A DNA stretch of 64,000 nucleotides from Panopea generosa (taxonomy: Eukaryota; Mollusca; Bivalvia; Adapedonta; Hiatellidae): contig CM055897.1 in the NCBI GenBank assembly GCA_029582155.1, positions 8,954,001 to 9,018,000 on the forward strand, given 5' to 3'. Below the pieces are notes generated by a model. The model was not told the DNA's origin, searched no databases, and worked only from the letters and a program-made list of their open reading frames with translations. Positions within the stretch are counted from its first letter, which is position 1. The number at the start of each line of letters is the position of its first letter. Below are positions 1-64,000 of this stretch, piece by piece. The position numbers were made by a program, and so were the translations under genes.

Positions 1-109
1 CAAACAACAACTTCAGCAACAGCTTCTGCTCCATTGATGCCTGGTAATTAAAAATTAAAAATATAATAATATTACATTGGTTTTTATTTAATATGCTATA
101 TGGTTATTA

Positions 110-880
110 CTTTTAACATCTTATATCTTATTTTACATCTTATAAAAAGTGAAAAACAACAAGGCTGCGTGTTTAACCCCTTCCATACTGTTAAAGATAT
201 ACTTTGGACAAGTAAAAGTAACCACGAATAAGGTACGAAAAGGGAGACAATCCTGACATTATCCAAAATAGAGTTATGATACATTGCTATCCATGTTTCA
301 ATTCGGTACTTTTGAAATTGTTTCGGACAAGCAAAAATAACCAAACATAAAATACAACAGAGGAGACCACCAATTTGCCATTATTCAAGATAAAGATATG
401 ATTTTTTCGCTCTTCTCTTCCTTATATTGCCCCAAATTACGTTGGATTATCTTCCATATTTTTGAAAATATGCCTCGGGCAAGCAAAATAATAGAAAATA
501 AAATACAAAAGGGAGATAACTCTGAAAGTGTTCGGATAGAATTTGTTCACTATGTACATCCACACATTGCTTTATATTCATGTTACAAGTCACATTACAT
601 TCCCTTTCACACTTTTAAAGATATGCCGCGGACAAGCAAAATAAAACAAAATGTACAAAAGATGATAAAATTCTGTTATTATATAAATTAGTTCTTTCAC
701 TCTGCACATTCACATATTTTCCATGTTACTCGTGTGTTGGATACAAATTAGTACTTTTAGAGTTATGTTCCGGGCAAGAATTTGGACGAACGCTCCGATG
801 AACGGACACAACATCAGCTATATACTCAACCTTTGGCGAGCATAAAATATATCTCCGAAAGGAGACGGCATTCAAAGGTC
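110..880. repeat. Degenerate tandem repeat, about 4 units
   Basis: Several diverged copies of a unit of very roughly 150-200 bp recur here. Each carries a block like 'atgcctcgggcaagcaaaa' (near 225, 325, 470, 620 and 765) and most carry 'gggagataactctgaaa'-like text. The array ends in 'acgctccgatgaacggac' near 790-810. It has the look of an old bivalve satellite or element interior. No coding potential is convincing. Confidence 0.55.
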
Positions 881-1413
881 AGCAAGCGTAGCAACATAGC
901 AACATAAATATATCTATAGTACTTAAAGAACAGACCAAGCATTTCCCACTATCTCCGTTGTTGTCAGTTTATGCATGCATAGTTTAACATTACCAATCGA
1001 TTAAATATACACTGAAGTTAGGATTCCATAAAATTAGACACAACATGTTTTCCTTTTCGAGAAAACTACAAAAATTAGAAGAAATTCTGACTACTACTAT
1101 ACTGATTCAGTAACATAAGAAACTGGCACGTCTTTACTCTGATGTTTCCCGTGTGTATCTTTGATGTATGTAAATGAGGGTACCAAATTTAAGGTAGCTA
1201 AATTGTTTATATATTTTTTGATATTATATACAGATGTAGTATCTTTAAATATCGTTGAATTTAATCTAAATCTTGTCAATTGATTATACACTCGTACATG
1301 TATATTATGCAGTTTAGTTTACGTCAAGCATCTATGTGTTTTGTGCTATTGACTTCCAATAAGATGACCTTTTACCTCCTTTAAATGTGCTCCCCGTATA
1401 GTTATAATTAAGT
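881..1413. other. AT-rich spacer, nothing recognised
   Basis: No exon with splice sites, RNA gene or ordered repeat was seen between the degenerate repeats and the first SINE. Confidence 0.5.
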
Positions 1414-1422
1414 ACAATACAT

Positions 1423-1558
1423 CGTGGAGTGCGTGATCCAGTGGTAGAGTATTGGTCAAAGGATCCGCGAGTCATGGGTTCGATCTCCTGCCACGACTAT
1501 GTGTGTATTGATTTAGCAAGGCACTTTATCCGCATAAGCTAATAGGTTTAAAGTAAGA
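1423..1558 (+). mobile_element. tRNA-derived SINE with 9-bp target-site duplication
   Basis: A 136-bp insert has a tRNA-like head with a pol III A box (tgatccagtgg at about 1433) and a B box (ggttcgatctc near 1479), followed by a short body with 'aaggcactttatccgcataa'. It is flanked by a perfect direct repeat acaatacat at 1414-1422 and 1559-1567, which supports retroposition. It is not a functional tRNA gene. Confidence 0.8.
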
Positions 1559-1567
1559 ACAATACAT

Positions 1568-4069
1568 ACACACAGTCGGAACAGGGGTCACCACCTGGTA
1601 ACGGTCACTAGTAAAAACTGTCACCGTGAGACTAAGACCTAGTTTATGATATGAGACAAATGTGTACTCTGTAAGTTTGAAGGAGCCAGTAATGTAACTT
1701 CAAGCAAAACCATCGTGTTGCTTCAGACACACCAGATGTATTCGATAAATAGTGGCAACTATATTTATTGTTGCTTATTTTTGATTGAATATATAACATG
1801 CCTGCCAAATATTTACTTACCACCACCAGATTCGGGTCTCTTTCGTCTATACAGTTTTATGAAATTTAGTTAGGTTAATTACTCAAAAACACTTACTTTT
1901 TATGGGTTCTCTTTTGTAAATCCAAACAAAATTGTCAGTTTTTTATATTACTAAATGTTAACAAAACCAAACTTAAGACTGTGTGCACCCAGATGACATA
2001 AAAAATGATGCTGTGAGTTTGTATTGGTGTCTGTTGTTCTCATTTTTATACGCCTGAGTAGCACATATCTGCACGTACAGTACACATACCAAAGTAGAAA
2101 ACTTATACCATTGATGCTGTATAATGTTGTGTGTTCTATTTATTTTTTATGGGTTGTTTAAAAAATGGTTCAGCAAGTGTCAATTTAAACCATTTTATCA
2201 CAATTTCTGTTATCACAAATTCCTATTATTGTTCTATGAGTTTCACAAAAATGATTGGATATAAAGCAGAAAATACTCTTTGATATTTTTATTAAAATTG
2301 TATACGTACAATTACCAAAAAAACATAAACTTCAGAAAACTGTTAAACATGAAAATACATTACATCTTTGTTCCTGATATGACGTTGTTATGTCCAGTTA
2401 TAACTATAGGCATCAAGAAGTGCTTTATTTTTGAAAATAATGCTGCAATTAAGGTTTTACACTTAAATTCACACAAAATATAAAAAAACTCACTGCTTAT
2501 TAGCATTTTTTCATACTTTGGTAAACGAAATATAAGTAATAATGCTTGTACTGCAAATACATAAAACTGACCATGAGAACATTTGAACCTTTAGCTTGAG
2601 ATTTCACTTCGTAGTCCATAATTGGAATGACGCTTACAATTAATACACTCGAATATTACATGTTACATTGGTCATTGGTGTTTGATTCATAAGTGTTAAA
2701 ATACTGTAACAATGTATAAAAACTGTTACATTCCTTACCAAACTTGGTCATTGTTTCTCCGGCTAATTGAGAAACAGGTGCCAACAAAATGACTTACAAT
2801 TTACCTACACTTCATACTTACATATTAATATACACATTTAATACACAGATAGAGGACGCTTTTAATACATAAATATAGGCGTGCCTTTTTACAGATAGTA
2901 ACTATATGTGCTTATTTTAAGAAATATATAGCTTTTTACTGCTAAAAATGAACATACATATTTTATGCCCTTTTCAATGTGTTTTAGTACAAGCATTGTC
3001 TAAAGTATTTAATTGCTCTATGTTGAACATAATTAATTTTCATTTAAAGGACGTTTTATATTACTGATATAACTCTAACTTAACAGTACTGCTTTGAAGT
3101 AAATGACACTTGGTTTGTAAATTGTCACCCTTTTCATTTAACTCCTTATATTTTTTGTCACATTTTTTGTGCCATAGCTTTTTTTTGGAAAAGATTAGCC
3201 TGCTTAATTTCATATACTTATTCTTATACCCATGTTTATCAAAGTTATAAGTATATAAATTATATTTAAATTTTGAAACATCCCTGATATGATCATTGAT
3301 ACCAACATTTCATGGACTAGTGCTTTCATTTCACAAGCAACATTATCTAATTACACCTATATCATTGCAGGTCATTGCGGTATTTACATGGAAGCATGCT
3401 TTCATTATTAGTTTACATGACCTTTGCTACCGACCATTCACTATTAAAAAGTTTTTATTTCACAAGCATTCTTTAAATACCAACGTTGAACCATTATATC
3501 ACTGATGTTGTATTAAGCTGTAAACTCTATATCACTTATTATGAGCTTTGGTACAGCCTTCCCAAAACTAGAGATTTGATTTCATTTTAATGGTATTATA
3601 ATGTGTATATTCATTACATAGTTTTGGGTAAAAAGGCAATATATTTTATAATGCTGCTTAAAATTTAAATTATCAAAAACATACTAGTTTTAGACCTATA
3701 AAGAATTGTTTCATAATTTATAATGTAAACTAATACAGAATGGTTACCAATCGATTGATTGTTATTTATTATCCAGATACAGTTCTTGTGAAGTGTTTTA
3801 TAAATAAAATGCATAAAAACGTTACAAATTAAATGTAAACATATTTTACATAACAGATACAATATAGTCATAAGCCTTGATAATTAACAAACAGCAAACA
3901 TTCTGATAACATCAACGTTACATGAGAAACTCGCTCTTCGCGTAATATGACACAACATCTCATTACAAGACGCTTTTATTACATATGGTTAATTAGATTA
4001 CATCCGGAGCATATTCATTAAAAACAAATATAACATATGGCAAATCGAGATAATAACAACAGATATAGA
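1568..4069. other. AT-rich spacer, nothing recognised
   Basis: About 2.5 kb without convincing exons. Short reading frames are AT-rich and lack splice context. No ordered repeat or RNA gene was identified. Confidence 0.45.
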
Positions 4070-4425
4070 GCATATATAAACGATAGAAGGGGTAGGGTTA
4101 AAATAATTTGACCATAGTGAATTGCCCCCCTACACCACCAATAATTCTTTTTAGATTGTAACTGTGGGGATACATTTCGTGCATTTTCTTATTCTTGGGG
4201 CGTCAATATATTTTGCCCATAGTAAAGTGATACCCCTAACACACTTATTTTAAGATTATAACTGTATGAATATCTTATAATTTCTCATTCACACGAAATG
4301 GATACAGTGATAATTAAACAGTAACGACTGCTATGGAGTATATCTAAATGATAGGGGTTGGGTGGAGGTCAATATAATATGTCCATAGTAAAGTGTCCCT
4401 TGTCCACAGTTATTATTATCAATTT
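4070..4425. repeat. Degenerate tandem repeat, about 150 bp x 2-3
   Basis: Related segments recur with shared text such as 'gataggggttggg', 'gtcaatatattttgcccatag' variants, 'catagtaaagtg' and 'agattgtaactgt'. They are old, diverged units without coding content. Confidence 0.5.
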
Positions 4426-4512
4426 GATGTTCTTTTTTAAGGTAGGAAGAGTATTAATGACTACAGTGTATATAGCGAGACAATAATACAGCTATCATAA
4501 ACATTACAAAAG

Positions 4513-4640
4513 CGGGGCGGTAGTGAAATGGGTAGAGTGTTGGCCGGTCTCGTCAAAGGTTGCGGGTTCGAAATCAAGGTCGACTCGATGCAATTTTGAA
4601 ATGCAAACTCCCTAAATGTTGAGACCGATCAGTTGTCAGT
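4513..4640 (+). mobile_element. tRNA-derived SINE (second family)
   Basis: The head reads like a tRNA promoter, with an A-box region tagtgaaatgggtagag and a B box gcgggttcgaaatc. A non-tRNA body with 'actccctaaatgttgagacc' follows. I found no clear target-site duplication, so the 3' end is approximate. Confidence 0.6.
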
Positions 4641-6100
4641 TACGTGATATTTCACAACGGTTATAGTGAATCTTTTATAATACATGTTATTCAACCATTC
4701 TTTCTATAAAAGACCATGGTTTAAACATGATTATGATATAAGTTGGTGCGATCTAACAAAGTGATAATTATAAAAAATGACGAAAGTAAGGTTGTTCCTT
4801 TCAAACACTATGCTACTGAACGTAACTTGTACAATTTTAAAAGTGGTAATAGGGATATTCAAACCGTGGGTAGATATGTTTACCTCGGTTTAACAAGCTT
4901 ATTATTAAAATAATTTAATAATGTTAATTATACATCTAAACCGTTTATGCTGCAAAATGTGAGTTATTTTGTACATGTCACGTGTACAAATTAATTGAAA
5001 GAAAGAAATATAAAAAATTACTGGCATTGATGTTACACTTGGTAACAAAAAGTGTTCAAACTTAAAGAATTTGTTACTCGTACTGATGATCATTGTTAAA
5101 TTATAATGCAAAAATCGTACAGGTCTGACTTTTTGAAGTAAACATGATTGAAACATGTATGATGATTTACCTGGCCCTAAATAGTAGAATATGTCTATTT
5201 TGTAAACTCTGTGTAATTTGAATACCACGACAATGTGCTTTTATAATTATTCTTCTGACGTTGATAAACGATTAATGAACAAATCGTAAATTTGAATCTT
5301 AATGAATGTCTTTCATTTGTCTTGCAAAATGTGAGTTATAATAATTAGAATGTAATCCTGAAATGAGAAATATTAAACTATTATGATATTCCAGCATATA
5401 TTTAATCAGTCAGTTACTGTTTGAAGCACACCATTTTGTGGTAAATTTCGTGTGTACGGTGGTTAGTTTAGTTAATACTTAAATTGATCCAATCATGCAG
5501 TAGATAAGTTTTAAAAGCTTAAATTACAGATTTCAATATTGACAAGGTTAGTTTACAGATAAAAATATATAAACCATTACATGAAAGCTGATCTTCTTAC
5601 ATGCGAAATCTAAACAAAAGATTACACAAAAACACACGACATTTAAAAAGAGTATATCAGGAAAAACGCTATAAATGTCTTGAAAATAAAAATATTTTTA
5701 AAATGGTTAAAATACATCCCATTCATATTAATAAATAAAATCTGAATGGCTTAGTATGTAAAGTACACCAAAATGTGACAAAATCGCTATTTAAATTGGA
5801 TTGAAACGAAATTCCTATTCTATAATACACATCACTTAAATACTGCTAGGCGACTTTCGTATCATTATTCGGGCTCTTTCTAAGATGATACAATGTTAAC
5901 TATGTGTAAACCTGCATAACGGATCAAACTGAAATCAAAATAAAATGACGTGACTCATTTAATACGTCACAAAACATGTTTAATTTTAAGTGGGAAAATC
6001 TATTTAAGTCTAACCTCTGAAAATTGTAAAGTGAGAAAGGAAGTTCTAATTGGAAAATTAGATTACTGGTTGTATCAAACAGCTGAACAACTAGAGAAGT
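4641..6100. other. AT-rich spacer, nothing recognised
   Basis: No supported exon. A segment near 5840-5990 (with gtgactcatttaatacgtcac) resembles one near 33670-33790 (gtgactcatttgacacgtcac), which suggests an old dispersed repeat. Confidence 0.4.
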
Positions 6101-6101
6101 C

Positions 6102-6240
6102 GTTATTGTTGAATCTGATTGGACATATCTGTGGACTGTTATTGTTGAATCTGATTGGACATATCTGTGGACTGTTATTGTTGAATCTGATTGGACATAT
6201 CTGTGGACTGTTATTGTTAAATCTGATTGGACATATCGGG
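6102..6240. repeat. 36-bp minisatellite, 4 units
   Basis: Four tandem units of 36 bp, each containing 'ttgttgaatctgattggac' then 'atatctgtggac'. The period is a multiple of three, so repetitive reading frames appear on both strands; these are not genes. Confidence 0.85.
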
Positions 6241-7283
6241 AATGTTTCACGAACGTTCGTTAGTTGACGAACTTCTGATGTTACGAATATAAATATCGGG
6301 AAATTTATTTAGGGTTCTCTGAAATAATTTTATAAACCTTCGCAAGCCTTGTTAATAGTTTAATAACTGCAAAAATACTACGCTAATGAAACTTTCCTAG
6401 GTGTTACAATTTGTTCGTATGAATATCTTAAATCTTATGAAGGTTAGTGAAACGAGCGCCTTGTAAACCTACTCATATGGCTTACCAGTACGTACAACAA
6501 AGGGGCTAGGGTCCATTATTGCTTGTCAAAGGATTTTGTTTTTACATACGAATACTATAGAAGATCGAATAACTGTACAAATTGTTTTTCTTAACTATTT
6601 TAGGTATTATTTCAATCATCTAGATGTATAATCACAACAATTCAAGGGATTTAATATCCATACGGCCCAACAGAACACAATGATTGATACGATTATGAAT
6701 TTGAAAAAAAAAATCTTAATCTAAAAAGCGAATCTATTTTATTCATATCTTTTATAAATGATCGCTATGAGTACATGAACTTCAAGATTATTCAAATATA
6801 TTTGCATGTTTGCCTATGTAGTTTAATTATATATATGTTACATTATTTTCACTGAATATGCAGCTGAAATATAGACTTTTTAATATAAATTCTACATTGT
6901 TTGATAATTTAAGTCAGATAATGTTATTTATATTTTATAAAAAATATGGGGGAGAAATTTGGGATTTTACATAAGAATATCATAGGATGGTAACAGGTAA
7001 TTCTGTTTTTGTTATCTACCTAGATATTATTTCAGTAATCTTGATGTCTGGAGTGTTGTTAAGACACTGCATATAATATTGCGTTCTTAAAAGGGGTAAG
7101 AGGTCAACAGGGGCTCCACAGGTGAATTGTGTGCATTTTTCCAAAAAGCTTCTTTTTAAAAACAAACCAGTCATTTGTTTTAACATTTGGTATAATTGGT
7201 ATAAATAGTACCTAAGTGTAGATAAACTTTATATTTGAATTTTATTGCCATATATTCATGTTTTGCAAGTTATATTGTGCATA
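6241..7283. other. AT-rich spacer, nothing recognised
   Basis: No exon, RNA gene or ordered repeat seen. The lower part probably includes the 3' UTR and downstream flank of the minus-strand gene that ends at 7489. Confidence 0.4.
7241..7246 (-). promoter_or_regulatory. Candidate polyadenylation signal
   Basis: The minus strand reads AATAAA here, about 245 bases past the stop codon of the secreted-protein gene. A second AATAAA overlaps the stop codon itself (7487-7492, minus strand), so which one is used is unknown. Confidence 0.3.
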
Positions 7284-7285
7284 TA

Positions 7286-7462
7286 CAGTCAAATATGTGT
7301 AAGCGGTTACCTCTATTAAGCAGTCACCTGTCTTAAGCAACCATATTTTTAATTTCCCATTGATATGCTTTCAGAGTAAATAAACATGTATTAAACAAAA
7401 CCATTCTTAAAAGGCCACTTTTGCTTTATCCCTTGATTGACTGCTTAAGACAGGTTTGACTG
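7286..7462. mobile_element. TA-flanked MITE (Tc1/mariner-like ends)
   Basis: The segment begins TA-CAGTCAAA and ends TTTGACTG-TA, an inverted terminal repeat with TA on both sides. Subterminal motifs around 'cctgtcttaagca' are repeated in both orientations. A TA duplication with CAGT ends is the usual signature of Tc1/mariner-derived MITEs. It lies just past the stop codon of the minus-strand gene, probably in its 3' UTR. Confidence 0.7.
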
Positions 7463-7488
7463 TACATCATACACAATTATAGCCATGT

Positions 7489-7856
7489 TTATTTGCATGT
7501 CCATGACAGTTTGGCTGAACAAACACCATATCCGTTTCTGCTCGGGCTTCCAACCACTCTATTTATAGCGACATAAATGTCACGGTTCACTGGCCCTGTT
7601 GCATCAGGTTGACCTTTCAGCGCGTACAAACATTCATGACTGAACTCTTCGTCGAAACCAGCGTTGTTTGTGACCCGGATGTAGTTATCGCTGATGTAGA
7701 ATGTCACTATTTTTACTGGGGGTGCAAAGACATTCTCGAAAGTTTGCAGCTTGTTGAGACTTTGGTTGTAATTACATTTGTCGCTGGACCATATGTTTAC
7801 ATTTTGATTCACACCATCCGCTTCTGCATCGTTTGACTGAGTGCCAGAGTCCCCTT
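7489..7856 (-). CDS. Secreted protein gene, exon 4 (last)
   Basis: Acceptor tattttccag, phase 1, then 121 complete codons and TAA at 7489-7491. Contains GDSGTQSNDAEAD, four cysteines (DKC, HEC, GVC, WTC), an N-glycosylation sequon NQS and a conserved-looking tail DIYVAINRVVGSPSRNGYG. The base composition is visibly richer in GC than the flanks, as expected for coding DNA. Confidence 0.8.
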
Positions 7857-10800
7857 CTGGAAAATAAACGTAATTAATGTGATGGTTATTCTTTCTTTTG
7901 ATCCCCAGCTCCGGCTAAACTGATACTCTATGTAATAGTAAGTGTTCATTTAACAGAGGGCAAACACAAAGGGAGGGACCGCAGGGATGAACACTAACTG
8001 ACTTAGTGTTAAACGTCATTTAACAGACAGTTTATGTAACTCTGGGCGAGGGTACGATGGATGCTGAGATGATTGGTGTTTGAAAGCCATCCGTTGTTAA
8101 GGCCATTTCTAAGCATAGCTCGCGCGGGCTTAGCAATTTGTACACGACTCGTTCAGAATTCAATCAATGGCGGAGACTGCAATATCATTAAACCACGCGC
8201 AGTGATGAAGAACTTCTCAATAATTAAGAACGAATTTAATAAATAAATTGTTTTGTAAGCTGTTTAAACAAATAAAAAAGACACAATTTTGAAAATACAA
8301 TCGATTCCATTGGTTGTCAAATGAGGCTTAACACTAATATCAAGTAACATTATATGTTAATCGGAACATCGCTCGGTCATTTCCGCCTACGTACGAAAAG
8401 CGGAATTGGCCGAGCGATATTCTGATTGACTGATGAGAACCACGATTCCATGAGACCAGAGAACGAGTATAAAGTACATTGAGTACTTGAACACCACTGC
8501 AATGTAAGTATACTGGCATTGACAAACGATCTCTTAACTGTATTTTCTCTATATTAAAAGTACATAGTTCGAGGATCTATTCGAGGACTTCATCCCCTAT
8601 AAAATCATTGCTACCCGTTTTATAAACCTTTTCAGGGCAACACAAAATCCTGTACCATTTATAAGGTAATCCTGACATATACCGTTATCCTGACTGTCAC
8701 CGCTCAATCTAATTGATCTGTACATGTATCAAAACATCCTATTGGACAGTTATGAATGTTAAAAATATACAATTACAAAACAGAATCTTGTTCCGTCAAA
8801 TCAAGGACTAAATCTTATTGTGATATTGGTAATCCAAGTGAATTTTACAGAATTTAATGAAACAAAAATGTCATCATTCTGCCTCTGGTCATATCATCTT
8901 CGGTATATTAACCGCAAACCAACAAGGAACAGTCCATAACACCGATAACGATATCATAAAGGAACTATTTAGCACTTACTATATCCATTATTTGTAGCAC
9001 TGTCCCCAATATTTATCAGCCACCCAGAACGTTTAGGTGCGAGTTTTAGTTTTATCTTCAGCTTGTTGTTTGGGCAGCGATCAGTACTGATCGCCCCGAA
9101 ATCGACCTGGAATGCACGAATACCTACATGATTTCAACGTTGAATAACTCAATAGGCGACGACAAAGTAATTTAAATTACATTTAAATGCAATTTCTAAT
9201 GAATATAATACCAAGGACCGCATTGGAAATAAGCCTTCGGGCTTTATTAGCAATCCATATTTTTTACATTCATTTCATTTAAGTTACCATAGTTTCTATA
9301 GAATATTTTTTGCGATAGAACATAATATTTTTATACTTTGGATTTTGCCAAACCAAATCATATCAAAATTGCATTCTTTATATTTAAAACTTATAGTACT
9401 TCATTAATTTTATATAATAACGTTGATAGTTATAAAATTACCTAATTTGCCTAATTTTTATTTGTAATTGAGTATGTATATTTAATGTACCTTAATATGT
9501 GTGTTTAACCTGAATAAACATCAATCATCAATCAATAAAGTGTGATATATATATATTATATTCAATTTAACAGTCCCGTCCTCCTGTTTTCAATGATGGT
9601 TAACTTATTCAGCAATTGGTTCATGCTGAGTGTTTTACATTTTTGACGAAGGTGCTTGTTCATTTATTGGTCACATGTATACTAGATGGACTCGTGCTCG
9701 TGTATATTTTAAGAAATACTCTCTATATGTACGTGTAAATATACCTTAACAACGGTCTGAGTGCTGCAGATCTCTGTCTGTGATATTGGGTCTGATATTA
9801 CCTCGAGACCTGCCAAAGTACTACCTGTTTAAAATAATATCGTAAATGCATTAATACAATACAAAATTAATTGCTACAATGTGTTATAATATAATTACAT
9901 GATACAGCTAGAATAACCCTACTGGCTTTAGACTGCGGGACGACATGCTAAATAACTGAATTGAATTCGAATTCACTAATATACCGGAAGTAGTTGTATC
10001 GGCCCAATTTTGATTCACTTTGACTAATTGCTTCATATTGACCCAGTTCACGTTATATCAGGTGAATATTTGTCTTGATGGTAATACCAATACAGTGAAG
10101 TTAAAGTATTATTTATCATTTTTCATTCAAAATATACCTTCTACTAATTGAATAATTATATCTAGCACACTGGTGTTTTATATTGTCTCAATTCTCGTTA
10201 AATATCATAAACTACCCTCTCAAAACCAGCTTCCTCCGCGGACGAGAAGTTTAAACCCCAAACATTTACTGCCAGGGAGGTAAGTATATGTAAGAGGAGA
10301 ATATCTTATTACAACGATACACGTCATGTTTTAAAAGGCGTTTAACTCCGTTACCCCTTTCTTAAAAATATTCTTACAATGCTACCATCGATTGAAAGAA
10401 ATTGCATCAAGAATTTTAAAGTGATTAAATTGACAAAAATTTCTCTGCAGTATGTATGTCTCTGTATAGTCTCTGAGTCTGTATCGCCTGATGGATATAC
10501 TTTTTTTAAAAATCCCATCATAAATTTAATTTTGTTACAAGTCAAAAGAGTCGTGCTATTTCATTTTAATTTTAACTGTCATAATGGTTACAGTTGATGA
10601 ATCTCATTTATCTTTGAATCAATTGAAGGTTGTCAGGCAATACATGCGTGATATATATTTTTAATTAAAATAGGAAATTCGTTTCAGATTAAAATAACGT
10701 TTTGTCACGTTTTGCGGATTTTAAATTCCATACAAATCGTATTTATCGATAAATTTTAATGAGCCGCTTTAAATGAACGTGTTTATTTATTTTCCAAAGC

Positions 10801-11711
10801 ATTGTTTTTAAATTATTAAATTTGGGTCTAACGTCAAACAGAAAAAAATGTATTTAAAAATACAAATTAATTTAAAAGTTGAGAATGTGTTACTATTATT
10901 CAACAAGTAAGATATAATATGTAAACGTTTAAAATGGGTTATCGTCATTCAACAAGTAAAAATATAATATGTAAACGTTTAAAATAGGTTACCGTCATTC
11001 AACAAGTAAGATATAATATGTAAACGTTTAAAATGGGTTACCGTCATTCAACAAGTACAAATATAATATATAGACGTTTAAAATGGGTTACCGTCATTCA
11101 ACAAGTACAAATATAATATGTAAACGTTTAAAATGGGTTACCGTCATTCAACAAGTACAAATATAATATGTAAACGTTTAAAATGGGGTACCGTCATTCA
11201 ACAAGTATAAGTATAATATATAGACGTTTAAAATGGGTTACCGTCATTCAACAAGTACAAATATAATATGTAGATGTTTAAAATTGGTTACTGTCATATA
11301 ACAAGCACAACTATGATATGTAAAAGTTTAAAATTGGTAACTGTCATATAACAAGTAGAAATCTCTGTAAAACTTTAAAATATATTACGATCATTAAGCA
11401 TATACAGATAAATGTAATGTTTAAAATAGCTTACTGTCATTTGACAAATACAGATAAATGCATAAAATTAAAATGTGTTTCTATCATTTGGCAAATACAA
11501 ATTAATGTCCATGTTACTTACATTTGACAAATACAAATAATTGTAAAAAATGAAAACATAGTACTATCACTTGACAAATACAAGTATAAGTACAGTTTTT
11601 TTTTGTTTAAGCTACAGCATACTTACTCTTCAGTATTTCCTGCCGCTTTACACAAACGCACTGTGTTGCCAAGAAGATCCATACCAACGACTTTACGTAG
11701 AATGATTCCAT
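7489..11711 (-). CDS. Secreted protein of unrecognised family (gene, 4 coding exons)
   Basis: Joining 11711-11627, 9824-9745, 9106-8980 and 7856-7489 gives 660 bases, 219 residues and a stop, with matching phases (1, 0, 1) and GT-AG borders. The first about 20 residues (MESFYVKSLVWIFLATQCVC) are a good signal peptide, so the product is probably secreted. The mature part has six cysteines, one in each of exons 2 and 3 and four in exon 4, enough for three disulfides. Short motifs include GWLINIGDSATNNGY, GDSGTQSNDAEAD and a C-terminal DIYVAINRVVGS. No membrane segment follows the signal. I do not recognise the family; a mollusc-specific extracellular protein is an inference. It is transcribed away from the receptor gene; the two start codons lie about 2.6 kb apart. 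Confidence 0.8.
8356..8430. repeat. Near-perfect hairpin, about 31-bp arms
   Basis: The left arm (gttaatcggaacatcgctcg...) and right arm (...cgagcgatattctgattgac) are inverted copies around a 13-base centre (ctacgtacgaaaa). It lies in intron 3 of the minus-strand gene. It looks like a tiny MITE or solo foldback. Confidence 0.7.
8980..9106 (-). CDS. Secreted protein gene, exon 3
   Basis: Acceptor tgcattccag, 127 bases, donor GTAAGT. It encodes VDFGAISTDRCPNNKLKIKL onward, through an alternating hydrophobic/basic strand-like region and the motif GWLINIGDSATNNGY. Phase 0 to 1. Confidence 0.75.
9745..9824 (-). CDS. Secreted protein gene, exon 2
   Basis: Acceptor tttaaacag, then 80 bases in phase 1 to 0, encoding STLAGLEVISDPISQTEICS and TQTVVK; donor GTATAT. 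It contains one cysteine. It joins in frame to exon 3. Confidence 0.7.
10870..11590. repeat. 50-bp minisatellite in intron 1 of the secreted-protein gene
   Basis: About nine well-preserved units of 50 bp lie between 10890 and 11340 (core 'gggttaccgtcattcaacaa'), then more diverged, shortened units continue to about 11590. Decay toward one edge is clear. The array ends only about 35 bp from the donor of exon 1. Confidence 0.85.
11627..11711 (-). CDS. Secreted protein gene, exon 1 (signal peptide)
   Basis: ATG at 11711 gives MESFYVKSLVWIFLATQCVC, then a basic stretch VKRQEILK. The exon ends before a strong donor GTAAGT (acttac at 11621-11626 on plus), in phase 1. This frame was preferred over another open frame because it supplies a start codon and signal peptide and matches the phase of exon 2. 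Confidence 0.75.
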
Positions 11712-12625
11712 CTCTGCGGCATTTACTTCACAAATAAATAAATATCATCTGCTTGTATTTATATCATAAACACCATACATATTAATTACAATATGTGGCA
11801 TAATCCAATTGATCTTTGTTAATCTCAATCAAATATGTCCCGATTACAGGAGAAGCAGAATTACGCACAAAATTACCATGCGTATTTAATCCTATAACTC
11901 GCCCACCACATCACGTTCGCAACGGAACGTAACACATAACACCATATGTATTTTGATTAACATTTATTTATTTTGCGTCTTATTACAACATCAAATCACG
12001 CTTGAACTCTTCCTGGGTGGAACCAGTAGTAAACATATACGGATAGGTATCTTGCCCAAGGACATCGCACATCTACATGTATATCTGCTATTAACATTTT
12101 AATTTATACAAGAATACCAGACCGCATCAGATCCACGAACATTTTAATTGGAAAATCATCAAACAATTCTACACACTAATTCTAAAACCATAATTGTTAT
12201 GTCGTTTACTCTCTTGAACTAGTCAGGCGAAAAAATAATGACAGGGTTATCGCCCCTGAATTGTCAAAACATTACACATTGCGTGTACTTTAGTATTAGC
12301 ATTTGTCATTTTATCTGAACAAATTGGACACAGTTGTGATACAACCAAAATATCTCTGAGCAGTTCTAGAACTGACAAAATCTGATAGTAAAAATGGCCG
12401 TATACATGTATATCCAAACATGGATAAGATATCAAAAATATAAAGACGCGATTGGGCATGTTATATATTTTATTTTGTATACACTAAACGAAATAATAAT
12501 TGGCTATTTGATTATTCCATTTTTACATTAGCAGTCTTAAGAAAATACGCAATACAAGCATTTGTCCGTATTCTGACAAAGACTGTAAAACTACTCCATT
12601 TAGATTAAAGAACTTCAGGTACCTG

Positions 12626-12844
12626 ACAATCAGGCGTCGTACAGGGCATTCCAGTGCCGTTTTAAAATACTTTTAGTAGACATAATGTCGTGTTATTATT
12701 TATCTTGTTCCAACACCTCGCTAAATCTTCCGTGATTGAATACACACATCCCCTCAGTTTAACCAGATAGATAATAACATGACAATATGTCTACTAAGAT
12801 AATCTCAAAACGGTACTGGATTGCCCTGTACGACGCCGGATTGT
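12626..12844. mobile_element. Foldback/MITE with about 79-bp inverted arms
   Basis: Arms 12626-12704 and 12766-12844 are inverted copies. The outer 38 bases differ at only about three positions (acaatcaggcgtcgtacagg against acaatccggcgtcgtacagg). Only about 60 bases separate the arms. It has no coding capacity, so it is a non-autonomous element. Confidence 0.8.
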
Positions 12845-12869
12845 CTGGAATGGAGCCGAATTTATTAAT

Positions 12870-13115
12870 AGAACATAGAGCAGAACAGAACATAGAACAG
12901 AACAAAACATAGAGCAGAACAGAACATAGAACAATCATAGAGCAGACCAGAACATAGAACAGAACATATATTTTATTAGAATTTTTAAAAGGTATATCAT
13001 CATAATCTTTTCAATATACAATCAATATAAACATAGAGTCACTTAATCAATATAAACATATAATCACTTAATAGTCACTTAATCAATATAAACATATGTA
13101 TACTAGTCACTTAAC
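12870..13115. repeat. Short imperfect tandem repeats
   Basis: Two simple arrays: 'agaacatagagcagaac' variants at about 12870-12970, and 'aatcaatataaacata' with 'gtcactta' variants at about 13010-13115. Confidence 0.6.
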
Positions 13116-14306
13116 AGCAATTATTAAATTCATTAACGTAAACAGCAAACTATTTAATGAATGTTAATAAATGAAACGACGATGAACACTATGCTTAAAT
13201 AATTAGCACCATATTTCTAGTTTCTAATGCCTCTTTTACATAATTTGAAATATTATATAATATAGTTTTATTATGTGAACTAAGTAACTATATAAATTTT
13301 AATAAAAAAATGTCTTTGACAGTAATACTTTTTTCAAATAATAGTTTAGTAAACTGTTTAAACATAAGACGAGAATGTCATCTTCAATATCACTTGAATT
13401 GCAACATAAACAATATCTTTCACTTTTTGAAATTTTATTTCCGTCATATCGTCCAGTTTGTATTCTGAGAGTATTAACAGGTAATCTTAATCAAGTGTAA
13501 AATAATCTTAAAGATACCTATATGTCATTATTTGTTGTTATAGCAATAAATAATGTGTGGTGGTGTAGCTGATTGCTATGAAAACTAAACAACAATTCAT
13601 AACAAAATGAAAATATAAACAACAATACAATGCGTAAACAAATCAAATTTAGTCACAAGACACATCATGACCAGCATAAGTCACTAGTTTGCGAAATATA
13701 TTGTTTTATCGATTGTATTTTTTATGTTTATTAAAAGCTTTTAGAACCATACCATATCAAGTTATAAAAAAAATGTTTTTATAGTTGTAGAACATCGAAA
13801 CAATATGTGTAACCATTTATCCGTTAGAAAATTTTAATTTAAATAAAATAAGATACTTTAATAGTTTAGTTTGAGAGATGCTACCCATAAGGGAATAATT
13901 ATATAACAGAGGACACAGGACAGAGAGATTGGAAAAGCAATCCAGTATAGTAGATTGGATGGAATTTAATTGTGATCGGTTACTCATTTATAATAAATTC
14001 AAACTTCATTGTAGAACGTGATGGCTATTCAATAAGACTGCCTATTTGAAACTGGACACATTTTGTCTTAATTTACTAGAATAAATACATTTTAGTAACG
14101 GTTGAACAACATTTACTGTACAAAGAAAAAGCACGACAGGACATTTGCATAAAACCGTTTACCGACTATGCAATATTTCGTCCAAGTTGACAAATTTTAT
14201 TGAAGGATTTTTTGTCTTTTAGACTTTATATCTACGACAATTGAAAAAAATATGCCTGACACAAAACTTACATCTGCTAACTGATATATTTAAGACTGGT
14301 AAAATC
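13116..14306. other. AT-rich spacer upstream of the receptor gene
   Basis: Presumably holds the promoter and 5' UTR of the receptor gene, but I see no convincing TATA box or upstream exon. No other gene seen. Confidence 0.4.
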
Positions 14307-14397
14307 ATGTGGACTATAAGCATATATGTGTTTTTTCATACACTCTTTTATGGAAATAGTTTTGGAGCACTTGGTGAGAGGACAGACCTTGTAATCG
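14307..14397 (+). CDS. Receptor exon 1: signal peptide
   Basis: ATG at 14307 after an upstream in-frame TAA. Encodes MWTISIYVFFHTLFYGNSFG then ALGERTDLVI, ending in phase 1 before GTAAGT. Exons at 55891 and 58922 have the same design (xLGxxxxLVIG ending), which confirms it. Confidence 0.88.
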
Positions 14398-17300
14398 GTA
14401 AGTAATAATAACATTAACTCTTACTTTCTGTGAATATTATGAAATCACTGGGAATAATATTAATTGATGGAGTTTAAAACACGTTATAGTGTAAGGTTAT
14501 AAAGGTCAACATTTTAACAAAGTACGGAAAAAAGGCCAATAACAATTTCAGTATTGTTCAAAATACAGACAGCAATTACCAAAATCTGATTCCCATTTCG
14601 TTACAGTTGTAGTTGTTCATGATTTATTTCTAGTTTAATATTGATACTGATACAAAAAGTGGTTTGACTGTTTATATTTTACAAGAAGTTGCCACTGACA
14701 TGGTCATATCCCCCGCCACCTAATTAACCCTTAGAGGCATTTCCAGAGAAGTGGATTTTAATTATGCAAAATGAAAAATTCGCCGAGCACAGAAATCACA
14801 TGTAATTGCCGCAAACTGAAATATGTAGCCGACTGTAAGATGACACATTGTCTTGTCCAAGTGAGCACTTGTGTGATGTTCTAAATCGAACCATAAATAT
14901 GTAAGTTATAACCCCAAAACAAAAGAAAAACTTTCTTTGACGAACAGACCTAAATCATTCGCATGCCACATCGTCTTGTGCTGGTTAGCATTTGTGCTAA
15001 TTTATTTAAAAATCCAATCACAACTAAAGAAGATACGGTCCGGACAGCAGTGGACGGACGGACGAAGCTGTGTCCTTGACCTTTAGAAAACAGATCCAAG
15101 TCAATCGCATTACATATCATCTTGTTCTAGTTAACATTTGTGCCAAGTTATTTAAAATTCCAATCACAACTAAAGAAGATAATGTCCGGACAGCAGCGGG
15201 TGGGCGGACGGAGCTGTGACATTGACCTTTGTCGCATGACATATTGTCTTGTCATAGTAAACATTGGTGCCAAGTTATTTAAAAATGCAATCACAACTAA
15301 AGAAAAACGGTCTGGACAAGACGAAACACAGTGTATACATTTAAAATTCCAATCACAACTAAAGAAGATAATGTCCGGACAGCAGCGGGTGGGCGGACGG
15401 AGCTGTGACATTGACCTTTGTCGCATGACATATTGTCTTGTCATAGTAAACATTGGTGCCAAGTTATTTAAAAATGCAATCACAACTAAAGAAAAACGGT
15501 CTGGACAAGACGAAACACAGTGTATACATTGGATTTTCAAACACTTGACCTTAAGCTATGACATTGGCCTTTGACGAGCAGACCCAAGTCATTCGCATGA
15601 CACATCGTCATGTCCTAGTGATCGTTTGTGCCAGGTTATTTAAAATTCAAATCACAACTAAAGAAGATAAGGTCAGGACAGCAGCGGAGGGACGGATGGA
15701 GCTATGAGCTTGACCTTTGATGAACAGAACCAAGTCAGTCGCATGACACATCTTCTTGTCCTAGTGAACATTTGTACCAAGTTATTTAAAAATGCAATCA
15801 CATCTAAAGAAAATACGGTCCGGACAGGACGAAACACAGTGTATACATTGAATTTTCAAACACTTGACCTTGTGTTATGACCTTGACCTTTGACAAACAG
15901 ACCCAAGTCATTCGCATGACACATCGCCTTGTCCTAGTGAACATTTGTGCCAAGTTATTTAAAAATGCTATCACAACTAAAGAAGATACGGTCCGGACAG
16001 GACGAAAACACAGTGTATACATTGGATTTTCAAACACTTGACCTTAAGCTATGGCCTTGGCCTTTTACGAACAAACCCAAGTCATTCTCATGACCTTGTC
16101 AATATTTTTAGCAAGTTGTTTAAAATACGGTGCGGACAGCAGAGGACGCACAGACGGACGGACGCAGCCCATTTCTATATACAAAAATGGATTAACTCAA
16201 TTATTTCGCATCGATTGATTAATTTTTGTTTTATAAATCACTCACTTATCCATCCATCCATCATTCTTCGTATATATATATTTTTTTATTATTGTTTCAG
16301 GAGCACTGCTTCATGGACCAGCACATACTGTAGAAGAGCACATTAGTATCTACGACATTAATGTGACAGTTATCTGGCATTACATAGACGATGGTGGACA
16401 GTTCTACAATGTATTCAAAACAGGTTAGTTGTGAGAATAAATATTTGCAAGGAGATACATTTATCTCTGAATTCATGTCATTTAGAAAAAACTGCTTCAC
16501 GGTAAGAATTGCCTTCAGATAAACACATGCGTATCACCTTTACTTGATTTAAGATTTATTATCTCTGTGTTTATATCTATATACAAACATTAACAAAAGC
16601 TTTCAGATAAATGTACATATTTCTTTCTGGAATCACTGTATATTGAATTTATAGATATATTATATTCACTCATTTTAAACATGCTTTGAAGATAATATTA
16701 CTATGAATAAAAATTTGCAATTTAAATTATGTAATATTTCATTCTGTTGAGGGTGACATTTGTATTGTCAACGTGAGGAAATTACTGTTAACCGAGATGA
16801 AAGTGAGGTTGAAGTAATTGTCCGAATGTTGACAATATTACTGTCTCACTCCAGAGATTGTTTTTACTGACAAAATATTTAATGTTACAATTTAGTAAGT
16901 ATAGTTAACCATCATGTATATTGTTTGTTTGCACTATACGAGTAACACTTGTACAAAGAAGGTCATTTGAGTAGACTGATACCCTTTGAATATGCTCGTA
17001 TTTTAATATGTTTACTACCCATAACTGCATTAAGAAGACCTCTTTAATAGATTTATCAGCCATAACTGTAATATGAATACCTCTTTATAGATTCATTACT
17101 ACTTACCAAATGCTTTAAGAAGACGTTTTTAACAGTGTTACCCATCCATAACTGTATTAAGAAGACCTCTTGCGTAGATTTACCACCCCAACTTATTTAA
17201 GAAGACTCCTGAATAGGTTTACCACCAACTATGCATTAAGAAGTATTTTCAATGGATTTACTACGCCAAATGCATAAAGAAGACCTGTTGAATAGATTAA

Positions 17301-20300
17301 CCACCCACAAATACATTAAGCTAACCTCTTGAATAGCTATTCCACACACAAATGCATTAACAAGTCCTTTTGAATATATAAACCATCCACAACTGCATTT
17401 AGCAGACCTCTTGATATATTAACCACCTACAACTGTATTAAGAAGTTATTTTGAATAGATTTACCACCCACAAATGCATTATTATGACCTCTTTAATATA
17501 CGTGCCACCCTCAAATGCATTAAAATACCGTAAATAATCATCTGAAAGTACGTGTGTTAAATGGACCGATTTGATATATTTACCATATAAATTGCATTTA
17601 GATGACCCTTTGTGTGCATTTATCAACTTCAATTACATTAAGAAGGCACCTTGATTAGACTTACAATTCATAACTGTATTACCAGGATCGCTTGAGTAGA
17701 TTTACCATCCACTAGTGTAATATATCAACCCCCTTGAGTACATTCGCAAAGACCCGTTGGGTAGAATTACCGTCGACAATTATATTAAGAGGACAACTCG
17801 AGTAGATTTATCATTCACACTTACATTTAGAGGTCTCTTTCCGTAGATTTATAATCATAAGCTGCGCAAAGAAGACACCTCTTATAAACATATCATTCAC
17901 ATCTGCGAAAACCCATTGAATATACCTTCTATCCACATCTGCATCGAGATGACCCTTAGAACAGAATTCACATCCACATCTGAATTATGGAGACTCCATT
18001 ACTAAGTTTAACAGTGACAACTGCATTAGGGGGACCAGCTGAGTAGATTTACCATATTCAAAACTGCATTAACGGAACCCAACACCTGAATGTTACCATC
18101 AGCAACTGCATCACGTGTAAAATTGTTCCTTTAATAGACAATTGACCTGACGCGAGGTGTCAATCAAACACGTCGATATTCAAATCACCGATCGATATTT
18201 GTTGCAATGCCGCCATCTCCTTAGACAAGCTAATGGAGTCTAAGTAGACAGTACATTGTATCTACTTGGAAAAATAATGCCACATGACCAGTGGGTGGAG
18301 AAATAGTCGTTCTTGAATCAAATCCACTGTATTAAATGTATCTGAAATTAGCACGTACAATCATTCTAAGACCAAAATAAATAATGTTATTTCACATAAA
18401 TCATACAGTGTGATACATTTGCGCATTGTGCTTTTTAATATATTGATTATTGACTCTGTCATTATTTAACTTTTATATCATACTGAAGATGAATACAGTT
18501 TCGATACCACGCAGTAAAACACAACTTGGCCCTTACTAATGTATGCATGTATTTCCACTGAACACTATGTCAATTTTAAATGTTTATAGTTGCATCTGTG
18601 AACTATGATGGCACTGAACATACGAGTTCGTATAGTAGTTTATACGAAATTCTCGAACTAATTTGCTAAGAAAAGATTACCAAAGTATGCCGTAGGTGAA
18701 CACAACAAAAGCATTTAATATATAAATATCTTTGAGAAATGTTTCTGCAGCAATCACTTTCTTTGTGTGTTTGTTGTATCTTTATTACTTTCTCCAATTT
18801 TATCCTCTTTACTTCTCTGTTATGTGTTTGTCTGCTTGCCTGACAGCATGTTTGCCTTCTTGGCCTGTTTTCTCTCTCTCTGCTGGACTGTATACCTGCC
18901 TCCTTACGCTATCGCCTATCTGCTTGCCTGGCAGCATGTTTGCCTTCTTGATCTGTTTTCTCTCTCTGCTGGATTGTATACCTGCCTCCTTGCGCTATCG
19001 CCTATCTGCTTGCCTGGTAGCATGTTTGCCTTCTTGACCTGTTTTCTCTCTCTGCTGGACTGTATACCTGCCTCCTTGCGCTATCGCCTATCTGCTTGCC
19101 TGACAGCATGTTTGCCTTCTTGACCTGTTTTCTCTCTCTCTGCTGGACTGTATACCTGCCTTCTTGCGCTATCGCCTATCTGCTTGCCTGACAGCATGTT
19201 TGCCTTCTTGACCTGTTTTCTCTCTCTCTGCTGGACTGTATACCTGCCTTCTTGCGCTATCGCCTATCTGCTTGCCTGACAGCATGTTTGCCTTCTTGAC
19301 CTGTTTTCTCTCTCTCTGCTGGATTGTATACCTGCCTTCTTGCGCTATCGCCTATCTGTTTGCCTGACAGCATGTTTGCCTTTTTGACCTGTTTTCTCTC
19401 TCTGCTGGACTGTTTACCTGCCTCCTTGCGCTATCGCCTATCTGCTTTCCTGGCAGCATGTTTGCCTTCTTGACCGGTTTTCTCTCTCTCTGCTGGACTG
19501 TATACCTGCCTCCTTGCTCTATCGCCTATCGGCCTGGCTGGTTATCTTAATCTCATTGTTTTCACTCAAAGATTTACCTTCTGTAATATGTTAAACTTAA
19601 TTAATTATCTTTGGACTGTATACAGTCAATATGTTGCAATTGCTAAAGTTAAAAGGAAATGGTTCAATTTTCAGTCGGCATCGTAGAAACCTGTTTTGTT
19701 TGATCATACCAATTAATTGAATCGAATCCATCATTACAAAGAGCCGTATCCGATGCGCAGTACTTGTAATGATAAACATGCTTGTATACAAATTAATGTA
19801 TTTCCGGTTTCAGTTTGTGTTCTAGAAGATGATGATCATGTTGACGTCATTGTGTTACTAGATGTCAATTTCGCTAATATTCTAAATTGGAAGTCTGTCC
19901 AGAAAACGTATAATAAAACTTTAATATGGTGGGGAGAAGAGACAATTCAAGGCCAGTTCTGGGGAGATTCTATACAAGAGCATTTATTTCTAGTATGTTC
20001 TTTTCTTTAATTATTACAGCAATACTTGATCTATGCTTATATTACACGTGCCTTAATTATTGAAATACTACATTTCCTAATACCAAAAAAAAATGTCTAT
20101 TCGGCATATAACAGTATACAGTGCCATACAATTGGAGATCTTCCATAAAAAAAGTGGGATTGAAATTTGTTAGATTTTTAGCCAATAGATCAATAAAGTA
20201 CAGTATAACTTCGATGTCTCGAACCGACGGAACTGGACAATATAGTTTGAATCAAGGGTTGTTCGAGATAAGTAGTGTTTAACAGCATACCATACATGCA

Positions 20301-23300
20301 CATGTATATACATCGAAATAGGAATTTTGCCGGGACCAGATAAGTGGTTCGAGCTGTATGTGGTGTTCCAGCCATCCGTGTTCAGGCTTACGAAGTTCTA
20401 CTGTACTGAAACGCCTTTTTATGAATTGTATTAGCTTCCGTGCTAAAGGTAACACTGACTCGGTAATTCCTCACTTGATTTTTAGGGAAATGTATTTTAT
20501 TATTTTATTTATTCCCCTTGTTGTTTTCTACTGATGAGAATACTGACAAAATATTACGCTCCTTGCTGAAGAGCCATAAAGCATCATGCAGTCGTTCATG
20601 CTGTAGTTTATGGCTTTGTAGATTGCTTAATCTTTACATTTATGTTTTACAAAATTTAAATATCGTTGGCATTAATGTACAAATATATTTGCATTCTTTA
20701 AACAATTTGCTTGTCACAACAAGTTGTTTTATTGCCTGTGGTAACCTCTGCTAATCCACATACACTTGATTTTAGGTATACATTAATCTAGAGCGAAATG
20801 CATTTCTGCCGAAAGTTATTTCACAGACTAAATTTTATATTATTATCTTACAATAAAAATGCAAGTGAACAAAAATGTCAAATTTATAAAGTATCACGTT
20901 TATGTCATGTTTGGAATAGCCCCATTTGGAAATAAACAACGATTATATACCTGACACGCACGTGTGCATACCTGATATCACAACGTCTCAAGATGACACG
21001 CAAAGACTAATTGATGGCGAGGGATTACGGAAACCAACTTGGCAACATCATCCTTTTATTGATAAACCATCAAACCCTGGTCCACCAGTGCTAGCCAAAC
21101 TTGTAGACTTTCTCAAATGGAAATACGTCATTGTCATATATGAAAATACTACAGGTAAACATGAACCTGGTGAAGATTTGTATTTAAAGTACCATACAAC
21201 CGTCATTATTTTCCAAACAGATAACATTAATTAAACATTTATTTTAATTTCTTACATAGTTATATTTTTATATTTAGAACATTTCTATCAGCTACTAGGA
21301 GTAAATGATACCTTTAAACTTAGGAAACTTTATTGTGGTACGAAATGAGTCACTATTATAATAAAAAGATTACTGTCAAAATATTTCCACATGAATTGTA
21401 TACCATATCTAATTTTTATATTTTGACACTACTAAATTTGTGTAAATAATGATATGTATTTGAAGCCGGAGGCCTCTATTTACGAAATTAAGGATTTGTA
21501 TTAGTACTTGTATTTCCAATCTGATTTAATTACAGTGTTTTGGAATAACATCCTCACATTGTTTTATAAGTTGTACCGCATATTTCTAAACACATTTTGT
21601 CAATATTTAATATTGAATTGAAGTTGTAAACCGCGACACTGCTTTCAATACTGTCAACGACTACAAACGTGCTGTATTTGACGTTTTATGTACCATTTCT
21701 AACGCTGGGCATCATCGCGATAGGAGGCAAATAGCCATTGACCGTCCCCTGAACGATCATCTCTCTGACACTTCGATCAGAATAATTGGACAATCATGAA
21801 CGAAACTCAAGATTATCAATATTTTGCAACTTTTATTATTACATTTCTGTTTTTATTACGTTATTGGGTTCATTATGTATTAGAAAATGAAAGAACAGTT
21901 ATATTTAAGATAAGACATTTGCATCAATATAATTACACGTGTGTATGTTTAGAACCAGATACCGCTTTACTAGAGGACTTGCTGTCAGAGATAGGTGTTT
22001 TGTTTGCCGTCTATAACATCGACAGGATGACAGCTGATTTAAAATCCATATACAAAATGATTTACGACTACACGTTGAAAACAAAAGACAGAATAAATTT
22101 TCTGGTGTTGTGTCGAATGGAATGCGCCAGCAATGTATTGATAGAGGTAAGCGGTTAAAATGCATTATCGCATACTTTCGGAAACGTATTATTAGTGTAA
22201 CAATACATACATTGATGACTTCACAAATCTTAGTAATTAAAAAAGATTCAAAAGACACAATCGCCACAGCAGTACAAACGTATTCGGTAAACATGATAAT
22301 CGCAAAAAGTACAATGTCTCGCAAAGAAGAAGTAACACAAGGGGTCGCCGCCTTGAAACAGCAAATAGATACATGTAGCTTTAGCACGGTTTAATGACTC
22401 ACTCCACAGTTGAATTTTGTTCTTTGTATTATATAAAAAGAATTTTGTTCTTTGTATTATATAAAATAAGGTCTAGGATTTCCACCGATTTTTTTTTCAA
22501 AGCAAGAATATATCCCCGCATGAATATGCACAATAACTGGTAGGTTGACCAGCTTTTTTTTTTTTTTTCAAATGCTCATAAATACATACATATGTAGAAA
22601 TCCCATAATAGTCACCTTTTTCACACCGGTGATGTCTTATTGCAGTATATGCTATGCCAGCTTTTGCTCTACTCATTTGCATCAAGATATCGAAACCGCT
22701 ATGAATCGTTTTGAAAATATTTTAAAACCATATTACATAGGACTTTTTCAAGCGTAAGAATCATGTTACCGTAGGAAAAAGGAACTACTCTCTAATAAAT
22801 GGTCTTACCGATATAAAATAGAAATGAACATGTAAATATAAAAGTAAAAACGACTTGTGACTACTGAACAACACTGTAATAATAGTTTCATTGCCTGTCG
22901 TTAATGGTGAGATGCTCTTCTTTCTGCCTACCGTAATGCTATGGTGCATCATATTATAAAGTGCATTTCTATTATTATAATACTATTAGGACAAAGACTC
23001 CATTAGTGAAGTGTTTTGTGTAAACGTATATTATCACATAACGTAAGTGATATGAACAATTAACACATATCGTGTTAATACCATGAGATTATCTAAGAAC
23101 TACCTAACAGATACAAGTTACAAATATATAGAAACTATAAGCATGCGCAGTTGAAGAGCCCTTACTATAGTCGTTATCAAATATCAAGTATCAATTATAC
23201 CACAAATGGGATCAAACAATACAACTAAGAAAAGAAATTAGCTTAGGTAATAAAATATGCAACGCCCTCTCGATGGCACAGGCCTACGTCGCCTAATTTT

Positions 23301-26300
23301 CATTACGGGAAATAGGAGCAGTTACAAAATAATATGTTGCATTGGATACTTAACTATTTGTGCTTGTTTTGGTGTAACATGGTTACTTTTTAACCTGTTT
23401 CTTGTATTGGGACACAACAAACACTGTAACCCATAATCTCAGAATATTGAATACTGAACGTACAACATCTCATTTGCCGCTTTCATTCAATCACAATTTA
23501 CAGGGAGTGATTACAAAATAACCACAGTGACTATATTTGGTTCCACACCACAAGGTACTGTAAACTGTATTAATATTATCATAAGGGTCCTACGTGACCG
23601 AGTGGTCTACGCCGTCTCAAGATCACTTACCACTCACCGCCAAGGTCGTAGGTTCGTGTCCCGCTCGCTCCAAAAACATTATGTGAAAAGTTTCCAGTTA
23701 CTTGCGGAAAGACAGTGGCTCTACTCAGTCTGACACAGAGATCTTCCTCCACCAGTATGGATATGCCATATATAACCTGACTCGGTCTGGGGTCTTCCTC
23801 CAACAGTATGGATATGCCATATATAACCTGACTCGGTCTGGGGTCTTCCTCCACTAGTATGGATATGCCATATATAACCTGACTCGGTCTGGGGTCTTCC
23901 TCCACTGGTATGGATATGCCATATATAACCTGACTCGGTCTGGGATCTTCCTCCACCAGTACGGATATGCCATATATAAATTGAAATGTGTTGAAATTGG
24001 CGTTAAACTCCATTCATATTATCATTTCTTATCCAGTAACATTTCGTTGTATTTAACTAACTGTTGAAGGCAAATTTCTGTATAAATTGTTTTTAACAGT
24101 ATTGGGTATATTGTGATGATCACCTTTCTCGCATGTGGGATATTATTGTTCGAACCCTGGTATTTCATATGTTAAAACGTAAATATGATACACAGGATTA
24201 GATCGTATAGGATGATAGCTCTGGTATTTAATATTCCCTTATCGGGTGGTTATGACGCTTGTATTATACAATGTGCCTGTGATACCGTGTTTCATTTTGT
24301 CAGATATATACGAAAGTGTAAGAAGCTAACTGATATACTAAATATAAGTATTGATATGTTCCAATGGATGTTACACAGACTTGCATAACAAGAGATTCTC
24401 CATACGACCCAAATGCCTCATTAAACTTCTGAAATGCACAATTTTCGATAATAACAAACATGATTGCAATTATTAATAGTATTGTTAAAACACCTTAATG
24501 ACTGTTTTTAAAAAGCGTGAAATAAATAACTTCGATCGAAATGTGTATTTCATAAACGAGCAGACCGAGATTTTAACTTTTATTTACATTTTTATAATGC
24601 GGAATGACTCGGTTGCTTTTCGACTGTACCTCCGCCAATGTTCAGAAGCACACAAATGAATATATGTATTTTGATGCACATTAATCAGATTCTCAGATTC
24701 GGCAAATAAGATATAGAAAACAGAAATATACATCATTTTATGATCATCAGAACATTACAATGGTACAAAGGGCTGTTTGTTGAGTATAGTTATTAAAAAG
24801 TAATTTTGTTTTTAATTTTATATAAACTATTCGCTGTTTCCGTGCGATGTTTTTACTGATAGACAATCAAGGCCTCAGGTTGGGTTTTGTGGCGTATGGA
24901 TATTCAAAATAAAGTGTCACAACAGTTGAAAAAATAACGCTGTTTTCCTTAATATCGAATGTTTTATACTAAACCGCGAGCATTCGAAACTCTTATAACG
25001 ATATGCATTGTAGCACTGTTCACTGTTCATAGTATGATAGCAGTATAACCAAATATCACATGCGTACGTGACTGAAGGCATTACACTTTGCCTGCAGCTG
25101 ACGAAATACACGGATCTCACAAGTCAGATTAATAAGGATTACACATTCATTGAAGAGATTAACGTCTTTCGGTTTAATGCCAATACTTAAGTACACATAA
25201 ATTATCTTATAAATATTAATAATCAAATTATTAATTGTACTAGAGGAATACAATGCGTCATATATAATGATAACCGGGAACCACTCCAAGCAGACAAATT
25301 AACGCAACTATAGCGTTACCGAAAACGCACAAACAATATATGCACAACTGGACTTTATACTAAAATTCCGTACCAAAATTACCAAAAAAATCGGTTAAAT
25401 AGGAGTTGTGCTGATAATTTTAACAAATCAAAGTACTAAAAGGGCAATAACTCCACTAAACGCCGATTGACAGAAGCGCGTTTGCGATATGTGCAATTAG
25501 ACGTCATACTGATACGCCCTGGAATGTTTGGTTAAAATCAGTTTGGGAGAAAGTGTAACGTACATATACTTACTGTAAAATAATTTCACTTCCTAGCAAA
25601 TTTGACTAAAATAGGTTGCGAAATTTGGGAGGAGATAAGATGAGCTGACAAAAATGTGTGGTAGATATATGTACACAGGTTTACTATTAAAACAATAAAA
25701 TGGACATAGTTAAGCCAAAAATCGATGAACCGGAATGCAAAAACGACATTAGATGTCATACCGATACCGACCCAGCAAGGTTGAACAAAACTAGTCAAGC
25801 AGTTTAGGAGAAATGGAGCTAACAAAAATGTCATTTATCATTAAAATAAAGGATCATTACTCTGTCAAATGCCAATAGGCTAGACAACGATGACGTTACA
25901 ATGTAATTGGAATTAATGTTGATGCACTTACTTCGACAGGTTTAGTGAAATCGATTTAAATGTTTCGGAGGTGTAGAGCTGACAAGAAAGTGTGACATAT
26001 GTGAAACATGTTCTGACAAAACACTTCAGTATTTTACTTAGGAAAATAAAACTGTAGTTTAGCAGACTGACATAATGAACATAAACAAATCTTTGATATA
26101 TAAAAGCATGTTCCTTAATAATGTTTATAAGATATCATGTCTTAAAACAAATTAACATGAAATTGAAACGAACAAAGTGTAGCCAGTCACAAACAGCCGC
26201 TTTTGCACATATGCTGATCAAGTGGACATTTTTATTTTAATCCAGTTTTCCAGCAGGGTCAAATATCGTCCTATCAACTTTCTAGCAATAAAACAAGTGA

Positions 26301-29300
26301 TGTCGCGTAAGCTTCACCTTATATTGCAAGCAAGATTCAAATATATAATGACTTGCTATAAAGCTCTGTATGAAAATGTATGAGCTAATTTTGTGATTTA
26401 AAATCTCTAAAATCCAGCATTGTTTTTCCCAGGCAAATGACTTTGATTCCAAGCACAATGCTAACAAGACTGTGATAAAGAACCTGTCTAGATGGTTGGT
26501 TGGTTTGTACGACAAGGCAAATATAAAGTGTTTACAATACTCTGCACACGAGCTTGACAACGTTGTAGTTGTATCTGTTTCAACTAAGAAGATGGACAAA
26601 CCGTCAGTAAGATTCAAACAAAATTTCTTTATCAGAAGTTCCAGCTCTTGTTTCGTCAACATCTTTATCAAGGAAGCGTTAATCATTAGAAAAAACTACT
26701 CTTGAAACTTTGACTGTTTCTTAATTTATATTCTACTTTCTTCATATATACATTTGCACTTTTTCTTAATATTTATTTGCATTGTATTTAAATGTATATT
26801 ATTGTTTTTGCCATATTTCTGTAACATTGTAAATGGGCAAAGTCAAATGCCTTGCCGAGTTGCTAACTTTGAAACTTTATTATATTAAGTTTTATTAAAT
26901 ATTTAGAAACTTAACTCAGTTATAACTGATTATTTATTTTAAATCATTTTCAATGAAACCAATGACAGTTTTACTGGAGCTAGTCTGAAATAATGGTCGC
27001 TTAGCTGCTTTTCTTAAATTTTAATTTTAGTATTTAAGCATGTTAGTGAAACAGGACCCAGCTTAATAGAGTAATATAACACATCCCTTTTATGTACACT
27101 TCGTTTGGTTGTTTCTTGATTAATTCATATTTTTATATATTTTCAGATGAATATATAAAACATATAATAAAACCATTTATTGAAATACATGCATTAATAT
27201 AATTTCATCAAAGTCATCTCGTTTCACATTCAACGTTTTACGATTTTTGTAGAAACATATGTATAGTAATGTATCTGCAGTCCATTATGTGTATCCTTGT
27301 TGATCATTTGTCTGAAATATGCAAACTTAATTTGAATTTTGGATATATTCAATAATTGTTTGAAATGACTGAATATTGTTACATCATACGGTTTTACGTC
27401 TTTTATCAGGTATTCAATTCGACTCTCAGGAAGTGTATGTTGGAACTGGGATTTAATCATTCTCACTCAGATGTGATGGCTGGTGAAACCATTTCGGACA
27501 TATTAACAGAAAAAATTGCGAAAGTATAGAATGCATTTATCAATGTTACAATATCTATCCAATTAATTTGGTTTTGTAATGGATTTTATTTCAAAGGATA
27601 CCGTTCGACTAAATTTCTGGCATACTGCGTTTTTTAATAAAAATTTGCATTAGTTTTATAGCCTCTATGAACGCATCGTGTTACACATATTAATATTGTT
27701 TGGTGCATTTGTTAATTATTGTGATTTCCTGTACGGATGATCAACTGCAATAAACAAGCAGATATTTTACCAGAGCGTTTATTTCGTTTTAACAATATTG
27801 CAAATGATATGTTTGAAACAGGCAATGAAGAATTTCAACTTGTCATTTTTGGTGACTTGCTCTTTTAAATTAATCAAATAATTCATATTAAACTAGTACC
27901 GTTTTATCGTGTTATCATCACGTTTTAGACTCGAACTCTTTGTAGATATATTATTCTGTATATGTCAATATTTATTTTATTATTCTTATGTAGGCTTCAG
28001 CAGTAAGAGTGAGTGATCAGAAGAATTGTGCGGCATACAAAATAGAGACATTGCAATGGAAAACAGATGGGCGAGAATTTGGTTCTGTTGGCTTTGTTAA
28101 CTCAAATGGAACTATCTTCATCACATCAGATTTGTTCCCGAATTCGAAGTATGGTTACAATATGCGTGAATTTCTTATCTCAGTAGTTGAGGTAATAATA
28201 GTAGCATAATTATGTAGATTGCATTTGTAAAACTAGCGTTGCAAAAGCAACGGTTAGTCACCTTATTTATTTTACCTCGATTGTGAAACAAGTTCCTGCA
28301 ACGCCCGACATCTGGAGCATAAATTATGCAAGTTAAATGTAATCGAGTATTTTTCAATTTTTTTTTGAGAAAATCGTATTCCACTAATCACTTACAAATC
28401 AGACAAGGATCTATCCTTATATCTGTCCCAGTTTGAAAACAACAAGCTTTTTTTCATATCGTTTTTGTTTGCTAATTCGTAATAATTCATAATCACCAAT
28501 ACATTGTCATTATCCCCATAAAAAAAGTATCTTAATCAAACTAACAACATTATTCACCAATCCGAAATGACTGCTCCCTGTATTACGTCACTCCGGTGAC
28601 TATTTCTGAAACCCGTAACAAACAGAGTCACCCAGTCGACTCATAACTTAACTGTGTTCAATTTAAATACAGTTTAATGCGTTACTATGTTTTTTATTTT
28701 ATTTTCAGAATGAATAAAAAACTACTATTTGCAATTAAACGTCTTATATTTTTTTAGGAATGTATGTATTGTTTATAACATAAACACAGTTTGTGATATC
28801 AACAAGGAAAACAAACACTTACAATTGAGCTGTATTCTCTTTATAATATTCTTCATATATTAGTTTCATTTAACAAATTCCAACATATAAATTATATTTA
28901 ATAATATATTAATGGTAATCCACTATTTCCAACAGTGAAATTATACAAAAAATATTGTCCTTGCATATTAATTTAAAAAAAACATACCGTATTTAAAAAA
29001 AAACAAAAAAAACTTTAATATTTTTTATTTATCCAATAATTTTTTTGTAACTTTTATTTCAATTTAGTTGTACAAAAACTGACATATTGATACAAATATT
29101 TCATGATTATTATATATACATTTCGACATTTCCAATAGCCATTGAGTAATTAATAAAAATGTTCAAAAAGAAATCCTCAACCATTTTATTTTTCAGTTTC
29201 TCTTTTAATTATTATTTGAAATACTTCACAGTTAAATTACCACATACAGTCATAACACCTCTGTACTTAATGATAAAGTATAACTTGCAACAAAATCAGT

Positions 29301-29556
29301 TAGTGTGATGCTTTAGCATTTAAAAATATTGCTGAGGAAACTGATGTTAAATATGTTAAATTAGTGAAACCGGGGTCAACAACTCAATGGCTACCAAACA
29401 TTAAGATAACTTGTACATATATGCATTTGTAGACGTGCAGAACAATATACATGTTATTGAAATTCGTTTTCACAATTAACTATAAAGTAGTTGGTTATAT
29501 ATAGTAATATTATTAAACTTCTAGCAGATTAATCATTTGTATTAGAGATATTTTGA

Positions 29557-29609
<53 letters not shown>

Positions 29610-32600
29610 CTTAAGCTCTGCAAATTCCTGAGCAAAAACTTCACAACTTAAAAAGTGCAAAATTTTACCTACAATTCATCCAGTCTAACAAACATTGATA
29701 TGTTATCAAAATGATTTGCACTTATTGTAATGTATAAATTATAAAGCAACAATATATGTTTAATTGAATGCTGAAGTTAATTAATTGTTGATAAGTGCAT
29801 AAAAAACAATCCAATTGTCATAAAACATTCCGCTTTGAATCTTTTATCTGACATTGTAAACGTATTGTTTTTGAAAAGAAAGTAATACTTTATTGATGTA
29901 TATAAACATTAAATAATTATTCTTATTGCAGGTCTTAATAATGAGCAGTTAAGTATTATAGTTGATTGAAAAAAAGACAAAAAAGGAAAAAAATAAAAAC
30001 ACTCTGGGGGAGGGGATGTGGATTGATATAGTTAATTACTGAGTCTACAAAAATAAATGTATTTGTAATCAAACATATGTGTCTTAATTAAAACTGAAAG
30101 AGAAACATGTAAAATGTTTCAAATTTGTATCAAGATATTAGTGGCTTATAATCATTCCAAATAATATCAAAAGTGTGTACAATTTATTGTTGCAATATAC
30201 CGTTCTGTATAATACAGATTTATAATATGTTTCTTAAAGTTGTCAAGTGTAGGTTTAACTGTTTTAAGTTTCTGAGTGTAAAAAAATTTCTTTGCAATTA
30301 ATATTATTTTATTCAAAACTTTGTCAAAAATTCGATTTTCGAATATAATGTCTGTATTTGTCCAATTTAAATAATGCCTATACATTTTTCGCGAATATGG
30401 TTCATCAAACACGAGAAAAATTGTTTAGAAATGTCACATTCGATAAAAATATGTTTAATTGTTTCTATTTCTCTGTTGCATAAACTGCAAACAAAAATCA
30501 GAATCCTTATTTTCATATTTTAAGAAGAGAATTGGGTCCTAATATTTGATGGTTCATTCTGTAGTGAAACCATTGTTAATTTGTGCCATTTGTCATGTTT
30601 AATGGAAGGCAGTAAAATTTGGTTTCAACTAAATTGGTTCTTATATCCAAATCATTTTCCAATTTAGTAACGGATTGAGGGATTATATTTTCTTGTATAC
30701 AAGATAGATAATTTGCCCTATATCCTTTTGTATCTTTCATAATTATTGATATTGATAAAGGGCATGTAGGTGCTCCTCCATTACTAGCTAAATGAACAAT
30801 TGAAAGTTTAGATAACTACCTTTTAACAGATGCTATCAATCCTTCTTCATATTCTATGAAGTTTGTATTTATGTTGTATCTACTAATAAAACCAACCATC
30901 GAGTAGAAATTACCATTTACATCATAATATCATTTATCAATAAAACACCCTTAGAGAACCAATTGTTATAAAATAAACATGTGCCTCCAACCTTAATGTT
31001 TGGGTTAAACCAAATTGATTTTTTTAAAATGTGTACCAATTTGCAGGCTTTGAATATGTTTGATAACTTCTAAAAACATCTTTTCAGAAGGGATTATGTA
31101 TTCTGTTTATGTGTCTACTTATAAAATCTGGGCCATATGCGCCATCATTTGACATGAATGGGTACATTGAATTAAATATCTCTAGATATTTTTTTTTGAG
31201 TTTAAAAGGCGTCTTATCCTTGTGTGTTTTAATGAGTTAATAAAAAGGTCTATATCATACATTGTGAGACCCCCTTTTATGTAAGAGTTGCAAAGAGTAG
31301 TTTTATTCACCTTAAATAGTTTACCATTTCAAACAAGTTTAAAAAATAAACTTTTAGTCTCTTTAATATTATCTGAGTTAGGGTTTGGTAGAGCTAAGAT
31401 AAGATGATTAATTTTTGATATGGTTAAACTTTTTAAGATTGTTATTTTACCAATTGGCGTAAATATTCGTTTTGACCAATGGATAAGAAGTTGTTTTATA
31501 TCATGTTTCTTATCATCAAAGTTCACATTAATCATTTTGTCTAGATCTACAGAAAATCGAATACCAAGGATATACGAGGATCTCTGCACATAAAATGAAT
31601 ATATAGTAAATAAAAGAATAAATTTTAAAAAAAAAATAAAGATTTTTTTCATTAATCCAATAATATCTAATGGTGAAATGAGGTCAAAATAAACAAAAAC
31701 AAAAATGATGTAAATGCATAAAATATAAAAAAAACTTTGTTTGTTTTGGTTTAAAATCTAATGATATTTCATCTCGTGATCACAAAAAATTGATGTTGCA
31801 ACTCATTGCAAGCCACCCGGGAGAATATGACAACTTAAACATAAAACGATCTTACACCAAAACAAACAAATCCACTATATATCTACTATGTAATTGTTTA
31901 GTTTCGGTTACAATGTTCTTTATACTTAGCGTCATTACCTAATAAAACTATGTTTTGAATAAAATATAGCTTATTATATAGTTCTTTAAGTTACATGTAT
32001 AATATCGTTAATATGTTATTAATAAATACGATATATATCCGATAAGAAATAGAACTAACTTTAAATAAATTATGATGAAGGGTAAGTATGAGTGTTTGTT
32101 CGGATACTTAGTAATAGTTTTAGTGGAAATCAATTGATTACTCATAAACTGACGGTTGCTTATTTTCAAAAAATGTAATTGCCGACATGTTTTTATATGC
32201 TTAACAATGTATATGTCAATTTGCCTGTTTCATCGTTGCAGTATCCACCATACGTTGTTAAGACAACGGTAAATGGCACAATCAAATATACAGGATTCTG
32301 TCTTGATATTCTAAAAGAACTATCACGTAACTTAAATTTCACGTACGTATTTAATTTATTTCGAATTCGTAGTATCTATGATTTAGTAATGAAAGGTTTG
32401 TTCAGTTATGCCCTATTTTTATATATAGAGGCTCTTACATGAGTGCTCATTTATTATTGAATTTATTAAACGAAATTACAAAATTATATTATGCGAGGCT
32501 CTGCCGAGCGTTATATCATTTTTTGCCAATGAGTTTAACAAATTGAATAATTACTGTTCACGAATGTAAAATTAGATTCTTTTAATCACATAACTCGGAA

Positions 32601-35600
32601 TAACAATACATTTACCATTTATTATGTTGATAAGGAACGAGAAAAGGTCCGGCATATTTGTTTTCGTCATTAGTTGTATGACGTAACATCTCAAAATAAC
32701 GTCATTAACTGTGACAAATCGACGTCATTGATATCTGCCGGAAAGTGGAAATGTAGTTCGGCATTTTGCGTATGAAAGCCGAGTTATAGAAAACACCGAA
32801 CGATGAATCGGAAGTGATATTATTAAAAATATGTCATGGGTTTATTACACTCCTGCACCGTAAATTATGTGATAAAGTGATATATCTTATTGGATGCAGC
32901 ATAAGTAACTATTTGTGACTGGTTGGTATGAAAACAATCACGGGTTTGGGAATAGTTTCTGATATTTATACCTTTATAAATTTGCTTTATTTATTTCCTA
33001 TATCTCGTTTACAGTTAGTAGTCCAAGGTTTAAGCATCCCCGGATGTTTTATAGATTTTAATTTATTTCAAAATTAATATCTTTAGTGAAAAAATAATGT
33101 AAATGTTACTAGACTCTATGGTAGCCATATGATTCAATTCTCAATTCAGTTATAGTATAACAGAACCAGTTGATAACGCCTATGGGATGGTGGTGGAGCC
33201 GGAATCCATGCAGTTTAACGGCTTAATAGGACAGTTGCAAAGAAATGTAAGACATGATAACTCTATGTTATACAACACATTTTGAATTATCCTTTTTAGG
33301 TACTATACAGATATATATCTAGTCCGGTTGTGATAGTTTGATCCTGCTGGTATAATAAAAGTCAATAACTTATGTTCGGTGTTACATGTACCACTAGTGA
33401 GTTGTAAGAATTTTGTAAGAATAAAGGCTGTAGGAATCACAAATTTAATATTATTTTGACGATTAAAAGATTAGCTTCATCTCTATTTTCATGATTTTTT
33501 TCATGATTTATTTTTCAATCTGTCTTAATATTTTTCTTATAGAATTGTCTAAGCTGATTTGGAATGATATATCGAATCTACCAAATTGTGACTTGAATGG
33601 CAATTCATTTTGAGCAGTAAACTTGAAACGAAACAATTAAAAATAGACAGCACTTAGAAAAAGCTTTATGACCTTCACATCGTCATTCGGATTCTTTTCA
33701 AGATGAAAAGAATTCTCAAATATGAAAACCAGAATTAAAGATCAATATGAAATCGTGTGACTCATTTGACACGTCACAAAAACGTTGCAATTTCAAGAGT
33801 CAATCTGATCACCTCGGCCTTTATGCAACGCATGTGTATTACACGGAGGATACAGAAATACCCGATGTTACACGAATGTTTCCAACGTGAGATCTGTTTT
33901 GGTCTCACTTACTTAAGAAATCCCTTTTCAGTATTTTATTTTGGCATGTTGAAATGCTAATAAAATATGTTCATAATATATATTCTTATTGCAATATGGG
34001 ATCGGTAATTATATGCAGGCATGTTGTATAGGATCAAATGTTTCAGCCAATTTTAAAATTTGGAAAATTCCTGACTACAGGTTTTTCTAATTTTTATCTA
34101 TGATTATTTCTTCGATTTTTTCATTTAGAAAAGTTGTTAAAGATTTTCCACAACAGGAATATATTCGTTCTAAAGATATTTTACCTTGACCTCTGTCATA
34201 CATTTTGTATATGTCACAGGAAGTGGACATGATTGTGTCTGACGTGGCGATACAGCGAGACAGAGAGCAAGTGATGGACTTCACTTATCCTTTCTACTTT
34301 GGCTACTCCACTGTCATGGTGAAAAAGTATGACCCCAACCAGTATAGATGGAAGAAACTTCTGGAACCATTCAGGGTGCGTGAAACAAGGTTCGAGTATT
34401 GATCTGGTATACTACATTGGTATTACAGACTGCTGTTTGCTATAACACTTCCCCAAGAACCCTGTGTAAAATTAACATCACTGAAAATGATTTAAAACAC
34501 ACATTAAGATGTGTATCCCTGGTGAATTATTGTCCATAAGCTAGATTTGCAATTTTATCACCTAGGTTAAATCATGAAAATTTAAAAAAAATAAATAAAT
34601 AAATTGATACAGATACCTATAGTGAATTAAATCACATCCTGAACATTCTGTTTTTATACTCATATGGGCATGGCTTGTGCAGTATTTAACAAGATGTCCG
34701 TAATATATTATAATATAGATATAACTGGCATCTAGTCTGTAGACCGGTCCAAATACTCCCGTTTGTGTCCGTCAAATAGCAATTTTAGGAAAGCCACATA
34801 TGAGCACGTTGATTTGCCAGTTGCCCCAACTGCAAGTTTTAATGACGTCACAGTTTAGTAAGTTAATATACTACTTGTCAAAATGGAGTACTGCTGTAAC
34901 ACAAAACGTTGTGAAAGGCTAACTGGTATTTTTAAGTGCAATTATAAGCATTTTATTGACACGTAGATTGAATATAATGATAGTGTTACTTATTTTATTG
35001 ACGCGTAGATTGAATATAATGATAATGTTACTTAATTCGGTTATTAAATTAGATGATCAAAATAGCTATTGACATTTTAATGTTTTGCTGATATAATGCA
35101 CAATTGGTTTTTCGATACTTAAAAATACATTTAAATGAATAATATTAATTAAAAAAAACAACTCCGGTTATACATCCGGATCCGGTTAGCTCAGATAGTA
35201 GCGCTAATGACTATCAAGCCAGTTTTCGTGAGATTGAATCCTCGTCCGATCAAAGTATCAGTGATAATTTATATATGACATTATGTCTCGTTTTCATTCA
35301 TCTCTCCGCACCTCTGACTCAAATGGAAATGTTATCAGTTACTTGCAGAAATTGGTGTGATTAAGTACTAGGATCCTAATGAGTGGTCTGTTAGCACTTG
35401 ATGACAAAACAGAAACGAGGCTAAAAGTCTGTTTTATATTGTGTAAAGATTTTGTGTTATACTTTCTATATGTATTAATCTACATTTGGTATTTAGTGGG
35501 AAGTGGTTGCGATGCTCATCGGAATGCTTCTACTGGCGGCCCTTGTTATACACCTGTTAGAGAAGCACAACCCCTTCAATGAACACGAAACGAAGCATGT

Positions 35601-38600
35601 CCAACCAAACTGCCATAACTGTCGGGTAAATAAGTGTGGTTTCCTAACATACACCGGATCCCTCATGTGGCTTTTTGGAATTATTAGCAATGAAGGTACA
35701 GTATGAAAAGAGATTAATGAACAGGGTGGCAATTATTAAAAATTGCAATTCATTATAATGACAATTCTATACTGGAAAACAATCAAGGTTCACAGGAATG
35801 CATCACTGACAGACTGATAAAGACCTAATTAACTTATGCAGAACAGTGTAGGATTACAAGCACAATGATGTGTTTATTTAGTTATAACTTAAATTATGTT
35901 TAAACTTGCTATGCCTTGTTACTTTTGATATGATACAAACCGTTTAGGGATAATTGTGGGAGTCAAAGGTTCAATATGTAAATATTATATCGATTTATTA
36001 TAAAACCCTAAATGTGTTTATCCCGAGGGCTATAGTTTCAGGCGTACATATATTTATATACTATTCCATAAGTAGTTGTGACATTATATGTGTCGTACAG
36101 TCAATTGTACCTTTCTATATATAACATTACTTACATTTCTAAATCGTTAAGATCGAAATCAGCGAAAACAAGAATACCATTTCTATTTGAAGTTAAATAT
36201 CGAGACTTTATGTACATAATGTATGTGTGATTATAGATTTAATAAATTGTAAGAACTTGAGCTAAATGACGTGTTTGAGAGCTTTATGTGCTTTTGTTTT
36301 TGTTTTGTTTGGTATACCTCGATTGTGATACAAGTTTATTACAACTCCCTTCTTAGGGCAAGCGCTCCGATATTGTTAATCATTATAAACTTCAAACAAT
36401 CATATTTAATTAGAAAGTTTTTTAAATGCTTCTGAAAAATCAGTACCAGGCCCCGGTTTCACAAACATGCTTATGTCTCTTATTTTACTATTTTACTCAA
36501 TAGTGTGTTCAATTTTATACTTAAATTGAGGACACTATATGAGTTTAAGTAAAATAGCAGACTTAAGAATTTTTTAAGAAACCGGGCCCTGCATTATATC
36601 ATTATGTGGTCACTTCATTGTTAAGTTGTCTTCCTATACAGGTAACGTCCACATGCCTGGATCTGTAGCTGGTCGTACATTTGTGAGCAGTTGGACTTTG
36701 TTCTGCGTCGTCATCATAGCGACCTACAGCGGCAACTTGATCGCCTTCCTCACCGTCACCAAGGACAAGTTCCCCTTTAACTCTCTACTTGAAATGTCAA
36801 GGAAAGACGACACGTATAAATGGGGAACAATTGGCGGGTCGGCATGGGAACAGGTCCTAACGGTAAATATGTCATATCTCTAAACAATAGTGGATCTAAA
36901 TGAGAACGAGTCCTAACGGTAAATATGTCGTATTTCTGAACAATAGTTGGATCTGAATGGGAACGAGTCCTAACGGTAAATATATCGTATTTCTGAACAA
37001 TAGTTGGATCTGAATGGGAACGAGTCCTAACGGTAAATATGTGGTATCTCTTAACAATAGTTGGATCTGAATGGGAACGAGTCCTAACGGTAAATATATC
37101 GTATTTCTGAACAATAGTTGGATCTGAATGGGAACGGGTCCTTACGGTAAATATGTCGTTTCTGAACAATAGTTGGATCTGATTGGGAACGGGTCCTAAC
37201 GGTAAATATATCGTATTTCTGAACAATAGTTGGATCTGAATGGGAACGGGTCCTAACGGTAAATATATCGTATCTCTAAACAATAGTTGGATCTGAATGG
37301 GAACGAGTCCTAACGGTAAATATGTGGTATCTCTTAACAATAGTTGGATCTGAATGGGAACGAGTCCTAACGGTAAATATATCGTATTTCTGAACAATAG
37401 TTGGATCTGAATGGGATCGGGTCCTAACGGTAAATATGTCGTTTCTGAACAATAGTTGGATCTGATTGGGAACGGGTCCTAACGGTAAATATGTCGTATC
37501 TCTGAACAATAGTTGGATCTGAATGGGAACGAGTCCTAACGGTAAATATGTGGTATCTCTTAACAATAGTTGGATCTGAATGGGAACGAGTCCTAACGGT
37601 AAATATATCGTATTTCTGAACAATAGTTGGATCTGAATGGGATCGGGTCCTAACGGTAAATATGTCGTTTCTGAACAATAGTTGGATCTGAATGGGAACG
37701 AGTCCTAACGGTAAATATATCGTATTTCTGAACAATAGTTGGATCTGAATGGGAACGGGTCCTAACGGTTAATATGTCGTATCTCTGAACAATAGTTGGA
37801 TCTGAATGGGAACGAGTCCTAACGGTAAATATATCGTATTTCTCAACAATAGTTGGATCTGAATGGGAACGAGTCCTAACGGTAAATATATCGTATTTCT
37901 GAACAATAGTTGGATCTGATTGGGAACGGGTCCTAACGGTAAATATATCGTATCTCTAAACAATAGTTGGATCTGAATGGGAACGAGTCCTAACGGTAAA
38001 TATGTGGTATCTCTTAACAATAGTTGGATCTGAATGGGAACGAGTCCTAACGGTAAATATATCGTATTTCTGAACAATAGTTGGATCTGAATGAGATCGG
38101 GTCCTAACGGTAAATATGTCGTTTCTGAACAATAGTTGGATCTGAATGGACACGGGTCCTAACGGTAAATATGTCGTATCTCTGAACAATAGTTGGATCT
38201 GATTGGGAACGGGTCCTAACGGTAAATATGTCGTATCTCTGAACAATAGTTGGATCTGATTGGGAACGGGTCCTAACGGTAAATATGTCGTATCTCTGAA
38301 CAATAGTTGGATCTGATTGGGAACGGGTCCTAACGGTAAATATGTCGTATCTCTGAACAATAGTTGGATCTGAATGGGAACGAGTCCTAACGGTAAATAT
38401 GTCGTATCTCTGAACAATAGTTGGATCTGAATGGGAACGGGTCCTAACGGTTAATATGTCGTATCTCTGAACAATAGTTGGATCTGAATGGGAACGAGTC
38501 CTAACGGTAAATATATCGTATTTCTGAACAATAGTTGGATCTGAATGGGAACGAGTCCTAACGGTAAATATATCGTATTTCTGAACAATAGTTGGATCTG

Positions 38601-41600
38601 AATGGGAACAGGTCCTAACGGTAAATATATCGTATTTCTGAACAATAGTTGGATCTGAATGGACACGGGTCCTAACGGTAAATATATCGTATTTCTGAAC
38701 AATAGTTGGATCTGAATGGGAACGGGTCCTAACGGTAAATATGTCGTTTCTGAACAATAGTTGGATCTGATTGGGAACGGGTCCTAACGGTAAATATGTT
38801 GTTTCTCTAAACAATAGTTGGATCTGAATGGACACGGGTCCTAACGGTAAATATATCGTATTTCTGAACAATAGTTGGCTCTGAATGGGATCGGGTCCTA
38901 ACGGTAAATATGTCGTTTCTGAACAATAGTTGGATCTGATTGGGAACGGGTCCTAACGGTAAATATGTCGTTTCTGAACAATAGTTGGATCTGAATGGGA
39001 TCGGGTCCTAACGGTAAATATGTCGTTTCTGAACAATAGTTGGATCTGAATGGGAACGAGTCCTAACGGTAAATATATCGTATCTCTGAACAATAGTTGG
39101 ATCTGAATGGGAACGGGTCTTAACGGTAAATATATCGTATCTCTGAACAATAGTTGGATCTGAATGGACACGGGTCCTAACGGTAAATATATCGTATCTC
39201 TGAACAATAGTTGGATCTGAATGGGAACGAGTCCTAACGGTAAATATGTCGTTTCTCTAAACAATAGTTGGATCTGAATGGACACGGGTCCTAACGGTAA
39301 ATATATCGTATCTCTGAACAATAGTTGGATCTGAATGGGATCGGGTCCTAACGGTAAATATGTCGTTTCTGAACAATAGTTGGATCTTATTGGGAACGGG
39401 TCTTAACGGTAAATATGTCGTATCTCTGAACAATAGTTGGATCTGAATGGACACGGGTCCTAACGGTAAATATATCGTATTTCTGAACAATAGTTGGATC
39501 TGAATGGGAACGGGTCCTAACGGTAAATATGTCGTTTCTGAACAATAGTTGGATCTGATTGGGAACGGGTCCTAACGGTAAATATGTTGTTTCTCTAAAC
39601 AATAGTTGGATCTGAATGGACACGGGTCCTAACGGTAAATATATCGTATTTCTGAACAATAGTTGGCTCTGAATGGGATCGGGTCCTAACGGTAAATATG
39701 TCGTTTCTGAACAATAGTTGGATCTGATTGGGAACGGGTCCTAACGGTCAATATGTCGTTTCTGAACAATAGTTGGATCTGAATGGGATCGGGTCCTAAC
39801 GGTAAATATGTCGTTTCTGAACAATAGTTGGATCTGAATGGGAACGAGTCCTAACGGTAAATATATCGTATCTCTGAACAATAGTTGGATCTGAATGGGA
39901 ACGGGTCTTAACGGTAAATATATCGTATCTCTGAACAATAGTTGGATCTGAATGGACACGGGTCCTAACGGTAAATATATCGTATCTCTGAACAATAGTT
40001 GGATCTGAATGGGAACGAGTCCTAACGGTAAATATGTCGTTTCTCTAAACAATAGTTGGATCTGAATGGACACGGGTCCTAACGGTAAATATATCGTATC
40101 TCTGAACAATAGTTGGATCTGAATGGGATCGGGTCCTAACGGTAAATATGTCGTTTCTGAACAATAGTTGGATCTTATTGGGAACGGGTCTTAACGGTAA
40201 ATATGTCGTATCTCTGAACAATAGTTGGATCTGAATGGGAACGGGTCCTAACGGTAAATATGTCGTATCTCTAAACAATAGTTGGATCTGATTGGGAACG
40301 GGTCCTAACGGTAAATATGTCGTATCTCTAAACAATAGTTGGATCTGATTGGGAACGGGTCCTAACGGTAAATATATCGTATTTCTGAACAATAGTTGGA
40401 TCTGAATGGGAACGGGTCTTAACGGTAAATATATCGTATCTCTGAACAATAGTTGGATCTGAATGGACACGGGTCCTAACGGTAAATATATCGTATCTCT
40501 GAACAATAGTTGGATCTGAATGGGAACGGGTCCTAACGGTAAATATGTCGTTTCTCTGAACAATAGTTGGATCTGAATGGACACGGGTCCTAACGGTAAA
40601 TATATCGTATCTCTGAACAATAGTTGGATCTGAATGGGAACGGGTCCTAACGGTAAATATGTCGTTTCTGAACAATAGTTGGATCTGATTGGGAACGGGT
40701 CTTAACGGTAAATATGTCGTATCTCTAAACAATAGTTGGATCTGATTGGGAACGGGTCCTAACGGTAAATATATCGTATTTCTGAACAATAGTTGGATCT
40801 GAATGGGAACGGGTCTTAACGGTAAATATATCGTATCTCTGAACAATAGTTTGATCTGAATGGACACGGGTCCTAACTGTAAATATATCGTATCTCTGAA
40901 CAATAGTTGGATCTGAATGGGAACGGGTCCTAACGGTAAATATGTCGTTTCTCTGAACAATAGTTGGATCTGAATGGACACGGGTCCTAACGGTAAATAT
41001 ATCGTATCTCTGAACAATAGTTGGATCTGAATGGGAACGAGTCCTAACGGTAAATATGTCGTATTTCTGAACAATAGTTGGATCTGAATGGGATCGGGTC
41101 CTAACGGTTAATATGTCGTATCTCTGAACAATAGTTGGATCTGAATGGGAACGGGTCCTAACTGTAAATATATCGTATCTCTAAACAATAGTTGGATCTG
41201 ATTGGGAACGGGTCCTAACGGTAAATATATCGTATTTCTGAACAATAGTTGGATCTGAATGGGAACGGGTCTTAACGGTAAATATATCGTATCTCTGAAC
41301 AATAGTTGGATCTGAATGGACACGGGTCCTAACGGTAAATATGTCGTATCTCTAAACAATAGTTGGATCTGAATGGGAACGGGTCCTAACGGTAAATATG
41401 TCGTATCTCTAAACAATAGTTGGATCTGATTGGGAACGGGTCCTAACGGTAAATATGTCGTATCTCTAAACAATAGTTGGATCTGATTGGGAACGGGTCC
41501 TAACGGTAAATATGTCGTATCTCTGAACAATAGTTGGATCTGAATGGGAACGGGTCCTAACGGTAAATATGTCGTATCTCTAAACAATAGTTGGATCTGA

Positions 41601-44600
41601 TTGGGAACGGGTCCTAACGGTAAATATATCGTATTTCTGAACAATAGTTGGATCTGAATGGGAACGGGTCTTAACGGTAAATATATCGTATCTCTGAACA
41701 ATAGTTGGATCTGAATGGGAACGGGTCTTAACGGTAAATATATCGTATCTCTGAACAATAGTTGGATCTGAATGGGAACGGGTCTTAACGGTAAATATAT
41801 CGTATCTCTGAACAATAGTTGGATCTGAATGGACACGGGTCCTAACGGTAAATATGTCGTATCTCTAAACAATAGTTGGATCTGATTGGGAACGGGTCCT
41901 AACGGTAAATATGTCGTATCTCTAAACAATAGTTGGATCTGATTGGGAACGGGTCCTAACGGTAAATATATCGTATTTCTGAACAATAGTTGGATCTGAA
42001 TGGGAACGGGTCTTAACGGTAAATATATCGTATCTCTGAACAATAGTTGGATCTGAATGGACACGGGTCCTAACGGTAAATATATCGTATCTCTGAACAA
42101 TTGTTGGATCTGAATGGGAACGAGTCCTAACGGTAAATATGTCGTTTCTCTGAACAATAGTTGGATCTGAATGGACACGGGTCCTAACGGTAAATATATC
42201 GTATCTCTGAACAATAGTTGGATCTGAATGGGAACGGGTCCTAACGGTAAATATGTCGTTTCTGAACAATAGTTGGATCTGATTGGGAACGGGTCTTAAC
42301 GGTAAATATGTCGTTTCTCTAAACAATAGTTGGATCTGAATGGGAACGGGTCCTAACGGTAAATATATCGTATTTCTGAACAATAGTTGGATCTGAATGG
42401 GAACGGGTCTTAACGGTAAATATATCGTATCTCTGAACAATAGTTGGATCTGAATGGACACGGGTCCTAACGGTAAATATGTCGTATCTCTAAACAATAG
42501 TTGGATCTGAATGGGAACGGGTCCTAACGGTAAATATGTCGTATCTCTGAACAATAGTTGGATCTGAATGGGAACGGGTCCTAACGGTAAATATATCGTA
42601 TCTCTGAACAATAGTTGGATCTGAATGGACACGGGTCCTAACGGTAAATATGTCGTATCTCTGAACAATAGTTGAATCTGAATGGGAACGGGTCCTTACG
42701 GTAAATAGGTCGTATATCTAAACAAAAGTTAGATCTGAATGGGAACAGGTCCTAACGGTAAATATGTCGTATCTCTGAAAGAAAGTTAGATCTGGATGGG
42801 AACAGGTCCTTACGATGAATATGCCATGTCTTTGGATGATTGACGTGAGTTACTCTTAATTCCAGTGCTGTGCCACAAATAACAGATGGTATAGATTTTT
42901 GTATAACGAATCGACTTAATAAACGAAACTATTATCGTTATGTTAAGGGATACAATTCCTATTTCTATCATATGTGCATACAAAAATGAGTTACTGTTCT
43001 CGATTCATTGTGCTTCACATTTGCTTTAAGATATGTTGCAATGCCTAAAGTAATTTCAGCATTATTTGATCTTATGTTTTAGTTGAGCAAACTTAATAAA
43101 TTTTAATTAGCTTACCATGGTCAGTTTAAACAGTTACAATGTAACTATAATCATTTTGATACGATATGTTCAAATATGTATCCTACACAACCAACTATTA
43201 CTGCCAGAGTAGTAAATACTTGTAAGAGGAGACTATCAAATTACAACGCTACACTTGGCTATCTACGGATGGTGTATTAACACAGATCCAAGCAGCTCCC
43301 TCGAATTGCAAACCTTTGGCAGTGAGAGTTAAACTTTTTCTATCTGCATACAAAAAAAAAAACTTGTCGTAATAATGTTTTTGCCAATTATATGCATTAA
43401 CAATAATCTAGTAGTATGCTAACTGATAACAAAAACAATGCATTGATGACTGTGAAATTTTGAAATTTGAATCATGTACTGAATTATATAAAACCTGTCC
43501 CCAGAGCCATCTTGCGGTTTTTATGTGGCAGTTGGAGCTTTAAAGTGCATATGTTACATACATCATGTTTATATGTATAGGACATTCAGTATCGCTGTTT
43601 GTCTATCTAACAGTAATGCTCGTACATATAGTTGTTTTCAGACTTCAGATCTACCAGAGTTTAAAGCTGTCGGTAATGCATTACGCAGGTTCAACATGTC
43701 CGACCCTACTGTACTTATTAAAAGTCAGGCCTATCATCTTCGAAGGGTACGTTTGACAATATTATAAAAACGTTGTATCATTTGTGGTTACAAAAGTACG
43801 CTGGTGATGTAGACGGCTGGTTTATAGAGGTATGATTCTGAATTTCAACATTCGGAAAATCACTATGGTATCTACTTGAAACGGCATGATTGATATTGGT
43901 ATTTATAATGCTGTCACTCTCAAGTATTATGTTACAACTAAAATTTGATAGCATTTCTTGTTTCTTCCTTACGCCCTTTTGTCTCATTTTTATTATTTAA
44001 TTGTTTCTTCAACGACATATGAATAGATTGTGTAAATGTCAATTGGAAACATGAATACTTGTACCATAAGAAATAAATACTTAAAAACAAACAAACAGAC
44101 ATTTTATATCATCTTAACAAGTGTAACATGAATACAGTTTTATGTTCAAAACGATTTTCTTATAAAACAGTCTACCAATAGCATAAACATTAAGTATACC
44201 ATATCGCAAAAAAAACACTATTAAAATTATGTCAGATATGAGAATTTTACGTACGAATTTTTGTCTCAATTTTGCGTAATCATTTTAGTCTCAATTTTAT
44301 GTATCAGTTTTGGTTTCCTTCTATAAAGTTATACTTTATAATAATTCTGATTCGATATACACTTTTTATTAAGATAGGTTACACATTCTATAACTAATTT
44401 GACGTTAGAAATCATACGCACGTCAAAGTTAATGTTATCAATAACAAGACAACTTGTTTACCATTGAAATGAAATAAAGGTATTTCACATACAAAATGTG
44501 ATATATAAGAAATGAAGTGTTAGATGTAGCGGTTCGTATCATATGCTGAAAGGATAAAAGAAATACATGGTGAACTTCAGAGCCACATTATTAAACTATT

Positions 44601-46176
44601 GTAAGCAATATTTACAGTTAAGAAAGTGTATGCAAAAATATTTCATTGATAATTTTGTCAGTATGACCATTATTATTGACAAAATCGTAAACTGTAATAG
44701 TGTTTACAATAATTTGATAATGTGGGTCTTAAACTCATCCAGCGTTTCTGTAAACAAACCAGATATTGTTATTAAGGTTGCTGAAGACGAAAACTATGCT
44801 TTCATCGGTGACGATGCTGCTATTGATATTACCGTAGCCAAGAATTGTGACCTGATCAAAATAAAAGAGAGATTTCTACCACTTACCAATGCTTTTGGAT
44901 TTCCTGACAAGTCGCCACATACAAGAATATTCTCTAAACAGTAAGTAAACATGATTTCCATTCTTGTTAATTATTTCTGATTTGTATTCAAATGTATATT
45001 GTTAAAATCAACAAAGAAATAGAAGAAAGAGTAGTTTAAAATGCTATTATATTTTGGTGACCTGTTTTATCTTATTTATAAGATTGATGTCGTTCCACGG
45101 GTCTGGACTTCTTGCTGTCTGGAAGCGACACTGGTGGCCAGATTCAAATCGTTGCCGTGGTAATATAAAGACTGAGGCGAAGGCGATCGAGCTAATTGAC
45201 GTACAGAGCGCGTTCTACATACTTATAGGTCAGAATATTGTGTCACTTATCGTCATACCGTTATAGAAATAGAGGATCTTACATTCGTGCTTACTTATAA
45301 TTGAATTTATTAAATGAGTTAAAAAACATAAGGAATGGGAGACTCTGGCGAACATTTATCATTTTTTCCAACTGAGTTTGATAAATTCAATAATAAATGA
45401 GCACGAATGTAAGATTCGTTTTATCACATAACTCGGAAAGGTTTACATTTACCATTTATTTAACATATTTTGTCTATAAGGTAAGAGAAAAAAATCGGGC
45501 ATATTTATTGCGGTGAGTCATCGTATGAAGTAACGTTTCAAATAACGTCATTTAACCATGACAAATTGAATTCATTTATATGTTCGAAAGTATTTTCCGC
45601 AACTAACTTACGAGAATCGAGTTATACAACAAACACTGAGCGATGAATTGGAAATGATATTACACTAGGTTAATATAAAAAATATGTCATGGGTTTATAA
45701 CACTCCTGTACCGTAAATTATGTGATAAAATATTTTATTTCCTATCGGTTAATAGTAAACCAACTATGTTTATACATAAATTATGGTTCACTTATAAAAC
45801 ACAATTGAACTGGATTTGAACTGTTGTTATCGATCTATTGCAGAAACTTTGTATAGAATAAATGAGAAGATTCGTCTAACATGTATTTAACTTTTAATTT
45901 CTTTGATAACCTCATTGACTAAAACACTTCACGATCTCTGTAAGCTTTGCATATTGCTCCTAATAGATGGTCACTTGTGTGTAAGATCCTTTGATTAAGT
46001 TCCAGTGAGATTAAAACAGTGTTATCAAAATAACTATACTATTTTCAGGTGGAATATTTATCAGCGTTGTAGCGCTGATGGCTGAATGTGTTGCTTACAA
46101 AAGAAATGGTCAAAATGTGGATACGGAAGAAGACGCGAGTGACAAAAATGTCAATGATTCGGAATTAGACAACTAA
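14307..46176 (+). CDS. Ionotropic glutamate receptor-like subunit (gene, 16 exons, complete)
   Basis: Sixteen exons total 2511 bases, 836 residues plus stop, with all phases consistent. Residues 1-20 are a signal peptide and about 21-398 the amino-terminal domain. S1 begins at YPPYVV (399) with GFCLDILKEL. M1 is about 519-537 and the pore loop about 565-583. M3 is about 597-619 with TYSGNLIAF in place of the usual SYTANLAAF. S2 follows to about 785, with GGSAWE and NYAFIGDD. M4 is about 788-812, then an acidic tail. Ligand residues: Arg479 is retained (the S1 arginine of the family), Tyr443, Ser649, and Asp703 where AMPA/kainate receptors have Glu. The pore Q/R/N position is Asn581, followed by Glu582. 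Length and domain order are normal for the superfamily. It keeps a full amino-terminal domain, unlike most insect IRs, yet the M3 motif is IR-like, so the subfamily is uncertain. Expected to be a ligand-gated cation channel at the plasma membrane. Confidence 0.92.
14830..16170. repeat. Satellite-like tandem array, about 125-190-bp units, in intron 1
   Basis: Eight or nine units carry 'catgacacatcgtcttgtcc', 'ttgtgccaagttatttaaaa', 'caatcacaactaaagaagat' and 'gacggacggac' blocks in the same order. Units at 15152-15340 and 15341-15529 appear identical over 189 bp. Repetitive reading frames here are not genes. Confidence 0.85.
16301..16423 (+). CDS. Receptor exon 2: start of amino-terminal domain
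   Basis: Acceptor attgtttcag; phase 1 to 1; donor GTTAGT. Encodes GALLHGPAHTVEEH then ISIYDINVTVIWHY, with a sequon NVT. Homologous to the exon at 61828 (shared GALLxG, VxVxWHxxD, VFKTG). Confidence 0.88.
16990..18110. repeat. Degenerate minisatellite of about 43 bp in intron 2
   Basis: Roughly 25 diverged units of the type 'ttaccacccacaactgcatt' plus 'aagaagacctcttgaataga' fill just over 1 kb. Divergence is high and increases toward the 3' end, indicating an old array. Confidence 0.75.
18831..19535. repeat. 88-bp minisatellite, about 8 units, in intron 2
   Basis: Units of 86-88 bp contain 'gcatgtttgccttcttgacc', a CT-rich run and 'gcgctatcgcctatctgc'. Length variation comes from the number of CT steps. 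Long open frames through the array come from the repeat itself. It is pyrimidine-rich on the sense strand. Confidence 0.88.
19814..19992 (+). CDS. Receptor exon 3: amino-terminal domain
   Basis: Acceptor tttccggtttcag; 179 bases, phase 1 to 0; donor GTATGT. Encodes VCVLEDDDHVDVIVLLDVNF then a Trp-rich part (LIWWGEE, GQFWGD). The DVIVLLD strand is typical of periplasmic-binding-like amino-terminal domains. Confidence 0.82.
20201..20403. mobile_element. TA-flanked MITE, copy 1
   Basis: Ends are CAGTATAACTTCGAT and ...CGAAGTTCTACTG, inverted relative to each other, with TA on both sides. A related copy of nearly the same length lies at 60560-60764. Sits in intron 3 of the receptor gene. The ends suggest the Tc1/mariner/pogo group. 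Confidence 0.75.
20920..21154 (+). CDS. Receptor exon 4: amino-terminal domain
   Basis: Acceptor ttggaatag, phase 0 to 1, donor GTAAAC; 235 bases. Ends with LAKLVDFLKWKYVIVIYENT, the helix-then-strand pattern (…F.W..V.VIY) common to amino-terminal domains of glutamate receptors. Sequon NTT at the end. Confidence 0.85.
21953..22146 (+). CDS. Receptor exon 5: amino-terminal domain
   Basis: Acceptor gtatgtttag, 194 bases, phase 1 to 0, donor GTAAGC. Encodes EPDTALLEDLLSEIGVLFAV and a segment ending NFLVLCRMECASNVLIE, a strand then cysteine-containing helix start. Confidence 0.85.
22147..23572. other. Intron 5, first part: nothing recognised
   Basis: AT-rich intronic DNA without ordered repeats; open frames here lack splice context. 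Confidence 0.4.
23583..24015 (+). mobile_element. SINE with an internal 51-bp minisatellite and 10-bp target-site duplication
   Basis: A tRNA Leu/Ser-like head (gtgaccgagtggtctacgcc as A box, aggttcgtgtcccgctc as B box) is followed by the molluscan SINE body 'gtttccagttacttgcggaa' and an ending 'ggcgttaaactccattc'. Between them lie five units of 51 bp ('tatggatatgccatatataa' core). A perfect duplication atattatcat flanks it at 23573-23582 and 24016-24025, so the minisatellite belongs to the element. In intron 5 of the receptor gene. Confidence 0.88.
24026..25390. other. Intron 5, middle part: nothing recognised
   Basis: No exon, RNA gene or ordered repeat was identified. Confidence 0.4.
25400..26010. 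repeat. Degenerate satellite units in intron 5
   Basis: Three or so diverged units of about 200 bp share 'gtcatactgatacg', 'ggttaaaatcagtttgggag'-like text and 'gagctgacaaaaatgtgtg'. Old tandem repeat. Confidence 0.5.
26433..26606 (+). CDS. Receptor exon 6: amino-terminal domain
   Basis: Acceptor tttttcccag, 174 bases, phase 0 to 0, donor GTAAGA. Encodes ANDFDSKHNANKTVIKNLSR then WLVGLYDKANIKCLQYSAHE. Sequons NKT and NLS. Confidence 0.82.
27994..28191 (+). CDS. Receptor exon 7: end of amino-terminal domain, linker to S1
   Basis: Acceptor attcttatgtag, 198 bases, phase 0 to 0, donor GTAATA. Encodes a cysteine-containing segment (DQKNCAAYKIETLQW) and VGFVNSNGTIFITSDLFPNS, then a tail ISVVE leading straight into YPPYVV of exon 8, as expected at the amino-terminal-domain/S1 junction. 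Confidence 0.85.
28255..28340. repeat. Dispersed repeat fragment (family also near 36310 and 60100)
   Basis: The block 'tacctcgattgtgaaacaag' recurs as 'tacctcgattgtgatacaag' near 36316 and in inverted, diverged form near 60105-60140 and 53190-53300. It is a short dispersed element of unknown class. Confidence 0.4.
29561..29607. repeat. (AT)n microsatellite
   Basis: Uninterrupted AT dinucleotide run of about 23 repeats in intron 7. Confidence 0.95.
30167..31652 (-). mobile_element. Decayed LINE (non-LTR retrotransposon), C-terminal part of reverse transcriptase ORF
   Basis: In pieces on the minus strand the sequence reads like the end of a LINE polymerase protein: a piece with GIRFSVDLDKM, WSKRIFTPIGKITILKSL and SKINHLILALPNP (31652-31329), then GGLTMYDIDLFINSLK near 31260, then a tail with KPTLDNFK and ERYIAT (30412-30167). 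Frameshifts and stops separate them. The order and motifs match the region after the catalytic core in LINE elements; the catalytic core is not visible. It lies antisense in intron 7. Confidence 0.75.
32242..32342 (+). CDS. Receptor exon 8: S1 ligand-binding start
   Basis: Acceptor catcgttgcag, 101 bases, phase 0 to 2, donor GTACGT. Encodes YPPYVVKTTVNGT and KYTGFCLDILKELSRNL, the hallmark opening of S1. The donor was chosen over one 4 bases later because only it keeps the frame into exon 9. Confidence 0.93.
32428..32877. repeat. About 450-bp dispersed element, copy 1 (intron 8)
   Basis: Shares long stretches with 45272-45729: 'ttattgaatttattaaa', 'atcacataactcggaa', 'aataacgtcatt', 'aaaatatgtcatgggtttat' and 'ccgtaaattatgtgataaa'. 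Internal inverted repeats (acatgagtgctcatttatta against its complement further on) point to a MITE-like or foldback element. Confidence 0.7.
33150..33246 (+). CDS. Receptor exon 9: S1
   Basis: Acceptor ctcaattcag, 97 bases, phase 2 to 0, donor GTAAGA. Encodes YSITEPVDNAYGMVV and FNGLIGQLQRN. Tyr443 in DNAYGM corresponds to the pocket tyrosine of AMPA receptors; NGLIGQL matches the NGMVGEL motif. Confidence 0.92.
34220..34375 (+). CDS. Receptor exon 10: S1 arginine and pre-M1
   Basis: Acceptor atgtcacag, 156 bases, phase 0 to 0, donor GTGCGT. Encodes EVDMIVSDVAIQRDREQVMD, then FTYPFYFGYSTVMVKK. Arg479 aligns with the carboxylate-binding arginine; the usual Pro-Leu-Thr before it is replaced by Asp-Val-Ala, so two backbone/side-chain ligand contacts of AMPA receptors differ. 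Confidence 0.93.
35177..35370 (+). mobile_element. tRNA-derived SINE, truncated
   Basis: A tRNA-like head (ggttagctcagatagtagcg, B box gagattgaatcctcgtccg) and a body with 'gttatcagttacttgcagaa' relate it to the SINEs at 23583 and 51516. The 3' tail is missing and no target-site duplication was found. Intron 10. Confidence 0.7.
35497..35695 (+). CDS. Receptor exon 11: M1 and pore loop
   Basis: Acceptor ttggtatttag, 199 bases, phase 0 to 1, donor GTACAG. Encodes M1 (VVAMLIGMLLLAALVIHLL), a cysteine-rich linker (CHNCRVNKC) and the pore loop ending LMWLFGIISNEG. Asn581 occupies the Q/R/N site and Glu582 follows it. Confidence 0.92.
36447..36592. mobile_element. MITE with inverted ends, just upstream of exon 12
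   Basis: Starts CAGGCCCCGGTTTCACAAAC and ends with the inverted counterpart AAGAAACCGGGCCCTG; internal halves are also complementary (jtattttact-type and aaaatag blocks). About 146 bp. Its right end lies 50 bp before the exon 12 acceptor, so it may contain or displace the branch point. Confidence 0.75.
36642..36862 (+). CDS. Receptor exon 12: M3 gate and start of S2
   Basis: Acceptor cttcctatacag, 221 bases, phase 1 to 0, donor ACG|GTAAAT. Encodes M3 (TFVSSWTLFCVVIIATYSGN, then LIAFLTV) and the S2 start GTIGGSAWEQVLT. Ser649 aligns with the pocket serine of the GST motif, with Ala instead of Thr after it. The last 19 bases are the seed of the minisatellite that follows. Confidence 0.93.
36844..42840 (+). 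repeat. 57/55-bp minisatellite that copies the exon 12 5' splice site
   Basis: About 6 kb of tandem units (roughly 100, estimated from length) start inside exon 12. A unit is 19 bases of exon end (atgggaacgggtcctaacg), then 38 bases of intron start (gtaaatatgtcgtatctctg... to ...ggatctga). Most units are 57 bp; a common variant lacks 2 bases (gtcgtttctgaac). Nearly every unit keeps ACG|GTAAAT; a few have GTTAAT (37768, 38451, 41107) or GTCAAT (39745), or lose the G before GT (40875). The first unit and the last three are diverged, and the last units share the 'aacagg' of the exon, as expected if the edges keep the oldest sequence. Long repetitive frames on the minus strand (19-residue period) are by-products. 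Confidence 0.95.
43642..43746 (+). CDS. Receptor exon 13: S2
   Basis: Acceptor gttgttttcag, 105 bases, phase 0 to 0, donor GTACGT. Encodes TSDLPEFKAVGNALRRFNMS then DPTVLIKSQAYHLRR, the S2 lobe helices before the acidic pocket residue. Confidence 0.9.
44777..44940 (+). CDS. Receptor exon 14: S2 with acidic pocket residue
   Basis: 164 bases, phase 0 to 2, strong donor GTAAGT. Starts at VAEDENYAFIGDDAAIDI; the acceptor (ttgttattaag) has a weak pyrimidine tract but is the only AG that gives phase 0 and the spacing expected for the family. Asp703 sits where AMPA/kainate receptors have Glu. Continues with NAFGFPDKSPHTRIFSK, matching the 'GYGxxxPKGS' region. Confidence 0.88.
45083..45228 (+). CDS. 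Receptor exon 15: end of S2, start of M4
   Basis: Acceptor cttatttataag, 146 bases, phase 2 to 1, donor GTCAGA. Encodes LMSFHGSGLLAVWKRHWWPD, the conserved 'L..G.L..L..KWW' end of S2, and IELIDVQSAFYILIG leading into M4. The intron before it is only 142 bases. Confidence 0.92.
45272..45729. repeat. About 450-bp dispersed element, copy 2 (intron 15)
   Basis: Related to 32428-32877 along its length. Internal inverted repeats: 'atcttacattcgtgcttact' near 45277 and 'gagcacgaatgtaagattcg' near 45400. No coding capacity. Confidence 0.7.
46049..46176 (+). CDS. Receptor exon 16: M4 and cytoplasmic tail
   Basis: Acceptor actattttcag, phase 1, 42 codons and TAA at 46174-46176. Encodes GIFISVVALMAECVAYKR (M4 end) and an acidic tail of about 25 residues ending NDSELDN, with no obvious PDZ-binding C-terminus. 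Confidence 0.92.
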
Positions 46177-46765
46177 CTTACAGAGCTATATACGTGTTAT
46201 CTTTTGACTATTTTCCGTTGCATATCGACGATACTGTGTTAAGTACTGGCCATGAGGTTATAAAACATTTCTCAAGCTCAACTCAAGTTAGTTATCAAGC
46301 ATTATTTCTAGGATGAATATATACCGGTATACTAGTAACACAAACACTACACTCAGCCTCTAAGTTGAGACTATTAATACCGATTTGAAGCAGAACGTTA
46401 AAGCTATTTACATTTATTTTGTTATAATCTGTCCATTCATTGCGAAGTTGAGCACGTAATCTTCAGTTGAGGATGGAACAAAGTTTTATAATATCGGTGC
46501 CAGATCTGAAATATGTACGATCTACTTTGTCATTTAGTGTGCTATTTCTTCAGTTTATTATCATGTCTATGCTTGTACCTAATATACCAATCCATGTTCC
46601 GTAGAGAAAAATATAACAAAGTCAACAAATTGTAAGCTCTGTTAGAGGACGGTGTACAACGCTTGGAATCGTTATTAATTGCTTTATTTATTTAAATATA
46701 TTAATATATTTAATGCACTTGGTGTAAATATAAAAATAAAAATAAAGATGTAAAATACACAGAAT
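46177..46765 (+). other. Probable 3' UTR of the receptor gene
   Basis: AT-rich, stop-dense sequence after the receptor stop codon, extending to a cluster of polyadenylation signals. Confidence 0.55.
46735..46746 (+). promoter_or_regulatory. Tandem AATAAA polyadenylation signals
   Basis: Two adjacent AATAAA hexamers (46735-46740 and 46741-46746), about 560 bases past the receptor stop codon, are the first strong candidates for 3'-end formation of this gene. Confidence 0.55.
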
Positions 46766-48660
46766 CAATCTTTTTTCAACAGCATATGTGATTAAGTGTG
46801 TATAAAGGTAAATGTAAAATAAACTGATAAGTACTGAACATAATCATTCCATCTTGGTAAACTGGATAACGTATAAACCTGGTAGTTTTACAGTCCGACA
46901 ACAGCCACATTGGTGGAAATACAACCAGTGTTTGAAAAGAAAGATACCTACTGTAAAAGTGTATATGCGGTCGGAATATAATTGTAATCTATTGATTTGG
47001 ACTCTTAACAAAGTGGTGATGAAATAAACAACACACACAACGTTTGGTGTATAGCCTTGTTAATACAGAACGCAACAAAGAAACGAGAATATGGGACTAG
47101 ATAATTTTATTTATTGCATTTGTAATGTTCTTCTTTTATCATAATAATCATATTTATTTTAACTGGTTTAAACATTTTTATTTCAAATATCTTACAATAT
47201 TACATGTTTAAAAATAATTTGTCAAAAGCTTTGAAATGAAAGACAAGCGTATAGAATTTCTCTCCTAATTATTTTAATTGAACGGCACAAATTCCAATTA
47301 ACAAACGTTGCATTATTTATCACCTGAGACGTTTATAGTAAAGGTTGAATGCAAATGTAGATGCAGGAGCATACTGGGATATTTGTCTATTTTACTAATG
47401 TAAACGGACAGTGTATCGAAGTTTTTCTGAGACAAAATAATGATTGCAAACCACAATGAATATTCTCAAAGAATATTTAAAAAAATAGATTATATTGGCA
47501 TATAACCGTCAATTCCCTGTCCTAAATACACACGCCAGACATGAAGATACACTTATAACTTAGAGATATACGCGTCTAAAGTGTCTAAATGCATTACCTC
47601 TTTATAACAAACATCGGATTTCTGAAGCCACGTTCTTGTTTTTGTTTACATTCACCATTTTTAACGAACCACTTTCGGGTTTCCGATCAGTCATCGGATA
47701 ATATCGCGAAGACTCGTTCCCGATCTCGTTTTCGAGGCTTTGTTCGGGAAGTTTACGGAGTTCAATGTAAACATTGCGCAATGCTTTATTGAGGGACGTA
47801 TTAAAGTTTGGCCAATATTCAAGTACTGTTAATTTGATAACTTTCAATTAAATAAAGGTTAAACGTCAATGCATAATTATTATTTTGTGCACACTGCATA
47901 CAGGAAAAGTCTGGATTAACAGCGTGTTTGTGTTACTTGCCAATATAATCCCTTTAACGGTAAATGTCAAAATAACAAAAGTAATGCTTTTTAGGAAAGA
48001 GAGATGATCAAGTCAAAACGATAAGTGAGCATCCGATGAAAACGAAAGGGAAATGACCAATAGTTCTAATTAGTTTAAACTAGTGGTGGTTCTTATATAA
48101 AAAAACATCAAATACATTAGCTGGTACACTGTTACAAGTGTTTAATGTTACAAGAGGATTGAGTATGCGGAGTCAGAATCTCATTATATAACTCAGAATT
48201 ATAAAACACTGCCTACGTTCAGAAACAAATAAGAAGAGTATCAAAAATAGATATATGCATCCCTTGGAACTGAATTAATACAGTATTTCCCTAGTCGGCT
48301 TCAAAAGTAAAAGATACATTACAACCCGCATGTTTTACAAAATGTACGGTAGTTTCCATCATCCTTTAACATAAGTTTGTTCATACCCTTTTTTTAAAGA
48401 AACAGAGTGAGAGTGATATACATATCAAGATAGAGAACAACTATATTTAACAGTCTTCGTCAATATACCAGGAATAAGAACCCATTTGAGGTGTCTGCAT
48501 GATCAAATTTAGTGAATAGCATACAAATTAGAAACACTTTTACAAATATCCTAGCATTTATTAATTGAAACCGAACGTCAATAAAATATCTAAGAAGTAA
48601 ACCGTAAGTGTATAGCGTGTGTGCTAAATGAAATAAAAGATACATATCATTTCATCAGAC
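46766..48660. other. Spacer, nothing recognised
   Basis: No supported exon. Both strands near 47590-47850 are open for about 200 bases, but there is no splice context or recognisable protein. Confidence 0.4.
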
Positions 48661-48664
48661 TGAG

Positions 48665-49330
48665 TGTTTGTTCTTCATGTAATCAGAACTCTTGTACGAA
48701 TATAATGCATATTATTGGTCTTTGTTTACTTAAAAATTCTGGTTTAGTTTAGCGTGCAACTTCCAAAGTTTCTTTATCTCAACAACCACTTAATGTATTT
48801 AATTGAAGCTTCACGCAACACTTCCCAATCACCAAACCTACTAAAATAACTAAGTCATAGAACTCTTGCATGAATATATTGCAAATTATGTCTTTTTTAC
48901 TTAGACATTTTGGTTAAAGTTTTGCGTGCAATTACCATCATGTCCATATCTCACTAACCACACAATTCATTTAAATGAAACTTCACACAAGACTCTCAAG
49001 TCATCAAACTAAATTACTAAATTAACAAAGTTAGATAATTCTTGCATGCATAGACTGCAAATGATGATCCTTGTTGACTGAGAAATTCTGGTTTAAGCTT
49101 TGCGTGCAATTACCATCACTTTCACATCTCAACAAACGCTCAATATATTTAATTGAAACTTCACACAATACTTCACAGTTATCTCACCAACTAAACAAAA
49201 AATCATGCCAGATATGTTTACAAATTGTGACCCTTGTTTGATTTAGTTATTCTGGTTAAAGTCTATATCTCGGCAGTCACTACATGCATTGGATTCAAAA
49301 TTCAGTCATCAAACCTATAAGATAGATAAG
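48665..49330. repeat. Satellite-like array of about 175 bp, 3-4 units
   Basis: Units start at similar phases (cgtgcaa at 48753, 48925 and 49103; spacings 172 and 178). Shared blocks are 'tctcaacaaccact', 'tttaattgaaacttcacaca', 'agaactcttgcatg' and 'attctggtttaagctttgcg'. The last copy is truncated. No coding content. Confidence 0.8.
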
Positions 49331-51506
49331 TTTGATAACTTGGATTGGTCATGAATCAAATTCGACAGCTTTTGTTATTCAGGCTATTACGGCGTGTGCT
49401 TATTCGGTCACAGTGATCTACTTTTCACGGTCCGTTGATTTTAGCGTATATCTCCAAGGTCATTAGATCAATTTTTACATATCAAACGTGGTTCAGCGGT
49501 ACAAAATAAAACAGGCTTTCACGACTTATGGAAATTAGGTCAGGGTGGCCTTTATACGGTTCCGTCATGTTGACTGACATCGCCATTGCTATTTGATCGT
49601 GTTTGATCAAGCCTGTTATAGCAGTACATACGAACGGCAAGACACAATGCCGCATATTAATAACATCACAGTCACCTTGCTTCTTTTCATGCTTCATTGG
49701 TTTTGCCTGAACTATTTCCATAAATGCTGTTATACCGCTTTCGATAAAATTGGTTCAGTGGTACAAAAAATACAAGCTTGCTGATTAGCATTGTGACCTA
49801 CTTTCAACAAACGGCGTCTGGATACGCGATGACATGCCATCTTTTATTTTTGTTAGCCAACTCCGAAAAGTGCGGATATAGTGATAGGCTTGTACGCACA
49901 TCATACGTATGTTCGTACGCCCGTAATGTCTTCAAATTCCTGCTAGATCATATGGTTTAGAACAATGAAAATTTTGCAGAGATTAGGACTGTGCCAATGG
50001 TTTCGGAATTTCGATCCGGGTCCCCTGATAACCGGGGCAACTGACCGAAATTTAATTTTGCAGTAAATAGTCCAGGATATAATTCGGTGATGCAAGACAT
50101 TATAACTACACGTACATTGCAATGTCATAACCTCAGTAGCTCAAAGTGGGACAAGCTCATTTCTTAGAAGAGCATATTTATATTACCGGAGTGGCTGCGG
50201 GTATGCTCAAATCGGTTTGTTGTTATACTAAATGTTTTGTATTTCTATATATAGTTACCATGTACATGTAATCAAAGTTGTAAAGCGAGTGCGCATGTGC
50301 ATGTCAGACAGGAAGGCGATACCCGACAGTGATATAGTAATGTCAACAGCGATATTATGCAAAGGTGGCAGCAAAGCTGCGAAAGTACAGATTAAAGTTG
50401 GTTCTCTTTGTTACTTATGAATAAATACGTTTGGACATTATCTCGAATATGTCAGAACATTACTATATCTTAAAGCAGAATAAAATTATGTGTGTTTTTC
50501 AGTTTAGCCTATATGATTGACTGTAGTTTTGCACTGACCCAACATATTGCTAAATTAGTGGCACAGTGATCCGATCTCAGTTAAAGTTTAACTTGACCAA
50601 ATAAAATATTACACGTTTGTTAAATTTAGGACAACATAATTGACCTTGCATAGTCATACACATTCTATCCACATATTATTAATATTAATATCAAAATAAA
50701 GCCACTAGAGTGTTAAAAGATAACAATACAGTTTTTCTTGCAAAATCAAAGAAATATCGCTGGTGTTACGAAGTTGATCTGACTAAAACTCTAACTTGGC
50801 CAGTATCTTAGAAACATTATATAATATCTAAATATGACTCAGAATGATCAATAATTGACTTTACTATAGTAGAATATGGGATATTTGCTCAATCAAGAGC
50901 TATAAATCTGGTCATACTGGTACTATCTTGCCCATAATTGAACTTTAAAGATATTTTAGTCATTCGTGTATATATAAGTTTGTCAATAATGCTTGAAAAA
51001 TATGGCGCTAGACTGTAACATACCTTTGATATAAGCGATAAACTGTATTCTGAAAGCTGGCTATGAATAATACGTTCGTGCCAAAAGGTGAAAAAGTCAA
51101 ACATATATGTCACATGTCCGATTTGTGACATATTCGCACGTATTTGTAACAAAAATGTGAAGAATTCGCACGAGTTCCTAACAGATGTGGAATTCGTTTC
51201 TGTGAAAACACGTGTTTGTATATAACAATGAGCTTTGATGCTCAAGTCTAAATAAATTTCTGTTCTTTGTTGTTATAATGTATACAGAAATTGACATGCT
51301 TATATTGTAACACCAAATTAATCATCTTTTTAAAACATGGTATATAATTCTCTAGGCTGTTTCAAAGTAAGAGAAATAGATTAATTGTCGGACGATTTGC
51401 TTTTATCAGACATTAGGACACATGAGGGAATTAATACATTTTTAAAATCAACGAAAAACTATTTTATTATTTTGATTATTTTTTATATATTTATTACGTT
51501 TTCTCC
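49331..51506. other. Spacer, nothing recognised
   Basis: No gene, RNA gene or ordered repeat was identified in this stretch. Confidence 0.4.
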
Positions 51507-51515
51507 AAATACAAT

Positions 51516-51774
51516 CGGGCCGCGCCCGATTAGCTCAGTCGTCAGAGCTCCTGCCTATCAATCCGGGGTCATGGATTCGAATCCCCGCCCGGTAACAGTC
51601 TCCGTCATGATTGATATACGACATTGTGTCTCAATATCATTCGTCTCTCACCGCCGATTCAAGTGGGAAAGTTATCATTTACTTGCGGAGATGCTCGAGT
51701 ACTGGTTAACCTTCCAGGAAACAGTGGTTAGGTTAACTGATCGTCTGTTAGCCATTCAATCAATCAATCAAACA
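51516..51774 (+). mobile_element. Full-length tRNA-derived SINE with 9-bp target-site duplication
   Basis: A tRNA-like head (cgcccgattagctcagtcgt, B box ggattcgaatccccgcccgg) is followed by a body with 'gttatcatttacttgcggag' and a (caat)n tail. Flanked by perfect repeats aaatacaat at 51507-51515 and 51775-51783. The undamaged promoter boxes and duplication suggest recent insertion. Confidence 0.9.
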
Positions 51775-52217
51775 AAATACAATTTAAGACAAATCATTGG
51801 AAAGCTAATTAAATCCATAGCAAACATGAATAATGTTTAATTTCAAATCAAATTAAACAAACAGTTTGTCTTAATCAAACAATTGATACACGAAATAGGT
51901 AACTCCGTCTGAATAAATATTCAAAATTCAATTTGTAGGAAAACACACTTCGTCATCTGAACCAATTAACAACATAGATACCAAGTATAAAATCTGAAAT
52001 CAATGTGTTAATCATTTTTTTTTTTTGGTATTTGATCTCAGTGCTGTCTGCTTACCTGCTATGTTATTTACTTTAAATGTCTCAAATCAAGCAAATTAGT
52101 TAACCTTTTAGTTTCCATCCTTTGGGATTTTTGTGTCGTCCTTTAATTATGAAAATAAAATAAGCATAATTCAGCTATATGTGATTGTAAATCAACAAAT
52201 AAATCTATATTACCGAC

Positions 52218-52308
52218 AGGCAGGGGAATTGGTGGAACCGTTTAATGTATTAACTGATTTTATCAGAGACGCGGATTGGAACTACACGGCTGTACCTAAC
52301 TACGAAGG
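52218..52308 (+). pseudogene. Possible relic exon of a receptor amino-terminal domain
   Basis: After an AG (attaccgacag) the frame reads AGELVEPFNVLTDFIRDADW then NYTAVPNYEG. The pattern F..DADWNYTAV resembles the helix-strand 'F.W..V.VIY' of receptor exon 4 (DFLKWKYVIVIY) and of class C receptor domains. It runs directly into an AGA repeat and no matching donor or neighbouring exon is seen. It could be chance or a decayed duplicate. Confidence 0.25.
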
Positions 52309-52383
52309 GAGAAGAAGAAGAAGAAGAAGAAGAAGAAGAAGAAGAAGAAGAAGAAGAAGAAGAAGAAGAAGAAGAAGAAGAAA
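52308..52383. repeat. (AGA)n microsatellite, about 25 units
   Basis: Uninterrupted AGA/GAA triplet run. Read as protein it gives poly-Arg on plus and poly-Phe on minus; neither is a gene. Confidence 0.95.
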
Positions 52384-53141
52384 ATAAAAACAAAACAATA
52401 GAAAGAATATGATGATGATAGATTTATCATCGAGGATCCAATTGCATGGAAAGGTCCACACATCGATAGGAAAAAACAAAGTTTAAATCCATTTTCAGCA
52501 GAAGAAATCATCAGATAGTATTTGAGATGAACTTGTTTTTATGAATAAAGAAAATAAAGTAAGTTATCATGGGTTCTTGTTAGGAATTTGGTAGTTGACA
52601 TACATGATGATGGGTTAGGACAAGGACTTATATAGAATATAGAAAAGCAAACATATTTTTAATTCGAGATGATATTGTTATTACGAAAAAAAGGTATGGA
52701 AGTCACGGTCAAACTGATAACTCTAGTGGCAGCAAAAACGAGTCTTTGTACTCGCATATTTTTCGGCCATGATTCGCGGCATCATAAATATCATTTAATA
52801 GGAGTCAATAGATTGCACACATTGTGTATCGATGGAATTGCTTGTACTCTTTTTGAATTCCACTTGTCATAAAGGTGTTAAGCATGTATTTAACATAAGC
52901 TTCTTTTAAAAAAGGCGAATGTCCAAGCACGAAGACTGCACACAAACATGCCACCTAGTTGTAATCTTATTGAAAACATCATTTTAATGATATGGATATA
53001 AATTCTCTTTGAACCCACCTGTACATTTTGTTAATTCTTGTACTGCCGTGTTTGCTGTTATTCGAGTTATCAATCTTACCATTATGGGGGCGTCCGTACA
53101 ATTCAGAGTTGGGTCTTTGAGCAAGATATCTTTTCTGCATA

Positions 53142-53315
53142 TACTTGATCTACCCAGGAAGTGTTCGAGGATGATCTGTCTAAGTTGTAATCACTTGTTT
53201 CTTAATCAAGGTAAAATAAATAAGTCTGTACTTGATCTACCCAGGAAGTGTTCGCGCGTGATATGTCTAAGTTGTAATCAATTGTTTCTCAATTAAGGTA
53301 AAATAAATAAGTCTG
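53142..53315. repeat. 87-bp direct repeat, 2 units
   Basis: Two adjacent units of 87 bp begin 'tacttgatctacccaggaag' and contain 'gtctaagttgtaatcac' and 'aaggtaaaataaataagtct'. They relate to the dispersed fragments near 28270 and 60105. Confidence 0.75.
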
Positions 53316-55080
53316 TACTTGACATTTCAAGGCGACTATCGAAACATCTTCAGTAAAAATACTTAAATATTGTCTATTCATTTATTCAGTTTTTGTAGAA
53401 GAAATTAAACAATTTCAAAAGAAAAAAAAGAAAACCGTGTAAACTATCTTGGGAACTTATGGTAGGTACACATATATGGTTTTAATGTAAAATATACATT
53501 TTATAGTGACTCCCTCGATTTACTGAAGAGGGTTGTTACGTCTGAATTCTTTCCCAAGTTTACAAAAATTGAGTCGGCTTGCTAACTTGTTCAGTCAGAG
53601 AGTAGTTCAAAATACTGCCGAAACGTGACTACAGCATCAAACTTGACCACTTAAAAACATGACCCGACTAGAATTAATATCACATTCATCGTAAAAAAAT
53701 CTAAGATGTGTTGTTAAAATGTTTTTGTTGAAACAACTACAATACCGTTCGTTTTAAACCGGTAATACAGAAATATCAATTGAAAAAGACAATATTTGTC
53801 TATCATCTTTACTTTGGTACTAAAATTATAATTCCGGACAAAGGTTCAAAAGTTTCAGTCACTTACGTTGCATTGATATTAGCCCATCAAGTCACTGCCG
53901 AAATATTGCATTTTCCTATTGTTTGTATTTATAAGATTTAAAGTAATTAAACTCAGTACTTATCAACATCATCATATATAAAAAATACTGAACACAAAAT
54001 TAATGTAAACTGTCTGTATTTAAACTAAACAAAAACAGATCAGCACCGTGCGATCTTCGATTTCATAATATAAAGGCATCTGTTGTTATTCAATACGGTG
54101 ATGAAACATTACGACCACTCAGTGTCATATTTTAACCATTCGATAGTGGCGGACAATACATATTCCTCTGAAATGGGACCTACGTCCTGTTTGAGACAGA
54201 TTTAATGACATATTTTACATGTAATATGTATATTTACATGTTGATCGATGTATTTATTGGTTAATTTTAACTTCTCATTCATGATATGTCGATTCTTTGG
54301 CTTTTAAAGTCGTGCAACCTTCCCAACAGATTCCGTTGGTAACTTCCGTTAAGTAAAATCAGCTTCCGCGGTTGCATGGCTCGAGAGACGCAAAATAAAA
54401 AAAATATCATTGAAAGGCTCTTTAGAAACGTGCAATATGTCGCGCTAATTACATGTGCAGTCTAAGGAAAAATGTGACCAAGTATTGTAAATTTGGTTCG
54501 GTTCAGCAGTTTTGGCGAGTTTAAGAAGTAGTGGACGGCGAACGACGATGGTGGTCTATGATAGACTATTAACCAAGTATACATGTAGGAATAACTAAAC
54601 TGAGCTGCTTTTGTCAGATAAACATATTAGCTGTAGGGTGAACAATCAGTTGTACTATTCCATATCCTCAGCAACAACAATAAAGAATAGCCAGGATACA
54701 TACCCATGTCAACCAAACTCCGGTAATCAAGAAGAGCAAGTGTCATAACTTTTTTAATATGGATGAAAGAGTTATAAAACATATTCATATCTCAACGACA
54801 CTAAGTCTTGATTGTTTGCACATGTGTAAAATAGCTTCTATTGCACTTGTGAATTATTGACATAGTTACAGGCAAAAGCTAAACCAGGAATCTTAAGTCC
54901 AGATAAGGCCATAGAATAACATAAAATCTTGGAATATTAACGGACTAATTTACAAGGACCTCAACGTTTATTTTCATATTATTCCAATGAATAAAAAAGA
55001 ACAAAAAGAGGAAGAAGAAATCGTTCGTTATACAAACATTATGCAAAATTATACCATTCATTCATACAAAAAAATAAATA
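53316..55080. other. Spacer, nothing recognised
   Basis: No gene seen. A segment near 54480-54560 ('ttcggttcagcagttttggc', 'ggacggcgaacgacg') looks like a fragment of a satellite family similar in style to that at 15 kb. Confidence 0.35.
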
Positions 55081-55084
55081 TATC

Positions 55085-55355
55085 ATCTATTCGAAGAAGT
55101 AATATAACTCATTCAAATGAGCGATGCCACACGTTCGTGTGAGTAATATCACCTATTCAAATGAGCGATACCACACGTTCATGTGAGTAATATCACCTAT
55201 TCAAATGAGTGAACTCACATATTTGAAAGAACAATAACACCTATTCGAATCGATCATATCATTTATAAAAATTTAATGAGTAGTATCGCCTGTTCAGACG
55301 AGTGATATCATTTGTTTTCAAGAGTCGCATAACCCATTCGAATGAGTAATATCGT
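55085..55355. repeat. Degenerate repeat of about 28 bp
   Basis: Repeated blocks 'atcacctattcaaatgag' and 'cattcgaatgagtaatatc' occur about eight to ten times with variable spacing. Confidence 0.6.
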
Positions 55356-55890
55356 TCGATAATAATTTAAAAAATGAACAGCATTTTTTGCATAGGTTAT
55401 ATCGTTTACTTTGTTTTAATACAATAACGTTACCCATTACATTCATGTTTTTGAAATATTCCTTGCATATTTTTATTAATGGCGTTAGTTGATTCATACT
55501 TTAATCGCTTAGAACGCCGCCATAGTAATAAAAAAGATGGATCAGTCCTTTGGGACAGAGATGAAGTGGTTCAATTGTTAAACCGGAATTGAATCGAAAA
55601 CCAAACAGCCATCATCGGAAATCAGTATTGCTTTAAACCTGCGTAATCGCAGGATGGGATTCGTTTACCTTAACGATCATTAAACGTGATGTATAAAAAT
55701 ATCCGCGTATCCTGTAGTTGTTAATTAAAATTGATTGAAAATAATTAATGATTGACCAATGAACAGTGACATTTACTATGGACCCACAACGAACGACTGT
55801 CATGGTCGTATCTAACATTATTGGATATGTATATTTATTTTGACATTAAGTTGATACGCGCAAATTTGTGCTGAAATTACTGATGGAATT

Positions 55891-55978
55891 ATGACCTGTG
55901 TGGTTTTAATGACAGGGCTTTTGGGATTTTGTGTTCAAGTTTTTGGATCGTTTGGGCAGACACATGATCTTGTTATTG
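55891..55978 (+). CDS. Paralogous receptor first exon (a): signal peptide
   Basis: ATG at 55891 opens a hydrophobic signal peptide (MTCVVLMTGLLGFCVQVFGS) followed by FGQTHDLVI, ending in phase 1 at G|GTAAAA. The ending xxGxxxDLVIG and the phase match exon 1 of the complete receptor gene. The next recognisable downstream exons are another first exon at 58922 and a second exon at 61828. So this is either an alternative first exon of that gene or the remnant of a separate copy. Confidence 0.65.
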
Positions 55979-56109
55979 GTAAAATTAGTTAATTACTTGC
56001 TAAAATAAATTTAATTTCTGTTTGTTTTTAAGTACATGTTAAAATTAAGAACGCACCTTCTAACACACGTCGCACGTTAATATACTTCAATAATATTACT
56101 ATGTATAAT

Positions 56110-57110
56110 ATATTATGATACGATATACCTAGATTATGATATGATTAACTTCGATATTGGAATGTTATATAGCGATTGTGACATGATTTACCTTGATATT
56201 GGTATGCTGTATATTGATTATGAGATCAACTAACTCGACAATCGTATGTTATATATCAATAGTGACATGATTAACTCGATATTCGTATACTTTATATCAA
56301 GAATGACACAACTTACCTAAATAATGGTATATTATATATCGACTGTGACATGATTTACCTAAATTATGGTATGTTATATTCGACTGCGACATGATTTATT
56401 TAAATAATCGTATGTTATATATCGAACTGTGACATAATTTACCGAAAAACGGTATATTATCTATCGATTGTGACATTATTTACCTATATAATCGTTTGTT
56501 ATATATCGATTGTGACATAATTTACCTAAATAATGGTATGCTATATATCGATTGTGACTTAATTAAGCTAATTAATGGTATGTTATATATCGATTGTGAT
56601 ATAATTTACCTATATTATCGTAAATATATACTGATTGTGACATATTTTACTTAAATAATGGTATGTTATATAATTGTGAAATAATTTATTAAATAATTGT
56701 ATGCTATATATCGATTATGAAATGATTAACCTAAATAATGGTATAGTATATATCGACTGTGACATAATTTATCGAAATAATGATATATTATATATCGAAT
56801 GTGACATGATTTACCTAAATAATCGTATGTTATATATCGATTGTGACATAATATATGACTGTAAATAATGATATTTTATATATCGATTGTGACATGATTT
56901 ACCTAAATACTCGAATGTTATATATCGATTGTGACATAATATATGGTATGTTATATATCAATTGTGACATGATTTACCTAAATAATCGTATGTTATATAT
57001 CGATTGTGACATAATTTACCTAAATAATGATATTTTATATATCGATTATGTCATGATTAACCTCGATAATTGAATGTTATATATTGATTGGGACATGATG
57101 TACTTTGATC
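56110..57110. repeat. 42-bp minisatellite, about 24 units
   Basis: Core 'atgttatatatcgattgtg' plus 'acatgatttacctaaataat'; the best-preserved part is 56330-57070. The period of 42 gives a 14-residue repeating frame that is not a gene. It lies between the two paralogous first exons. Confidence 0.88.
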
Positions 57111-58540
57111 ATGACACATGGCATGTTTTTCGTAAAATATAAAATATCATTCATATATCTCTATAATCGCATATATATTAATACGATTAACACGAAACGT
57201 ATACTACTTCCAGATACATCATATACAAACACACGGAAATATAATACACACAACCTGTAATTTATAAACACCCTACAATATTCACATATTACGATACTTC
57301 AGTATTCCAGATGTTAATCGGGTCCCCTGACAGAGAGCAGAAGTTTATCGTTTTTGTATGAACGTTACTAAATAATCCGCATTATTATGCCGTTGCAGCT
57401 ATCAACAAGTTTACTTTTAGTCAAGATTCCCCCATGTCATGCATTAACAGTACACTTCAGGTTGATAAAATATGGGAAATGTAAATATCGTGGTAGTTTT
57501 GTCTTTGAATTCGTCATGTTATAGTTAAATACATGTATTATAGAATACGAAATAATACGAAATAGTGCTGGCTGATTACAAATATGCAATGGCACTTAAT
57601 AAAACTGATCCACTGGAATCATACAAAGCAGTCAAAAGAAAGAAAATGGCGAATGGTTGTATTGTGTTTGTACAAGAGAGTTAATAAAACATGCAACACC
57701 CTAACACGCACCAATAGCATTGGTCTAAGCCGTATGTTATTCTCCCTTAATAATGAATTAGCTCAAATTGAAGCAAAAAGCACAACTGCCAAAAAGAAAA
57801 GAGAAGACTACTTTGAAAGTTGTAAAATATGAAGCGTGTTTCGTTAATTAACGAAGTACACCATTTGCAAGTTTTACCTTTTGATTAAAACGTGTAAACA
57901 TAATGCAAGCCCAAAATATGACCAGACTGAAAAACATAGCAAATATTTCTCTGTGTTTGCAATAAAATTCAATAATTTTAATTGATATCATTTTACAATA
58001 CCTGACAAAGAAAAGTAAATGAAAGAGATTGATAAATTTGATTCATGTGTATCATTTTTATGAAGATTTATCTTCATTTTGTTAAAAATGCATATTTGAT
58101 ATAAACAGTTCTAAACGAAATATACTTTATTTTGTTCTGAAGTTGGGAGTAAAAACTAGGAGCATTATCTGAGGATAAGTATTTCCAAACATACTCCAAT
58201 AAAATCAATTCATTCATTTACTCAACGCCAACATATTATATTTGCAAACAGTTCATCAATTATTTCGTGCAGATGATTGAATGTTTAATTACATAAAGTA
58301 AACTCAAATTAAATCTTACAATTAATCATTTGCCATTAGGACAGATATAAAATGCTCCACGAATAAAATAGGAGACATCTATCACCGGGACTCAGCACTG
58401 CTCTAACCATGGATATTAGTAGTTGTGGAACCGTTTACATTGGTTAACGTTCAGGACATCTATATATTGTATCGGAAAAAATATTTTTTTCAACTTCCGA
58501 TTAACTAATGAATCAATTAAAGACTATTATTACAGTGATG
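57111..58540. other. Spacer, nothing firmly recognised
   Basis: An open stretch at 57540-57835 has coding-like composition (lysine/glutamate-rich end KKKREDYFES), but in-frame stops break the best frame and no splice sites fit. No other gene seen. Confidence 0.35.
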
Positions 58541-58544
58541 GAAT

Positions 58545-58860
58545 ATTGTGTAGTAAACCTCGTGAAGCACGTGCATACAGAATTCGTTGATAAATTAGAA
58601 CCTTACGCAATAAGCATATAAAATATGTACGAATACGTTGATAAAATGTAATCTCATTCCAAAAAATATGTGAAGAAATTTTCAATAAAAAAAATAACCT
58701 CATGCAATTAAGAACTATGTACGGAAAACTTCGATAAAATGAAATCTGTTGCAATAAACAAAGAATTACAGAAAACTTCGATAAAATGAAACATGTTGCA
58801 ATAATAAAAGACGTACGGAAAACTTTGATGAAATGGCACCTCGTGTAAATAACACATACG
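58545..58860. repeat. Degenerate tandem repeat upstream of paralogous first exon (b)
   Basis: Five or so units of about 55-60 bp share 'acgtacggaaaacttcgataaaatga' variants and 'gttgcaataa'. The array ends about 60 bases before the ATG at 58922, where promoter or 5' UTR sequence would be expected. Confidence 0.65.
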
Positions 58861-58921
58861 CGTTGATATTATATAAACCATAGTGTGGAATGTAATATTC
58901 GAAATAAGAAAACAACTTAGT

Positions 58922-59012
58922 ATGGCAAACATTATTTTCTTAACATGTGTTTACGGATTTATTTATGGAAATATGATTGGAGTACTCGGACAGACCAGCG
59001 GGCTTGTTATAG
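58922..59012 (+). CDS. Paralogous receptor first exon (b): signal peptide
   Basis: ATG at 58922 encodes MANIIFLTCVYGFIYGNMIG then VLGQTSGLVI, ending in phase 1 at G|GTAACA. At 91 bases it has the same length as exon 1 of the complete receptor and shares the YGN..G.LG....LVIG pattern, so it is a clear paralogue. Only this and the exon at 61828 lie inside the window. Confidence 0.8.
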
Positions 59013-60559
59013 GTAACACTATTTTTGTTTTTACTTTAAACATATTTTATTGCTTTTTTCGTATACATGTATCCAAAGTGTCTGGCCACAAGTTATCCAA
59101 CATTAAAATCGGCCCTTCCCAACAACATATTATTTACAAATAAACAATCAAAATTGCAATAAAACATATTCATAAAGGAAAAAGAAAGAACTGTTGTTGT
59201 TGCTTCCTTGTACACAAGTATTTGTTAAATACACTTTATAAGTTAATACCAATTATAGAAGTAAATTGACAAGTGAGCTTAGAGCTTATACCGTACTCTC
59301 TAGCCAGTTTTCTTGGTAGAAATGGTAATTAGCATTGATTTTTGAGAGTTCATCGATTCGACTCTGGAAAAAAGATAAAGGATTAAAGTTTTTAAAAATT
59401 CAAATTATTTTATAAACACTTAAGTGTGAATTAAATAGGGTTTTGCTTACAACCTGAAAAAGAAGATCTGTTTTAAAATATTCATCCTTCAAAGGTTTGC
59501 ATTACACTTTTCATATTTGAAATATTTATCATTTATACATAAAATATGATTTTCCTTAATGATTTATGCAAAAAATGCATTGGCTAAACCCCAAGCAGTA
59601 AATCAGAATGAATTTCTACATGATTTAAGTGTTTGAATATTTACTTAGTTTAGTTAAAGTTGGTCTGTCCGATTTCTAATGAGCTGCCATGTCCATATAT
59701 TTCTACAGTGGAGTTCAATACTATTTATTTTATATAGAAAATATTTATGTCAAAATAGTTAAATCATAAATTGATGCGTACATTAAATTGTATATTTTCA
59801 ATGAAAGAATCAGTCAAATGATCAAATTACATTTTTATTATTAGTTCACATTATTCAGGTGAAATAATATATGGTACATGTATGACATTGTACAGAAATA
59901 AGTTACTTGACGTCGTTTAGATACTGTCTCAAGTAGACACCATTGAGATATAACTGAATATTTGTTTAAAGCGACAAAATCAACATGCAGCAACAATGCA
60001 ATACAATATGTTCTATCCTCCGCCACGGCTACGTTCTTGTGCAAGACATTATATCCATAATTATAAGCTCAGTATGTTATTTTAAGGACGACTTCGAGCG
60101 TAATGTGTTTAATTTGTAAGAACTTGTTTCATAATCGATGTAATATAAATAAGTTTACAAAAAAAGATAATGCAATACAATACAAAGTGTCATGTTGAAT
60201 TACATTACACTGTAAATCCGACGGTACTGAATCGCATTTGTGCTGGTATGAGATATTAATGATTGCCATTGAGGTTTTGCAAAAATAAGTAGCATGCATG
60301 ATTTAGTTCTCGAAGTCGCTCTTTTCTGTTGCTTTTGTTGTGTACTGAATCATCTGGATCAATAGCGGTTATTTCCTGGAGCAGTTTGAAAATGTTGTGT
60401 TTTACAACGGTTCAACGATACTGCAAACATTTGATATAAAAATGGAGTAGTTTTTAATATCTGAAATAACGACCATTGGAAAACACAGAGCGCCAACAAA
60501 ACAAAACAAAAGCAGATTCAGTTTGATCACGTGGGTAATGCAATATATAACATCCATTA
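59013..60559. other. Intron 1 of the paralogous receptor, first part
   Basis: AT-rich intronic DNA. Apart from a dispersed-repeat fragment near 60090-60140, nothing was recognised. Confidence 0.4.
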
Positions 60560-60764
60560 CAGTAGAACTTTGATTGCTCGAACCCGGTGAGACTGGACAA
60601 AAAAATTGGAGTTAAGTGTTGTTCGTTCTAAGAATTGTTCAATATTATACTATACATGTACATGTATAAACTATCGAAGTAGAAATGTGGCCCGGACCAG
60701 ATAAGTGGTTCGAGCCATATAAGGTGTTCAAGCCATCCGTGTTCGAGCAAGCGAAGTTCTCCTG
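60560..60764. mobile_element. TA-flanked MITE, copy 2
   Basis: Ends CAGTAGAACTTTGATTGCTC and inverted GAGCAAGCGAAGTTCTCCTG, flanked by TA. Related along its length to 20201-20403 ('ccggaccagataagtggttc' and 'agccatccgtgttc' shared). Here it lies in intron 1 of the paralogue. Confidence 0.78.
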
Positions 60765-61827
60765 TATTTAGCACTAATTGAAGCAATATTAATTTTCGAG
60801 CAAAACTGAATAAGCTCAATGATTCGAATGAATCACAAAATAGTGTATGTCATAATATATCTTTGAATCGCTTTTTAGATATTTGCATCAGGTTACGATC
60901 AACTTATCAATTCACTAATTTGCCTCAGTACAAAAGTAATAACAAAAGTCATTCAAATATTTATTAATATTTGCTCTATCCTAATTGTAATCTAGTTGGA
61001 CACTTGGACTTAATGATATGAGTCAATTTGTTTACGAATAAGCGAAGATTTATGTGCCAATTAGTCAAAATGTCGATGTTTGTGTCATTTTTAATTATAG
61101 TGACAAGTGCACATGTATATCATAATATGTAAATATACAATTGAATGAAACACATCATCCCAACTGAGCTATAAGTCACCTATACACAAATACATGAATG
61201 TAATCTCACAGAGAATTAAAAGATAATTACATAGTAGAATATTAATTACAAAATAAGTTTTAGTGTTACTGATTATATATTGTATTTCTTTTTCTAAGTT
61301 AAGCTTCGACAAGATAATTAGCTTGTTTTTAAGAACCATTTGTTACAAAATCACCATCTTTTCAAATTATCAAATTCTATATTCAACAATTGTTCTTGAA
61401 ATATGTCGTCTCTGATATCATTATAATGTAACCAATGATTTAAAAAATGTATTTCATTTTCGCTCCAGAGGCTCATCAATAATTATCAACATATACGCAT
61501 TTCAGGTATAAAATAAATATCCAATAAAAGCCGTGGCATTCCAGAAAGGCATTCACAAATATCCATTAAACAGAAGAATTGATAACAGAGACAATCGCCT
61601 TAAAGTGGCGGTTATAAGTTTAAGTGATATATACTTTATTCACTAGACTGTAGATGGTTTCTTTTACTATAAAATCTATATCAATAATTGATAGAAAGTA
61701 AAAATATGATTCAATTAAAAATCTGATATTTCCCTTATAGCAGTAAGATTTGACTAAACTTTACAAATGAAACTTAAAAGAAGTATTATTTGGAGTATTG
61801 GACATGCATGTACTTTTTATTCTGCAG

Positions 61828-61947
61828 GTGCTTTACTTCGGGGAGATCCAAAAATTGTGAAAGAAGAAATAAATATAAATGACGTCACAGTGAAAGTGGT
61901 TTGGCATTTTATGGATGTTGAAGAAGTTTATAGAGTATTTAAAACGG
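61828..61947 (+). CDS. Paralogous receptor exon 2: start of amino-terminal domain
   Basis: Acceptor tattctgcag, 120 bases, phase 1 to 1, donor GTAAAT. Encodes GALLRGDPKIVKEEI then NDVTVKVVWHFMD and ends VFKTG, closely matching exon 2 of the complete receptor (GALLHG..., WHYID, VFKTG), one codon shorter. It shows that a second receptor gene continues rightward beyond the window. Confidence 0.85.
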
Positions 61948-64000
61948 GTAAATAATGAGTTACGCCAGGTCTCATTAACTTATTGATTTGTATTTTTTGT
62001 GCTATATATAATAACATTTGCTATTCCACTTTATTTATTCTTCTTATATTTGTGTACGCTGGCCCATCTGTAGGTTATTGCAGTTGTAATTCTTAAAGGA
62101 CGCATGTGCAAGCAGCATTTCACGCCATTTCACAGTTACTTCACTATTTTGTAACAAATGAATATAGTTTTACCGTTAAAGCGGTGGAGTGGTCTTCCTT
62201 TTTAATTAATAATCTGGTTGAATGGAAAGAAACCCTTTGGTTTTGCTTAAAGATACATCCCTTACATGACGGTAGCAAGATTCCAAGATTCCATTACGCC
62301 CAAGAAATTAGAGCTGTGTAAAGCAGTTGGGCATTTTTTTGTTGATAATGCATAAAATTGTCATATTACTTCATGTATATGAAAACATTGGATCATTTTC
62401 ATGATTTTTGTCAAATCTAGATGACATTGGGTACTGTTGGATGAAAATACAACAGTTTAAAGATGAGTAGTGATACACTGCAACAAACGGGATTATATAA
62501 TGTTGCTTACGTTGGATGATCATTCGCTCGGCCCGATGCTTCTCAATTAACACAAAATAAAAGTCAGCTTTCCAAAACTACCATCAGAAGAAAACATTTC
62601 TTCCACCGGCATGTTACCAGTTAGTTACACTGTCTTACTTATACGTATTTGTAGCATTAATCGATCACTTTTGTATTGTCGATTGTTCCATATTGAATGT
62701 ATATCAATTGATACATTCCAAACATCGCATTATCTTTTCCAGTCATGTGCAAGTCTCCGATATTGGGAAAGGGTGATTTTATCAATTAACATCCGCTCTA
62801 CAACATTTGCATTCTATTTTGCGAAATTCGTCATTGTATTTAATTCTGTAGGCATAGTACCACCATTGGAAAAAGGAAGTGCTTCCGTGGGGTAGTCGCA
62901 TAATGACGGTTATAAATAATCCTCTTCTTTTTTTCTTCTTTAAAAGTGCATTTTCCTTATTTTATACTTATTTTTTAATTGAATGGCATTATTGATGTAT
63001 TTTGAACATTTTGGCAGCATTGTCATGTGTGAATTGTGAATTTAGAAAAACAAATTGATGCTTGGAAATTGAGGTATGAATACATGATTTCGGAAGTCTA
63101 CTTTTCACTTTGTCAACAGTGTACACACTGAGCAGAAAAAAAAATCTCTTAAATGACACATGACCCCTAATTTTCTTATCATATTTTGATAGTGCAGAGG
63201 TTGGCAAGCAGTAAAATGTAAGTTTCACTTCTTTCATTTTGGTCTGTCTATGAATGACAAGCCTTCAAACTTTTATTTACTATAGAATAAAGAACAAAAA
63301 TCAACGTTGGGTTCACATCTGTGTGCAGGTATGCATGAATGTATGATGTAAATGCAAATTAATGGCATTCACATTTGTTTCTATATCAAATTTAAATATG
63401 TAAATTACATACAATTTCTCAAATTAAAATATGGACGTTTCATTCAAAAGACAGCGTAAAGACCGTAAAATTTAAAATTCGGAATATGCGAAAGATCGCA
63501 GTGTGTGTTACCGTCCGATGCCGGTCTGGCAGTGCTAAACCAGCACAAGGGCTAAAACCCAACCTCGCTCATCACTGTTGTCACATCATCAAAAGAAACA
63601 TAAATTTGACAAGTTTGACAAGTTAATTTTCATTATTTCCAGTAGGTCTGAGAGCCATGAGGAATAGTCACATATTTATGATATCAAATATGGCGATAAA
63701 ATTGTATTAGTTAACCTCATAATTGTATACGCAATGGAACTCTGTGAAAGAACCATCAACTGTTAAAATATTGTCCAAGTAAACTGTTTCAATTTTTTTA
63801 GTATTATATTAAAATAAGAAATTTCTAGGTAATCCATCTCCATTTCTAAAAATTATTATTGTAATCAATAATAAAATTGATCCCGACTAAATCTCTATAT
63901 ATATATGACATGTGTATAGTGATAAACATATATAAGCTTATTTCGTGATTATTGTTTCATTTCAGACTTTCTTGAAAAAAAGGATTTATGAATTCTTCTT
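61948..64000. other. Intron 2 of the paralogous receptor, to window end
   Basis: AT-rich; no exon recognised with confidence. A possible acceptor (tttcatttcag) ends at 63965, and phase 1 reading continues DFLEKKDL then a TGA, so it is not an obvious exon 3. Confidence 0.4.

Follow-up and report, generated by a model that had tools for sequence, protein, structure and literature searches.

The choice among identical donors is an old question, which is usually studied with few engineered copies. It is also known that introns can be gained by tandem genomic duplication, in which the duplicated segment supplies both ends of the new intron. The closest described system is the VNTR in intron 18 of human ABCA7, an array that begins at the donor of exon 18 and can be as long as 10,678 bp, or about 427 units (De Roeck et al. 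2018, PMC5954066). In the parts of that paper that we drew on, one unit was retained in 2 ± 1% of transcripts regardless of VNTR length, and skipping of the next exon, which is in frame, rose with length (PMC5954066). For the human 6-16/IFI6 (G1P3) minisatellite, the portion of the source used here describes two downstream repeat units that serve as donors, giving three mRNA species (PMC4526556, on Turri et al. 1995, NAR 23:1854). Finally, internal tandem repeats at exon-intron boundaries alter splicing in human segmental-duplication genes, mainly by activating cryptic splice sites, and so forming novel introns, in genes that were duplicated recently, according to the part of the study consulted (PMC2812944).

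The array described here lies in a 64-kb window (the whole stretch of clam DNA that was analysed), and its features are collected in the table. A splice-donor-spanning VNTR is not a new phenomenon, and the clam array is a striking further example of the ABCA7 kind. As far as ABCA7 is described in our source, both arrays begin at the exon's own splice donor, and in the clam the first unit holds the canonical donor, by sequence and homology, and the later units are donor-like. However, the ABCA7 unit is 25 bp long, GC-rich and has GT as its first two bases, with no exon part mentioned in the description that we used, whereas the clam unit is 57 bp long and carries 19-38 exon bases. In addition, polymorphism and RNA data are known for ABCA7, whereas the mollusc receptor array is known here from sequence alone. 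The human boundary repeats share the exon-intron position but, in the part of that study consulted, mainly create novel introns. Intron gain by tandem duplication and the clam array share their starting point, a short tandem duplication that covers a splice-like motif, but the clam acceptor lies 807 nt beyond the array end at 42834, so that the duplicated segment does not supply both intron ends. The 6-16/IFI6 unit is short (12 nt), so that its later donors extend the protein isoforms in frame, whereas those of the clam would truncate the protein because the intronic part of the unit carries a stop.

Table. Features of the repeat array and its host exon (positions in the 64-kb window)
Feature	Position	Strand	Remark
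Receptor exon (M3 and start of S2; "exon 12" of earlier numbering)	36642..36862	+	phase 1 to 0
Proposed 57-bp seed	36825..36881	+	38 exon bases and 19 intron bases; first 19 exon bases uncertain
57-bp minisatellite	36844..42834	+	105 full units and an incomplete final one; 98 decoys
Canonical donor GTAAAT	36863..36868	+	first of 99 identical ACG/GTAAAT
In-frame TAA	36881..36883	+	would enter any transcript using a later donor
14-unit block, first copy, 788 bp	38659..39446	+	787/788 identical to 39447-40234
14-unit block, second copy	39447..40234	+	recent internal duplication or assembly slip
Outermost 3' unit, most diverged, donor lost	42796..42834	+	A8 and A30 common with the real-donor unit
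Next exon	43642..43746	+	105 nt, phase 0 to 0

The predicted product of the host gene exceeded the Pfam cut-offs for both Lig_chan-Glu_bd (90.9 bits, cut-off 30) and Lig_chan (70.2 bits, cut-off 30.8), which identifies the gene, by its predicted domains, as a bivalve ionotropic glutamate receptor. The exon in which the array begins is 221 nt long and homology-backed, with acceptor cag/GTAACG and donor ACG/GTAAAT (the slash marks the exon border). The original prediction depended on this exon ending at 36862, and the homologues place its predicted end there: the residue count across the junction is kept in 75 of 81 homologues (P0022, P0025 and P0063 are longer; P0061, P0069 and P0078 are shorter or absent), and the GluA2 alignment crosses the junction without a gap. 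An earlier end at CAG/GTCCTA was rejected because it would lose three residues, and the same 75 homologues retain the full number. In addition, the W-E and G-T/G-G residues of the exon are common to many homologues, which argues that the exon came first and was not overwritten by the repeat.

The array itself was reported by TRF at 36844-42823 with a period of 57, 105.5 copies, 92% matches and a score of 9958, the highest among the 38 TRF rows of the window; this bears out the prediction of a roughly 100-fold amplification of the receptor's own donor in a 57-bp unit that spans the exon-intron border. A wrap-around alignment, run with one scoring scheme, covered 36825-42834 with 105 full units and two edge pieces, and its start phase equals its end phase. 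The full units comprise 88 of 57 bp, 16 of 55 bp and one of 56 bp, and fall into 47 distinct types. A chance origin is excluded, and the unit length (within about 10-100 bp), homogenised core and variant repeats are those of a minisatellite. The near-identical 788-bp block repeat and the 55-bp variant in 16 units are signs of turnover. A block repeat of this identity is also the type of error that assemblers make, and the true array might be far shorter, or the assembly might have collapsed or inflated it; however, the 47 unit types and the diverged, ordered edges are unlike a simple collapse or loop, so that an artefact of this kind seems quite improbable, although the exact copy number could be off. 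Beyond the array, 807 nt of intron are left before the acceptor, which ends at 43641, outside the array. Because the neighbouring introns measure 798, 803, 807 and 820 nt, the intron without the array would be about 0.8 kb long, like its neighbours.

The edges of the array differ from its core. The exon had been read as TGG GAA CGG, but it is really TGG GAA CAG GTC CTA ACG, encoding Gln; it is the core copies that carry CGG or CGA instead of CAG, in nearly all cases. The exon-like CAG is present in units 2, 106 and 107, plus unit 33, and A30 solely in units 2 and 107, so that the two states that the real-donor unit has in common with the outermost 3' unit are rare or absent in the core. We propose that a 57-bp segment over the donor site at the end of the M3 exon, with 19, perhaps 38, exon bases and adjoining intron, was tandemly duplicated and would have grown to about 105 units via slippage and unequal exchange, that is, ordinary minisatellite turnover, which would have homogenised the core and left the oldest units at both ends. 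Together with neutral growth and predominant use of the first donor, we give this reading a probability of about 0.7.

The exonic share of each unit is certainly 19 bases, as the prediction had it, but this figure may be an understatement. In register with the unit consensus, 31 of 38 exon bases match (13/19 in the upstream block and 18/19 in the downstream one), which suggests that the share may reach 38 bases (36825-36862). The binomial P of 8e-5 for the upstream block is somewhat flattering because the block was picked out by local alignment; among 57,861 19-mers of the window outside the array, 3 match equally well. The edge units match this block at 9, 9, 10 and 12 of 19 positions; although expected to be the oldest, they fit the upstream half of the seed less well than the consensus does.

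On the forward strand of the window, ACGGTAAAT occurs 101 times, and 99 of these occurrences are inside the array: the real site and 98 identical decoys. The real site is indeed the first of roughly 100 near-identical donors. Scoring of the units by a 5' splice-site model covered 478 GT dinucleotides in the array, none of which exceeded the real donor under the weight matrix used. Reading from a later donor likewise confirmed the expected V-N-M-S-Y-L followed by the in-frame stop. Of the 105 full units, 99 have the 9-mer unaltered. A count of at least 99 is reached by 6 of the 57 nine-column windows, the donor's own included, so that the donor window is no outlier at joint 4th to 6th rank. This test, which is weak either way since units are not independent, gave no sign of selection for keeping the donors.

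Splicing probably occurs mostly at the first donor, at 36863, because it would be transcribed first and, together with the upstream acceptor, define an exon of 221 nt. Exon definition, to which this preference had been ascribed, is a plausible but less strong argument than it was made out to be: splicing at the next three donors would give exons of just 277, 334 or 391 nt, so that the first few copies would probably not be excluded by length alone. In addition, SRSF1 favours intron-proximal donors, in the part of the literature consulted, which would oppose first-donor choice in the array. Under the donor-seeded minisatellite reading, the next one to three donors may be used occasionally; the mRNA would then contain the stop at 36881 and either be degraded by NMD or encode a subunit that ends after M3. 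With the first donor winning and the leaky products meeting this stop, the array may be tolerated.

An earlier suggestion was that the array is a sink for U1 or guards the intron against early polyadenylation; in this view U1 would land on the donors of the array, and premature cleavage and polyadenylation in the long intron would be prevented. Donor density is high in the array (16.6 per kb, from 99 donors) compared with the other modelled introns of the gene (about 1.8 per kb; 29 in 16.2 kb), and AATAAA occurs at 42918 and 43095, just past the array. However, beyond donor density there is no positive evidence for this idea, since neither AATAAA nor ATTAAA occurs on the forward strand within the array to be silenced. 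Moreover, the array alone makes the intron long; without it, the real donor would be at most about 0.3 kb from both AATAAA signals. A shielding role is thus very improbable.

Folding was considered as another way to render the copies harmless, with each donor hidden in a local hairpin of ACGGTA with TATCGT that is absent at the real donor owing to A at 36874. The unpaired probability of the 9-mer was 0.23 at the real donor and averaged 0.039 over the 98 copies, three of which reach 0.23; at 20 and 12 degrees, with the folding window unchanged, no copy was as open as the real donor, and with a smaller window 5 of 98 were. However, this number rose to 35 of 98 with a larger window, and for positions +1 to +6 alone it was 13 to 61 of 98, depending on the setting. 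An in silico A to G change at 36874 gave 0.216 versus 0.230, the median openness of the copies (0.021) was close to that of 887 ordinary GTs outside the array (0.016), and the other inferred donors of the gene ranged from 0.0 to 0.35. These controls disfavour hairpin masking, though not under every setting, and we regard it as scarcely credible.

The ABCA7 parallel predicts a small leak and length-dependent skipping of the next exon, the latter overlooked in the original prediction. In ABCA7, within the material consulted, the donor one unit downstream is used and the in-frame next exon is skipped; the next exon of the clam is likewise phase 0-0, so that its skipping would be in frame. The likeliest measurable effect of the array would be a small leak with some skipping of this 105-nt exon, and by analogy the skipping would grow with array length. 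A stronger version of this idea holds that copy number regulates receptor output via later-donor use or next-exon skipping, so that individuals differ in functional and truncated subunits. ABCA7 has the same design, in which longer arrays go with lower expression and more skipping, and the clam exon could be skipped in frame. However, a human and a mollusc differ, the unit-retention event in ABCA7 is unchanged with array length, and the donor 9-mer shows no sign of being kept above the rest of the unit; regulation of this kind is rather unlikely. It is also unlikely that an array length variable between animals tunes subunit dose through in-frame skipping and truncated products; if it did, the ladder would show how far downstream a donor search reaches at constant strength. 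No function of the array is demonstrated, and neutral turnover is most likely.

Under the donor-seeded reading, a VNTR of the kind that is a human disease risk factor in ABCA7 also arises in a mollusc, and it can retain the donor's exon part within its units. The 99 sites in this one intron have an identical 9-mer in flanks that are nearly alike, so that they differ in little but their distance from the exon, and the locus offers a natural test of donor choice.

Other origins and contents of the array were also considered. Insertion of a dispersed repeat into the splice site found no support within the window: a BLAST of the unit gave 118 HSPs in the window, 11 of them outside the array, and the best matches there were exact over 11 bp, with E values of 1.3 or worse. 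A degenerate unit pattern had no exact match in a viral collection, a weak control for animal sequence, and tRNA and Rfam scans of the window gave no matches. A hidden protein was also discounted; the reverse-strand stop-to-stop frames in the array, up to 395 codons long, would be a mechanical outcome of the 57-bp unit.

The array lies in a gene model of 737 codons including the stop, with an incomplete N-terminus and exons joined by eye and homology. The predicted protein carries the receptor Pfam domains Lig_chan-Glu_bd (90.9 bits) and Lig_chan (70.2 bits), and AMPA receptors were the closest solved structures among the matches listed (best 60 of 378). The closest of 81 proteins came from Mya arenaria (54% identity), followed by Mercenaria, Ruditapes, Mya and Mactra, which points to a heterodont bivalve as the probable source of the window. 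The number of residues across the exon junction (17) was equal in 75 of the 81 homologues, and GluA2 aligned there without a gap. Thus, the array-bearing exon, which encodes M3, ends at 36862, as had been predicted.

TRF placed the array at 36844-42823 (period 57, 105.5 copies, 92% matches), and its score of 9958 was the highest of the 38 TRF rows in the window. Our own wrap-around alignment, which used a single scoring scheme, covered 36825-42834 and resolved 105 complete units, of 57 bp (n=88), 55 bp (n=16) and 56 bp (n=1), in addition to two edge pieces. The array holds 99 of the 101 + strand occurrences of ACGGTAAAT in the 64 kb; the other two are at 32266 and 47957. These results confirmed a minisatellite spanning the donor. 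Unit-by-unit donor scoring, proposed with the original prediction, employed an approximate weight matrix, on which all donor scores and ranks depend; 99 of the 478 GTs in the array, including the real donor itself (ACG|GTAAAT, GT at 36863), attained the real donor's score and none exceeded it. Under the same matrix, the real donor was mid-ranking, 7th among 13 gene-model donors.

The best explanation is a donor-seeded minisatellite, in which tandem duplication across the donor was followed by growth through turnover and the first donor is mostly used; we assign this reading as a whole a probability of roughly 0.7. The unit matched the final 19 exon bases at 18 positions, and those bases certainly belonged to the seed, the ancestral segment straddling the exon end. 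The preceding 19 exon bases matched the unit consensus in register at 13 positions (binomial P 8e-5, match probability 0.249; equalled by 3 of 57,861 other 19-mers in the window), a block that was picked by local alignment before P was computed, which counts against a longer seed. Because three blocks farther upstream fell to 6, 6 and 5 of 19 and the wrap-around alignment begins and ends at one unit phase, the 13/19 block suggests a 57-bp seed at 36825-36881, two-thirds exon and one-third intron. The outermost repeats matched this block at 9 (unit 2 to 3), 12 (104 to 105), 10 (105 to 106) and 9 (106 to 107) of 19 positions, although 16 to 19 of 19 agreed in the block next to it; since these repeats gave no support for the longer seed, confidence in the best explanation was slightly reduced. 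On balance, we lean towards 38 exon bases in the seed. The original prediction was real and well observed, although its figure of 19 exon bases per unit is perhaps too low given the adjacent block, and one codon was misread (TGG GAA CGG; the exon reads TGG GAA CAG).

As it holds residues common to many homologues (W-E, G-T, G-G), the exon is older than the repeat. CAG at the exon-equivalent site was retained in units 2, 106 and 107, and also in 33, and A at column 30 was confined to units 2 and 107. Such a distribution would be expected of an array whose ends are its oldest parts and whose core expanded from a derived unit. Averaged over all other units, divergence was 0.073 in the core, compared with 0.127 in the first unit and 0.138, 0.151 and 0.260 in the last three, of which the final one is partial. 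A block of 14 units (788 bp) was present twice (787/788 bases identical) and a 2-bp deletion was carried by 16 units, patterns that fit ordinary minisatellite turnover. The array is followed by 807 nt of intron, so the array-free intron would be about 0.8 kb, in line with introns of 798, 803, 807 and 820 nt elsewhere in the gene.

Later donors add 56, 113, 170 nt and so on, giving exons of 277, 334 and 391 nt. In agreement with the prediction, every such mRNA reads V-N-M-S-Y-L and then TAA at 36881; the product would be a receptor terminated after M3, and nonsense-mediated decay of these mRNAs is expected. Since the 9-mers are identical, donor choice must depend on transcription order, pairing with the upstream acceptor or signals beyond the shared unit; exon length by itself would probably not rule out the nearest decoys. 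SRSF1 is reported to promote the intron-proximal donor and hnRNP A1 the intron-distal one (PMC5585400).

Three special readings were considered. First, selection on the copied donors: the donor 9-mer was intact in 99 of 105 units, joint 4th to 6th among the 57 windows of the unit, and conservation of donor columns stronger than that of other unit parts was not found. Second, hairpin hiding of the copies: in the first folding window the real donor was more open (0.23) than the copies (mean 0.039), and in the same window the contrast sharpened at 20 and 12 degrees, where none of the 98 copies was as open. However, this contrast faded in a larger window (35/98 as open) and was weak when positions +1 to +6 were taken by themselves (13 to 61 of 98), swapping the supposed causal base altered real-donor openness little (0.230 to 0.216), and the copies were not less open than 887 ordinary GTs; hairpin hiding was therefore disfavoured, if not at all settings. 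Third, protection from premature polyadenylation: the array contains no AATAAA or ATTAAA, and the nearest AATAAA after it lie at 42918 and 43095, close to where an array-free real donor would be, which makes a protective role unnecessary. Most likely, the array is a tolerated expansion that leaks slightly.

Comparable systems have been published. The ABCA7 intron-18 VNTR (PMC5954066) is alike in design, as the GT that opens it serves as the donor of exon 18. Its observed alleles measure between 298 and 10,678 bp, or about 12 to 427 units. A single unit is retained in 2 ± 1% of transcripts independently of length, and the in-frame exon 19 is skipped more as the VNTR lengthens. In the clam, the next exon is 105 nt (phase 0-0), so ABCA7-like skipping is predicted to stay in frame and lose 35 residues of S2. 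The 6-16/IFI6 minisatellite supplies several donors, with two downstream repeats in use (PMC4526556), and repeats at exon-intron borders have been reported in human duplicated genes (PMC2812944). Among the titles and abstract openings listed from the open-access literature, with bivalves named in only a part of the search, no mollusc case of a donor-spanning array appeared. The clam array adds to the known kind a larger unit, exon sequence inside the copies and a mollusc receptor as host gene.

Elsewhere in the receptor gene, the inferred donors at 26607 (TCA|GTAAGA) and 27524 (AAA|GTATAG) scored weakly (-0.66 and -3.93, approximate matrix), and these exon ends may be wrongly modelled. A weak tblastn match at 19810-19941 to residues 29-71 of the Mya receptor P0013 (E 0.004) is probably an extra upstream exon absent from the model. 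Judged by coordinates, none of the remaining TRF rows inside the gene model (20941-46176) touches a modelled exon. The stretches 51510-51600 (with TTAGCTCAG and GGATTCGAATCCC) and 35181-35260 resemble heads of tRNA-derived SINEs; neither gave a tRNA call by ARAGORN (bacterial code) or an Rfam match at gathering scores. TRF found many other minisatellites in the window, and the 189-bp doubling is a very recent duplication.

Other tandem repeats in the window, with examples of the minisatellites (TRF)
Feature	Position	Unit and copies	Remark
Minisatellite	10861-11362	50 bp x 10	
Minisatellite	17011-17523	41 bp x 12.6	
Minisatellite	18831-19530	88 bp x 8	
Minisatellite	23742-23979	51 bp x 4.7	
Minisatellite	56132-57103	42 bp x 23	
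Doubling	15150-15530	189 bp, two copies	100% identity; within larger diverged 146-bp/173-bp repeat region
Microsatellite	52310-52382	(AGA)24	perfect
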